Source: Phytopythium helicoides (taxonomy: Eukaryota; Oomycota; Peronosporomycetes; Pythiales; Pythiaceae). Taken from it: DNA of 64,000 bases. Numbering within the stretch: the first letter of the stretch is position 1; each line of letters starts with the position of its first letter. The notes below the pieces were generated by a model, which saw only the letters and a list, made by a program, of their open reading frames with translations, did no database searches and had not been told where the DNA came from. Positions 1 through 64,000 of this stretch are shown here, one piece after another. The DNA lies in NCBI GenBank assembly GCA_024867545.1, contig JANFNE010000042.1:303474-367473 (forward strand). Reading direction: 5' to 3'. The position numbers were made by a program, and so were the translations under genes.

Positions 1-2824
1 TGTATGCCAATGAGATATTGCTCTCGATCCATGGACCGCGGGGAAAGTAGCAGAAGTGCATGGCAAGCACTCGTTGCGTTTCGTTTGGGTTTCCAAAGGA
101 TGAAGTGAAGAGTTCAGTTCAAATGAGCGAGGCCGTGTCTCTAGACCGACCCACTGCTCCTGCGACAACGACGTTATGCTGTCCGCACCGTGACAATCGC
201 TGCTGGTTCCAAGTCAATATCACTAGTGAATGAAAAAGACATCGAGCGGCCTCGCTTTCTTGACGAAGACGGCCTGAGGGCTCGCTGCAAGGTCCATAGG
301 GCTTCCAAACCCCCAGGTCATAAGACGCTGCGAGAACCAGGATCGAAGCAAAGCGATTTGAATCCGCGTAGGGATTGCCTCGGAACTAGCTAGCCAGTCC
401 GATTTGCACTGCCATCTTGAAAACCCCGTGATTGCAGCTGCTGAAGTATGCAATGAGTCTGTCCGTTGCCAAACACAAGAACGATCAATCTTGCGTTTGG
501 CAGATAGCAACACCGAAAGCGCTTGTAATTTCAAGTCCTTGTCGATGTGCAAATCCAATGAATGAGAGCACTCCAGACTCCTTATGATAGGAGGTTGGCA
601 CTCACACAGGCTGAGCTCCATTACTCACTCAACAACAACGTTTCCGATTCGCCTCCTTCCTAGGCCAACGCAGATATCTCTCTAAGTCACAACGAGCAAA
701 GTGTCCTTACAGCACAGTTGCAAGATTTTGAGGGAAAATGATGAATGAATAGAAAGGCAAAAGGACGTTGACACTGATCAAGAGATGACGGCACAGACCT
801 CCTAAAGCAAAGTAGTTTACGCCAACTACTGCAGCATTCGAGTGAGAGCCCAACACGGTGCACGGTGGCAGCAGGATTGCTGTACTCCTGGGGAGCCGTG
901 TCAGTCAATGGCGAACGCCAACCCAACTCAGGCAGGCAGCTTAGCACTTGACGGGAGTGGTGGGGACCCGGAAGTTTCGAAGTGATTGCACAACTATTGC
1001 AGGATCGAAGGAGAAACGCTCGCTGACTGCGCATGCATCCGTCGAGAGAATTCGCGCGCAGTATACAAATAATGCAAAGAGTGCGCGAGGTGTCGTCGCA
1101 CATGAAAAGCACCAGGACAATGCGGAGAAAAAGCGCGCAGCATCGAGGGAAATACAAGAGCATGGAGCGCTCCGCTCCAATGCAGGACCGCCAGTCAAGA
1201 CCAGTGCTGTGCGTTGTCGAAAAATCAGTGGTGGCTGAAATCCGGTTGACCTTTTTACTGAGTCGACCATCGGGTAGGTGGGTGGCACTGCTCTCGGAAG
1301 ATTTGCTGATGACACCGGCGCGAGACTAAAGCCCATAAACACCGCGATTGGCGGGCTAGCTGCGAGCCACAATTGTCGACAGCTCACTTGACAAGACGAT
1401 GACACGGGGCATATTTGATCACCTTGGTCCAGCATTGCTCTGTTACTCAGCAGACTTTACAGCATTCAAAGACTCTGTCGCTCGTTAGCAGGCCACAGGA
1501 ACGATGGTATTTTTTTTTTTGGCTCTGGATCTAGCGTGATCATTTATTTCATCACAAGAAAACAGCCTCCATTCGTTTCTTCAATGTCCAATGATCGGAG
1601 GTGCAGGCTCGTGGCTTCTTCGGTCCGAGAATCAATTGGATCGCTCAGAAGGGTTGTGATCTGTTCAACTTTTTGAGTCGGGGTTTCTGGAAAGCAAAGA
1701 TGTGGCGCACGAGTGTCGAGGATTTGATGGAGACATCTCACATCTCGGTGACGTACTGAAAATCGATTAATGGACGCTGAGCTCACTATCTTGCATGAAT
1801 TCCCAAGGGGAGATCGTATCTTGAGCAAAGATGCTATCTTTGCCAGTGTCGTGTGTAACCCACTGCACCTTTGCCTGGTGCGTCCTTGACCTGGCGTTTC
1901 GATTTGTTTGGGGTACATTGAGACACTTTGAACGAGGTTTGTGTCAAAAAGGCTCCATCAGGATTTATGGTGGAGTGAATTTGAGACTGCGCTTCGAGTA
2001 AGCACATGCTGGAGCCACAGTTCAACGAGTTGACAGTTTCGGTGGTAGGCGGCGAGCTGAATGATAGTCGCAGGGAGTACGAATTGCACCGACTAGGGAA
2101 AAGTAGCCCATTGTGAAAATGAGGACTCCACCAAGTGCGAGCTCATTTTGAATCCACCACGCACAAAATTGCTCGAGGACTCGTTTTCGTCATTGGAGCA
2201 CATCGAGCACCACTGCAAGGGTAGCTTCATCAAGCAACCTGAAAAAAAAAGCAAACAAGCTGCAGGTGCTCCTGTGGCAGCTAGCAGCGGCAGCAATGAA
2301 GTCAATGGACTCGCAATGGGAGTAAACACTCGCAAAACAAACTTCAACTTCAACTTGTTGTGGTTAACCTTCTAGTGGTCGTGACCATCAAAAGCTGAGG
2401 AAATCGCTCGACTAAGGGCATGGGTGCGCGCTAGCAACTTCTTCTCGCAACAAACCTCCCAATTCAGGCAGCGCCAAAAAGGTGGTAGGTAAGGCATGCA
2501 GCCAGCCATCGAGGCAGGTAGGTACATCCACGGATGGCTGCGCGGCGTCACGCGCACTGTGGGACACTCACGCAGCTGTGCGATCCAACTCATCCAGTTT
2601 TCCGCCGCATACATTTCCCAAGTCGAGACATCCGCCGAAACCGCTCACCCCGGTTACGCGGCCAAGGGGTACTCTACGGTACCCGTGGGCTTCTCACGGC
2701 GTCGCGGGCCGGCCGCATTCCGAGTCCGCATCTGCGACCGCGGTGGCCGGCCTCAGCGCGTCCACATCCGCATCCGCGTCCGCGTCCGCAGCCCGTAAAC
2801 TACCGGCCGCCGTCCGCGCCCCGC
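1..2824. other. Stretch without a recognisable gene
   Basis: Several short overlapping frames are open on both strands (for example around 690-1430 and 1540-2020), but none has a recognisable domain, a consistent reading frame or a convincing splice pattern. A poly-T run lies near 1508-1520. From about 2690 the base composition becomes very GC-rich and merges into the 5' flank of the membrane-protein gene that starts at 2825. I see no RNA gene or transposon ends. Confidence 0.5.
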
Positions 2825-3049
2825 ATGGTGCGGCTGGACGCCCCGGAGTGCTCGTCCGCGCGGCTGGCGCCGGCGCTGAGCGCCGAGTGCGCGCTGGCGC
2901 TCGCCGTGCTGTGGCGGCTGGTGCACCAGGTGCAGTGGCGCTCGCACCCTCGGCGCGTCTTCTTCCACCTGGTACGTCCACAACGGTCCACTATGGGGAC
3001 GGTCCGCACGTCCGCACGTCCGCACTCACGTCCACACGCCCGTCCGCAG
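2764..3049 (+). repeat. TCCGCA-type hexamer repeats in 5' leader and intron
   Basis: Short arrays related to CCGCRT/TCCGCA occur twice, in the leader just upstream of the start codon (about 2764-2792) and through most of the first intron (about 3000-3049). The same pyrimidine-rich motif forms the intron's 3' splice region (ending CGTCCGCAG). Both arrays may share an origin by local copying; this is an inference from similarity. Confidence 0.5.
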
Positions 3050-4192
3050 GTGCTGCTGCTCGCCTGCGCGCTCCGAGGCTTCTCCTGGGCCGCGCTCTGC
3101 CGCTCCTCGCTGCTCTCGACGGCCCTCGCGCTGCTATGGGTCGCCAACGCGCTGCTGCTGCTCTGTGCGGCCGCCATCGTCTTCACGTGGGCTGCGGCCG
3201 TGGCGGCCGGCCGCGTCCCCACCGACCGCCTGGTCCGCTCCAAGCGCTGCTGGGCCCTGCACCCGCTCGTCCTGCTGCACGTCATCCACTTGGGCTTCTC
3301 CTTGGCCGCCGGCATCGACCTCTGGGTCTTCCAAGTGTCCTCGTCCCAGCAGCTCGAGAGCTATCTGTCCCCTCCAGCGCCGCTGCTGGTCATCTTCAGG
3401 GCGGTCAACGCTGCTACAGTGGCGGTGGACGGAGTTAGCGCGGCCAGAGTGGCCCTGCAACTCAGGTCCAGGCTGCTCTCTGCCGCCATGACCGACGACA
3501 TGAAGCGCAAGTCCGTACTGCAGATGACCCTGCTCATCGCCGTCATCTCGGCCGCACTTGCTCTGCAACTCGCGATGGACGTGGTTGTGCTTGCGGAAAA
3601 GGGGGACCTCGTCAAGGCCTTCGGACGCGACGTGGCCTTCTCGACCTACTGCCAGCTCGAGTACTTCGCTCCCGGGCTGCTGCTCAGCATTGCATTCCTC
3701 TACATCATGCGCCGCGTCGAGCAGAGAGATCCCGCCAGACTCGTCGTGCTGCCTGCGCGTTCGCTCGTCGAGTTCGTCGAGTGCTCGTCGCCCAACTGCG
3801 TCTGGTGCGCACACCACCGCCGATTCCACGACAACCACAGGAACACAAACGGCCGCAAGTGGGACCTCTCGCTTTTTGCCGCCGCGCTATCGCTATCTCC
3901 ACAGACCGTCGACTCGAGCGTTCACTCGGCCGCGCCGTCGTCCGCACACGCCAACCTTTCACTCGACTCGTGGCCGTCGTCGACAGAGTCAATAGGGCCT
4001 CTCCATGTGCATGGCGAACATCACCTCCGCGCCGTGGCACATCCTCCCCTCCAGCACTCGCATACCCAAGACGACAATCACTACCGAGCGTACCAGCCGG
4101 CACCGCCACAGCAGACGCAGCAGCAGGTACCAAGGCAACATGGTCGAGGTCGAGACCGGAATCCAGAGCGCATTTATACTCGGATACGGTGA
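2825..4192 (+). CDS. Multi-pass membrane protein, possibly THH1/TOM1-like
   Basis: The model joins 2825-2971 and 3050-4192 and encodes 429 residues. The 78-nt intron has a GTACGT donor and a GCAG acceptor and is a multiple of three, so the frame stays open through it. Removing it turns a Pro/Arg-rich stretch into a continuous hydrophobic helix. About seven hydrophobic segments fill residues 15-300, with a short R/K-rich loop near MTDDMKRKS. The helix pattern and the FFHL...LRGFSW stretch resemble the THH1/TOM1/TOM3 seven-helix family, but I cannot confirm this. The C-terminal 130 residues are polar and low in complexity (His, Ser, Gln), ending in a basic tail. The start at 2825 was chosen because upstream codons translate only the hexamer-rich leader. 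A lipid- or vesicle-membrane role is not shown by the sequence. Confidence 0.7.
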   Translation: MVRLDAPECSSARLAPALSAECALALAVLWRLVHQVQWRSHPRRVFFHLVRPQRSTMGTVRTSARPHSRPHARPQVLLLACALRGFSWAALCRSSLLSTALALLWVANALLLLCAAAIVFTWAAAVAAGRVPTDRLVRSKRCWALHPLVLLHVIHLGFSLAAGIDLWVFQVSSSQQLESYLSPPAPLLVIFRAVNAATVAVDGVSAARVALQLRSRLLSAAMTDDMKRKSVLQMTLLIAVISAALALQLAMDVVVLAEKGDLVKAFGRDVAFSTYCQLEYFAPGLLLSIAFLYIMRRVEQRDPARLVVLPARSLVEFVECSSPNCVWCAHHRRFHDNHRNTNGRKWDLSLFAAALSLSPQTVDSSVHSAAPSSAHANLSLDSWPSSTESIGPLHVHGEHHLRAVAHPPLQHSHTQDDNHYRAYQPAPPQQTQQQVPRQHGRGRDRNPERIYTRIR

Positions 4193-4886
4193 CCAACCAC
4201 AGCTTTGGAAGACTTTTCCATCATATTCATCTGACGTATGAGCAACATTTTCGCGTTGGCGTCGACGAGAAGGTGAAGTACATCATGAAACGCGCTCAAG
4301 GCGCTCGGATACAGTATTCAAGTTTCAGGCCCCACCCTTTGTGGCGGACCATTTTCGCTCTCAGCGCGACTTGAAGCGACACAGAAGTCGAGCAACCATG
4401 GTCAAAGATCATCTACTAAAATATTTCCGACAAGCTCGACGACACTAGCAAGCAGGATAGTCATGGACTCATCGCTCCCGTATCGACGCATAATTGTAAA
4501 CAACTTCATAGGATATATCACTGCAGCAGCGAATCCTGATCCTGTGTCCATGTCCCCAGCTCCAATCGACCAAACTTCGTTCTACATTGCTCCATTTGCC
4601 TGCTTGATCCACCAATTTTCTATCATAAGCAATCAACTATTGCAGTCGTTTTGTTCTCAACCACATTGACATGTGTAAAGAGCACGGCGACGAGTTTCAG
4701 AAGCAGTGCTGATGGGCACTCTGTTGAAGGATTCTCACTCTCAAAGTCCATTTTGAATCTCCTATTGCCGTCGTTTCGTCTCTGACTGAATGAATGCCAG
4801 GAGGTGTGGACGGACGCGACCATTTGGAGGTTTGATCAAAACGAGCCCGCAGGAAAAGCGCTGCCTCCACAGCCTATCGTCAAACC
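4193..4886. other. Intergenic region before CFAP44
   Basis: No gene is recognised. One 68-codon frame (4463-4669) has no recognisable feature. The region probably holds the 3' end of the membrane-protein gene and the CFAP44 promoter, but I see no clear motif for either. Confidence 0.4.
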
Positions 4887-7800
4887 ATGGATGCAGGCGA
4901 TGATGAAGAAGTTGCAACCTCGCCACAAGAAACTCAAGAGCCCCAGGAAACTCTAGACTCCCCGCTCGAAGATGCTCTCACCGACACTGCTCTCGCAAAC
5001 GAAGATGCCAGCGAGGGTGACGCAAGCACGGAAACAGGAGTAGATAGTGAGGGTGCTGACCATGATGTTGATGCCAATTCCACACGCGCGCATTCTTCAA
5101 CTGAACTAGCTTCAGTTGGATCTTACGACGCAGCTTCACTTACGCGTCCTCTTGGAGACTGGGAGATCTCCCGTGACCACCTCGTATTCGTTGACATCGC
5201 AGGGTTTGACACGACCAAGCGTAATGTGCTGCATGTAATGGAGCCACCATGTCCTAGCGGTAAACATGGCGGTGTGCTGCTGACAGCCGTAGGCAATACG
5301 GTTCAGCTGCTCACTCTTTCACCCCTGAAAGTTGGCGCTTCGTCAGGCGAGGCCGAGAGTACACCAGCGATTCAATCACGCAAGTTTGTATTCGGCACTA
5401 GCGGAAGTGGTATTGGGAGTCTTGCGGTTCATCCGTCCAAAAACTTCTTTGCAGTTGGAGAGAAAGGAATCAAGCCTCGTATCATCATTTACAGTTACCC
5501 GCCACCAATCCGCGCGGTGCGAGTACTGAAGAACGGAACTGAGCGTGCATATACCAGTATTTGCTTTAGCGGCAAAGACGAGAGCGGTATTGGCGGGGAT
5601 AAACTCGCGTCTGTAGGTGCAGCTCCAGACTTTCTGCTGACCGTATGGGACTGGAAACGAGAAGCCACAATCTTGCGCTGCAAAGCTTTTGGACAAGAGG
5701 TTTTTCGCGTTCAGTTCGCGCCTTCAGACAGTGGGTTTCTCACGACCAGCGGCGTGGGCCATATCCGTATGTGGAAGATGGCGGCGACATTTACTGGTCT
5801 CAAGCTTCAGGGAGATATTGGCAAGTTTGGCAAGAGCGAACTCAGTGACATTGACGCCTTTTGTGTACTACCTGACAAAAAGGTACTTAGTGGAACTGAG
5901 CGTGGGGTACTCTTATTGTGGGAGGGAAATTTCATCAAGTGCGAGATCTTTACATCTCGGCGGCACATGCCGCACGCTGGTGCAATCCGAGTTGTGGATC
6001 TAGATGCAGATCGGAACCAGATCATCACGGCTGGCGCGGATGGATTTGTTCGGTTTTGGAGTTTTGAAAGCATTGATGGCGCTGATATTCCACCAGATGA
6101 CTCGGTTGCACTAATACCAATGAAGAGACAGGTTCTTGTTAGCGCTCAAATGGATATTCGGGCCGTGGTTCCTCTTCGAGTTGGCGATGTGGATGGACCG
6201 CAGCAGTTCTTGATCCAAGACGCTGCAGGATCGATTCACCTCCTATCGCTTCTTGATGCAGAGAATCACACTGTGATTTCGGATTTTCTTGTCAACGACA
6301 CGGGCAGAGCTACCGGCGTTGCGTGCTCACCGTATGAGCACTTAGCCGCCACATGCGGTGCGGATGGTAGTATTCGAGCATGGGACTACGTTACCCAGCG
6401 ATGCCTCATGGCAGCTGCGCCTGCGGCGGTGGCAGAAGCATCTTCGTCGTCATCGACGAGAAGTATCACAGCAAGTATGGGCACACAGCTGACAGCTGCC
6501 ACTGCTATCTCGTGGGTGCCCGATGCTGCTGCTTTGCTTCCACTAGCACAATCTGCAAGTGATCAGCAGACATCAGGCTCGCCTAGCCATAGTCGACAAG
6601 TTATAGTAGGCTACGACGATGGTCTTGTGCGAGTGTTTCTGGCGGATGTTGGTCGTCGGTCACTGATGCGCACAAACGTCTTCAAGCCACATAATGCACG
6701 CGTCACGTGTTTAAGCTTTTCAAACCCGTCCAAAGGCACCATTCAGCTGGTTACAGGCAGTGATGATGGCACACTTTTTTTCTTCCGGATCGATCCAAGC
6801 CAGCGCAGCTCCAAGTTTGCACGATACCCGCCAGAGTACACCCCTCTTGGGTTCCAGAGAACCTCGGATCCAATCCGCACTATTAGTTGGCGTCCTGATA
6901 ACGCCGCAGTCCTTGTAACGCTTGTGTCTGGACGTGTCTTCGAGTACTTTCTTCCTCCTGATGGAATCTCAGCAAATGGCATGGGGCAAAGTGACGAAGG
7001 CAACAATGATAGTGAGCGCGAGACGTTCGAGTTAGCATTAGAGTCCCGAGAGTGGGCGGCTCCGCTTGAGCGACGTCGATTCATGAGCTCTAAAGAGCTT
7101 GCGGATCTGAACGACGTGAACCCAATCGGCAACCCACTTATCGATGAGGCGATTAAAGGCGAGTTCAACGTCCAAGTACGAGCTAGCACATCTGGTGCTT
7201 GGTCTGCCATGTACTCGTCAACTTCTACAGCGAACGATACAATCTGGCTTAGCTGCTCCATACCACCACCGTCTCTAGACATTCAGCAAGAGGACATTAA
7301 GGCTGGTGCACTTCTTGTCGTTCAATTCGGGAAGACAACTCCCGTACTTGAATGTGCAATTGGCGAATCACATCTCGCAGATGGCACGACAACTACAGCG
7401 ACTGTCGGGGATACCCAAATCGTAACTCTTGCACGATCTAATTCGTCACGATTTCTGCTTTGTGGTCTTTCCAATGGCAAGTTTCAACTCCGCAGTGCCT
7501 TGCATCCGGTTGCCTACCTCACTGGTGAGTTCCACGACTTCATTCGGGATACAAACTCTTCTGGGAGTAAAGGTGCACCGACAATGCGCCTTGCACTCTC
7601 CTTTGATGATTCATTCGTGATAGCGGTTGGTGGAGATGGCAACCTTAGTGTGAGTAGACTGCACGCGGACAAGCTCACGGACTCAGCTAAGCGCCTCATT
7701 GATGTACACTCGAGCCTCAAAACGCAAGCAGCGATTGTAGCCGATCAAGCTCGGGATAAACAGACTGCCATAAACCAAAAGGCTCTTGCGGATGCACAGC

Positions 7801-10211
7801 GAGCTGAAGCGGAAGGTGATTCGTCAGCACTTGCAGCTAGTAACAACAACGAATTGAGTGCATTACCAGCATATCAAGCTGCTTTGGCGTATGCAGGTTT
7901 TATGGAGTCAAAACTTGCAGGATCAACAGAAGCACCCAGTGTTGCGATTGACAGTGAGGCTTTCCACGGAGTTGTTCGTTTGGCAAGTGACCCGAACAGT
8001 GCATTAGGACTGTCAGCCGTAACAAGTACACTCGAAGGCGAAAACACGAGCATGAACGTTGGTCTTCCACCCAGCGTGCTTGAAGTAGCAGACGTCGAAA
8101 ACCCACGTGATGCGTACACGATCGAAGATGCCAAGCGCAAGAGTGAGGCAGATGCTCGTGCGCGGATGGCACTTAGCAAACAAGACCAGACACGGGCGGT
8201 ACTTGCTCAAATGCGGCAGCATTTGAAGCTTCTTCAGGAGCGTGACGCCTCGCTCCCTCCTGAAAGCAGAGTGGAACCGGAAGAGTGGGAAGTTGACCTA
8301 GACTATGGCGAGATAATGGCAGCGCGAGGTGATGCTGCGTGCGAAGAAGTTCGCAAAGAACTTGCCTACGCTGTCGAGAAGGAAGAGCTCTTACTACTCA
8401 AGCTGCGTGAAGCTTTTGTTAGCCAATTGGCTGTAGAGCTCGTCACTGTCCACGCTTTTGCTACCCCACTTAGCGTTCAGGCGTTTCGTACACTGAAAAT
8501 GTCACCCGTACTTCAGAAGCGTCTTGCAGAGATACATGCAGCCGCAAAGAACACAACAACTGCGAGTCACGAAGCTGCTCGGAGTGGAAGCGTGACTAGT
8601 ATGAGTGAGCTTAGTGGCAAGAAACTTTCAAGTGTGACTGTCATGGCACCAGAATCTACTGGGTCATCGTCTCCTGGATCCCAAAAGAAGATGTCTATAT
8701 TGCGGAAGCCGTCAGTGCTCCACATCATGACCGAGAAGGACCTTGCTCTTGACGATGGATTTCCACTAAAAGAAGAAGAGCGCAAGATGCTCGGGCGTTC
8801 AGTAACAATGACAGGAGGGGTGGAGCCTAGTAACAATAACAGCTCTACTGCGCTGGGCACTACCACAGCACCTCCAGGTGCCCCCATTTCACTAGCTCAA
8901 CCTCGCGAGACTTCTAGCGCAACTTCTGGATCTGTGCATGGCTTTGAAGCGCGCAAACGTCTTCGAGCTGAGCGTAAGGCACGTCTGACACAGTGGATGG
9001 CAAGCAAACCTGGAGAAGATGCTGATGATCCTAGAGATCTTGTAGCAATTGCATTTGCTCGACGTAATATGGGTGATTACAAGCTGAAAACCGCAAACGA
9101 TTATGTTGTGCCCGAGGATCAACGTGTCAACGCTGCCAAAAAATTCCGTCAACTAGCGCTGCTGGAAGAGAGTCTATACACTTCCCGATTGCGGTTTAAT
9201 GCCAAAGTGCTGGAGCTCCGAGAGCTCAAGGTGCAGCTAGTTGATGCGCTAGCAAGAGACTATGTGCGGCTCAAAGAGTTGTATGAGTCACTCGGCAAAT
9301 CTCCACCTGCAGTTGCACCAAATCTACTTCGTGTAGACCTTAGTGAGTGGCCCGAGCAGCGTGAGCGCGTCACCGATTCAGACTTGCAGCTGTATCTCCG
9401 CGAGAAAAAAGTGTTGCCGCATAGTGCTGACCAAAATAGTTCGTCTTCAGTAGACGGAACATCTTTGACTGCTAAAGCAAGCAAAAGCAATCTCAACAAC
9501 TCGTCACAAGTGAAATTGCGGCATCTATATCTCCCGCTTACAACAACTGGAACAATACAAGCGGCGATACTAGGTCATACCAAAACGATTTCGCGCAGTG
9601 CGGATGCTGACGACACCGCTGTACGAAAGTACCTCGTAGAACAAGAGATTCGTACGCTTGAGCGTCGCCGAGCAACCGAAGTGGCCGCATTCGATGATGC
9701 TGTAGGACTCTTACGGCGAGAAAAAATGCGCCTTGATGTTGTTTTTAAGACATGCGAACTGCGGCTGTATACTCTACAGAGCGAGCTCGAGCTGCTGGAG
9801 CAGTTTGAAAACAAGGAAAATTTGCTGAGCGCCAAGCTCGACCGTATCAGGTCTGACAAGGCGCAGATTGTGGGTGAGCTAAGCGACGTCCAGGAGCAAA
9901 TGACTGCGAAAAAGAAGGATTTGGAGGAATGGTCGCGCCAGGAGAAAGCAATCCAAGCAGAATTTGTGACGCTTGTCAATGGTGCAAGCGCTGGAGGATC
10001 TGGAGCTTCTCACCCAAGCTTTGCAGCTCTCCAGAAAGTCTTCAAGAGGAAGATTAAGCGTCCGAAAAAGCGCAATACTGGTGGAAACAACAATAAAGAT
10101 GGCAGTGATGGTGGTGGAAACGATTCAGGAGATGGAGGAAAAGGGGCCGAGAATGATCGTGACGACGATGAGGAGGACGACGAAGATGAAGATGAATATG
10201 ACGATGATGAT

Positions 10212-10243
<32 letters not shown>

Positions 10244-11192
10244 AGAGGATACTTGTCCTCCAGGTTGTGACCTTGGACTCTACGAAAAGGTTCTGTCCTT
10301 AAGAGAGAAGCGTGTCGACATCGATGAGGCTATAAGTGATTTAAGTAAGGCACTCGAAGAGCTCAAGAAAAATACCGATCGTCAATCTGCCAAGCAGCGA
10401 CAAGTTGATAAGGAGCTAGCAGCAACTGAATTGGAAACTCAGGTGTTTCAGAGCGAAAAACAGCGCAGATTTAACGAGCTGGATGTGGTTGTCGCGCTCA
10501 GTTCACGCCAGATTAGATGCCTCGTGCAAGGGACAGACTCATGGAGTGCGCCGGAGCAAGCAAATGATTGCCTCGTTTTCTCAACACGAGCGTTCGCGGC
10601 ACTGACAGATCGCATCGAGGGCTTGCAGCGAGAGAATCGCAGTTTGCGACAGCAATTCCGCGACTTGCATCGACAGCAGTCGGTGCTCGCCAAAGAAAAG
10701 CGCGCACAACAAGAGACAATCGCACAAGTCGCGCAGCGCTGCGAACAGCTGCAACTGCTCAAGTTTGGTCGATTGGTCGATTTGGATGTGTTGGACAAGG
10801 CGAGCGACACGGCTGCATTGCGCGAGTTACAGGACAAGGTCCGGTTACGGGAAGTCGAGGCTGAACGTGAGTTGATGGCGAGCAAGCAAACCGAGCACGA
10901 GCTCCAGCGCGAGTTACTGAAAGCTACCGAAGAAAACACAGAGCTGCTTTCCCAAATGGCTGTTCTCAGCTCTCGCCAGCTGGCACTTGAGCGGGAGCTC
11001 AACGACAGTGGTGCAGCCGCAGCTCGTGGGCTCCAGGACGATGCCGCGACGGCGGCAGAACTTGAGCGAGAGATGCGCGAACGCAACAAACTCGTCAAGC
11101 TCGTCAAACTGCAAGCGCGAGAGCTCGAGGCGCTCAAACAGGAGATAGGCTTGCTCCGAGGTAAGGATGGCAAGGTGTACGCCCCACGCTGA
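4887..11192 (+). CDS. CFAP44 (WDR52) axonemal WD40/coiled-coil protein
   Basis: This is an uninterrupted frame of 2101 residues. After an acidic N-terminus, WD40-type repeats occupy roughly residues 60-900. The segments GSGIGSLAVHPSK, SVGAAPDFLLTVWDWK, TSGVGHIRMWKM and TFTGLKLQGDIGKFGK match the order and wording of cilia- and flagella-associated protein 44. The C-terminal half is mostly coiled coil (about 960-1010, 1110-1165, 1440-1740, 1795-2095). Near residue 1800 it contains the family signature CPPGCDLGLYEKVLSLREKR. CFAP44 works with CFAP43 in the tether/tetherhead complex that links the I1/f inner dynein arm to the doublet microtubule, so the organism is expected to make motile flagella (zoospores). 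An Asp/Glu-rich linker at about 1754-1788 follows a Gly/Asn-rich stretch. No intron is needed, and the gene is intact. Confidence 0.93.
10161..10248 (+). repeat. GAY/GAR trinucleotide tract inside CFAP44
   Basis: This near-pure run of GAC, GAT and GAG/GAA codons encodes an acidic linker of about 29 residues, preceded by a Gly/Asn/Asp-rich segment. Length polymorphism is expected because the array is simple, but the reading frame is kept. Confidence 0.85.
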
Positions 11193-11505
11193 GAGATATG
11201 CTCCAAAACATTTTTTTATTTTTTCAAAAAGCTAAACACAATTTGATGGAGTTCCATCGGAGTCAACGAACAAACATGCACACGGTCAAATTCCCGTTCG
11301 TCGACCAGCGCATGATATGATGCACGCACTTTCAGCCGATAGAAAGAAAGAAAGCAAAAAAGCCAAAAAATCCTTGTGCAGTTGCCGTTTGTATCCCATA
11401 ACAACGAGTGCACCAACTTTCATCCAATCACCACTCGCGATCTTGTCAGAGTGATGGTCCCTTCCCCCGCTGCTTCGTCCACTACCGAGAAAGGCCGGAT
11501 CGAGC
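11193..11505. other. Intergenic region between CFAP44 and nucleotidyltransferase
   Basis: Poly-T/A tracts just after the CFAP44 stop (11209-11226) and an AAAG-rich purine run (about 11340-11370) lie here. No coding potential or RNA gene is recognised. The region must hold the 3' end of CFAP44 and the promoter of the codirectional nucleotidyltransferase gene. Confidence 0.4.
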
Positions 11506-11831
11506 ATGGAGAAGCGCGGGGAGCGTCGTCGCGGGGCTCGGCGGACGCCAGGGAAGGCTGCAGCGTCCTCTGAGGTCCCGGAGGACGCTGGTGACGCGTC
11601 GAGGACGTCGGAGGACACTTTGGTTCGCCCCAGGAGGACGCCGGAGGACTGCGCGTGGTTCGCGGGCAGCCGAGGCGACTTGGCGTTCGCGCAGTGGATG
11701 CTGGGGCGCTGCAGCGGCGTGGGGGACATGCGGACGCCCGGCTCAGTCGCGACGGTGGAGCGCGTGCACGCGCTGTACGCGGTGCAGAAGCGGCTGCGGC
11801 ACGAGTTGGCCATGTCTTCGTCTGCGGCGAC

Positions 11832-11863
<32 letters not shown>

Positions 11864-14748
11864 AGGACCAAGGCCGAGACGGAGACGCTCAGGATGTAGC
11901 AGCGACGTGGCCGGTGGACGAGATGGTGGAGGAGGTGGCCAAGGCGCTGCGGCCCTCGAGGATGGCGCTGCAGCGCGCCAAGAGGGCGGCGATGAAGGCT
12001 AATGTCAAGTTTGAGGGAGGGCTGGAGAGGCTGGTGGTGGCCGAGGTGATTGAGCACGCCACGGAGCTGCTGCTGAGTCGGTCGGCGGGAGGAAGTGACC
12101 GCCAGCTGCTGGATAAGTGGGTCGCACTGCTTTCGGAAGAGCTGAAGGAAGAGGAGGAGGGAGAGGAGCAGACGGACAAGGATGCCGTGGATGCAGCGGA
12201 GGAAGCCTCAGGGAAGAAGGCCAAGAAGAAGGAGCGCAAAGCCAAGGGAGCCAAGGATGCCGAGAGGTCAGCGTGCGAGCAGACCGCAGCGTTCCTGGCG
12301 TTTGTGTCAGAATTCGACAGCGTCGAACCAGTGTCCACCCCTCTCGACATCCAAGCCGACTCGGCAGCAATAACACAATGGACGCTAGAACTGACAAAAA
12401 TTTACAATGACTCGGGCATCGACCCGGGTGACGAAGCACGACGGATTGAAGTTGCTGGAAAGATCCAAAGTGTTCTCCGCAAATACGTCAGCAAGTGGAG
12501 CCAATGCGAAGTGAAGCCATTCGGTAGTTCTCTTTCCCACTTCGGTTCAAAGAACTCGGACCTAGACATGTGCCTCATTCCCAAGCCAAGCACAGCGGCG
12601 ACGCTGGCGCAGTTGAAGGAAAACTCTCCAGCAGTGAGTTCGAGGCAGATTCGACAGCTCATCAAGGCTGGCCAATCGCCCGAAATCACTGACAACTCAA
12701 ATGGTAGCGCCGATGGAACGACACCAGAACCGGCAATCAGCGTCGAGCAGCTTATGGAATTGTCAGAGCATGCCTCGAAGAGTCTTGAGAAGCTTGTGCA
12801 GACACTCAACAGCATCGATAACGCAGCTCGCAAAGCTAACAAAGGTAATGAATCCAGTGAAAGAAAGGAAAACAAGCAGCAGCGCCAACTAGAGTTTTTT
12901 CTGGAACATTGGCGACTCTTCCACCAAGCCGTCAAGCGCGAGCTGGAGTCACTACTCGCTACGGATGGTAAGAGTGACAGCGTCGCTGCCTTCAAATCAG
13001 CGGCAGCAGAGCGTCAAGCGCGCATCAAGGCTCTAATCGCAGCCAGTCGAAAGCGTGTGGATGACCTGTACCTTCTCCAGGCGATGCTTCAACGAGCTGA
13101 GTGCACCATTCGATTAGTGATTCGCGGGGCGCGCATTCCTATCATCAAATTTGTGCACACACCAACAGGGTTCGAATGTGATTTGTGCTTCGAAAACGTG
13201 CTGGCTACTCGCAACACTTTTCTCCTCCGCGCATATGCTGAGTTTGATGTTCGTACGCGTGTGTTGGGACTTGCAGTGAAACACTGGGCCAAACACCGCG
13301 GGATCAGCGATGCATCCTTGGGGTACTTTAGCTCCTATACGTTTGTGTTGTTGTCAATTTACTTTCTGCAGCAGCCATGGGTTGGTGTTCTGCCAAGTTT
13401 ACAGGACCCGGATCTTTTGAAGCGCGCTAAACAACCCCGAGAAGAAATCAATGGAGTTGACATCTCATTCTGCACCAATCTAGAGTTGGCACGAGCGTAT
13501 CATAAAGAGAAGATTGATTCCAAGTCTTCTTCTTCAACGATGATTAAAGCTAGTCCTGCTGAGCTTCTGGTGGCGTTCTTTCGGTTTTACGCAACTCAAT
13601 TCGATTTTGCGCGTGATGTGGTGACGCCTCGCGACCCATCTGCGATCATGACCAAGGTTGCGAAATGGGGTGTGCGGAAGGCGAAGACATGGCGCTTGAG
13701 TGTTGAGGATCCGTTGGAGACTTCTCGTGATCTTGGGTGTGTGCTTCAGTTCAAGGGCCAAGAGGCAATTTTGCGCGAATTTCGGCGCGCCAATGACCTC
13801 TTGAGCCAAGGTGTAAGCTTCACAAATGTCGTGTGTGAGTCTGCTACTACGACCGCTGGCACAGAGGCAGCAGCAGCTGGCGTTCCCGCAAACAACAGCA
13901 AGCGCAAGAATGGGAAAAATGAGGAGCGCACGTACATGATCACAATCTGGAGCGCCGATCGTGAGCTTACCAAGCCTGGGGTTGTTGCGCTGTTTAACAG
14001 CTTCGAGTCTTCGTTCCGTGTTGGAAAAATTGTGGAATCGCGTGACAAAAGAGGTAGCGGCTCGCGACGCAAGTTCGAGGTAGAACTGCGAACGAAGGCT
14101 CAGCAGTGCCCGCGAGCTCTGAGTCTTAAAACACGTATCGACTGGGATGAATCAGAGACGAAAGGCGGAGAGAGGAAGCGCGTTGCAAGTGGTTCTGTTT
14201 GGATCCACCACACTGCGCTGCACGATAACGCACCGTGTACGAAGTGTCTGTCACCTGCCCACTTGGAGCGAGACTGCAAGGAGGCAGACGGTACAGCTCC
14301 GTCAAGCCGACATGTTCTTCGAGTTTCATTGAGCACGCGCTGGAGCGCATCGAACGCCAATCACCAGCAAAAGGAGCGACGTGATAACAAGAGTCGTCAG
14401 AGTCGCCGAAATCAGCCAGAACAAGAGGAGCAGGAACAACGGAAGGATGATGATGCCGGCCGTAACGAAGATCGAAAGGATTCAAGCAAGCGATCAGAGC
14501 GGCGGCGTCAGAAAGACCCTTCTGAGGGTAGTAATGGCCGGAGCAAAAAGCCTAAAGTGACCAACAGCGAAGCAAACAACGGCAACAAAGGCAGGATTGT
14601 CACTGTCGAAGTAACCAGCGTGACTGAAGACGGGAACGCTGATGCGAGTGGCAAATCTGAAAGCAAAGGACAAAAGAAAAAAGCGCACAAGTGGCAGCAC
14701 AAGCGAAAAACAGCTTCGTCAAACGCGAAGCCACCGGCATCGGCGTGA
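11506..14748 (+). CDS. Noncanonical poly(A) polymerase / terminal uridylyltransferase with zinc knuckle
   Basis: The frame is uninterrupted and 1080 residues long. The nucleotidyltransferase signature is clear: FGSSLSHFG followed by SDLD places the metal-binding aspartates at about D352 and D354. The third carboxylate is D559 in GFECDLCFEN. A PAP/25A-associated region follows, with LAVKHWAKHRGI and YFSSYTFVLLSIYFLQQ. About 200 residues, including a Ser/Lys-rich helical stretch, separate the second and third aspartates, far more than the usual 50 or so. Near residue 911 is a CCHC knuckle (C-x2-C-x4-H-x4-C), as in TUT4/TUT7-type enzymes. The N-terminus has an EQ repeat and acidic or Lys-rich low complexity, and the C-terminus is basic and disordered. 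Expected activity is 3' addition of A or U to RNA; which nucleotide is used cannot be read with confidence. It lies codirectionally behind CFAP44 and converges with the channel gene 208 bp downstream. Confidence 0.87.
11832..11863 (+). repeat. CAGGAG hexamer microsatellite in coding sequence
   Basis: About five tandem copies of CAGGAG encode a Gln-Glu dipeptide run near residue 110-120 of the nucleotidyltransferase. The array is in frame and lies in a disordered N-terminal region. Confidence 0.8.
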
Positions 14749-14956
14749 AGAGCTGTTTTGAAGTGTTTATGTTCGTTGCAGATGGCTAGCTATCCTGCAT
14801 TGTGATCAAGATACCGCACAGGATACTGCTCCTTGCGAACAATGTAAGCCCAAACCGAATATTGATGAGGCTTTGTCGCTATATTTTGTGATTCTGAATC
14901 TTGTCGACATCTAGTTATTCCTGCGCTGAGCTGATGCTTTTTTCATTGACAAAAGC

Positions 14957-17900
14957 TTAGCCGTCGTTGGTACCACTTAGTGCTAGATGACTTTTGCTCG
15001 CAGATCGACTCAACGCGTTAGATTCATGGCCCTTTCCCTTCAGAGAGTCTTCTGACGTATCTGAACTTCTCACAACATTGAATCCTGCGCTCAGAATTGA
15101 ATGGCGATGTTGGATGTGGCTCTCTCGGCGTGTGATGCCCATACTTGGAGCACCTGCGGCGATGGCACTTGGGCGTCGGCTGCCAACGATGTAGTGTCTT
15201 TCGTCGTCATAGTCACTTGGTCCGAGGCCGAGTCCTGACAGTGGCGAAGATCGATCTGATGATATTTGTGCTGATAGACGCCGAGTTGTAAAATCGACCG
15301 GATGCTTGTCGTCCGTGTCGTCGTCGTCATCTCCATCGTCGCTGTCATGATCATCACTATCATCATGGATCGGGGTCGAGTTATCCTCAGCTGGGGAATT
15401 AGTCGAAATTGGGCTGGCACGTAGGAGTTCATCTGTTGTTTGGAGCCACTGAGATACAGGGGTGGGGTCGTCCTGCAATTCAGCTGTAGGGGAGTTTGCA
15501 TTGCCGTCAGGTACCGCATTTTTAGAATCTTCAGCATCTTTTTTGATACCAACTGACTTCGCTTCCGGTGCAATTGAGGCAGCCAACTGCGCTTTCGTTG
15601 GCGATGTGATAGGCCCAAGTTCTTTTCCAGCCGTAAATGTCCGCACGAGTGGCGGGGAGTGTGCCACCTGAACATTCTCTGCGCCGGTGTTCAAGACAAT
15701 ACTGCTTGATGAAGCACCTGCATCGCTCCCACTGCTGAATCTTGGGGCATCTGTATTTTTGCTATTGGATTCTCTGGCTGCCGCAAAAGTCGACGATGAT
15801 AGAGTTGATACACCACTCGCTGCCAATAACCTTGCTGCGAACAAGTGCAAAAGGCCGTTGGGCACCAGAAGCTGGAGTAGAGGTCGGAAGGAGGCGTAGA
15901 CATCTTCTGGTGACTGGAATGAAAAGCGCGCGTCGATGGTAACCCGGATTTTGCGATTAGCACGCCGAACTGCTGCAGCGTCGGGCGATGCTCCAGAAGG
16001 AGCAGCTCCTCCATCACCGCTCACCGCACTCGCAGCTGATGTGACTGTCGCGTCTGGCGTGCAAGCATCATACTTGCGTCGAATTGCATCCAACACTGCT
16101 AGCCCCCACTGGCACTCAAGGGGTACGGGACTGGAATTTGTGTCTGAATTTTTGCGGTGCACACGCTGTTTCATGTGAAACACAGCACTTTCAGCAAACT
16201 CAAACGCAAGACCATAGACGCGATGGCCCTTAAGAACTTGGAGCAGGGCTTCGGCACGAAGAGAGAGCATATCGCAGGCACGTAGCGTGCGCACAGAGAA
16301 AACGCCAACTGAGTACCCGAGGAGGCCCTTGTCTCCAAAGTAGTCGCCCTTGGAAAATGTCAGGTCGCGGTACAGACCAGGATGGGAGCGTGAAGTAGCG
16401 TGCAGCGCGCCACGCACAACGAAATACATGGCCTTTGCAATGCTGCCTTCAACCAGTACATCCTCTCCTCGTGGGAAACCTTCGAATTTCAGGTTCCGAG
16501 CAATCGACTGAGTAAGATCGTACACAGATCCAGGTGGCTCGGCGCGGCAGATTGGACGAAAGACATCGTCAACAAAGGCTTGAAGTGGTGAGTCGGCGAT
16601 ATTCAGTACGGACTCCGTGCGAATGCTTGATGGGACTTCTTCGAGCAGAGATTGATAATCAACCCCACGATGTGACGACCAGAGAGACGACATGAACGCT
16701 TGAATGCGTGTTTTGAGGTTGCCAGTGATCTTCCAGCGGGATACATACAGCTCGACAGCAATGAAATTTCTCCGGTACTCTACTTCATCGTAAATGAACG
16801 AGATGAAGAGGTTTGCAATTTCGCCGATCATGAACGCCATGATTAGCAACCCGACAAAGCAAGTGACGATTGCAAAGATGAAGTGTGTGGTCGTATCAGG
16901 TGTAAATGTGCGACCTTTCTTGACAAACGCCGTCATGGCAAAGAAAAGACCCCGGACGACCCGCAAAGGACGTTGATCTGGATCCTCCAGCGATATATCG
17001 GGCCTCCACGCGTCCCACTTGTTGCCGTAGTGATCGCTTATCGCGATAGCGAAGTACGTAGCTGCACCCCAGTAGATTACAATCAGGTAAAGCACGAACG
17101 TTGTTCGTAGGCGATGCATCTCGTTGTACAAGTTGCGGCGGTTGAGCTCGTGCATGTAGTGGAAAAAGTTGCGTAGTTTGACGCATCGGTTGAGTCGAAA
17201 CACTGGATGATTCGAGAATGAGCTAACCACGTAGTCTACAGGCAAGGCTGCGAGCACATCCCAGATAATGCGCTCCTTCTTGTACGCCTGCTGGTGGTTC
17301 ACCTCGTACAGATCCATGGACTCTTGACTGCCTTGTAGGCGCCAGTTGACCCAAATATCTGCAATAAAGACAAACTCACAAACTGTTTCTAGCTCACGAA
17401 GCATGACAGCTGATCCTTGCACGCGTTCAAGCGTGTCGAACGAGACACGATACGGTACAAGGATGGACATGAGCACAGTTGCACCGGCAACTAAGCGGAG
17501 CCAGCCCAAGTGTAGCCCACTTTGAGCTGCTGCTCCCTCGTAAAACAGTTTTATAATGCTCCCAGGTAAACGTAAGAGGCGACGTGGTGCGTAACGCGAT
17601 AGATCATGAGACTGCTGAGCGTGCAAGAACTTCGGAGACAAGCTAGCTTTACGTTTGGCAGATGTTGCTGCCCGCACCCTTCGTACGTACAGCATCTCTT
17701 CCTCTGTACGCTCAGCTGAAAGCTCGTCTTCACCCATCATTTCCATACCTGAAACAATCGAATGCATCTCCTCCTGTGCGATGCGATTGAGCCGATTCTG
17801 CTCTCTCTGCACCTTCATGATTCGCAATACCTTTTGCTTCCAGTCGGGGTACCGATTGAATACCAGCTCGAGTGAGTTGCGCGATAGCCTATACAAAATG

Positions 17901-20900
17901 CACGACGAGCGCGCGACGACGTATGCGTTTCGTGCACTATTGAAAAACAGAGCATTTTCACCAAAGTAGCTCCCAGTTCCGATCGAAGTTAAATGCGTGA
18001 GCGAGTTGAGATCGATACCGCCAGTTGCGTGATGGTGAGGTCGCGGGTGAATTTTATTAGGTGAAGGAGCTATCTGAGGACGCCGAGGCGGATTTGGTTG
18101 TAGCTCAGGAGATGACGCGTTGTACTGTGCCTGCTGCTCGGCAACCGCGCGGCGACTCGCACCCTTCGCTAGTCGACTGCGGTAGCTGCCATTTGGTGTG
18201 TCATCAGGCGTGTGCTGGGACGCATTCGGCTCAATAATCGATGACTCGCGCGCAAATTCATCTCGTGGCAGCAATGCATCAAGCATCCCTGTGAAAACAA
18301 AGTACATGTCGCTTCCAACCTCACCAAATTTGTACACAAACTCGTCTTTGACTACCATGACTTGGCTGAACTGTGAAACAAGCATGCGTGTAACGCTGCC
18401 CTCCATATCAGCTAGAAATGACACTTTCATTATCATTGGCTGCAAGTGGACCATGCGAATATCCGTGAGAAGCGAAGGTGGTAAACACTGCTCGAGTAAA
18501 TGCTCCTGTGTAATCGAGTGAAAGCGCTTAAAGAAGAAATATGCCTTGAACCGCTCTTCCACTGACGGTGGGAGATTAAAGTGTGCCAATAAATGACGGA
18601 GAGAGCTTAGTTTGGCGTAGAATTCACGGTTCTCGGCGTCCATGAGGTCTATGATGTCTGAAAAGTTACCAATCACATACGCAAATAGGAAAAATCCAAA
18701 CGTCATGGTGCCGATACTGCATAAACATTCTGTCACTTCTTTCGGTTTTTCACCTTGTGTTGACGCTGACATGATGCCAAAAGACCAGAACAGGGAAGCA
18801 AAGTACTGCAGTCCCGTTGTACCGCTCAGCAGTGAAACTGGGGGCAGCCACTCGTGAAGTTCTGATTCTCCACCACTGTGACCTGAGGAGATAGATGCAG
18901 CCATGTGCTGGTATGATGCGCGGTTGGTAAAGTCAAACCAAATGCATGCAAACACATGTGATAGGAGAAAAGTGTAGTAAATGAGCTTGAACACTCGGAG
19001 CTCAAGGGTAAACTTCGCGTATTTGTTTTCGAGGGCTGCAAGCTGGGTTGGAACTTTGACTAATCGTACAAGTTTGTTCAAATTGAGCATTTCAAGAATT
19101 GCCATTTTGGACTTGTTATGGAAAATGGACGGTGACGTTGCCGCCATCCCCCAGTATATTGAATACAGTGGGAGTAGTGCCAGTACGTCGACAACAAATT
19201 CAGAGGATCGCAGATACTTTTGTTTAATAAGGGTCACGTCCATCACTTTGTTGCCAAATTCATAGTATCCCAAATGACACCGAACAAACATATCCAGGAG
19301 GAAGCTGATCTCAAGTGCCACGAGAATGCTCTCCGCCCACGCAAAACCGTCGGCTTCAACTCGAAAGGAAACTCGAAGAAGAATTGAAACCCACTGCACG
19401 GTCATTGCCACAAAGACCCACGTTTCCCACACGATAATGTACGTCGAGTCTGGGTCAAACACGATCTCATCGATTATGGCGAAAGCTCCGCAACAAAAAG
19501 TGGATTCTGTCTCGGACGAATTGGCCATAACTGAGTCCAAGGTAGCAAGAGCCGATGCCTTTGCAAGTTTCGGATCCAAGAATCGCTTCTCTAGATCGAA
19601 GAGTGCGTCTGCAAATGACGGGAATGTGATCTGCATAGCTCGTAGGTGCTCGCGAGCTGCGAATAACAAGACACAACCACTAATGGCTGTGGATCGCTCT
19701 CGATAGCTTGCTGAGGTATCGTTGAGTCGCAAGGCCGCAGTACCAAAGAAGCCGCCTGTTGGAATGCTCCGCGGCTGGCTTCCTGATATAATCAGCCCAA
19801 CCTCACCTTCTAGAAGAAAGAATACGCCCCCTGCATAGTCTCCTTGTCGATAGATAGTTTCTCCCTGTCCATAAAGGATAAACTTGATGTTGTCCACAAA
19901 TACTTGCTCGAGGTCAGACAGAACGGGTCGCACGCCAACCATAAGTGCAAGGGTTTGCAGTGCAGGTTTACAGATGCTGCACATTATTTCGTGCTTAATT
20001 GTCTCTGGTAGCTCTTCTAGCAGCGAACTGATGAAAGCTCCTCGATGAGCAGACCACCAGTAGTCCAGAAAGGCGTTGACACGCTTATGGATGACCAGTG
20101 GTGCGTTCTGTCGACGAAGAAACATTTGGATGCGCGAGCAAGTGGAGAAGAACTCTTTCTGATCAAGAGCCGAAGCAGTGAACCGTTTCTGGACTATATC
20201 AACTACAACAGCAGTAATGAAGAACCCGCTGAGCATAAATATAAGTGCTGCACCATACTGGTTGTCGCTGGCAGGCTCAATCGTCAGGCCCAATGCTGTT
20301 AATACGTTGCATGCATAATAAAGCGAGCGGAAGTACTGTTTTGCAACTATCGCATCAATTTCTGGTGATTCAGCCTCATAAGTGACGTTGTAGATGTTCA
20401 TATAATGCGTTGCATTAATCTTGTACAAGTAAAGGTCGTTTGATGGAATCCACGACTTCGAGGCAGAGCTGAATCCTTCGAAAAAGGTGACACTAAAGTA
20501 TAAGCATGCAATTACATGGTACAGCATGAAAAATATCACGCTCAATAGCATCAAGCGCTGCTTGCTAGTCAACTGAATCTGAGCGTCGACCTCTCGGAAG
20601 TGGCTGTGTAGCTTCCAGATGCGTAGTAGCCGTGGAATCCGAGCTACCTCTCTTGGCGAAATCTGCGGAATAAGTCTGTACGGCAGCAGCAAAATGAAGT
20701 CGATCCAGAAATGCTTTTTGAAGTATCGGCGGGCAGTCTTCGTTGTGTCTGTGATTTTCTCCAGGTTGTCCATGTAGGACAAGTTCAAGTTGATGTAAAG
20801 ATCGGCCCACAGCACAAGGTCCATGATGGTATTGACCACCTCAATGGACCAGAGGTGGTGTTCAAGGAGCGGAAAACATAGGAAGAGCGGAATGACGATC

Positions 20901-23059
20901 CAGTTATACATCCAGTTGATCTGAAGAATAAAGATCCACCACATACGATGCTTCGTTTCGAAATCAATCGCATTTCGCCGCAGCAATAGCGTCCACAGAG
21001 GCGCCTCGTTGGTCATACGACTGATGTGTAGTGCTAATGATGCAGCATTGTGTCCAGTTGCCCACGCAACAGAGCTGTTGCGTATACGCACCAAGGAGCC
21101 CTCTAGAGCATCCTTGTATGACGAGGAGCGCGTCAAAGCAGCGTCAGTCCTTACTGCTTTCGTCCGATTCTCAACTGCTTTTTTTGATTCGCCTGGTGAT
21201 GCCTCCACTTTTTGTTTCTCCTGCGCCTTCTTTGCAACGTCAACAATACTAAGGGCTGGTTTTGGCGATCCATTCACCGGTGCAGAGGGAGAATCAAGCG
21301 CAATGGTGCTGATTGAGCTTAAACGAGCTGAAGTTACCGCGGACGAGACTGCAGTAAGAAAGGCAGGCGTGACTTTAGGCTTCTCCTTTATGATGTGCTT
21401 GCGAATGAGCGTAGAAATGGTTTTCTTTGTTTCGAGCGTTCCAATCCCGCCTTGGCCGTTGGGACTCATGAATGAAAAGCGTGCATTGCGGCGAAACATT
21501 ACCGCTGCCATCTCCTCAACTTTTTGTGGGATGAGCGTTGCGTACTGTGGATAGCCTTCAAGCATTCGCTCCATATGTAGCCGGGCAAGTTTATACAACG
21601 TGCAATAAGTTGTAGTTATAATGGTTGCAAAGCGTGGTCGGTTCAGAAATATGCTCATTTCTCCAAATGCACTCCCCTTGCGCACTTCGCGCACCTTGAT
21701 GCCTTCGACCACAACGTGAAGTACGCCTGAGTTTACCAAGTACATTGCGTCACCTAGGTCTCCTGCGTTGAATAACACAAAGTTGGCTGGCAGCGAGATC
21801 ATCTCAAGTAGACTAGTAATGGCAATAATGAACTGCTCGTTGCAGTCCTCGAAGTACGGAATCTTGGCAACCATGTCCTTGACAAGAGTCACCCGAACAT
21901 CTTTGGAAATGGATGCACATAACAGGCGCATGACTTCGCGTTCATTCGACTCGGTATCCGTATAATACCGCTTGAGATAGCCGACAGCTTGCTCCTTCAG
22001 CTCGTCCGGCACGTGGTGGAACGATAGAATGTGCTTAAATTGGTTGATACGGGCGTCAGCTGTCTCGGAGTGGGAGCTCTCGCACTTTGAGATCATGAAA
22101 AACGTTGCACATAGGTACGTAAAGAGCGAAAAACCGCAAAGCCCAACTGTTAGAGCGAACCAAAACTCGATGAGAGCGTGCGGAAGCTCTCCTTCAAACA
22201 GCCCTGTCAGCATCCCGAATGCCCAGAACAGCGACATGAGGTACTTTGTGAGAGTTGACTGTTCATGCTCTGGCTTGTGCGGCAGCCAGTGGTTGGTTCC
22301 ATGCTCGTCGTACCCAAACCAGAAGCGCGCGCACGCTACAAAATGAGATAGCAGCAGAATCACTAGAAGCACTTTGAACATCTTGAGCAGCTCGAAATGT
22401 CGTGCGTAAAGATCGTCGAGTAGTGAGATATACTTTGGCACTCGCCATACCCGAACAAACTTGTGAAGCTCAAGATACACGGGTGAGATTGCACTCGTGA
22501 GTGGTAGTAATGAGAGTGGTGCCAGCGCGACTATATCCAGTACAAAGCGAACCGATTTGAGATACTTGATGCGCGATTTTTTGGCGTCTCGAGTTACATT
22601 TCCGTCTTCATAGTAGCCCGTGTTGAGCTCTACATAGATGTCGATAAGAAAGAAGACCTCGCACACATATATTACAGCAAGGAGGGGAGATAGCCAGTGC
22701 TTGGTGTCGGACTCGAATGTGACAAGGTAGGGTAACACAGCGATCTCGTACAATAGACAGGTAAGCAGTAGTTGGTGCCATACATGGATAGCGCGTGAGT
22801 TGGGGTCGAACGCGCTTCGAACTTCGAAAAGCAATACCTCGATCGAGTTCGAGCGAACTCGTAGGGTTTCTCGCATACTGCTGCGAAAGTGTGATCTGGA
22901 AGGAAGCTGTGTGCTCGCTCGAATTCTGTGAAGCGAGGCTCGCATGGAGTGCCCGCGAGCCAATACTGGTGGTGGGCCCGCAGCTCCATTCTGTGCTGGT
23001 ATTGTAGGCGCTACCGGCGCGGGCTCGGCTTCAATCCGTGTCATCGCGTTGTTCTGCAA
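14957..23059 (-). CDS. Four-module cyclic-nucleotide-gated-like ion channel
   Basis: One intron-free frame encodes 2700 residues. It holds four repeats of a six-helix channel unit plus a cyclic-nucleotide-binding-like domain (CNBD). Helices and CNBD lie at about 91-325/400-515, 705-960/1055-1155, 1205-1470/1550-1745 and 1850-2095/2185-2285. S4-like segments carry spaced R/K (FVRVWRVPKY near 201; IPRLLRIWKL near 808; LVRLVKVPTQ near 1330; LNRCVKLRNF near 1956). Pore loops differ: GLFEGELP (286-293), ALGLTIEP (922-929), ASTQGEKP (1432-1439) and VKKGRTFTP (2046-2054). None is the K+ signature GYG. CNBD1 and CNBD3 keep FGE plus an Arg-x-Ala-type site; CNBD2 (FFGT) and CNBD4 (FGD, no Arg) do not. 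CNBD3 has an insert of about 95 residues. The C-terminal 400 residues are disordered, with an acidic run. One chain could form a whole pore, unlike ordinary tetrameric CNG/HCN channels. It converges with the nucleotidyltransferase gene. Confidence 0.92.
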   Translation of the reverse strand: MQNNAMTRIEAEPAPVAPTIPAQNGAAGPPPVLARGHSMRASLHRIRASTQLPSRSHFRSSMRETLRVRSNSIEVLLFEVRSAFDPNSRAIHVWHQLLLTCLLYEIAVLPYLVTFESDTKHWLSPLLAVIYVCEVFFLIDIYVELNTGYYEDGNVTRDAKKSRIKYLKSVRFVLDIVALAPLSLLPLTSAISPVYLELHKFVRVWRVPKYISLLDDLYARHFELLKMFKVLLVILLLSHFVACARFWFGYDEHGTNHWLPHKPEHEQSTLTKYLMSLFWAFGMLTGLFEGELPHALIEFWFALTVGLCGFSLFTYLCATFFMISKCESSHSETADARINQFKHILSFHHVPDELKEQAVGYLKRYYTDTESNEREVMRLLCASISKDVRVTLVKDMVAKIPYFEDCNEQFIIAITSLLEMISLPANFVLFNAGDLGDAMYLVNSGVLHVVVEGIKVREVRKGSAFGEMSIFLNRPRFATIITTTYCTLYKLARLHMERMLEGYPQYATLIPQKVEEMAAVMFRRNARFSFMSPNGQGGIGTLETKKTISTLIRKHIIKEKPKVTPAFLTAVSSAVTSARLSSISTIALDSPSAPVNGSPKPALSIVDVAKKAQEKQKVEASPGESKKAVENRTKAVRTDAALTRSSSYKDALEGSLVRIRNSSVAWATGHNAASLALHISRMTNEAPLWTLLLRRNAIDFETKHRMWWIFILQINWMYNWIVIPLFLCFPLLEHHLWSIEVVNTIMDLVLWADLYINLNLSYMDNLEKITDTTKTARRYFKKHFWIDFILLLPYRLIPQISPREVARIPRLLRIWKLHSHFREVDAQIQLTSKQRLMLLSVIFFMLYHVIACLYFSVTFFEGFSSASKSWIPSNDLYLYKINATHYMNIYNVTYEAESPEIDAIVAKQYFRSLYYACNVLTALGLTIEPASDNQYGAALIFMLSGFFITAVVVDIVQKRFTASALDQKEFFSTCSRIQMFLRRQNAPLVIHKRVNAFLDYWWSAHRGAFISSLLEELPETIKHEIMCSICKPALQTLALMVGVRPVLSDLEQVFVDNIKFILYGQGETIYRQGDYAGGVFFLLEGEVGLIISGSQPRSIPTGGFFGTAALRLNDTSASYRERSTAISGCVLLFAAREHLRAMQITFPSFADALFDLEKRFLDPKLAKASALATLDSVMANSSETESTFCCGAFAIIDEIVFDPDSTYIIVWETWVFVAMTVQWVSILLRVSFRVEADGFAWAESILVALEISFLLDMFVRCHLGYYEFGNKVMDVTLIKQKYLRSSEFVVDVLALLPLYSIYWGMAATSPSIFHNKSKMAILEMLNLNKLVRLVKVPTQLAALENKYAKFTLELRVFKLIYYTFLLSHVFACIWFDFTNRASYQHMAASISSGHSGGESELHEWLPPVSLLSGTTGLQYFASLFWSFGIMSASTQGEKPKEVTECLCSIGTMTFGFFLFAYVIGNFSDIIDLMDAENREFYAKLSSLRHLLAHFNLPPSVEERFKAYFFFKRFHSITQEHLLEQCLPPSLLTDIRMVHLQPMIMKVSFLADMEGSVTRMLVSQFSQVMVVKDEFVYKFGEVGSDMYFVFTGMLDALLPRDEFARESSIIEPNASQHTPDDTPNGSYRSRLAKGASRRAVAEQQAQYNASSPELQPNPPRRPQIAPSPNKIHPRPHHHATGGIDLNSLTHLTSIGTGSYFGENALFFNSARNAYVVARSSCILYRLSRNSLELVFNRYPDWKQKVLRIMKVQREQNRLNRIAQEEMHSIVSGMEMMGEDELSAERTEEEMLYVRRVRAATSAKRKASLSPKFLHAQQSHDLSRYAPRRLLRLPGSIIKLFYEGAAAQSGLHLGWLRLVAGATVLMSILVPYRVSFDTLERVQGSAVMLRELETVCEFVFIADIWVNWRLQGSQESMDLYEVNHQQAYKKERIIWDVLAALPVDYVVSSFSNHPVFRLNRCVKLRNFFHYMHELNRRNLYNEMHRLRTTFVLYLIVIYWGAATYFAIAISDHYGNKWDAWRPDISLEDPDQRPLRVVRGLFFAMTAFVKKGRTFTPDTTTHFIFAIVTCFVGLLIMAFMIGEIANLFISFIYDEVEYRRNFIAVELYVSRWKITGNLKTRIQAFMSSLWSSHRGVDYQSLLEEVPSSIRTESVLNIADSPLQAFVDDVFRPICRAEPPGSVYDLTQSIARNLKFEGFPRGEDVLVEGSIAKAMYFVVRGALHATSRSHPGLYRDLTFSKGDYFGDKGLLGYSVGVFSVRTLRACDMLSLRAEALLQVLKGHRVYGLAFEFAESAVFHMKQRVHRKNSDTNSSPVPLECQWGLAVLDAIRRKYDACTPDATVTSAASAVSGDGGAAPSGASPDAAAVRRANRKIRVTIDARFSFQSPEDVYASFRPLLQLLVPNGLLHLFAARLLAASGVSTLSSSTFAAARESNSKNTDAPRFSSGSDAGASSSSIVLNTGAENVQVAHSPPLVRTFTAGKELGPITSPTKAQLAASIAPEAKSVGIKKDAEDSKNAVPDGNANSPTAELQDDPTPVSQWLQTTDELLRASPISTNSPAEDNSTPIHDDSDDHDSDDGDDDDDTDDKHPVDFTTRRLSAQISSDRSSPLSGLGLGPSDYDDERHYIVGSRRPSAIAAGAPSMGITRRESHIQHRHSILSAGFNVVRSSDTSEDSLKGKGHESNALSRSASKSHLALSGTNDG

Positions 23060-23709
23060 GGCAATCGGCCTCCTTCGACCCCGTCACTTCGATGAACGGA
23101 GACAACAACACTACTCAGTCAAGAAGAGCTCAACCTTCCTTTTGAAGACGAAGCAAGCAGGCGAAAAACCGCCGGCCGCAAATAGTCATCGAGGCGTTAG
23201 TTGGTCCGCGCTTCCAATGGAATGAGAGTGATGATCCTTCAAGATAGGAGTGCAAGTCGGCTGAAATATTCCAAATTCCATCAAAATAGGCCAACATGTC
23301 AACATTATTACGTGCAACAACCCGCCGGATCCCAGAAAGGTGTCGACACTGCACCACCACTCCACCGCTCCTGGAAAGGTCCTCGTCTCTGTATGAGCCT
23401 GCTTCTACGCCCCGCTCCAGGTCTCCAACCAGGTCGCAGCCTTCTCCTCCACTCGCTATATTATCAATATCGACTCGTGTTGACGTGGCCACCCAGCGTC
23501 TCGCCAGCAAATCGGTGCTCCTGCAAATTTCCCTGAACCAATTCCCCTTCTAAATCGATTACTTGCATTATATACTATAATATCTAAATACCTTCACAAC
23601 ATCATACCCTGCATTACACGAGGGGAAACCTGCGCGTCCGTCCTTTCTCGCTGCTGGTTTTTTCTCCCCCCTTTTTGGCCGCCATATTCAACCAAGCCAA
23701 GCGCCCAGC
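23060..23709. other. Divergent promoter region of the CNG-like channel and ankyrin genes
   Basis: The region separates two start codons pointing away from each other. It becomes pyrimidine-rich close to the ankyrin start (about 23640-23680, runs of T and C). I see no frame that looks coding and no clear binding-site repeat. Confidence 0.4.
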
Positions 23710-25680
23710 ATGGAGCCTTCAGGGCGGGACGCGTCGCCGCCGCGCAAGCGCGCGCGCACGTCGGACGACTCGGCCGAGTCCTCGGCGTCGTCTCCGCCGA
23801 CTGCGCAGACGCAGGCGCCCGCGCTGCGGCTTCCGCGGCTCTCGGCGCTTTCTGGGGGCGTCGGTATCGCTCCTTTCCTCGTCATGTCGCTGCGCGGCCG
23901 GACGGACGGCGCGCACGCTCTGGACGCGTCGGCGGGGGCTGCTGGGGCGCTGGAGGCGGCTGTGACGAGCGATGAGCCCATGCTGTTGGCGGGGGACGCG
24001 AGCGCGGCGCTGCAGGCGGAGGAGTCGACCACGGACGACGAGGAGCTGCAGCAGCTGTCGATGGTGCGGCTGGACGCCGGCGAGGCCGTGCACGAGGGCG
24101 CGGAGCTCAACTACGACGACGTCAAGCTGGTCGTGTTCAGCGCCGCCAAGGACCCGCGGCTGTCGACGCTGCAGAAGAGCATGAGGATGATCAAGATGGC
24201 CGCCAACGGGGCCGAGATGATGCAGAGGCTGGTCAATGATGAAGACGAGACGGGGCTCACGCTGCTCATGATCGGCGTCAAGAACAACCTGCTGCCGTTC
24301 TGCGCGTTCCTGCTGGACGAGGGCGCTGATGTCAACTACAACACGGTGCGTGGTAGTTCATCGATGATTGGGAAGGACCAAGGACGTTATCTAACGGTAT
24401 CGTATGCGGTGGTATGACAGGAAAAGCGCACATACGCGTTGCTGCTGGCGGCGCAGAAGGGGTGGGAGGACATGACCAAGTTTTTGCTGGACCGCGGCGC
24501 TAATGAAGAGTCCAAGAACATGTCGCTCATTCCTGCGGCGCACTTTGGGCACCTGCCGGTTGTCATGCTATTGCTCGCGTGTGGCGCCGACCTCAACTAC
24601 GCCAACAAGAAGGGCACGACGCCGCTCATGCGTGCGGCACAGGAGGGTCGTGACAACGTCGTCAAGTATTTGATTCACCAGGGCGTCGACACGTGCGCTG
24701 CCAATGTGCGTTGTCTGAATTTGATTCCCATGATTTTGAGGAGCAGATTCTAATGGCAGTTGGGATACTTTATGCAGAACGAAGGCATGACGGCCCTGAT
24801 GTTGGCAGCTCAGCGCGGACACGCTCACATTGCCACGACACTGATCGATTCGGGCTCGAACGTCAATAAGCAGACGCGGCAGGGAAGCACGGCACTTTTA
24901 CTCGCTGCAAAGCGTGGACACACGGCTGCCGTCGAGGCGCTGATGACTGCAGGTGCTGACATTTTCCTGAAGGACGATCGCGACAAGACTGCAGCGGAGA
25001 CTGCGCAGCGAAGAGGGCATGTGGATTTGTGCCTCAAGATCACAGTGCAGCACCAGTTGCGCCTCATGCGTGAATTTTTACGCCGCGAGCGGTGCTATAC
25101 CATGATGCACCTGTCAACTTTGTACGTGCTGGGACGTGCAGAGGTGATCCCAGCCTTCAAGAATCCCCAGCGGCAAAAGTACAACGAACTCATGGATCGA
25201 ACAATGCGGCTGCCAAAGCCGCTAGTGCAGAATATCGCAAAGTTTCTCCCGCTGTGCCGAATGTGGGACCGCCAGTTGCGCTACCTGATCTACGAGACAG
25301 CATTGCACTCGAACCGTGTAGTGCAGCAGGGCATCCGCATCATCGACGAGATCCTGCTCAGCTTCAGCCTCGACATGCGGCCCTCGCTAAAGCGCATCAA
25401 GGAGGAGTGTGGCGGTCCGTTGCACGTGTCTGGGCAGCTTGCACTGCTTCGCGACAGCTCGGAGTACCGTAGCCTCTTCACGACTGAGAGTCGGCTACCG
25501 ATGCCTCCCATGATGCTGTTGCAGTTGCGGCGCATGGCGGACATCCAAGGAGCCATCGCCACGTACTCTGCAGGTGGTGCGATCCAGTTTGGGGTCGAGG
25601 TAGCGCAGGATGTGGTCGCTCTGCTAACAGACCTGCTGAACTGGGACACCGCGCGGAAACGCACCGAGCTTCTGCACTGA
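23710..25680 (+). CDS. Ankyrin-repeat protein
   Basis: Exons 23710-24345, 24421-24705 and 24778-25680 encode 607 residues. The introns are 75 and 72 nt with GTGCGT/GTGCGTT donors and CAG acceptors, both phase 0. The second contains CTAATG, a plausible branch site. After a Ser/Ala-rich, acidic N-terminus (1-150), six or so ankyrin repeats span about 175-410. Examples are TLLMIGVKNNLLPFCAFLL, ALLLAAQKGWEDMTKFLL, TPLMRAAQEGRDNVVKYL and TALLLAAKRGHTAAVEALM. The last 200 residues are helical without a family I can name. Ankyrin repeats usually mediate protein binding, so no catalytic role is implied. A second copy lacking the first 195 codons lies at 30403-31788 as part of a tandem duplication. 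Confidence 0.88.
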
Positions 25681-26021
25681 TTGCAGCCACCAGTTTTGAC
25701 GTTGCGTTCGCAATAGTTATTTACACGGGCGAGGTCGGGCGAACGAATGCACGCGCCGAGCGAACCGGGTAGACTAGTCTCATCCAACAATCTAATGATC
25801 TATAGTGGTTATCGTGCAGTCTGCGGCGTTTGTTTCGTGTCGCGATGATTCAGCGGTGTATGCTCAATCACAAACGTGTGGTCTTTGAAGCATCCAGCGC
25901 TGAATGCAAGCGAATAGGTACAAGGAAAGTTCTGTCTGAGGTATTCTCCGAATTCACTTTCTCCGCATGTATGACAATGCATGTATCATTTCGTATTTTG
26001 CCATTCAAGAGAGCTACAACG
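25681..26021. other. Flank between ankyrin gene and small ORF
   Basis: The first 150 bp are nearly identical to the equivalent position in unit B, and the rest diverges more. The frame of the small ORF is open upstream to 25830 in unit A, but in unit B the equivalent frame is broken just before the conserved ATG. I therefore treat the segment as non-coding leader. Confidence 0.4.
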
Positions 26022-26501
26022 ATGACGGGATCATCAGGGCCATTCCATGAGTGTCCAATCCAGCGAGTCGAAGGAAGCATATCGAACTGGTTTACGTGGA
26101 ACCTGAAATTTTGGTGCCGTTTTGTCGAAACGAAAATGTATTACTGGACGTTCGTTCGAGTTTTTGACTCCAGCCAAGAAAAAGAATGCCAAGAGAGCGA
26201 CCACAAAATGCTGCTGGTCTTTATCCGCGAGCTGTACTCCAAAAAGCTTGGAGAGGTCATCGACTCTTGGCACTCGAAAGAATACATACCACTCGAGTAT
26301 CGCCACGCAAAGGTGAAGCTCGGCGACGTATTCGATTTTTACACTTCCAGCGATGGGACTTTGAAAGTCCCCGAATGGCGGAACTTTAGTCACGCAGTGG
26401 ACGAGTATTTGGAGAACGACCCTCGTGTCAAGTCTCACCCCAGCCGTGTGCGCCAGTTCATTGAAGAGAACGGCATCGAGTCGCTAGGAGAGATGAAATA
26501 G
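26022..26501 (+). CDS. Small unknown protein, unit A copy
   Basis: The frame encodes 159 residues from an ATG conserved with the unit B paralogue at 32156; an in-frame upstream start exists at 25830. The product is charged and aromatic-rich (WFTWNLKFWCRF, YYWTFVRV, HAVDEYLEN, HPSRVRQFIEENG), without signal peptide, membrane helix or a domain I recognise. The two copies differ by about 17 residues over the first 148, and the C-terminal tails are rewritten, while the neighbouring kinases differ by 3 residues in 634. Conservation of an open frame in both copies suggests a real protein, but no function can be assigned. Confidence 0.55.
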   Translation: MTGSSGPFHECPIQRVEGSISNWFTWNLKFWCRFVETKMYYWTFVRVFDSSQEKECQESDHKMLLVFIRELYSKKLGEVIDSWHSKEYIPLEYRHAKVKLGDVFDFYTSSDGTLKVPEWRNFSHAVDEYLENDPRVKSHPSRVRQFIEENGIESLGEMK

Positions 26502-26812
26502 GACCGTGTGTCCGGGCCATAAGAGACCGTGCGGTTACCTGAAGAAGATAGAGTCTTCGAAAGCGGTAAAGCCGGTTACTCGGGGGTCTGGCTCAACCTG
26601 TCTTACTATGCTTACAGCACGTGCTGTGCATCCAGACGAGCTTCGAGCTTTGGGGTGACAACGAGCCAATACATGGAGACCACGTCAAAAAGGATACTGA
26701 CGGGTCTCTTATTCTCAATGTATTGCGGATGCATGAGTTGATGAATGCTCTTGACAGTTTAAACCAAGCATACATGTATCAACGCACCAACCCTTCGTTT
26801 GGTAATCAGAAA
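26502..26812. other. Region between small ORF and receptor kinase 3' end
   Basis: This is virtually identical to 32638-32948 in unit B. A 66-codon plus-strand frame (26621-26821) is conserved, but identity here is at the DNA level, so frame conservation is not informative. The region probably holds the 3' ends of the converging small ORF and kinase. Confidence 0.4.
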
Positions 26813-28717
26813 CTATGCTAAAGAAGAGTACTCAAGACTTCGCATGACTTTCTGCAGCTTGTACAGCACTTCTGGAGCCGCAGGGCGATCCCTCGGGTCG
26901 ATCGCCACGCACGCCAAACCCAAGTCTACCATCTCTGGTAACGCATTGTCACTAAATGCCACCCGAAGAGTTCCCATCGCCACCATTTGAAGGATTGCCG
27001 CATCCGGCAACTTTCGACCAGAATCACTCTTCTCTTTCGCGTGTGAGTACGGCAGCACATGGACATCCAGCTCACTAAGCATGACACCGAACGAGAAAAT
27101 GTCGGCCTTGTCGTTGTACTTCCCGCCTATCATGACTTCGGGTGCCATCCACAGCGACGTTCCCACCCCTGCAGTCATTGTGCGATCCTCCCACTCACGA
27201 GATACACCAAAATCTGTAAGTTTGGCGTTCATTTCGTTGTCCAATAGAACATTCTTCGACTTGAGGTCACGGTGAAGCACTGGTTGCTTCAAAGAGTGCA
27301 GATATGTCAATGCATGTGCGATGTGGTAAGCAATGTTGACCTTGGTGGTGTCGAAACCCTTTGGATGTGAGTTCTCCTCAAAGTTTGCTAGTAGTGTACG
27401 TACGTCACCGCCAGGCATGTACTCTGACAAAACACACAAGTCATTGAGCGAGTTCCACGCCAAACCCACAAAATGCACAATTGATGGATGTTCAATGGTC
27501 GCCATCAACTTCGCCTCAGTCAGGAACGCGTTCACGTGCTTGAGATTTTTACGGGTCTCGGGAACCAGCATCTTGATGGCAACAACTTCTCCAATATAGG
27601 TGCCTTTGTAAACCTCTCCGTAGGCACCTCGGCTGAGTAGCGTCTCAATAACGACTTTCTCTCGCGGGACTCGGGATCCAATGATTGTTTCATCTTCCCA
27701 CGGTGAGATATTTCCAGCAATAAGTACACCATGGGAAATGTTAGAAGCAATGCTTGACCCGAGCGTTGGTCGTGCATCGTTCTCACTCTCGAGTAGCGCT
27801 TCTTGGTAGGATTTTTTGGTGTACTTGCGTTTTCGGTAGCAGCATGCGAATGTGCCAATGAAAAGTACCATAACACATACCGAGATTATTATCGCGGCAA
27901 TCGATCCAGTACTGAGTCCTGAACTCAAACCAGCATCGGTAGAAGTTGTGTTTACAGACTCTTGCCACGACGTCACAGAAGATAGCCTCTCGGGTTCACA
28001 CCACAACGCATTTCCCTTGCTGATTTCGCTGGCTGAAATCGTACGGCATGGAACAACGAACATATTTTCCACCAGACATGAGTTGTCGCCCTCACCGAGG
28101 TACTCGAGCGCGGTGTTTGCAAACTGGGTAATTAAGTAAACCATATTGGTTTGGTTGCCCGACTCGGATAAGTCATGTGCGTAAATCTCGGGGTCAAAGC
28201 CCCACGAAAGCGTTTCGGACCCCTTGGAGTACATGGTGATGTTGTTCCACTCAGGCATGTCTAGAGTGTTGTTGTCATCGATAATAGCACAGATAGCCTG
28301 CTTAACGACGGCAGCCGGGTCGCACGACTGGGTGGCGAAGGTCTGGACTCCATCCTTGCATGCCTCTTCAACTTCACACTGTGACGAGTCCAAGGCTTGT
28401 GCCGTTACAAAAATGTCGTTCATAGAGAGCGTGCACTGCGTGTAGATCTGCGTATACTTGTTCGTTCCTCCGAGGCGCATGAGCCCCAAGTCCCACAACA
28501 CAGCCCGCTGCAAACTGATGGATAAGTTCGCGAATGCTTCGTCACTCTGCACACGGTTGTAAAGCGTTGGATACTCGGCGATGGTTGGCAGCGGAGTGGG
28601 TAGACTGTCCAGGTTGTCTATCCGGACCTCACTCAGCTGCTTGGGAATGTCGATGGCAAGTATCTGAGCAGACAAGAGAGCGCTGGCAAGCGCAACGACG
28701 ATAAAAAACGACGGCAT
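26813..28717 (-). CDS. TKL-type transmembrane receptor kinase, unit A copy
   Basis: An intron-free frame encodes 634 residues. A signal peptide (about 1-22) precedes an ectodomain of some 245 residues with several Cys and N-glycosylation motifs. A membrane helix at about 271-294 is followed by a basic stop-transfer (RKRKYTKK). The kinase domain (about 353-628) is complete: glycine loop SRGAYGEV (362-369), K382 in VVAIKML, E402, HRDLKSKN (482-489), DFG (502-504), APE (525-527) and a terminal DPRDRP arginine site. The HRDLKSKN loop and domain order fit the tyrosine-kinase-like receptor kinases common in oomycetes. The ligand is unknown, since the ectodomain has no recognised fold. It differs from the unit B paralogue at three residues (M496, S631, A634). 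Confidence 0.92.
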   Translation of the reverse strand: MPSFFIVVALASALLSAQILAIDIPKQLSEVRIDNLDSLPTPLPTIAEYPTLYNRVQSDEAFANLSISLQRAVLWDLGLMRLGGTNKYTQIYTQCTLSMNDIFVTAQALDSSQCEVEEACKDGVQTFATQSCDPAAVVKQAICAIIDDNNTLDMPEWNNITMYSKGSETLSWGFDPEIYAHDLSESGNQTNMVYLITQFANTALEYLGEGDNSCLVENMFVVPCRTISASEISKGNALWCEPERLSSVTSWQESVNTTSTDAGLSSGLSTGSIAAIIISVCVMVLFIGTFACCYRKRKYTKKSYQEALLESENDARPTLGSSIASNISHGVLIAGNISPWEDETIIGSRVPREKVVIETLLSRGAYGEVYKGTYIGEVVAIKMLVPETRKNLKHVNAFLTEAKLMATIEHPSIVHFVGLAWNSLNDLCVLSEYMPGGDVRTLLANFEENSHPKGFDTTKVNIAYHIAHALTYLHSLKQPVLHRDLKSKNVLLDNEMNAKLTDFGVSREWEDRTMTAGVGTSLWMAPEVMIGGKYNDKADIFSFGVMLSELDVHVLPYSHAKEKSDSGRKLPDAAILQMVAMGTLRVAFSDNALPEMVDLGLACVAIDPRDRPAAPEVLYKLQKVMRSLEYSSLA

Positions 28718-29538
28718 CGACGGTAATGAAGTGCTGTTGGCACAGAGGGAATCTTCAACTGGGGCTTCGGATATGAGGTGTTGAGGTCGCTTTAGGAGTG
28801 TGCTTGGGTTTTGCGGCAGCGCAATGGGTCAAGCTTAGCCACCTTTCTTTGATACACATATATACATAGACTGCTGGGCATGCAACCCGCCGATCTGACC
28901 ACCCGTTGCCTTTCCTGCTCATTTGAAGCCGTGATGCACCCAATCATGCGCATTCTCAACCAGACAGGCATCATCGTAAACTCATTCACCATAGAAAGTT
29001 GCTCAAGACCTCAAGAGTCAAGACACCCCATTTCTGTGGCGTCGCTGAGGTTTCTGCGAGAATCCTGCACGACCATTGGCAGGCAACAGATCTACCACAG
29101 CAACTGGTCGTCAAGCGAAGATCTTGGATGCGTCGCTTCGCTAGCAATTCAAGTTCAGGACGACTGATGGCTCCCCAGGGGACTGCCCTGCCAGAGAGCA
29201 TCAGGCTGTGAGACTCGAGTTAATTCAGAAGTAGCGGCGTTGGCAGATCGTAGGAGTACCACGGCTTTTGAGCAGTAACTTGCCACAGCTTTGCAAATTG
29301 CTCATCCCTTATACACGCTTGACTGAAAAAAGTCAGACAAATATCCATTCGTCTTTTTCTTCAGTTCACCAACAAAATGTATGGATGCCATTTCAAATGG
29401 CTCATGCGAGTTGATCGCTTGATTCGAACCAGATAGGCGCTGGACCCTCAAAATACCCGCAGAGCAGCTATCAGGACCAGGTCACCACTCGCCATTCGCT
29501 CGCTGCGAAAAAGAATCCTCATCGAACATGACCATGAA
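28718..29538. other. Kinase upstream region and junction to channel fragment
   Basis: This 0.8 kb is essentially identical to 34854-35674 in unit B. It should contain the kinase promoter (minus strand). No frame looks coding. Homology to the two-pore channel gene begins abruptly at 29539, which marks the breakpoint of the older inverted copy. Confidence 0.5.
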
Positions 29539-30402
29539 CAGCTACTGCTCGTCATCTTCAGCGTCATGTACGCGTTTGCCATCGTCACGCAGGGAAACTA
29601 CGGACAAGCTCTTCATGAGTTCCCGCCGTCCAAGCAACCCGAGTCTCCAAGCTGGTACGCGCTTCGCTACGAGTTCCAGGCGGACACTTTCGAGGCAACA
29701 CTTGTGACGCTATTTGGCGTCGCGAATCTCGCAGGTTGGGACATGGTGATGGATGCGGCGCATGCCATGACGGGTTCGGACTGGACCTACGTCTTCTTCT
29801 TCAGCTACCGCATCACAATGAGCAACCTGCTGCTGCCGATCTTCGTCGGTTTCCTCGTGGAGGCGTTTGTGTCGAGTGCGAAGAGCGTCGAGACGACGAT
29901 CCAGACGTATGTGGAGGCTGGACATGCTCAGAAGGGTGGCGACGCGATGCCATACTCGAATCATCAAGTCGAGCACGACGAAGACGAGTTCCGCATGACG
30001 CTGCTCGAGTCGCGCAACCTTCGACTTCAGGAGGAGGACAGCGGGTCGAATGGTGCTGGACGGTACGGCACGGGTCTCACTTCAGATGTGCCGCCATCGC
30101 CTACATCGTCTGTGGACAACGACACCAGTGAAGTGCGCATCAAGTACGAGCGTCGCGGGTCGCTGGTGCATCAGCAAATGTTCAACGCCGTCAAGTTGTC
30201 GGACGTGAGCCGACTGACGCTCATGGTGGAGAAGAAGGACGAGGAGATCGCGCAGCAGGAGGCGACGATGCGCAAGCTGGAGAGCAGCGTGCTGGCGATG
30301 CGCGCGCGGGTGTCGCAGTCGCAGCACATGCTGCTGACGTACGAGGCGAAGATCGAGGAGCTGAGCACGGCGCTGCGGCTCGCACAGGAGCAGATTGAGT
30401 AG
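29539..30402 (+). pseudogene. Two-pore-type channel fragment, unit A
   Basis: The fragment begins at the codon matching Q738 of the intact channel gene (45149-48406, minus) and stays in frame to QEQIE, where TAG at 30400-30402 ends it. It covers the last domain II helices, the second pore loop (GVANLAGWDMVMDA) and most of the C-terminal coiled coil, but lacks domain I, the EF-like linker and the domain II voltage sensor. An ATG at 29566 would give 278 residues. No channel function is plausible alone. The following ankyrin sequence is in the same frame. Confidence 0.88.
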
Positions 30403-31788
30403 CCGTTCTGCGCGTTCCTGCTGGACGAGGGCGCTGATGTCAACTACAACACGGTGCGTGGTAGTTCATCGATGATTGGGAAGGACCAAGGACGTTATCT
30501 AACGGTATCGTATGCGGTGGTATGACAGGAAAAGCGCACATACGCGTTGCTACTGGCGGCGCAGAAGGGGTGGGAGGACATGACCAAGTTCCTGCTGGAC
30601 CGCGGCGCCAACGAAGAGTCCAAGAACATGTCGCTCATCCCGGCGGCGCACTTTGGGCACCTTCCGGTTGTCATGCTATTGCTCGCGTGCGGCGCCGACC
30701 TCAACTACGCCAACAAGAAGGGCACGACGCCGCTAATGCGCGCGGCACAGGAGGGTCGCGACAATGTCGTCAAATATTTGATTCACCAGGGCGTCGACAC
30801 TTGCGCTGCCAATGTGCGTTGTCTGACTTTGATTCCCATGATTTTGATGAGCAGTTTCTAATGACAGTTGGGATACTTTTTGTAGAACGAAGGCATGACG
30901 GCTCTGATGTTGGCAGCTCAACGCGGACACGCTCACATTGCCACGACACTGATCGATTCGGGCTCGAACGTCAATAAGCAGACGCGGCAGGGAAGCACGG
31001 CACTTTTACTCGCCGCAAAGCGTGGACACACGGCTGCCGTGGAGGCGCTCATGACTGCAGGTGCTGACATTTTCCTGAAGGACGATCGCGACAAGACTGC
31101 AGCGGAGACTGCGCAGCGAAGAGGGCATGTGGATTTGTGCCTCAAGATCACAGTGCAGCACCAGTTGCGCCTCATGCGTGAATTTTTGCGCCGCGAGCGG
31201 TGCTATACCATGATGCACCTGTCAACTTTGTACGTGCTGGGACGTGCAGAGGTGATCCCAGCCTTCAAGAATCCCCAGCGACAAAAGTACAACGAACTCA
31301 TGGATCGAACAATGCGGCTGCCAAAGCCACTAGTGCAGAATATCGCCAAGTTTCTCCCGCTGTGCCGAATGTGGGACCGCCAGTTGCGGTACCTGATCTA
31401 CGAGACGGCATCGCACTCGAACCGCGTAGTGCAGCAGGGCATCCGCATCATCGACGAGATCCTGCTCAGCTTCAGCCTCGATATGCGGCCCTCGCTAAAG
31501 CGCATCAAGGAGGAGTGTGGCGGTCCGTTGCACGTGTCTGGACAGCTTGCACTGCTTCGCGACAGCTCGGAGTACCGCAGCCTCTTCACGACGGAGAGTC
31601 GGCTGCCGATGCCTCCCATGATGCTGTTGCAGTTGCGGCGCATGGCAGACATCCAAGGAGCCATCGCCACGTACTCTGCAGGTGGTGCGATCCAGTTTGG
31701 CGTCGAGGTAGCGCAGGATGTGGTCGCTCTGCTAACAGACCTGCTGAACTGGGACACCGCGCGGAAACGCACCGAGCTTCTGCACTGA
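30403..31788 (+). pseudogene. 5'-truncated ankyrin gene, unit B
   Basis: This copy starts at codon 196 of the ankyrin gene (PFCAFLLDEG). It keeps both introns (30454-30528 and 30814-30885) and the full 3' exon to the same stop. It lacks the first 195 codons and their promoter. If transcribed, an internal ATG or readthrough from the channel fragment would be needed. The exons differ from unit A mainly at synonymous sites, with one clear replacement in the last exon (ETALHSN to ETASHSN), so recent loss or retained use are both possible. Confidence 0.8.
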
Positions 31789-32074
31789 TTGCAGCCACCA
31801 GTTTTGACGTTGCGTTCGCAATAGTTATTTACACGGGCGAGGTCGGGCGAACGAATGCACGCGCCGAGCGAACCGGGTAGACTAGTCTCATCCAACAATC
31901 TAATGATCTATAGTGGTTATCGTGCAGTCTGCGGCATTTGTTTCGTGTCGCGATGATTCAGCGGTGTATGCTCAATCACAAACGTGTAGTCTTTGAAGCA
32001 TCCAGCGCTGAATGCAAGCGAATAGGTACAAGAAAAGTTCTGTCTGAGATTTTCTCCGAATTTACTTTCTCAGC

Positions 32075-32110
32075 AAGTATGACAAGACAGGTAAGTATGA
32101 CAAGACAGGT
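32075..32110 (+). repeat. 18-bp perfect tandem duplication
   Basis: An 18-bp unit (AAGTATGACAAGACAGGT) is present twice head-to-tail here and is absent as a repeat in unit A. It contributes to the 28-bp length difference between the units and to loss of the upstream frame of the small ORF. Confidence 0.9.
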
Positions 32111-32155
32111 ATCATTTCCTATTTTTCCATTCAAAAGATCAAAAGAACGTCAACG

Positions 32156-32629
32156 ATGACGAGAACATCAAGGCCATCCCATGAGTGTCCAATCCAGCGA
32201 GTCGAAGGAAGCATATCGAACTGGTTTACGTGGAACTTAAAATTTTGGTGCCGTTTTGTCGACACGAAATTGTATTACTGGACATTCGTTCGCGTTGTTG
32301 ACTCCAACCAAGAAAAAGAAAGCAAAGAGAGCGACCACGAAATGCTGCTGGTCTTTATCCACGAGCTGTACTCCAAAAAGCTTGGAGAGGTCATCGACTC
32401 TTGGCACTCGAAAGAATACATTCCACTCGAGCATCGCCACGCAAAAGTGAAGCTCGGTGACGTATTTGATTATTACACTTCCAGCGATGGGACTTTGAAA
32501 GTCCCCGAATGGCGGAGCTTCAAGCACGCGGTGGACGAGTATTTGGAGAATTACCCTCGTGTCAAGTCTCACCCCAGCCGTGTGCGCCAGTTCATTGAAG
32601 TGGGCAGCAGCATCGAGCGGCCAGAATGA
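32156..32629 (+). CDS. Small unknown protein, unit B copy
   Basis: The frame encodes 157 residues and is a paralogue of the 26022-26501 product. Indels just upstream put the longer N-terminal extension of unit A out of frame, which supports this ATG as the real start in both. Many replacements fall in the conserved core (for example F to V, C to S, K to E, R to H, Y to H, D to Y), and the last ten or so residues differ completely. No family recognised. Confidence 0.5.
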   Translation: MTRTSRPSHECPIQRVEGSISNWFTWNLKFWCRFVDTKLYYWTFVRVVDSNQEKESKESDHEMLLVFIHELYSKKLGEVIDSWHSKEYIPLEHRHAKVKLGDVFDYYTSSDGTLKVPEWRSFKHAVDEYLENYPRVKSHPSRVRQFIEVGSSIERPE

Positions 32630-32948
32630 TGCAGTAGGGTCGTGTGTCCGGGCCATAAGAGACCGTGCGGTTACCTGAAGAAGATAGAGTCTTCGAAAGC
32701 GGTAAAGCCGGTTACTCGGGGGTCTGGCTCAACCTGTCTTACTATGCTTACAGCACGTGCTGTGCATCCAGACGAGCTTCGAGCTTTGGGGTGACAACGA
32801 GCCAATACATGGAGACCACGTCAAAAAGGATACTGACGGGTCTCTTATTCTCAATGTATTGCGGATGCATGAGTTGATGAATGCTCTTGACAGTTTAAAC
32901 CAAGCATACATGTATCAACGCACCAACCCTTCGTTTGGTAATCAGAAA

Positions 32949-34853
32949 CTATGGTAAGGAAGTGTACTCGAGACTTCGCATGACTTTCTGCAGCTTGTAC
33001 AGCACTTCTGGAGCCGCAGGGCGATCTCTCGGATCGATCGCCACGCACGCCAAACCCAAGTCTACCATCTCTGGTAACGCATTGTCACTAAATGCGACCC
33101 GAAGAGTTCCCATCGCCACCATTTGAAGGATTGCCGCATCCGGCAACTTTCGACCAGAATCACTCTTCTCTTTTGCGTGTGAGTACGGCAGCACATGGAC
33201 ATCCAGCTCACTAAGCATGACACCGAACGAGAAAATGTCGGCCTTGTCGTTGTACTTCCCGCCTATCATGACTTCAGGTGCCATCCACAGCGACGTTCCC
33301 ACCCCTGCAGTCATTGTGCGATCCTCCCACTCACGAGATACACCAAAATCTGTAAGTTTGGCGTTCAATTCGTTGTCCAATAGAACATTCTTCGACTTGA
33401 GGTCACGGTGCAGCACTGGTTGCTTCAAAGAGTGTAGATAGGTCAATGCATGTGCGATGTGGTAAGCAATGTTGACCTTGGTGGTGTCGAAACCCTTTGG
33501 ATGTGAGTTCTCCTCAAAGTTTGCTAGTAGTGTACGTACGTCACCGCCAGGCATGTACTCTGACAAAACACACAAGTCATTGAGCGAGTTCCACGCCAAA
33601 CCCACAAAATGCACAATTGATGGATGTTCAATGGTCGCCATCAACTTCGCCTCAGTCAGGAACGCGTTCACGTGCTTGAGATTTTTACGGGTCTCGGGAA
33701 CCAGCATCTTGATGGCAACAACTTCTCCAATATAGGTGCCTTTGTAAACCTCTCCGTAGGCACCTCGGCTGAGTAGCGTCTCAATAACGACTTTCTCTCG
33801 CGGGACTCGGGATCCAATGATTGTTTCATCTTCCCACGGTGAGATATTTCCAGCAATAAGTACACCATGGGAAATGTTAGAAGCAATGCTTGACCCGAGC
33901 GTTGGTCGTGCATCGTTCTCACTCTCGAGTAGCGCTTCTTGGTAGGATTTTTTGGTGTACTTGCGTTTTCGGTAGCAGCATGCGAATGTGCCAATGAAAA
34001 GTACCATAACACATACCGAGATTATTATCGCGGCAATCGATCCAGTACTGAGTCCTGAACTCAAACCAGCATCGGTAGAAGTTGTGTTTACAGACTCTTG
34101 CCACGACGTCACAGAAGATAGCCTCTCGGGTTCACACCACAACGCATTTCCCTTGCTGATTTCGCTGGCTGAAATCGTACGGCATGGAACAACGAACATA
34201 TTTTCCACCAGACATGAGTTGTCGCCCTCACCGAGGTACTCGAGCGCGGTGTTTGCAAACTGGGTAATTAAGTAAACCATATTGGTTTGGTTGCCCGACT
34301 CGGATAAGTCATGTGCGTAAATCTCGGGGTCAAAGCCCCACGAAAGCGTTTCGGACCCCTTGGAGTACATGGTGATGTTGTTCCACTCAGGCATGTCTAG
34401 AGTGTTGTTGTCATCGATAATAGCACAGATAGCCTGCTTAACGACGGCAGCCGGGTCGCACGACTGGGTGGCGAAGGTCTGGACTCCATCCTTGCATGCC
34501 TCTTCAACTTCACACTGTGACGAGTCCAAGGCTTGTGCCGTTACAAAAATGTCGTTCATAGAGAGCGTGCACTGCGTGTAGATCTGCGTATACTTGTTCG
34601 TTCCTCCGAGGCGCATGAGCCCCAAGTCCCACAACACAGCCCGCTGCAAACTGATGGATAAGTTCGCGAATGCTTCGTCACTCTGCACACGGTTGTAAAG
34701 CGTTGGATACTCGGCGATGGTTGGCAGCGGAGTGGGTAGACTGTCCAGGTTGTCTATCCGGACCTCACTCAGCTGCTTGGGAATGTCGATGGCAAGTATC
34801 TGAGCAGACAAGAGAGCGCTGGCAAGCGCAACGACGATAAAAAACGACGGCAT
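32949..34853 (-). CDS. TKL-type transmembrane receptor kinase, unit B copy
   Basis: This 634-residue paralogue is almost identical to the kinase at 26813-28717. It has the same signal peptide, membrane helix (about 271-294) and complete kinase motifs (K382, HRDLKSKN, DFG, APE). Replacements are limited to M496L, S631T and A634P. All nucleotide differences seen fall in the 3' part of the gene (about 32949-33450); the 5' part and upstream region match unit A. Both copies look functional. Confidence 0.91.
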   Translation of the reverse strand: MPSFFIVVALASALLSAQILAIDIPKQLSEVRIDNLDSLPTPLPTIAEYPTLYNRVQSDEAFANLSISLQRAVLWDLGLMRLGGTNKYTQIYTQCTLSMNDIFVTAQALDSSQCEVEEACKDGVQTFATQSCDPAAVVKQAICAIIDDNNTLDMPEWNNITMYSKGSETLSWGFDPEIYAHDLSESGNQTNMVYLITQFANTALEYLGEGDNSCLVENMFVVPCRTISASEISKGNALWCEPERLSSVTSWQESVNTTSTDAGLSSGLSTGSIAAIIISVCVMVLFIGTFACCYRKRKYTKKSYQEALLESENDARPTLGSSIASNISHGVLIAGNISPWEDETIIGSRVPREKVVIETLLSRGAYGEVYKGTYIGEVVAIKMLVPETRKNLKHVNAFLTEAKLMATIEHPSIVHFVGLAWNSLNDLCVLSEYMPGGDVRTLLANFEENSHPKGFDTTKVNIAYHIAHALTYLHSLKQPVLHRDLKSKNVLLDNELNAKLTDFGVSREWEDRTMTAGVGTSLWMAPEVMIGGKYNDKADIFSFGVMLSELDVHVLPYSHAKEKSDSGRKLPDAAILQMVAMGTLRVAFSDNALPEMVDLGLACVAIDPRDRPAAPEVLYKLQKVMRSLEYTSLP

Positions 34854-35674
34854 CGACGGTAATGAAGTGCTGTTGGCACAGAGGGAATCTTCAACTGGGG
34901 CTTCGGATATGAGGTGTTGAGGTCGCTTTAGGAGTGTGCTTGGGTTTTGCGGCAGCGCAATGGGTCAAGCTTAGCCACCTTTCTTTGATACACATATATA
35001 CATAGACTGCTGGGCATGCAACCCGCCGATCTGACCACCCGTTGCCTTTCCTGCTCATTTGAAGCCGTGATGCACCCAATCATGCGCATTCTCAACCAGA
35101 CAGGCATCATCGTAAACTCATTCACCATAGAAAGTTGCTCAAGACCTCAAGAGTCAAGACACCCCATTTCTGTGGCGTCGCTGAGGTTTCTGCGAGAATC
35201 CTGCACGACCATTGGCAGGCAACAGATCTACCACAGCAACTGGTCGTCAAGCGAAGATCTTGGATGCGTCGCTTCGCTAGCAATTCAAGTTCAGGACGAC
35301 TGATGGCTCCCCAGGGGACTGCCCTGCCAGAGAGCATCAGGCTGTGAGACTCGAGTTAATTCAGAAGTAGCGGCGTTGGCAGATCGTAGGAGTACCACGG
35401 CTTTTGAGCAGTAACTTGCCACAGCTTTGCAAATTGCTCATCCCTTATACACGCTTGACTGAAAAAAGTCAGACAAATATCCATTCGTCTTTTTCTTCAG
35501 TTCACCAACAAAATGTATGGATGCCATTTCAAATGGCTCATGCGAGTTGATCGCTTGATTCGAACCAGATAGGCGCTGGACCCTCAAAATACCCGCAGAG
35601 CAGCTATCAGGACCAGGTCACCACTCGCCATTCGCTCGCTGCGAAAAAGAATCCTCTTCGAACATGACCATGAA

Positions 35675-36721
35675 CAGCTACTGCTCGTCATCTTCAGCGT
35701 CATGTACGCGTTTGCCATCGTCACGCAGGGAAACTACGGACAAGCTCTTCATGAGTTCCCGCCGTCCAAGCAACCCGAGTCTCCAAGCTGGTACGCGCTT
35801 CGCTACGAGTTCCAGGCGGACACTTTCGAGGCAACACTTGTGACGCTATTTGGCGTCGCGAATCTCGCGGGTTGGGACATGGTGATGGATGCGGCGCATG
35901 CCATGACGGGTTCGGACTGGACCTACGTCTTCTTCTTCAGCTACCGCATCACAATGAGCAACCTGCTGCTGCCGATCTTCGTCGGTTTCCTCGTGGAGGC
36001 GTTCGTGTCGAGTGCGAAGAACGTCGAGACGACGATCCAGACGTATGTGGAGGCTGGACATGCTCAGAAGGGTGGCGACGCGATGCCATACTCGAACCAT
36101 CAGGTCGAGCACGACGAAGACGAGTTCCGCATGACGCTGCTCGAGTCGCGCAACCCTCGACTTCAGGAGGAGGACAGCGGGTCGAATGGTGCCGGACGGT
36201 ACGGCACGGGTCTCGCTTCAGATGTGCCGCCGTCGCCTACATCGTCTGTGGACAACGACACCAGCGAAGTGCGCATCAAGTACGAGCGTCGCGGGTCGCT
36301 GGTGCATCAGCAAATGTTCGACGCCGTCAAGTTGTCGGACGTGAGTCGGCTGACGCTCATGGTGGAGAAGAAGGACGAGGAGATCGCGCAGCAGGAGGCG
36401 ACGATGCGCAAGCTGGAGAGCAGCGTGCTCGCGATGCGCGCGCGGGTGTCTCAGTCGCAGCACATGCTGCTGACGTACGAGGCGAAGATCGAGGAGCTGA
36501 GCACGGCGCTGCGGCTCGCACAGGAGCAGGTTGAGCGCGCCGAGAAGGTTCAGCACCAGCAGCGCGCGCGCGAGCGCTGGTCGCTGCTGCATTCCTCGCT
36601 GCATATTGGTAGCAGCAGCAGTGGTGCCGCTGCTGATCTCGGCGAGGAGTCTGGCGTTGCGAGCGCGGACGGCAAGAAGAAGCTCGAGCGCACGTCCTCG
36701 TGGCGCATGTGGGGTTCCTGA
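35675..36721 (+). pseudogene. Two-pore-type channel 3' fragment, unit B
   Basis: Inverted partial copy of the 45149-48406 channel gene, from Q738 to the natural stop (GKKKLERTSSWRMWGS). An ATG at 35702 gives 339 residues containing the last helices, pore loop II and the coiled-coil tail. The frame is intact with few replacements (for example S to N in SAKNVETT), so it is young, or expressed as a truncated product. It has no voltage sensor and no domain I. Confidence 0.87.
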
Positions 36722-37830
36722 TGCAATGATGCAGTGATGATGTAGATTTCAGATCAAGTAGTTCGAATGCACGTGAATGTCACGACATGACAGGGCTCCA
36801 TGTGCACGGAGCCCGACCGACTCGAGTTCACAGCGTTGTTCCTGATCGGAGCGATCGATCGATGGATCGCCTTGCCTCGAGGCTCGACCGTGGCCTTGCG
36901 GATTGTGGGTTGTGATCGGAAGTGCTGACGTGGTGCATTGAATGCATTACAGAGACCGGATCGACTCAGGAGACTGTCCACCTGTGCCGATCGTCGGTGA
37001 TTGCAGTTGCTGCGCATTACGCAACGCTCGCTGCGCCATTGTCGACGACCAGCGAGCGCCACTTGATTGTTTCGCTTGAACCTTCGACGTCGACGTTGCG
37101 CTTCAGAGTTGCAGCGGTCGCGTGGCGTCCGTCCGTCCGTCGTCGACGCCAACTCTTGTCGCGCATTGCGCTCCGACATCCCACGGTGCCCAGCTCCGCC
37201 TCGACATCGTCTCTTTACAAGAACGAACGCTCGGCGCTGCTATGCAGAGCCATCCGACGCGCATCACATGGCCGCTCGGCCACGGCAGCGCGTCACGACT
37301 CGGCACTCCCTTGGCGCTGGGCAGCACCGCCTCCATGCCACCTCCCCATGGCAATAGCCAGCTCGGTTCTCATGCTGTTCAGCGTTTAACGCTTTCGATG
37401 CGGCATGCGTGTCATTCGTTCGAGGCTCATGTCGCGGCGTTCATCATCCTAGCCTTGGTGGTGGTTGATGGTGATACGACGCATCATGCAACGCTCGCGA
37501 GGCTTCGTGTCTCTGTCGGGGAATTCTGCTGCTGCTCATGGACACCGCGGCAAAGACGGCCGCCAAGCAGAAAATTCTGCACGCAGCCACGCACCTGGGT
37601 GACTGGAGCTATGATATGATTGATGCCCATCGCAGTGCGGCCGAATATTCGTCAGACCGCTCGCGCCAGCGGGATGAGAGGCTTCCTTCCTCGTGGGTGT
37701 CGACCGGAGAATGCATCCGATGGAGCCATCGGCTGGAAATTCCGAGTCGGAATGGAGCAGACACGCGAGGGTGGTCGATGAGGTGACTGCGGGCACACTC
37801 GCACCCGGCGGCACCTTCCCTTCCCCATGA
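35675..37830 (+). repeat. Large inverted repeat, left arm
   Basis: About 2.1 kb is the inverted copy of 44050-46195. The arm comprises the 3' kilobase of the channel gene and about 1.1 kb of its downstream flank, including a GATC-rich segment near 36850-36870. Similarity weakens beyond about 37650, where short indel-rich blocks alternate with matches, and fades near 37830. Confidence 0.88.
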
Positions 37831-38025
37831 TGAGTCCTTGCAGACGATTGCGTGGGAAGCCTCGGGACTCTGCCGATCGACACTAGGAGCGTCATGAACG
37901 TCCGACTTGCTCGATCTATATTCACTCGGCTCTAGGCTAGACACACAGGCACAGGCTGCAGCATTCGGCAGGCGCTCTACTTCTAATAACTTAATGTAAA
38001 ATGTGGGAATTCACATGCAAAGCGC
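36722..38025. other. Non-coding flank within and beyond the left arm
   Basis: The portion to about 37830 is repeated at 44050-45148. Open frames of up to 165 codons exist, but their translations are not preserved between the two arms (indels break them), so I call this non-coding. The last 200 bp lie downstream of the RING-PX gene stop. Confidence 0.5.
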
Positions 38026-39429
38026 TCAGCAGCACTCGACAAAGTCGGCGAGCTTGTGCGCGTTCGAGCACTCGAGCAGCAACGCGTGCGCAAACTCCTC
38101 GAGCATGCGGCAGCGCTGGTGCAGGTAGCTCAGCTCGAGGCGGTTGAACCAGCGGCTCTCGGCCTCGATGGGCGCCCACATCTCGAGCGACTGGCGGTAC
38201 GCCGTCGAGCTGAGCCCGTTGACGAACCGCGCGATCTCCGAGAAGCGGCGCCACTTGCTCACGTACAGGCGGCTGTCCAGCTGCAGTTCAATGAGGTACT
38301 CGGCGTGGCGGTCGCCCGAGGACTTGGACTCGACGATGCGGAAGCTGCGGATCTGGATCTTGGCGGCGATGTGTCGGTGGGACGCCAGCGAGCGCAGCCA
38401 CTCGTGGCGGCTGTTCTGGTAGGGCGTGTCGTATCCGCTGCGCAGCGGCTGGAAGGTGCGGCAGACCTCGAATGTGGCCGAGAGCTGGCGGTTGAGCAGC
38501 AGCTGCGGCCCCGCGGCCGACGACAGCGACGACATGGAGGCCGAGCTCGAGGGGAAGGTGGGCAGCGAGCGGCGGTCCGAGAAGAGCATGCCGTCGTTCG
38601 CGTCGTCGTTGAGCTCGTCGAACTCGTCAAAGTCCTCGAACCAGCCGAATCCGTCGTCGCAGTCGCGCTCCTCGTCGGGCGTGAGGCAGGTCGCGTCGGA
38701 CGAGTGCGTGAGGCGGTCCTTCTCCATAGGTCGCAGCGCCACGTCAGCGGGCGTCGAGTAGACCTCGACGACGTCCGTGACCTCCTCCCTGCACACGGGG
38801 CACCTCGTGCTCTTCTGGATCCACCGCTTGATGCACTTGGCGTGCAGCAGGTGTCCGCATGCCGATAGCTGCGTGTCAACGTCGTCCATGAGGCACACGG
38901 GGCACGTGGCTCCGTCCAGGATGCCCACGCACTGCTTTCCTCGCATAATGTCTTCTGCCTTGGCTGCGATCGCCTGCTTCCTCAGCTCCGTCTCGGTGAG
39001 CTCCGCTGCTTCGCAAGCGTCCACCGCTCCATCCTCTCGCTCAAACGCCACGTCCTGCAGCGAAGCCGTGGCCAGCGCGTCACACAGGCGGTGCTCGGAC
39101 GCGCTCGAGAGCATCAGCGGGCGGTCGCTGAGGCTCTTGCGCAGGTTCTGACGCCGCACGCCGCTCCTGCGCTTGGCCCTCGCGCCGCTGGACGCGCTCG
39201 ACACCTGCGAATCCGACAGCTTGGCCGTCGTCTCGAGCGACGCCGAGTGGCCACGCGGGCGCCATAGCCAGCCCTGGCCCACGGTCTGGTACTGCTCCGG
39301 CACGTCGGCGGCGAGCATCTGCTTCAGGTCTCCAAGGCCCATGCGCTGTGCTCGAGCTCTGGGCGGCGAGTTCCCGACTGAGCTGCTCGCAGGCGCATCG
39401 AGCCGGCCGCCCGGCGGCGCGCGACCCAT
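38026..39429 (-). CDS. RING-H2 and PX domain protein, probable E3 ubiquitin ligase
   Basis: The single-exon frame encodes 467 residues. A RING-H2 finger (C3H2C3) lies at about 176-213 with ligands C176, C179, C191, H193, H196, C199, C210 and C213 (CPVCLMDD, ACGHLLHAKC, RCPVC). A PX (phox homology) fold occupies about 350-465, with IAAKIQIRSFRIVESK, YLIELQLDSRLYVSKWRRF and SYLHQRCRMLEEF. The KWRRFSE segment matches the phosphoinositide-contacting strand. The N-terminus is Ser/Arg-rich and the middle is acidic (EDFDEFDELNDD). RING-H2 proteins generally recruit E2 enzymes, and PX domains generally bind PI3P on endosomes, so ubiquitin ligation at endosomal membranes is the likely role. It lies in the spacer of the inverted repeat. 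Confidence 0.88.
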   Translation of the reverse strand: MGRAPPGGRLDAPASSSVGNSPPRARAQRMGLGDLKQMLAADVPEQYQTVGQGWLWRPRGHSASLETTAKLSDSQVSSASSGARAKRRSGVRRQNLRKSLSDRPLMLSSASEHRLCDALATASLQDVAFEREDGAVDACEAAELTETELRKQAIAAKAEDIMRGKQCVGILDGATCPVCLMDDVDTQLSACGHLLHAKCIKRWIQKSTRCPVCREEVTDVVEVYSTPADVALRPMEKDRLTHSSDATCLTPDEERDCDDGFGWFEDFDEFDELNDDANDGMLFSDRRSLPTFPSSSASMSSLSSAAGPQLLLNRQLSATFEVCRTFQPLRSGYDTPYQNSRHEWLRSLASHRHIAAKIQIRSFRIVESKSSGDRHAEYLIELQLDSRLYVSKWRRFSEIARFVNGLSSTAYRQSLEMWAPIEAESRWFNRLELSYLHQRCRMLEEFAHALLLECSNAHKLADFVECC

Positions 39430-41505
39430 CCTTCTCGTTGCCGTGCGGTAGTGTACGGCTTCCGTACCGTAGGTGTATAAGTACTGTAAATGTCGGCCCG
39501 GCTATGGGAAAGAGTGGACTGTGGGGTAGGGGAGGGGAGAGATGGGGACGGTTGCAGGATAAGAGGCGCGTCGTGAGGTTGTTTGTATGGAACTGGGAGG
39601 GGTTGCGGGTTGAGAGCCGAGGCAGACGAGGCGACTTGGCGACGGCGAGCAGTCACTATAGAGGGAGGTCGGGAAATATCATAATACAACCTCACTCAAT
39701 TCTTGTTGACGAGAAAATGGTGGTGGCGCGCTCCATGTGGATGGAGGTTTGCAGGCCAGCCGCTTTTCGCTATGCCCACGTTATGAGCCCCGCGACGTGC
39801 TTGCACTTGATTCATCGCTGCTGGCAATGGGTCTGTTGGCTCGTGGAGGAGAGCTGCGACACTGGAGAGCAATCCTGCAGGAAATGGCAGCCGTCGGGGG
39901 TGCTGCTGCGATGCAAGCGCAGCTTTTGCCGCGAAATTCACGAGCCGCGCTAGCAATCCAGGTGAAAACACGCTGGTTGGCGGCGCGTAGCTCACGCTGC
40001 CCCGCTTCAGGAGGAGGATCACCATATTGGGGATGCGAGCGCGCTTTGCGGCAGTCGCGCTGCTTGGCAACGCTTTACAAGTCTTGACAAAGACGCGTGA
40101 CCCCCGCATGCAGGAATATCGGGGCGGCCATGCACAGCAAGTGCAAATGCCGCACGTGCAAACATCATCACAACCGACTCCAGTTCGATCTCTAAATCAA
40201 GCCGAGGTTTGCTCGACAACAACAACAACAACCTCGCGGCTTCGGCCACTGCGTCGCGATGAGTGTAGACACGTGGATTATGCTATGCCTTCTTCATCTG
40301 CAAGCCACTCGTACCCGTGCCAAAAATCCAAAATTGCCGGCGGCGGCGTAAAACTGCATGGCGAAATACGAGGCCTGGGTGCTGCGCGACGACCCACGAC
40401 GCCACACCGATGCATGGTGCGATGCTTCACATGTTGCTGGAGAAGCGGCGACGCCGTGCGTGCGAGGGTGTCGCCATTGCATCGACTCGACCACCAACGA
40501 TACAGCGGCGTCGGCGATGCGATGCGACGCGCGCCACAGCCACAGCCACAGCCACCACCACCACCTGGACAAACCGGCTCAAGCAGCCACGCGCAGCGAC
40601 ATGACCAACGTCTTGTCAGCAATCTCCTCCGCCTCTACGTGCTCTCGAGGAGCTCCGACGCGCAGCATAGCGATGGCGAGTAGGCATTTCATGGCAATTG
40701 TCCACCAACGTGGTCATGAACGTGTTGTCGGCAGTAGCATTGCCGCAGATATGGCCAGCCCCAAGTTGAAGACGCTCTTTGACGCATTCTCCCGTCGGAG
40801 CCCGACCGAGGACAACGTGAAGCTCCAGGAGGCGCACGTATAGAGAGAGAGAGAAAGAGAGAGAGAGCAACATGCATCGGGAAGCTCCGCAATGCACGAC
40901 GCGACACACGACGACGGACGACGACGCATGCGCGAGGCTCGCCCGTCGCCAAGTAACCGCGCGCTTTGAACTGCAAGTCTCTGCACAAGAGCAAATCCCG
41001 ACCACCTCAGACGAGTCGCCGTTCCGCCCACGGTGTCGGAACGCTGCGCCAAATCAGCGCTGTGCTCGTGGTCAAAGCAACAACACGCCAATGGAGACAC
41101 GTCGGACGCCTCGTTTGCATGTTTGCACCTGCACTTGAACTCGTGAATTCTCCAAATCATGAACCTGCATCGCATCACTATCACAGGCTGTGCGATTGAG
41201 ATGAGGATTTTTTTTGGGCTTTTTTTTCATCATCATGTCAATCTCATGTGAGGCCGAGGCCGGCATGAGTTTGCGGGCAAAGCGCCCGTGGTCGCATGGC
41301 AAATCCCGACACTGCCAGCAACGCGACTTTCCAGCACGTTGCGTATCCGGTGGCATCATTTGAGGCCAGCCGATCGACGCCTTCAACGTGGCGTCTTAGT
41401 CTCGTGGTTGAAGCACGTCGGGCATCTGGCGACATGAGACCATACCGCACCATGCGAGCAGCTACACGAGCAGCATGACCACAAGAAACTTGTCAAACTG
41501 CGTGT
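39430..41505. other. Two-kilobase stretch without a recognisable gene
   Basis: The stretch holds CAA repeats near 40210-40230, a CAGCCA/CCACCA run near 40535-40565, a GA repeat at 40842-40868 and T-rich runs near 41210-41230. Frames of up to 218 codons exist on the plus strand but are rich in Arg, His and Thr and lack domain or splice evidence. Promoters of the RING-PX gene (minus strand) should be near 39430-39700. Confidence 0.45.
40842..40868 (+). repeat. GA dinucleotide microsatellite
   Basis: A run of AG/GA dinucleotides with one AAA interruption, lying outside any supported gene. Confidence 0.85.
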
Positions 41506-43503
41506 TCACATGAGCTGGCTGATGTACACGCCGCGGCAGCGCGAGTTCTCGAACGTCACGACGCGGAACGCCGGGTTAGCCTCGGCGATCTTGACCAGCC
41601 ACTCCTTGCAGGCGCCACACGGAGCCAGCGGGTTGCGGTCGGCTGGAGTCGACGACTCGCGCAGTAGCGACTCGACCGACGACTCGTCGACCGAGAACGT
41701 GCGCGGCCGCTTGGGCTTGCGCGGCGACGTGTAGTTGGTATTGCGCCGCTTGCTGCTTCTCCGCGGGGACTCGCTCTTCTCGGCCCCATCTTCTCCCGCG
41801 TGCCTCTCATCATTTGGGGCTTCCTCGCTTGTCGGGTTGTGCTTCTCGGCGCTAGCGGCAGTGCTTGAACCGCATCCATGGGTGCCATCGCACCCGGCTT
41901 CCTCCTCTACGCCTGGCGCGTCGCTGGCTGTGATTGAACTTTTGCTTGGCGAGTGCAGCGGGATTAGCGGGAGATCGACGACCAGCGAACTGTCCGGCTC
42001 ACCTCCGACCACCGCAGTTGCGCTCATCGAGGTAGAGGTAGAGACGGATGCACCGCCACCGAGGTTGAGCCCCAGCACGCCGATCATCTTGAGCGCGTGG
42101 CGCTGCAGAGTCGGGTCGCTCGCGAGCGCCGAGCCGATCGCATTCCGCTCGGCGCACAGCGAGCCCGTGGGCATCGACACTTCGCAGTTGACGCCACGGT
42201 GCACGACGATCGATTTGGCGCCTGTCCTCGCATCGGTCTTCTCCACGAGCAGCACGGCCAGCACTGGTTTGCGCGACTTTGCGCAGCCAGAAGCTGGCGA
42301 CTTCGCCCTCGCCCTCCGCCGCCAGGAACTGGTCCCTGAAGATGCGCATCTCCTTGACCAGCGTTTGCGTTAGCGCGTCGGCCTTGGCGACCGGCACACA
42401 TGGGGACGCCTCAATGTTCTCGAACGAGTGGAAGTCCACGTCCGCCATGCTCAGCTTGCGCTCGTGCCAGAAGGTCTTGAGCTGCCAGATGTGAAGGTAC
42501 GACGGCGTGTACATGCGCAGCGAGGCGTTGAGTGCGCTCAGGCGAGCCGGCGGGCCGTCTGCATACGCGATCGTCACGTGGAAGTGAGCCTTCCAGGCGT
42601 CTCCGCACTTGTCAACAATCTTCTCTCGGCGCGCCTCGAGTCGCGGCCGCAGCTCGCGCACCATGAACTGCACATTGTCGTCGAAGCGGAAGATGTTGGA
42701 GCCCGAGTGCACCTGCACGACCTCCATGCGCGGGTAGTACTGGCGCACGAACAGCGAGATGAGCTGCGCTGTGACCTCGGTCGAGTTGCCGTTGACCGCG
42801 TGCTGCGCGTTGCGCGGGATGCCTGCGCCGCTGATGAGGTACACGATCTGCTTGCTGCCCTGCGACTTGAACTCCTCTAGCACGTGCTCCCACTTGGGCA
42901 GCAGCACTGCCACAAGCGGAAGTAGACGGCCGTGATGGCCACGCGGTCCCAGTGGGTCTCAATCTGCTTCATGGTCTCGCTCTCGCCTTCATCACGCCAC
43001 ACAGCACCAATCAATCCGTGTTAGTCCACACCTGCATCCTCACAGGTCACTCAACAAGCAGCATCATCGCCCGAACCGCGCAGCTGGAACTGGTCGAGGT
43101 GCTCGATCTCGATCGGCGCGTCCTGCAGGTTGAAGCCGATGGGGCACTCGGTGTCGTTGCAGCGCACCTTCCACCTCGCTCGGCGGTGTCCGTCTGGCTG
43201 GTCGCTCGAGATATCCAGCAGGCTCGGCTGCAGCCCTGCCTGGCGCACAGCACGGAGCTCCGGGCTGCTGCCTGCCTGCGTCTTCTCCACCTGCGTCATT
43301 GGCGCGGCCGCGTGCGTGGCCTCATCAGCCTCGTGCAGCGCCTGCATTTTCGCCATGATCTGCTGGCTGATGGGCTGGAAGAGGCTGAACTTGGGCCTGG
43401 CGAGCACGCGGGAAGGCGCATGGGCGGCTGGCGGCTGCGGGTGGAGCCACGAGAGCTCCACGACGAGGTCCGAGTGCGAGATGTTGTGCACCAGGAACTC
43501 CAT
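41506..43503 (-). CDS. Cytidine-deaminase-like protein with frame breaks
   Basis: Three consecutive frames belong together. The first starts MEFLVHNISH at 43503 and ends with DQFQLRG near 43075. After a probable intron (CTAAC branch-like site, acceptor near 42987), MKQIETHWDRVAITAVYF is followed by VAVLLPKWEHVL and about 215 more residues without a known fold. The last frame (42275-41506) is a zinc-dependent deaminase with GSLCAERNAIG (C-A-E) and APCGACKEW (P-C-x2-C). Some 130 residues of basic, NLS-like insert separate the two zinc motifs. Frames shift at about 42911-42917 and at 42268-42284. The second break lies in a TTTGCGC direct repeat, where deleting 10 bases or one base restores the frame. 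Neither can be a normal intron. Either the gene is decaying or the assembly has indels. The substrate could be a nucleoside or other base-containing molecule; the family alone does not decide. Confidence 0.68.
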
Positions 43504-44049
43504 TGCGCGACTGCTGATGGGGGACCAAATGAGCTCTTCGCATTCAAAAATGCAAAGTGGCGTCGAGTTGTGTGTTGTAGATTTGTGATTTTTACGAAAT
43601 GTATACAAAGCGCGAGTGGGAGGGAGGCGAAGTGGCGATTTGGGAGAAAGGAGGATTTGGACGGATGGCCAATCAGGGAGCGACCGAGATTCACAAGATA
43701 CTTTTCGACGACGCACACGTCACCTCGATGGCACCTGCGGACATTGCGTGCTGCTGGAGGAAGCAGATCGCTTCATGCGATGGCTTTGTGATCGAGCTGC
43801 CCTACAAGCGAAGGTGTTGCAAAAATTGCTAGTCAAAGTCTGAAATTGTGGTAGCAAGGTCGAAGAGACAAGAGGTAGGAACAAACCGTGTTCCCACCAT
43901 CACATCAACCATCACAACAACGCGCAACCTCGACCTCGGTGGTCTTTGCTACGCGCGAGACACCTCGGGGTGCGAGTCTGCTTGGCGAGCTGACCACGGA
44001 GCCTTTTTCTTGTTGGCCACTTTGGTGACGGCGGCTTCGCATGCTCATG
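43504..44049. other. Upstream region of the deaminase-like gene
   Basis: No gene is recognised. The segment includes the 5' flank of the deaminase-like gene and reaches the edge of the inverted repeat. Short open frames here have no recognisable features. Confidence 0.4.
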
Positions 44050-46195
44050 ATGCGAAGGGAAAGTGCCTCCAGTCGCGAGTCAGTGTCCGCGGTCACCTCA
44101 TCGATCACCCATGCGTATCTGCTCCATTTCGTCGATCTTGGGATCGATGGTTAATTTACCGGTCGACATCCATCATCGTGTCGACAGTCGAGCTACTGTA
44201 GCGCCATCACCTTGCTCGCCTCTCATCCCGCTGGCGCGAGCGGTCTGACGAATATTCGGCCGTACTGCGATGGGCATCAATCATATCATGGCTCCAGTCA
44301 CCCAGGTGCGTGGCTGCGTGCGGAATTTTCTGCTTGGCGGCCGTCTTTGCCGCGGTGTCCATGAGCAGCAGCAGAATTCCCCGACAGAGACACGAAGCCT
44401 CGCGAGCGTTGCATGATGCGTCGTATCATCAGCCACCACCAAGGCTAGGATGATGAACGTCGCGACATGAGCTTGAGCGAATGCCACGCATGCCGCATCG
44501 AAAGCGTTAAACGCTGAACAGCATGAGAGCCGAGCTGGCTATTGCCATGGAGGCGGTGCAGCCCAGCGCCATGGAGTGCCGAGTCGTGACGCGCTGCCGT
44601 GGCCGAGCGGCCATGTGATGCGCGTCGGATGGCTCTGCATAGCAGCGCCGAGCGTTCGTTCTTGTAAAGAGACGACGTCGAGGCGGAGCTGGGCACCGTG
44701 GGATGTCGGAGCGCAATGCGCGACAAGAGTTGGCGTCGACGACGGACGGACAGACGCAACGTGACCGCTGCAACTCTGAAGCGCAACGTCGAAGGTTCAA
44801 GCGAACAATCAAGTAGCGCTCGCTGGTCGTCGACAATGGCGCAGTGAGCGTTGCGTAATGCGCAGCAACTGCAATCACCGACGATCGGCACAGGTGGACG
44901 GTCTCCTGAGTCGATCCGGTCTCTGCAATACATTCAATGCACCACGTCAGCACTTCCAATCTCAACCCACAATCCGCAAGGCCACGGTCGAGCCTCGAGG
45001 CAAGGCGATCCATCGATCGATCGCTCCGATCAGGAACAACGCTGTGAACTCGAGTCGGTCGGGCTCCGTGCACATGGAGCCTTGTCATGTCGTGTCATTC
45101 ACGTGCATTCGAACTACTTGATCTGGAATCTACATCATCATCATTGCATCAGGAACCCCACATGCGCCACGAGGACGTGCGCTCGAGCTTCTTCTTGCCG
45201 TCCGCGCTCGCAACGCCAGACTCCTCGCCGAGATCAGCAGCGGCACCACTGCTGCTGCTACCAATGTGCAGCGAGGAATGCAGCAGCGACCAGCGCTCGC
45301 GCGCGCGCTGCTGGTGCTGAACCTTCTCGGCGCGCTCGACCTGCTCCTGTGCGAGCCGCAGCGCCGTGCTCAGCTCCTCGATCTTCGCCTCGTACGTCAG
45401 CAGCATGTGCTGCGACTGCGACACCCGCGCGCGCATCGCGAGCACGCTGCTCTCCAGCTTGCGCATCGTCGCCTCCTGCTGCGCGATCTCCTCATCCTTC
45501 TTCTCCACCATGAGCGTCAGCCGACTCACGTCCGACAACTTGACGGCGTCGAACATTTGCTGATGCACCAGCGACCCGCGACGCTCGTACTTGATGCGCA
45601 CTTCGCTGGTGTCGTTGTCCACAGACGATGTAGGCGACGGCGGTACATCTGAAGTGAGACCCGTGCCGTACCGTCCGGCGCCATTCGACCCGCTGTCCTC
45701 GTCCTGAAGTCGAGGGTTGCGCGACTCGAGCAGCGTCATGCGGAACTCGTCTTCGTCGTGCTCGACCTGATGGTTCGAGAACGGCATCGCGTCGCCACCC
45801 TTCTGAGCATGTCCGGCCTCCACATACGTCTGGATCGTCGTCTCGACGCTCTTCGCGCTCGACACAAACGCCTCCACGAGGAAACCGACGAAGATCGGCA
45901 GCAGCAGGTTGCTCATTGTGATGCGGTAGCTGAAGAAGAAGACGTAGGTCCAATCCGAACCCGTCATGGCATGGGCCGCATCCATCACCATGTCCCAACC
46001 CGCGAGATTCGCGACGCCGAACAGCGTCACAAGCGTTGCCTCGAACGTGTCCGCCTGGAACTCGTAGCGAAGCGCGTACCAGCTTGGAGACTCGGGTTGC
46101 TTGGACGGTGGGAACTCATGAAGAGCTTGTCCGTAGTTTCCCTGCGTGACGATGGCAAACGCGTACATGACGCTGAAGATGACGAGCAGTAGCTG
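44050..46195 (-). repeat. Large inverted repeat, right arm
   Basis: Reverse complement of 35675-37830, with a spacer of about 6.2 kb. It contains the last 349 codons of the intact two-pore-type channel gene plus about 1.1 kb downstream. Because the full gene is here, this arm is the likely source copy. Confidence 0.88.
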
Positions 46196-48406
46196 CATGA
46201 GGAGCGGCATTACCATCTTCATTGTGTACAGGATTTCGTGGAACGGCGGGAACAGGTTCAGCAGCTTGAGGAATCGCAGCGATCGGATTGCGAGCGCGAG
46301 GTCGTACAGCACGAGCGAGATGCTCGGAGGGTCATCCAGAGTTGTGAACACGTAGAAAACCCAGCCGACGATGACAATGCTGAGATCAAGCTTGCAGAAC
46401 GGACGAACGAAAAACTCGGACGACCCAAATGCAAACATCTTGACTGCAACCTCCAGGGTGAACAGAATCAGCAGGAAGAAACCAAGCAGGCGCCATGACT
46501 TGTTGACGGAAAATGCAAGCTCGATGTTGTTGACTTGCACGGCTTGCACGACCGACAAGCAGATCAACCCGCCCACAACCAGTTCTGCGAGCACGACGCG
46601 GTATTTCTTGAATAGAATGACCTCGTACAGAAGTGTGTTGCGGACCTGCGCTCGGAAGCGGCGGAATGCATGGCGCTGGCGGGCGTTGCAGAACCATCGC
46701 ATCAAACTGTTCGAAATCAACGAATGGCGCTCCACTTTGACGCTCAGCAGCGAACACAGCTGATAGAAATCACTCAAGTCCAAGAACCCGATGTGCTCAA
46801 TGTCAACCGTGTTGAACACGAGTGTTGCGTCCGTGTCAGTCCACTTCGGCTTGAGGTACTCGCAGACGGCAATCCACGTGTCCAACGAGATCTGGCGCTT
46901 ATGGATTGGGGCGACAAGATTGGTCGAGCTGGCTCCAAACGATGTCAGCTTGTCGGCGGTACCCGCAGCAAAATAGCGTGACGATCCACGTCTACTAGCA
47001 GCACTCAGCATCGGAGCAGGTCTTCGAGGCAATAGTGCAGGATCGTCAACACTCTCGATTTCGCCGCTGCCACCTCCAAATTCGACGTCCTGGGCAAGAA
47101 TGTCGAATGCAGCGTAAAGAGCAGCCTTGCGCTTCTGCAGACGCTTGTAAAGCATGCTCTCCGTGTGCTTCTTGTATGACTTGTACGACACGGCAATCGT
47201 CAACTTCAGTAGGAACATGTTCGTCAAAAGCACGAAGATGATGAAGAAGACTGCGCTCCAGTGCGTCATTGTGTAGTACGGATACATACTCTTGGCCATG
47301 TACGGCATGCAGTTGTGGATCAGCAGCATTGTGTACATTGACGACGAGACCGAATTGAAGTACGTCGCTGACGGATCCGTGCTTGTGTCCGAGAAGAGAA
47401 GATATCCAACGAGACCAAAGAAGGCGACGAAGCAGAAACTCAGCATCAAGACGATCAACACCTCGCGCAGAGCATGCAAACAACTGCTGAAGATGATTCG
47501 AATGTTGCGGCCACGCGTGATGAAGAAGAATGGACGCAACGCCCGTGAGAATCGGTACGGATTGATCACCGGGAAGAGCAGGTTGGTCGCCAAGTCCAAT
47601 ATGGTAATCGCAAGCAAGATCGTCCGCACCACTGCCCACGGTTGACGCGAGACGTACTTGCGCTGCGTCTCGACGGAACTCATGTACCAACGAATGAACA
47701 GATCGATGCCAAAGATGCAGAGACAGACGATGTCGACGAGCAGGTATTCGTTCTGGTTGCCCGCAGTCTCGAAGAACGCCAGCGTGCACATGATGGCGAC
47801 CACCAAAATATACATGACGCGGTACGATTCAGAGTGGAAGAGCTCATTGAGGAAAAGCGCAGTGCGGTCCAGTCGGTAGCCAATCTTGCGGCCGTGGACG
47901 CCGTCGCGGATGAACGCGGCCGCAATCAGGTACTTGTCCTCTTCAAGGGAAGACCCGTACTCTGCCGCGCCAACGATCGGGTCTTCGCTGCTGGCACTTT
48001 CATCTTCGTGGCCCTCCCCAATATGGAACAAATGCAGCGGGTTGTGGCTGTGATGGTGCTGGCTGGGCGTGGGTCCCTTGTCGGCGTCAGCTCCCTCTGG
48101 CTGCACGTCGAGGTGGTAGGTCGGGATGCCCGATCCGAGGCGGTGCTTCTGCTCCTGCTGCAGCTGCTGGCGGTGGCGCATGAACTCGTTCTGCACCTCG
48201 CTGGCCATGTGCTTGGCCGTGCTGTTGTCGTCGTTGATGTCCGTCAGGCGCTTCCACTTCTTCTGGTTGTCGAGCACCGACGAGTCGAGCCCCACGCGCA
48301 CGCGGCCGGCCACGCGCGGCGTGGACCCAGTCACAGACGGCGCCTCATCCGCCGACGACGCCGCGGAGCCCGCCTGCATGAGCGGCGTGCGCTCGGCGTC
48401 GCTCAT
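45149..48406 (-). CDS. Two-pore-type (two-domain) voltage-gated cation channel
   Basis: The intron-free frame encodes 1085 residues. Two six-helix domains lie at about 192-410 and 603-850, the TPC layout. Between them an EF-like loop (DIEHIGFLDLSDF, 535-547) recalls plant TPC1. Domain I S4-like segment RFSRALRPFFFITRGRNIR (285-303) and domain II LAIRSLRFLKLLN (705-717) carry voltage-sensing-type positives. Pore loop I (LLIHNCMPYMAKSMYPYY, 361-378) and pore loop II (GVANLAGWDMVMDA, 797-810) align with TPC filters, but the NN of typical filters is altered to HN and AN. The C-terminus is a Glu/Lys-rich coiled coil (about 955-1045) and the N-terminus is His/Asp-rich. TPC channels conduct Na+ or Ca2+ in endolysosomal or vacuolar membranes. 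The 3' third of this gene has two partial copies at 29539-30402 and 35675-36721. Confidence 0.85.
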   Translation of the reverse strand: MSDAERTPLMQAGSAASSADEAPSVTGSTPRVAGRVRVGLDSSVLDNQKKWKRLTDINDDNSTAKHMASEVQNEFMRHRQQLQQEQKHRLGSGIPTYHLDVQPEGADADKGPTPSQHHHSHNPLHLFHIGEGHEDESASSEDPIVGAAEYGSSLEEDKYLIAAAFIRDGVHGRKIGYRLDRTALFLNELFHSESYRVMYILVVAIMCTLAFFETAGNQNEYLLVDIVCLCIFGIDLFIRWYMSSVETQRKYVSRQPWAVVRTILLAITILDLATNLLFPVINPYRFSRALRPFFFITRGRNIRIIFSSCLHALREVLIVLMLSFCFVAFFGLVGYLLFSDTSTDPSATYFNSVSSSMYTMLLIHNCMPYMAKSMYPYYTMTHWSAVFFIIFVLLTNMFLLKLTIAVSYKSYKKHTESMLYKRLQKRKAALYAAFDILAQDVEFGGGSGEIESVDDPALLPRRPAPMLSAASRRGSSRYFAAGTADKLTSFGASSTNLVAPIHKRQISLDTWIAVCEYLKPKWTDTDATLVFNTVDIEHIGFLDLSDFYQLCSLLSVKVERHSLISNSLMRWFCNARQRHAFRRFRAQVRNTLLYEVILFKKYRVVLAELVVGGLICLSVVQAVQVNNIELAFSVNKSWRLLGFFLLILFTLEVAVKMFAFGSSEFFVRPFCKLDLSIVIVGWVFYVFTTLDDPPSISLVLYDLALAIRSLRFLKLLNLFPPFHEILYTMKMVMPLLMQLLLVIFSVMYAFAIVTQGNYGQALHEFPPSKQPESPSWYALRYEFQADTFEATLVTLFGVANLAGWDMVMDAAHAMTGSDWTYVFFFSYRITMSNLLLPIFVGFLVEAFVSSAKSVETTIQTYVEAGHAQKGGDAMPFSNHQVEHDEDEFRMTLLESRNPRLQDEDSGSNGAGRYGTGLTSDVPPSPTSSVDNDTSEVRIKYERRGSLVHQQMFDAVKLSDVSRLTLMVEKKDEEIAQQEATMRKLESSVLAMRARVSQSQHMLLTYEAKIEELSTALRLAQEQVERAEKVQHQQRARERWSLLHSSLHIGSSSSGAAADLGEESGVASADGKKKLERTSSWRMWGS

Positions 48407-49154
48407 GGCGCTGCACTTTCTCGCGCGGGGTTTCCCTTTTGGCTCTCCTGGGGGCTACAGAACGAGCTGCGACTCGCGCTTTGTCACGCAGCGGCCGCGA
48501 GTGTAACGCGCCACGTCGGCGGCAGTTGCTGGGGCTGGCGAGCGCTGGCGGCGGCGGGAGCGACGCGTAGCCCACCGACACCTGGAGCCGTCACTAGGCG
48601 CTTGATCGGAATGTGACTGGCGGGATGGCGCGGCAGTGGACGTGCGTCGCGTGGTCCACACGAGGTTTCCCAGCTGTCCGAAATCAGCGTTTCTGATTGG
48701 TCAAAAGCGGGATTCAGAGCCGGTTTCATTCGTCTAAAAGCCACACATGATGGCTGCGCGCCGTTACATCCGGTTGCACTGTACACTGCAACGCCACGTA
48801 GGGCGGAAGATCCGACGCTGGTCATTCTCAAGGTGGCCAAGTGGGGAGCAAGCGCGCGCTCTATGGAGGTTTGCGCGACGCTAACGCGCCCGGAAGCTAA
48901 TGGCGCGCGTGGGTGAAGCCGAGGTGTATGCGCAGTCGCTTTCGCGCGGCCGGGGGAGGCCGGGGGGAATCCGCGACGCGCGAGGGGATGGAAATTTTTT
49001 GGCGTGTTCACAGCCGAGACGAGGTGCGGATTGCTCGGCACCAAGATGCGCCTGTGAGAAGCTTCTAGAGCGAGTAGAGGGTCGAGTGGGAAGCTTCTAG
49101 AGCGAGTGGTGAGAGGTGGGAGGACTCTTCCCATCGCGTTCCTCCCATCGTTTA
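48407..49154. other. Upstream region of the two-pore-type channel gene
   Basis: This separates the channel start from the LRR gene's stop, both on the minus strand. No gene is supported here; long antisense or alternative frames simply continue from the LRR gene. It carries the heat-shock-element-like pair listed separately. Confidence 0.45.
49058..49107. promoter_or_regulatory. Pair of heat-shock-element-like sites
   Basis: An identical 18-bp sequence, GAAGCTTCTAGAGCGAGT, occurs at 49058-49075 and 49090-49107. It contains GAA-nn-TTC-nn-GA, the alternating five-base unit bound by heat shock factor trimers. The pair lies about 650 bp upstream of the two-pore-type channel start and just past the LRR gene stop. 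Binding is inferred from the motif only. Confidence 0.4.
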
Positions 49155-51248
49155 TCACGCCCGCTTCCACCACACGAGGCGGCGGCGGCGCTCGGTCGCG
49201 GCTTGCGCGAACACGAGCCGCGCGACGGCCTCCTCGCCGAGAAGGGATGCGGCGGCGGCCTCTTGGCGGTGGAAAGCGCTGAGGAACGCCAGCTTGCAGG
49301 CCAGCGGGAGTGCGGACGCGCCGAGCAGCTCGTCCTGGTGAGAGAACTCGAGAGAGGAGCACAGCTCCATGTAGTCCTCGTTGGACGCCTGTGGGTGAGG
49401 CGCTGGCAGCTCGAGCACTCGAAGCTGCTTGTTGACGGTCAGAGCCTGCGAGAGCTCTTCCACACCTTGGATGCCGAGGTGGGACTGGCCGAGACGCAGC
49501 TCCTCGAGCACTGGGAGGGGATATGGACCGCTCAGAATCGACGCCAGTCGACCTGCGGTCGTGAAGCCCACAGGGTTGCAGCGGATGTTGAGCGAGCGCA
49601 GCGAGAGCCGAAGAGGGCCTTCTAAGGCTTGACACAGCGGCTCCCAGTTGATCAAGCGAATGCCGTCCAGATTCAGGTGCTCTAGACGAGGGCAACTCGC
49701 AAGGATTGTGGCCAGGTCGTTTGTGGTCAGTCCTGGAGTTCGGGTGGCAGCCAGCGAGCGAAGCCTGCCACCGATGCGCTCGACAAGAGCACGTACAGCA
49801 TCTGCTGTTGTTTCGCTCGCAGTCATCTCGCTCACTTCGAGTGCAGTCACACATGCACTTCGGCGCTGGAATACCTCAGCGTTGCTAGCATCTTCAGTGT
49901 TCTCGAACGTCACCGCAGAGATCGGTGCACACGCGAATCCATATCCAGGGAGAATGATAATTACCCACTTGTTTTCGAGTACACCGAGTGCTTCGAGGAT
50001 CACGTCGTCATCTACTGCATCGCTGTAAAACTTGTCATCCATCTTTGCTTCAGGTTTTGCAAACAGGTTTCTTCCTGGCTCTGACAATCTGCACATTCGC
50101 GACGGAGCGAGCTGGTACTCGGGGCTGATAGTAGCGATTGGCAGCTCCAGTGCCGCACTGAAAGTCTCGACGTCGCGGGGGTAGATTGGGTTTCCCGACA
50201 GGTCGATCCGGTCAAGAGGAGGTCGCACACTCCCAGTCTCGAAGTCCACAGCGTTCAAGCTCATACCAAGAGCAAACCACAGCCACGCCATCCTGCGTTC
50301 GTCTGGATCGACGACCGACACTGTGTGTGCTAGGCAAAGCTCGCGGATGGAAGATGAGGGGTGGTGAAGGGCTGAGCAGACGACTCCAATCTGCTTGAAG
50401 CTGAGCGAGTTGTAGGCGAGCGAGAGACCACGGACTCTTCCGAAGCTGTCTGAGCCGCTGCTACGAGACGAAGGTAGACCCGTGATGCCCGCAACGGCGC
50501 GAATGAGAATCCGGAACGCAGCCAACGACTTGTCCGTCAGGCTTCGCACCATGACATTGTCGAGAATGAGCCAGTCGAGCGGGCGTTCCACCGAAGAGAT
50601 GACCCCCGCCAGGATCTTCATGCCCATGTCGTCCAGCCCGTTCGAGTCGAGATCAAGCCTCGAAACCCAGAAGGCGGGCTCGCCACGAGAATCTCCGTTC
50701 GTGGCGCGGGGACTCAACACCAGTCGCAGCCTCTCGATCGAGGACGCCGACAAATTGCAGCGGTGCAGCCTCAGCGTCACCGGGACGCTCCTCTTGCTCT
50801 CTCCACGGCCTTGACGCTGCCATTCAGCGATCGTCTCGGCGAGTCGAGCCGTGAATGTCACGCGGGACAAGTCGAGAACGATGTGCGGGAACTCTGGGGC
50901 CTCTGTGTGGAGCGCGTGCGCGTGAGCCAGCGGCCGCTCGCCCACCAGCAGCTTGCGGAACCTCAGGTGCTCCAGCACCATCTTCCAGAACGCGCGCTTG
51001 GCCATCGGAAACCCATCGAGCGCGTGCGAGGCGCGCTCCAGCGCCGCTGCGGCGTCCAACGCGCGGCGGACTCGCGACAAGAAGACGCTCTCGTCGCCCC
51101 CGCGAAGCGCCGAGAGCCGCAGCACCAGCGACAGCGCCGGCGCCTCGCGCGGACACAGCAGTGCGTCGTGTGGCTCCACGGCCAGCAGTCCGTCGAGCGC
51201 GTGCGAGCGCACGACTTGGTCGGCGGCGGCGATGGCGGCGGCTTCCAT
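49155..51248 (-). CDS. Leucine-rich-repeat protein (ribonuclease-inhibitor type)
   Basis: Taking the Met at 51248 (MEAAAIAAADQVV) the product has 697 residues. The frame is open to 51425, but that extension is Ser/Thr-rich and looks like leader. LRR units include VTLRLHRCNLSASSIERL, VSRLDLDSNGLDDMGM, VRGLSLAYNSLSFKQIG, DRIDLSGNPIYPRD, LEHLNLDGIRLINWEPL, LRSLNIRCNPVGFTTAGR and LEELRLGQSHLGIQGVEEL. Spacing of about 28 residues and helical second halves fit the RI/NLR-type LRR. No NB-ARC, kinase or signal peptide is present. Such proteins serve as binding scaffolds; the partner is unknown. Confidence 0.82.
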   Translation of the reverse strand: MEAAAIAAADQVVRSHALDGLLAVEPHDALLCPREAPALSLVLRLSALRGGDESVFLSRVRRALDAAAALERASHALDGFPMAKRAFWKMVLEHLRFRKLLVGERPLAHAHALHTEAPEFPHIVLDLSRVTFTARLAETIAEWQRQGRGESKRSVPVTLRLHRCNLSASSIERLRLVLSPRATNGDSRGEPAFWVSRLDLDSNGLDDMGMKILAGVISSVERPLDWLILDNVMVRSLTDKSLAAFRILIRAVAGITGLPSSRSSGSDSFGRVRGLSLAYNSLSFKQIGVVCSALHHPSSSIRELCLAHTVSVVDPDERRMAWLWFALGMSLNAVDFETGSVRPPLDRIDLSGNPIYPRDVETFSAALELPIATISPEYQLAPSRMCRLSEPGRNLFAKPEAKMDDKFYSDAVDDDVILEALGVLENKWVIIILPGYGFACAPISAVTFENTEDASNAEVFQRRSACVTALEVSEMTASETTADAVRALVERIGGRLRSLAATRTPGLTTNDLATILASCPRLEHLNLDGIRLINWEPLCQALEGPLRLSLRSLNIRCNPVGFTTAGRLASILSGPYPLPVLEELRLGQSHLGIQGVEELSQALTVNKQLRVLELPAPHPQASNEDYMELCSSLEFSHQDELLGASALPLACKLAFLSAFHRQEAAAASLLGEEAVARLVFAQAATERRRRLVWWKRA

Positions 51249-52413
51249 TTTGCGCGGAAGCTTTTGGCGATCTGTCTGACCCCCGATGCGGTGATTGGCT
51301 GAATGCGCGGGGTGGGATGTGCTGGTGATGTTGAAGCGAGCGAGTAGGAACTGGAGCGGCAGTGTCGTTGGACTTGCTGTTGCTGTGTTTGTCGAGGTGG
51401 TTTGAGAGCGGCGTCGTGATGCCATCGCACTATGGGCCGGATCAAGACTTGAAACGAGTCATAGATTCTTGAACGGTGCTCTCGAGATGCAAGGCGCTCA
51501 AAGCGAATGCATTGGGAACGAAGAGAGACTGACAGCAAGCTAGGTATGGACATTGACATCGGTGATGACGCCACAAACAGAAGATTTGGCTGCTGAGTGA
51601 ATCGCCAGCACATTATCAATCCATGAGAAGATCGCAACGATGCCATTTCATCTGCTCCGGGCCACCTAAAGCTCCGTCCGACCTCGGCTCTCTGCCTGCA
51701 GCGACAGAATGCCGACCGCACCGAAGACTCGCAATCGATTTGACTGCAACAAGTGGTATCGAGGTTTGAAGCAGTGAAATTCTCACGACTGCTGCATCCA
51801 CTCCCTAGTGCAAATTCGAAATTCAACGCAGCGAATTCTCTCCTGTCGTTGGCGCACACAAGATCTCAGAAAGTGTAAAAGTCGGATGAGCAGCAGCATC
51901 TCGTGTCGAGTCCGATCTGGCTGCCCTCAACAAATTCTCACCTCTTCGTAGTTGACAATTTCTTCGATCAAGCTTCCAACACCTGCATCATAGTTTCCAA
52001 AGGCATAAGGATTGATCCAAGAAAGAAAGAAATGATGCGGTCGCACAGGAAACTCCATGCCCATGCCGACGTTGACGAAGAGGACTGGACATTTGATCGT
52101 CATGCAGAGGTGCATCTCACAACCGTACACTCCACCCATGTGTTCCCAGCATCATGCAGAAGTGCAGATTGTGTTTGGACGATCAGGATTGGTCGACAAC
52201 AACAATCCTAGATCGTTGATTGGTCAGAAATTCTTCAAGAGCTCTTTCATTGGACGAAATGGAACATTGAAGAGGGATCACCTCGCTGTTATGACTGTGA
52301 CGTACGTGTGCCGAGGGGATCTGCTGCTGCACAGGCGGCAGCTCATTGCTCAATTCGCGGCCTCGAGGCGACTCCAGCTCTCCACAACAGCTCTAACACC
52401 CTCCAGAATCACC
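51249..52413. other. Divergent intergenic region, LRR and COMT-like genes
   Basis: No recognisable coding frame. Open frames around 51426-51860 (minus) and 52057-52413 (plus) have no family resemblance. It should hold promoters for both divergent genes, but I recognise no element. Confidence 0.4.
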
Positions 52414-53457
52414 ATGAGTGAGCCTCGTCGCATGCCTCCGCGCTCCACTCGCGGTCCTGAGCAGCTGGAGCGTCGGTGCGAGCTTGTGTCATTCCAGAGT
52501 TTGGCGATGTTGAAGCTGACTTTTGCTGCTTGTGCGTCGAGAGCAGTGAGGCCGAGTGTCTCGAGTACGTGAAGGCCAGGGCGACACAAGGAGATCCGCA
52601 GTCGGTCCTCAAGTTCTTCGACGAGTTCGCGTACGCCAACTGGATGATGAACGTGGGCGACGTCAAGGGCCCGATCGTGGACGCTGAGATCACCAAGTCC
52701 AAGCCTCAGGTCGGCTCATGAAGCAGTTGCACATGATAAAATAAGTCAGCCATGGGACTAACTCGCTCGCTGGGAACAGGTTATGGTCGAGATTGGAGGA
52801 TTCTGCGGCTACAGTGCTGTCCGGTTCGCGAGCAAGCTACGCGAGGTCTCGGGGCCGTCGGCGCATTACTACTCGTTCGAGTACAGCCCCGTATTTGCCG
52901 GCATCGCTACAGAGGTAAGAGCAGTGAATTTTGTTTCCAGCGCCATTCGACCGCTATCCATGCTAATGCACTGTGCTTTGGTGGCTGCCAGATGATCAAG
53001 CTCGCGGGGCTAGAAGACGCAGTGACCATTACTGTTGGCGCATTCGAGTCCACCTACACAAAGCTACGCGAGACGCTCGGCGTCAACCACATCGATGTAG
53101 GCTATGTGTTGCATGTGCATACTTGTTGGACAGGGCTCTCATCGACTGCTGTGAAGGCTCTTTTCATCGATCATCACAAGGACCTGTATCTGAGTGATCT
53201 GAAGCTCGTCGAGAAGGCTGGCCTGCTGCGACCGGTGCGCTTTTTCCCCGTTTTCATGGCCGTGCTCGGATCTCACCATACGCTGACGTCACTTTGAGCA
53301 GGGCTCTGTCGTCATTGCCGACAACGTGGTCATTCCCGGAGCCCCAGGCTACCTCGAATACGTTCGCTCCCATCCACGCTTCACATCTGTGTTTCATGAG
53401 TCGCTGCTCGAATACACAGACGAGAAAGATGGCGTCGAGATCTCTGTCTACGCCTAG
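52414..53457 (+). CDS. Catechol O-methyltransferase-like protein (copy 1)
   Basis: Six exons (52414-52475, 52547-52709, 52780-52914, 52992-53096, 53157-53234, 53302-53457) encode 232 residues, close to the 221 of soluble mammalian COMT. Introns are 60-77 nt with GT-AG ends. The SAM-binding motif VEIGGFCGYSAVRFAS (78-93) and E109 are present. The metal- and substrate-site residues match COMT: D160-H-H-K163, D188-N189 (IADNVVIPGAPGYL) and the LLEY glutamate (218). The lysine equivalent to the catalytic base is K163. It should transfer a methyl group from SAM to one hydroxyl of a catechol, in the cytosol since no signal peptide is seen. A tail-to-tail paralogue follows 231 bp away on the other strand with matching intron positions. 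Confidence 0.9.
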
Positions 53458-53688
53458 GATACTCGTTGAAGATCGTAGTGCTCGGCAGACCAGTCCACAA
53501 CTGATGTATAGCGAGTAGAACTGATTGCCAATCACGAGTTCTAATCAGACCTCGAGAATCGATTAGCAACACGCTCATGCTCGCTTTGGCTTGTTCGTTG
53601 GTTATCTCAAAAGCTCAACATGCTTGATTCATGCGGTGGATATACTGCAGCTACTTGTGGCACGCACATCTTCACGAGCCCTAAACAT

Positions 53689-54722
53689 TTAGTCAGCCAG
53701 ACGAACAGAGATCTCGATTCCATCCTTCACATCCTCGCGGTACTCCATGTGCGACTCGATGAGCTTGGACGAGAATTTCGGGTGCGTTCGCACGTACTCC
53801 AAGTACCCATCAGGGTCCCTCATGAGCACGTTGTCGGCGATGACGACGGAGCCCTGTTTCAAGCGCACCACACACAATCAGCGCGAGCGTTCAAAGGCAG
53901 ATCACGTCGAGAAGCACATCATACCTTGCGGAGCCACCCGCCTTCTTCTACGCGCTTGAGGTCAGGGAGATATTCGGAGCTTCGATGGTCAATGAAGAGC
54001 GTCTAGGAAGACAAAGCAATCGTGTCAGTGATAGAAGAAGGCGATTAGAAGAGCATCTAACTGCAGCGTACGTCAAGGTGGTCGACCTTCAGCTCGCGCA
54101 ACTTGGTGTAGGTCTCCTCAAAGGGACCTACAATGAAGGTGACGATGTCACTGAGCCCAGCGAACGCGACCATCTACAATAAAGCAGCTGTAAGCGATCA
54201 ATAATCTGTGCGCTCTGTGCTTGCGAACTGACCTGGGAAGCGATGTCGGCGAATCCCGGTCCGATCTCGAACGAATAGTAGCGCACGTCGGGTCCTGACA
54301 AGTCGCGAATCTTGCTGGCAAAGCGCACAGCAGAGTACCCGGCAAGGGCTCCGATCTCAGCCATGATCTGCGTGGAAGGATGATCAGTATGCCCCTCGCT
54401 GCAGCTTCGAGCAATGGGTGGTAGCGGCGTTAGCAGATACCTTGGGGCGGATCGACTCAAGCTCCTTGTCGACAATGTCGCCCTTGGCGTCGCCAATGTT
54501 CATGAGAAAGTTGGCGCGCGAGAAGTCGTCGATCGCGTGCCACACGGAGCTCGCGTCGCCTTCCGTTGCGTGAGACCGCACATAGTCCAGGCACTCCCAA
54601 CACCTAATAGCGATGACAATGCCAATGCAGGTCAGCCAAGTGAAGCTCCCGAGGAAAAAAAAAAATGACACATGAAAAAATCCGCACCGCTTCTCGAATG
54701 ACTGCTGACGTGGAGATGCCAT
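53689..54722 (-). CDS. Catechol O-methyltransferase-like protein (copy 2, catalytic lysine missing)
   Basis: Six exons on the minus strand (54722-54688, 54603-54441, 54367-54233, 54173-54072, 54002-53925, 53853-53689) encode 225 residues. Exons 2, 3 and 5 have exactly the lengths of copy 1 (163, 135, 78), so the two arose by duplication. SAM motif AEIGALAGYSAVRFAS and metal ligands D150 and D178-N179 are kept, and the C-terminal EY glutamate is present. The segment reads DHRSSEYL where copy 1 has DHHKDLYL, so the catalytic lysine is Ser153. All splice sites and the frame are intact, which argues against simple decay. It may be inactive, changed in specificity, or use another base. Confidence 0.88.
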
Positions 54723-55123
54723 TGCGCTGGTTCGAAGCTGGTAGTTTGCTGGGAGCTTGGGAAAATCGAGAGTGCCTAGAGGAGTGGCAATGCACCGAGC
54801 AGACCGATCTCATGGACCCGAGCAAGGCGCGTATACGTCACTGGTCAGGTGTTGACGCGCTTCCCGAGAGTGTTGTCCAAACTTCAACCAGAACGATGGA
54901 AGAGCGGTGAAAGCCACATCTACAATGATGAGTGTGAATTCCTTGTTGTGCTTTACTGCACTGAGGTGGCTGGAAAGCATGGCACATGGCCCCCAAACCG
55001 TGAAAGTTCCCCACAATCCTCTGCATCAGAGGGCCAAAATCAAAAATCAACGACGGCTCGCGTTTAGTTAGAGAACGCTTCGCCTCCAAACTGCACTTGG
55101 CTCTTCACGACTGTACTCGGCTC
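54723..55123. other. Upstream region of COMT-like copy 2
   Basis: No gene seen. Because COMT copy 2 and the S9 pseudogene are both on the minus strand, this stretch should contain the COMT copy 2 promoter. No clear motif. Confidence 0.4.
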
Positions 55124-57164
55124 TCAGAGAGTCGAGACATCGATCTCCTTACTCGTCGTGCCTGCAACGAGGATTGGGTCCACTGGAAAGCTACGGCCAC
55201 CTAGGTGCTCCGCCAGAAACTTCTCCACGCGTGACGTGAAGTCAAGCCTGTTTGGCGGATGTGCGAATCCGTGGCCCTCGTCCGGGTAGAGGACGTACGT
55301 GACAGGGTGCTTGTTCTCGTGCAGCTTTTTGGCAATCTGGTCCGCCTCTGCTTGCTTGACGCGAGGGTCGTTGGCACCTTGTCCGATGAGCAGTGGCCTA
55401 CAGATCTTGTCAGCGTGGTAGAGTGGCGAGATGCGTTGGTTGAGCTCGTCATCATTCTCGACATCGCCCACGCGAAGAAGAAGCATCTTGCGCATCGTCT
55501 CCGGATGCTTGCCAGAAACGTTTTAGCATGCGACGGACCAACGATGTCAACACCACATGCGTAAATCTCGGGTGTGAAAGCAAGCCCCGCTAGTGTGGCA
55601 TACCCGCTGTAGCTTGCATCGTAGATTGCGACTCGGTCTTTGTCGACAAGGCCCTCATCAATGAGCCACTGGACAGAATCAGTGAGATCTTGCTGCATGG
55701 TGGCGCCCCACTGTTGATCACCGAGGTTGGTCCATTGCTTGCCGTAGCCTGTCGAGCCGCGGTAGTTGACTGAGAGACACCCGTATCCACGGTTTCCAAA
55801 GAATTGGTGCTCAGGGCTGTATTCCCAGAAATCACGGTGCCACAGTCCACCATGAACGTTCAGCTCAAAAGGTAAATTTTGAGCAGGGATACCGACCGGC
55901 AGAGTGAGGAATACTACCATGTCGTAGCCGTCGAAAGTCTTGATGACACGCGGCTGCATAGGAGTGAGCTGATACTTGGCAAGTGCTGGTAGAGAGTCGA
56001 AGAGGAGTGAGCGCTGCTTGGTCGTCCGATCATAGACACAGTACTTGTATGATGCGTCTGAAGGCTTGTCAACCGCGATCCAAACGTTGTCGTCATCGCT
56101 AGTGCTCATACGACCAAATGCCCCTTGACTAGTAGATCGATGTCTTCACACAATTCCTCGTCGAGAACATGCATGCGTGGGGAGTCGTAATTGAAGGCAC
56201 ACTACTCTGGCGTCCGCTTGGTCTCGTTAAATGACACTCCCCATACTCCGATGTCGCACTTTGGGTCAGAAGCAAGAAGCTGCAACTCATTACCGTCTTC
56301 AGCAGAAATAACCAGGAATCGACTTGTGTTACAGTCTCTCTACTGTGCTCCATCCGAGTTGCCATGCGCAATCGAAGACTCGTCGTAGACTCCCGCTCCA
56401 TCGTTGGTAAACCCGTGAATGTTACCAATTTCTCCGTGGGCCAGGTTGCGACCACCTTCCACTTGGACGCGTCGGTTTCGCCAGCTTGACCAATGTGCAG
56501 ATCGATACTTCCGTCCATAGGGTTCATCGAGGCTCCACCTTGCACATCGAAATCGTTGGTGACATACCACTCAGCGATATTCCCAGGGTTCTCCACATCG
56601 GTGATGACCTCACCCGTAGAAATGTTGATACGCACAACGTCAAACAGGCGTGGATCACGGTGATTGAGTGAAAGAAGCACCACCTCTGGGAACGCCACAC
56701 TTGTTTTGATAGTGTCGTAGGACACCTTGACGTTCTCGAACGGCGTCAAATCGCGCACACTCAAGTTCCTGACCTCGATCACTCCGCCTTCCCGGTCCTC
56801 AATCTCGAACCGGCCACGAATTAGTGGAAGTTTTCGTCGCCGCCCTTATCTTGAATGTACAACACACGGCGTGGATTCACACTCCTGGCCCACGTGAAGA
56901 ACCTCCGCGGCCGCTCCCGCTAGTCCGTGAGCTTGACCGCCGCCGGCGCCAGAGGTGCTTGCTGACTGGGATCTTGGCTTGGCTTGGGCACCTCCCCGCC
57001 GGCAACTGGAGTGGGCTTCAAAAAGATGTTGATGACGCCCTCAAAGTCGGCGAGGTAGGCATAGTATCGGGCGACAGGCGTGGCATGTGCTTGTCTGGGT
57101 TGCCGAAGAGCACGCCGAGTGGCACTTCGGGTGGGAGCTCGTTACCGGACTGGGACGTCGTCAT
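55124..57164 (-). pseudogene. Decayed prolyl-oligopeptidase family (S9) peptidase
   Basis: Adjacent frames translate a serine peptidase of the S9 (prolyl oligopeptidase/acylaminoacyl-peptidase) type. The N-terminus (MTTSQSGNELPPEV at 57164) leads to beta-propeller pieces, then a hydrolase domain with WEYSPEHQFFGNRGYGCL and NYRGSTGYGKQW, and the end carries GQGANDPRVKQAEAD (Asp) and DEGHGFAHPP (His). The frame shifts near 57080, 56800, 56330, 56130 and 55510, and in-frame stops occur near 56939 and 56820. The nucleophile region reads YDASYSGYATLAG instead of the usual G-G-S-Y-G-G pattern, although Ser is kept. The combination of many breaks and a changed nucleophile elbow makes real decay much more likely than sequencing error. 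Confidence 0.85.
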
Positions 57165-57620
57165 GGAGCTGAAAAAAAAAATAACTGGAGTGGTGCGTAG
57201 GAAGTGGTGAATTGCGGAATGAAATCGCTTGTTGCAGTTTTGAGCCGAAGCCTTCGCGGTTATGGACAAGCAGCCGGCTGATGAGCAACAGGTGGAGTGC
57301 TGAGGTGGTGAGACGAAGATGGATTGCGAGGATTTACAAAGCGTTTCTGTACCAGCATTCCTGTGTATACGTGAATTTGTCATGGCCGTGATGCGCAGAA
57401 TCTGCAAATCATGACCATCAAAATATGATGGAAATGATCCTTCGTGGTATGTCTTGCAACTCGTGGTACTGTACATCTAGCAGCTGAACCAGCGGTTCTT
57501 GCTTCCATCTGCTCCTCCCCAGTTACCTTGTGCCAGAACTTCTTTTTGTTCTGGTGGGTGTTGGTCTGCGGCTCCTTGGGCAACAAACAACAAGGCTTTT
57601 GGAGCTAGAAAAACTTTCTC
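57165..57620. other. Intergenic region between S9 pseudogene and unknown gene
   Basis: No coding sequence is recognised. An A-run (57172-57181) lies just before the pseudogene start on the other strand. It should contain the former promoter of the pseudogene and the 3' end of the large unknown gene. Confidence 0.4.
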
Positions 57621-60600
57621 CTATTTTTCGGTGACGGAAGGTCCCGTTCGCTTTGATGCTCCTAACAGAGGTACTGAAGCAGATGCTCCTAGTGGAGCCA
57701 ACGACAACGACCCATCCAACTTACTCAAGCTATACGCAATCGGCCGTGGGGCAAATTTTGCAACATGGAGACTCGCAGCGGATCCAGTTGCTGGTTGATG
57801 CTTCAGTGGAGACAGACGCTGGTTTGGCGGGGTCCGCCCGCGAGATCGCCGCTTCGTTAATTTGGTTTTCAGAGAATATACTCTTTTGCCCAATGTGTGG
57901 TCGGGCACAAGGTCGTTTGGTTGACCAGATAACTGGAGTTGCAGCCGCTCTTCCTCGTCTTGAACAAACTCGCGTTGCTCATCGCTAGGTCCTGCCAGAA
58001 GAAAGGACGCGCGTTTATTGCTTCCTCCATTACCGTTCCAAGCTTTGCTGCTCAGAACAGTCAGTAGGTGCTGAAAAGACTCCACTTCGGTGTCTATGTT
58101 GTCGATCTCACTTTGTGTCGATGTCCTTCCAGTGGGTAAGTCGCTAGCGAGACCGACATCTGTTTTATCTTGCGCTTGAGCTGCCTGATGACTATGCTTT
58201 ATGCGCTGTAGGAAGTGCTCCCTCGTTTCCGTAGCGTAACGCGACACCCCAGGTACCTGCACAGTCAACCGGCTTGATGAAGAGCTGGAACCTGCAAATG
58301 ACTCTGCGAATGCGTTGAAGCGGTCGATAAAATAGTCAACAGCTTGCATTGCGCGGGACGGTTCTGTCTTTTGACCCGAACGCATCACAGAGATCGAAAA
58401 AATCGTCTTCGATGTCCTTGCGACCACAGATATATAAAAGGATAGTAGATTTTGCTGTGTCTCGCTATCCCTGTGGGCTGAAGCGCAGTTATCAGCAAGC
58501 GAACGGGCTTTCAGAATATCTGGTGGGTATAGAACAATTCTCTGACAAGTGCTTTCACCAACCAGTGGTGAGTTAAAGCCTTCATCATCAGATTTCCTCG
58601 ACAACTCATTGCTGCGCATCGACCTCCACGTGTAGTCAGTTGAGCTCGGGACTCGAGTGTTTGTCGAAACATACATGTCAGCGTTACCTGAAATGATGTG
58701 TAGTGTAAGGGTTATAATTGATCCCACGCGATCGTCTTCCGAGTAATGAAAGTGAAAATATTGAGCATCTGACGCACCTTGACATTCACCGCGCACACAT
58801 TCACCAAACTTAAGCTCCACATGTAGTTGGTGGCAGCTCTCTCGCTTAAGGCGCTCATGTCGGAGATTTGGCGACCCTGTCTGCATCGACGTTGAGCTCC
58901 TAGAGCCTTGCTCTTCCCCACGAGTTAACTGCATGCGCAAAGCATCTTTTTCTGCTTCTTCTTGCCGCTTTCGTCGTAACAGACTCTGTGATTCTTCAAT
59001 AAGCCGCTGTTGCTCTAACTTCCGCTCGATTGCTTGCTTTACCGGTGAAAACATTGCAACTTCCGCCTCGGCAAAAATTGATATCCACTTCTGTTGGATC
59101 ATGGCCTCGACCTCCGGGCCAACAACTAGTCCGGCTTCTAGTTGCTCATCGTCGCCGTAGAGCGCACGATGCACTTTTTCATCGAAGCGGTGTTTTCTCG
59201 AAGATTGAGAACGTGAAGATGCTAGAGTAGTGTGTGAGGTGCCCATATTAAAGTCGGTAACTTCTTCATTGCAGCCAGGAACTGAGAGCCGGGTAGCGGA
59301 GAGCTGGCGTTTGAGGCGTGGAGGCGGATGAATGCGCCGACGAGATGTCTCGGATAGTCTAAGCTCCATCTCCTCAATACCGTCACCTTCTTCATCGTCG
59401 TCATCGTCAATCACAGGAGAGATAAATGGTCGTCTGCTCTCTCTGCCTTCTTCAGAGCCTTCATCTTTGTCCGAGTCACTATCCGAATCATTTCGGGGGC
59501 TCCATTGTGCGAATCGAAACGGATTGTTGAACGATTGTGCATTGGATCGAAAGTTTGGCTGTTGAGAAAACCGAAAGGCATGTGTCTGCGCAATAGTTGG
59601 ACGACTAGGGTTCACGTCGTTAGGCTCGACAACTTGCTTCGTGTAGATATCATTGTGAGGGATAGTTCTTGGACTTGATATGTCAGGGACACGAGAACAA
59701 TACGGTTTTCCTACCATTAGAGTATCGACGACATTGCTATTCTGATGTTGCGGCTCAGACTCTGAAAGCGCCTGGAGAGTCGAGTCCCCATCACACCCTT
59801 GTGTTAATTTCCCCGTCAAATTATCCGTTAGGGTAGAAGTAGAATATATTGGTGGGATCGTTGCTAATAAAGATGTCGGCGACTCGACCTCATCAGTAAC
59901 GACAACGGGGATCGAATTATTGACACTAATCGTATCTCTTTGCTCTGAGCTCTCCTCTGCCTCGACTTGCCCATCATTGTCTGGCCGCTTACCGGTATCA
60001 TGTATTTCTTCTTCCGTAGCAAGTAATATCAAGGTAGCTGCCTCAGTGTCTATGCTAGCCGTTTGAATTTTATCTTGGATTTGCGTTTCGTTTTCTTGTA
60101 CTTGTTGGAGTTGATTGAGATCGTTGGAGTTTGTGCTTACTAATTCTTGAAAACCGTGGCTGTTGTCGTCTTCGCCATCCTTTTTACTACTCTCACCTTC
60201 ACAATCACCATTGATTTTATTTGGCTCACTTTCGCCTCTTTCATTAGTAGCAGGATTGGTAGTAACATCGTTGCTTTCGTACGAGTCTAGAATATCTGAT
60301 GAACTAATTAGTTGTGGCTTGCTTGAACTGGATGGTTGGGGAGACATAATGTTTGCTAGTTCGTTTTGGTCAGGCAAATCATTGCCACTGTCTGCCGCTA
60401 TTTCAGGGCTCATTTCCGAAGATGATGAAACAATTCTTGAAGGGGGCTCAGACTCTGAACTCGGGATTAGCGCGCGTAGTGAGTTAGATGGTAGTTGAGA
60501 TGTTGCGAAAGGTATAATATTTCCACTCAGAGAAAGTGCAGCCATGGATGCGGATCGAAGACGCTTATCTCTGAGTGGACTCCTTTCTCTGAGTGGAATG

Positions 60601-61418
60601 CGTTCTTTTACATCTTGTTCTCGAAGCACGGGTACTATGATTTCAGGAGGTGAGCTGAAAAATGATAGTTGTGTGCTGTCTTTCTCTACAGATGGAACGC
60701 GGATGACCGTAGTGCTGCTACGCCTTCGAGTGACCGGAGAAGGCCCGCGAGGTGAATCGGGGGTAATCATGGTCGACTGAATTTCTTCCTGATCTAAAAC
60801 ACCTGAAACATCAGATCTAGCTGATGCGACCAACTCCTCTTCTGTAGAAGCGTCATCGTGTTCTTTATCAGATTCAAATGGCTGCTCAGACTCAGAGTCG
60901 ACTTCTTCGTTTTCTTCACCTTTATGTTTCGAGATATCTTCGGTTCGAGCTTGCAACACTTGCGAATCACTATTATGTTGGATGTCTAAGGACGAATCTT
61001 TATTTTCTACTATCGGAGTATATGCTGGCTCCATGTCTACATTAGTTCCATTTGTTTCTATCAATTCTTTCGTATTGTTGGTACATTGCTGGAATTGCAG
61101 ATGCCTGGGTGTGACATCATGGAACTGTACATACAAGCACCCAGACCGCGTAGACTTCGAGATAGTATCGTGGAGTTCTTTCCTTGTCTGAGAGTTTGAG
61201 CTCATTTCTCTAGGACCTTCAGCCTTGGCGTGCAGTTGTGGAATTTGTGCAACTCCACTGTCAAAGGATAACGAAGAAGCTCGAATAAACGCAGGAACTT
61301 TTGTCCTGGTTGGTATCACTTTAGATTTCGGACCTTTTATTGCAATGAGACTTGAAGAATGTTGCATAATCGGTCGAAATCTATCAGCTGCCACGGCACT
61401 GGCATTTTGTTGCAGCAT
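57621..61418 (-). CDS. Large unknown protein, C-terminal part of a possible longer gene
   Basis: The frame encodes 1265 residues from a Met at 61418. About residues 1-900 are low-complexity and acidic/Ser-rich, with patches such as DDDDDEEGDGIEEME. Coiled or basic helices follow (about 780-840, KQAIERKLEQQRLIEES). A predicted beta-rich region of some 200 residues (about 855-1060, with HVELKFGECVRGEC and YFHFHYSEDD) could be a C2- or PPC-like sandwich, but I cannot name it. Only 14 nt separate this Met from the stop of the upstream frame on the same strand, so it may be the continuation of that gene: one extra base in TTT near 61435 would join the frames (DFYVEPSALMLQQ). No function assigned. 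Confidence 0.65.
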   Translation of the reverse strand: MLQQNASAVAADRFRPIMQHSSSLIAIKGPKSKVIPTRTKVPAFIRASSLSFDSGVAQIPQLHAKAEGPREMSSNSQTRKELHDTISKSTRSGCLYVQFHDVTPRHLQFQQCTNNTKELIETNGTNVDMEPAYTPIVENKDSSLDIQHNSDSQVLQARTEDISKHKGEENEEVDSESEQPFESDKEHDDASTEEELVASARSDVSGVLDQEEIQSTMITPDSPRGPSPVTRRRSSTTVIRVPSVEKDSTQLSFFSSPPEIIVPVLREQDVKERIPLRERSPLRDKRLRSASMAALSLSGNIIPFATSQLPSNSLRALIPSSESEPPSRIVSSSSEMSPEIAADSGNDLPDQNELANIMSPQPSSSSKPQLISSSDILDSYESNDVTTNPATNERGESEPNKINGDCEGESSKKDGEDDNSHGFQELVSTNSNDLNQLQQVQENETQIQDKIQTASIDTEAATLILLATEEEIHDTGKRPDNDGQVEAEESSEQRDTISVNNSIPVVVTDEVESPTSLLATIPPIYSTSTLTDNLTGKLTQGCDGDSTLQALSESEPQHQNSNVVDTLMVGKPYCSRVPDISSPRTIPHNDIYTKQVVEPNDVNPSRPTIAQTHAFRFSQQPNFRSNAQSFNNPFRFAQWSPRNDSDSDSDKDEGSEEGRESRRPFISPVIDDDDDEEGDGIEEMELRLSETSRRRIHPPPRLKRQLSATRLSVPGCNEEVTDFNMGTSHTTLASSRSQSSRKHRFDEKVHRALYGDDEQLEAGLVVGPEVEAMIQQKWISIFAEAEVAMFSPVKQAIERKLEQQRLIEESQSLLRRKRQEEAEKDALRMQLTRGEEQGSRSSTSMQTGSPNLRHERLKRESCHQLHVELKFGECVRGECQGASDAQYFHFHYSEDDRVGSIITLTLHIISGNADMYVSTNTRVPSSTDYTWRSMRSNELSRKSDDEGFNSPLVGESTCQRIVLYPPDILKARSLADNCASAHRDSETQQNLLSFYISVVARTSKTIFSISVMRSGQKTEPSRAMQAVDYFIDRFNAFAESFAGSSSSSSRLTVQVPGVSRYATETREHFLQRIKHSHQAAQAQDKTDVGLASDLPTGRTSTQSEIDNIDTEVESFQHLLTVLSSKAWNGNGGSNKRASFLLAGPSDEQREFVQDEEERLQLQLSGQPNDLVPDHTLGKRVYSLKTKLTKRRSRGRTPPNQRLSPLKHQPATGSAASLHVAKFAPRPIAYSLSKLDGSLSLAPLGASASVPLLGASKRTGPSVTEK

Positions 61419-61432
61419 GAGGGCGGACGGCT

Positions 61433-63805
61433 CTACGTAAAGTCCCAGTGGTGATTATTGGTTTCATCGTATCGTGACGCAATGAGATCTGTGGCAGACA
61501 TCGACGCCTTTAGGGACCTTGTCAAATCTAGCATTCCATCGTGGAGACCAGCTATGCGACGAACATGCTGTTTTGTAGCTTTCTGGTCAAAAGAGCTTTT
61601 ACCCAGAAGCAGTCCTTGAGGCAATAACACTGTGCATGACTGTTCCATGAAGCTTAAGATGAGCTCTTGTAATTGAGGTGCGACTTCGAGTTTGTAGTCG
61701 CGACAAAATGATGGAATTTCGCGAAACTTGATCATACTCCGAGTCTCATCCCAACAACGTACAGCATGGCCCAAAAATCGAGGTAACACAACTGGCCATC
61801 ACGTTCAGTATCTGCGAACCGTGCACAAGAGGCCCGGATAGCGTTTTCAAACGTGATTGAGACCTCCATGGTTTCAGCAGCCTCGGCCTCAGTCATTCGT
61901 TCATTTGGCCACAAGTACCGCAACCGACGAAGAATGTTCGTGAAATCAGTCACTGCCACTACTCCTACACGATCATGGTCGTAGAATACCAAACAACTTA
62001 AGATGAGTCGTAGTTTTTCTGTCACCTGTCCGTCTGCATCTGGACCTTCGTCCACTTGAAGAAAAAGTACTCGCTCTGCCATGCGAAAAGACTCATTTTG
62101 CTGGCGCCACTCACCCACGATCAGTCGCAAGAAACGATGAATCTCGATCCACCGCTGACAAAGCGAGGAAAAAGTCGACTGTAAACGACCTTCAGTCTCT
62201 GGTCCACCTTCTATATCAAGACTTGGAAGCCATCGTGTCTCCTGCGCATAATCACCTGTGAAGAGTAAAATATTACGAAGGAAACCAGGGGTTTACGAGA
62301 GGATACATCAAATTCTCCTGTGCGCACAATAACGCGCACGAAAGTGACACAAACTGCCAGTGCTTGGCACCACAACTTGGATCACACGGCTTAAAATCGG
62401 CATGAAACAATTCTTTTGCAGCTGTACTGATAATTGCGTTTCCTGGCATAACCATTTGACGGGAGTATAGCCATGTGTAACAACAGACACACAAGGCAAC
62501 GAGCTCGTCGGGAACGTGGTCGTCACGTGTTGAGCCTTCCCGTGCGTGCATTGCTAGAAACTCTCCGAATACGGCAATTGCATCCACGTCATGAATAAAG
62601 TGACACATCGATACCATTAGCTGCTTGATCTTGGTCTGCACTACATTCTTCATTCCATATCGACTCTTCATAACTGAGAAGAGCGCGGCAAACACTGAAA
62701 TCGGCTGATCTTCATCCGCAAGCTGCTTCCTGCCCTTCGCTTTCTTGAACAGCTGAGAGTGAGCGCTCGCGCTGAGTTTGGAGTAGACCGCCTCGATGAT
62801 GTCAAGAATCGTTCGAGCTGAAAAATGTGGGCGGTATCTCTCTACTGTCAGTTCAAGCGTGTGGGACTTACGCCCGCATTTACTGCACTTTGCAGGTGTA
62901 TAATTTGGTGCGTCATCATTAATTTGATCCCCGATCTTGATGATTTGTAAAGGCATTGCTGCTTCACACCAACAGTAACCCGTGGGCCAATACGGTCGAA
63001 ATCCGATGGAAAGCTTCAAGTGACGGACCAATGGCTCAGATACCCACGACATATTTCTCCCTTTGGAAACCATGCACTCAGCCACAGATCTCTTTGATCG
63101 ACGTCCTGGTTTCGTTCGCGGTGCCTTCTCCAAATGATTGTCCTCGTCGTAATTTGGCACCCAACCTTTTCCAGCAAGATCCACGATCTCTTGCTCAATC
63201 TCCGTCGAAAATGGTACAGACTCCCCATTGTCTTCGCTTTGTGTAGGTCTGTTTGGGGGCGATGTATGTACTTCGGAAATTGAAACCCGCTTAGAATTCG
63301 TCGGATTCGCGCCTGATGGTTCTACTTGCACCCAGCGGACGCTCTTTTCACCCATACTATTATATGAGATAATTGCCCTTCGAGCAGGGTTCGACTTCGC
63401 TGTCTCCTTGGGCCGCTTCGTCTTGTCTGTGGCTTTAGACTCGGGCAACGTTTCCGTTTGCACTTTGCTAGATCGACTTGCTGCATGATCTGTTGCTTCT
63501 TCACTCTCCCAACGATTCACAGCATTTGGAGGTTCGTCTGCCGTGACCTCTAGTCGAACCATAGCATCTCCTCTGCTGGTGTGTTTTATGTCGGGGATCA
63601 ATAGTGGCTTGGCGACTCGGTCCATATCAGTCGGAAATGATTTTTGCCTGCTGCTGCTGTGGGCTGAAGCATGAAATGACGCTCGACTTGAACTCGACTT
63701 CAGCTTCGTGAAATTTCCCGGTCCTCCAACCTCGCGAGTGGAGCGCAGCTGCAGCTGCTGCACTCCCATCTTGGGTTTGTCAGCCATTTCCCCCCTGTGC
63801 ATCAC
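61433..63805 (-). CDS. Unknown protein with cysteine cluster and EF-like region, frameshifted
   Basis: Exon 63805-62297 is followed by a 55-nt intron (62296-62242; GTAAAC donor, GCAG acceptor) and exon 62241-61732, together 672 residues to a TGA at 61734-61732. The start could also be the Met at 63787. The product has a disordered, Ser-rich N-terminus, a CxxC-type pair (AKCSKCGRKS), a helical region (VVQTKIKQLMVSMCHFI) and an EF-hand-like pair (VFYDHDRVGVVAVTDF, FADTERDGQLCYLDFW). A conserved-looking continuation in another frame (MIKFREIPSFCRDYKLEV to NHHWDFT, 61745-61433) follows; one base inserted near GGAGTATG would join it. Function unknown. With the next frame the whole could be one protein of about 2000 residues. 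Confidence 0.6.
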
Positions 63806-64000
63806 GAGTCAGGCTCTGTCGCTTCTCCTCGGCGCTAAATTTCGCCCCATTCTATCCTTGGCTCGTCATCGACCTCCCACAAGCAAATTCCGCAACAAAA
63901 GTCTGCGAGATGACACCAATCCTTGGTGATGCCGCGACCTCCACCACGAGTCTTCAACACAAAAGCTGCATGACCAACAGTGGGATCATCTCCCCCATCG

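Follow-up and report, generated by a model that had tools for sequence, protein, structure and literature searches.

The window analysed here is a stretch of 64,000 nucleotides from Phytopythium helicoides (GenBank assembly GCA_024867545.1, contig JANFNE010000042.1, positions 303,474 to 367,473). Its reverse strand carries an open reading frame (ORF) of 2700 codons (14957–23059) with zero internal stops; the chance of such a stop-free run is approximately 10^-57 at the base composition of the ORF. The listed ORF starts with TTG (residue 1), by the convention of the ORF listing, and the first ATG (residue 6; 23042–23044, reverse strand) is the likely start. The N-terminal peptide of the relative P0002 resembles that of the window protein from this ATG, although the model of the relative P0001 begins further in; on this basis a true length of 2695 aa appears more likely. 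In a Pfam scan, Ion_trans was matched four times (147.9 bits over the whole protein) and cNMP_binding four times (147.9 bits), with no further domain above the cut-offs. Four channel modules and four CNBD folds on one intact chain, as claimed in the earlier note, are thus present; the protein and its relatives are referred to as type A.

On the forward strand, an ORF of 2101 aa (4887–11192), flagellar by name, lies close to the channel gene and encodes EML-type beta-propellers together with a Cfap43 coiled coil, and an MTPAP/TUTase-like nucleotidyltransferase of 1080 aa (11506–14748) is convergent with it. A tandem duplication (24294–34853) with a spacing of 6108–6136 bases, in which three 300-base pieces are 93–99% identical, carries two protein kinase ORFs of 634 aa each (26813–28717 and 32949–34853). 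Another tandem channel of the window is encoded by an ORF of 1085 aa (45149–48406, reverse strand), in which Ion_trans was matched twice and a CNBD was not found.

The four modules were delimited as module I (residues 84–545, S1–S6 and CNBD; 21425–22810), module II (residues 690–1180; 19520–20992), module III (residues 1186–1790, with an insert within its CNBD; 17690–19504) and module IV (residues 1830–2320; 16100–17572), all on the reverse strand. When the modules were searched singly against solved structures, CNGA1 or CNGA3 was the top match for all four, with best E values against solved CNG channels of 1.9e-35, 1.4e-23, 5.2e-24 and 9e-35 for modules I to IV, respectively. Structures were predicted for halves of the chain, with 45 of 124 type A proteins. 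S5-P-S6 is present in the predicted models, modules II and IV, for which the earlier note had named the lack of a channel fold as a refutation, were both predicted to adopt the CNG-channel fold, and CNBD I was predicted at low confidence. The module of 6TM, C-linker and CNBD is thus most similar to CNG channels in sequence and in predicted structure. With regard to the description "CNG/HCN-like", the best sequence matches are CNGA channels and not HCN; in the structural comparison HCN4 and hERG scored as high as CNG channels over parts of modules III and I.

Relatives were collected by a protein search with residues 84–2320 as the query; 168 proteins were found at E values up to 0.001, and the best 120 of these were analysed. 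They are 40–76% identical to the window protein (best local alignment) and 1716–3280 aa long. The named entries among these 120 are oomycetes throughout (Globisporangium, Pythium, Phytophthora, Nothophytophthora, Lagenidium), with no animal or plant protein. Four module profiles were built from the alignment of the 120 proteins; the order 1-2-3-4 was found in 118 of them, and P0092 and P0120 gave 2-3-4. The Saprolegniales proteins P0229, P0230 (Achlya hypogyna) and P0232 (Aphanomyces invadans) also gave 1-2-3-4, each module scoring best with its own profile. The four-module chain, for which the earlier note proposed a search of oomycete and other stramenopile proteomes, is accordingly conserved among oomycetes. 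In databases, type A proteins are entered, for example, as "Voltage-gated Ion Channel (VIC) Superfamily" or "Cyclic nucleotide-gated olfactory channel".

In the genome of the window (49 Mb, 100 contigs) five loci cover the type A chain. Those on contigs C38 (the window) and C81 are single frames; a locus on C12 and another on C67 consist of several frames, as introns would give; and the second locus on C12 has stops within some matches. Contig C12, on which two of these longer loci lie, also carries type A gene pieces, some with internal stops (G000 C12:821615-830527 and C12:874898-875536), which point to local duplication and decay.

The four pore loops are FWAFGMLTGLFEGELP (loop I; 22181–22228), YYACNVLTALGLTIEP (loop II; 20273–20320), FWSFGIMSASTQGEKP (loop III; 18743–18790) and FFAMTAFVKKGRTFTP (loop IV; 16898–16945), all on the reverse strand, with the filter letters LFEGE, LGLTIE, STQGE and KKGRTF. 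The GYG/GFG and TIGE filters are absent from all four; only the Glu of the CNG TIGE filter is retained, in loop I (E289). Each loop is strongly conserved within its own module; the counts that follow cover those of the best 120 of 168 relatives with a letter at the site. In loop I, the residue aligned with the CNG filter Glu is Glu or Asp in 117/117. Residue 925, which takes this position in loop II, is Lys or Arg in 106/116 and Leu in four relatives and in the window protein; an acid is kept at the position of E928, just outside the filter, in 115/117. Loop III varies at this position and has Glu or Asp two residues further in 116/120; its register is ambiguous, as HMMER sets its GE on the GE of CNG channels with a two-residue gap. 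In loop IV, the filter starts with Lys in 119/119, its second residue is Lys or Arg in 119/119, and Arg or Lys follows two residues further in 115/119; HMMER aligned K2047, K2048 and R2050 of the window protein with T, I and E of the TTIGE of CNGA3. GYG/GFG-like letters were found in 2/118 rows for loop I and in 0/115, 0/121 and 0/120 rows for loops II, III and IV; TIGE-like letters were found in loop II (2/115 rows) and in no other loop.

The acids of loops I and III would face the bases of loops II and IV and so form a ring of alternating charge in most Pythium/Phytophthora-type members. The ring is weaker in the window protein, owing to Leu at residue 925. Nor is the charge pattern an invariant of the family: in the three Saprolegniales proteins loop IV is without the basic pair (Lys-Lys), and a Lys is found in loop I instead. 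Odd pores are not peculiar to four-module chains either: seven single-module CNBD segments of the same genome have unusual filters too. L016–L019 and L028 are single-module CNBD-channel ORFs of this genome whose filters, GQGN and GHVD among them, are non-canonical; when the single-module loci were searched for filters by letter pattern, no usable match was obtained.

The CNBDs were located by a genome-wide CNBD scan (all on the reverse strand). CNBD I (21557–21796) keeps Glu467 and Arg476 of the cassette; in CNBD II (19634–19873) the cassette Glu is replaced by Thr; CNBD III, for which the Pfam part past the insert was obtained (17852–17992, partial), keeps Glu1701 and Arg1710; and CNBD IV (16229–16477) keeps the acidic residue and lacks the cassette Arg, which falls in a gap of the HMMER alignment to CNGA3. 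The pair of Glu/Asp and Arg was present in 106/107, 0/117, 119/120 and 3/121 rows for CNBDs I to IV, counted over the window protein and the best 120 of 168 relatives after removal of rows gapped at either site (14, 4, 1 and 0, respectively). The same alternation was found in the three Saprolegniales proteins. This Glu, with its Arg, is the pair by which the cassette binds phosphate. The four CNBD-like domains of the earlier note hence stand as folds, whereas the usual phosphate-binding residues are confined to I and III. CNBDs I and III are likely to be cyclic-nucleotide sensors, judging from these residues, and CNBDs II and IV, each without the Glu or the Arg, probably only transmit or stabilise. 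Two sites, which would be diagonally opposite if the modules circle the pore in order, seem to be kept; as in CNG channels, cyclic nucleotide bound there would move the gating ring and open the S6 gate.

Profile–profile comparison of the modules gave scores of 485 for I–III and 302 for II–IV; the four remaining pairs scored 139–252. A tree of 57 modules took in Saprolegniales, type B (described below), two-module channels and KCNH; in this tree modules I and III were joined with an ultrafast bootstrap of 100 and modules II and IV with 99 (100 and 97 in an earlier tree of 54 modules); each of the four module clades contains Saprolegniales as well as other type A members. The pairings (I,II)(III,IV) and (I,IV)(II,III) were rejected (AU p 0.0005 and 9e-5; constrained trees from the IQ-TREE fast search). 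Monophyly of the type A modules was not rejected (AU p 0.50), and the sister groups of I+III and of II+IV were weakly supported. From the pairing, and from the module clades shared by both lineages, a two-module unit was most likely doubled before the Saprolegniales parted from the Pythium/Phytophthora line. The modules would have arisen in two rounds of duplication, the second copying the I–II pair into III–IV, with both rounds predating that split, as the tree suggests. Since each module has its own conserved identity, the fixed subunit order and stoichiometry foreseen in the earlier note would hold, provided that the chain folds into one pore.

A second four-module family, type B, was found in the same genome. 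Locus L009 (G000 C47:147000-156900) is a frame of 3070 residues with four 6TM-CNBD modules, whose filters (LLGYSD, GVGYGD, LVGSYD and TVFYGD) are K+-like and asymmetric. A search with its residues 850–1100 gave 65 proteins (P0121–P0185); all named entries are oomycetes, Albugo included. As counted with the type A profiles, which were not made for type B, 51 of the 65 have four modules, 11 have three, and one each has two, six and eight. The protein with eight is P0121 of P. citrophthora (5352 aa), which is probably two fused genes; L014 and L015 are type B loci of two frames each. Sister relationships between like-numbered type A and type B modules were rejected (AU p approximately 1e-39).

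Type A is thus a chain of four covalently joined 6TM-CNBD modules. We consider it fairly probable that this chain is a pseudo-tetramer of fixed order with two ligand-competent, diagonal CNBDs and a weakly selective, non-K+ cation pore, and that it acts in the sporangium and zoospore; one chain would then form one channel with one pore. A weakly selective cation pore is suggested as most likely by the alternating-charge ring and by filters unlike the K+ type. A more specific proposal is tentative and on balance doubtful: that acids in I and III and Lys/Arg in II and IV form a fixed alternating-charge filter, which only a covalently ordered chain could build, gated by the two diagonal cyclic-nucleotide sites and evolved in oomycetes apart from CNGK and Nav/NALCN. 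If true, the ring and the two diagonal sites would amount to a principle of permeation and gating that is impossible in homotetrameric CNG channels.

The central pore might instead be non-conducting and plugged by its charged loops; the chain would then act as a scaffold that senses cyclic nucleotides, or by way of its voltage-sensing domains. This would be similar to HCNL1, a CNBD-containing proton channel for which permeation in the voltage sensor, and so outside the central pore, has been reported (PMC11700363). No module of the window protein has a canonical filter, and the filter of loop IV starts with Lys in 119/119 relatives with a letter there, which is consistent with a plugged pore, but the strong conservation of each loop would be needless in a dead one, and S5-P-S6 is kept in the models; we regard this alternative as unlikely. 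That type A belongs to the CNGK family, shares an ancestor with the animal and choanoflagellate proteins and has a drifted filter is improbable: the architecture is the same, and CNGK repeats 1/3 and 2/4 are likewise reported to be most alike, with a similar doubling (PMC7576140), but the reported CNGK filters, GYG or GFG (PMC4749565), are unlike all four window loops. An anion-passing pore, in which Lys and Arg exceed the acids at the narrowest part, is very improbable. Lys-Lys-x-Arg in loop IV, together with the Lys/Arg of loop II in most relatives, points that way; however, the acids of loops I and III and at E928 near loop II (115/117) would leave the ring with little net charge, cation channels are the closest relatives among solved structures, and the Saprolegniales proteins do without Lys-Lys. 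Single-module CNBD-channel ORFs do occur in this genome, but an artefact in which adjacent one-module genes are read as a single frame is scarcely credible and was rejected, given 2700 codons without a stop and a chain length and module order conserved across relatives (1716–3280 aa, 40–76% identical, 118 of the best 120 of 168 with all four modules ordered).

The weakly selective cation channel favoured here would work in the sporangium and zoospore, as the published expression of this gene class suggests; the analogy with sperm CNGK makes cyclic-nucleotide signalling in the zoospore its most likely role. Against this proposal, cAMP and cGMP levels were unchanged during zoosporogenesis of P. 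infestans, according to a study cited in PMC5322657. Zoospore proteomics of P. parasitica reported ten voltage-gated channels (PMC12223298), and a 2016 review of oomycete calcium signalling reported many CNGA1 and HCN homologs (PMC4820453); the parts of the two papers covered here make no mention of a four-module CNBD channel or chain. The end of the CFAP43-like gene lies approximately 3.8 kb past the 3′ end of the channel gene; CFAP43 is a flagellar protein, and this neighbour is no more than a hint. Type A would offer a CNG-type channel whose subunit order is fixed by nature, so that kept and lost ligand sites could be compared by single mutations in one chain; the odd filter loop, one in four, is open to the same approach.

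Among known systems, CNGA and CNGB are, by sequence, the closest solved relatives of all four modules, and the Glu of loop I falls on the CNG filter Glu; they are separate one-module subunits with a TIGE filter, whereas type A has four modules in one frame and no TIGE in the window protein. Cav, Nav and NALCN also have four linked six-helix domains and an asymmetric filter, with Lys in one domain in Nav and in NALCN, but they are without CNBDs, of which type A has four; none was found among the best 60 solved matches of the window protein. Two-repeat tandem CNBD channels have been reported from oomycetes (PMC7576140). The example in this genome, L026, has two repeats rather than four and the filters SVGYGD and TVGFGD, and its modules form a separate clade with P0202 (support 91 in the 57-module tree). 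Type B shares with type A the four 6TM-CNBD modules per chain and differs in its K+-like filters. Two kinds of four-module CNBD channel thus seem to be present in oomycetes, in addition to the published two-module channels.

The view of the earlier note that four-module chains are known mainly without CNBDs is not supported: for CNGK of sea urchin and fish sperm and of choanoflagellates, four 6TM-CNBD repeats per chain are reported (PMC4749565, PMC7576140, PMC6259924). Four-repeat CNBD channels are named only from metazoans and choanoflagellates in the part of PMC7576140 covered here, and no report of them in oomycetes was found among the matches listed in a literature search of titles and starts of abstracts, with subscription literature mostly outside its scope. 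No named CNGK entry appeared in the protein searches with type A residues 84–2320 (best 120 of 168) and with parts of L009 and L026, all of which required shared five-residue words. As known here from its published description, CNGK has four 6TM-CNBD repeats on one chain and the 1–3 and 2–4 pairing in common with type A. It differs in its GYG/GFG K+ filter, which no window loop has, and in its ligand sites: in the sea urchin protein one cGMP at CNBD 3 is reported to gate the channel, and not all CNBDs are thought to be functional, whereas CNBDs I and III of type A both keep the binding residues. The one-chain, four-CNBD design is therefore already known, mainly from animal sperm channels, and type A is set apart by its unusual pore; taken together, CNGK, type A and type B suggest that four CNBD-channel modules have been linked more than once.
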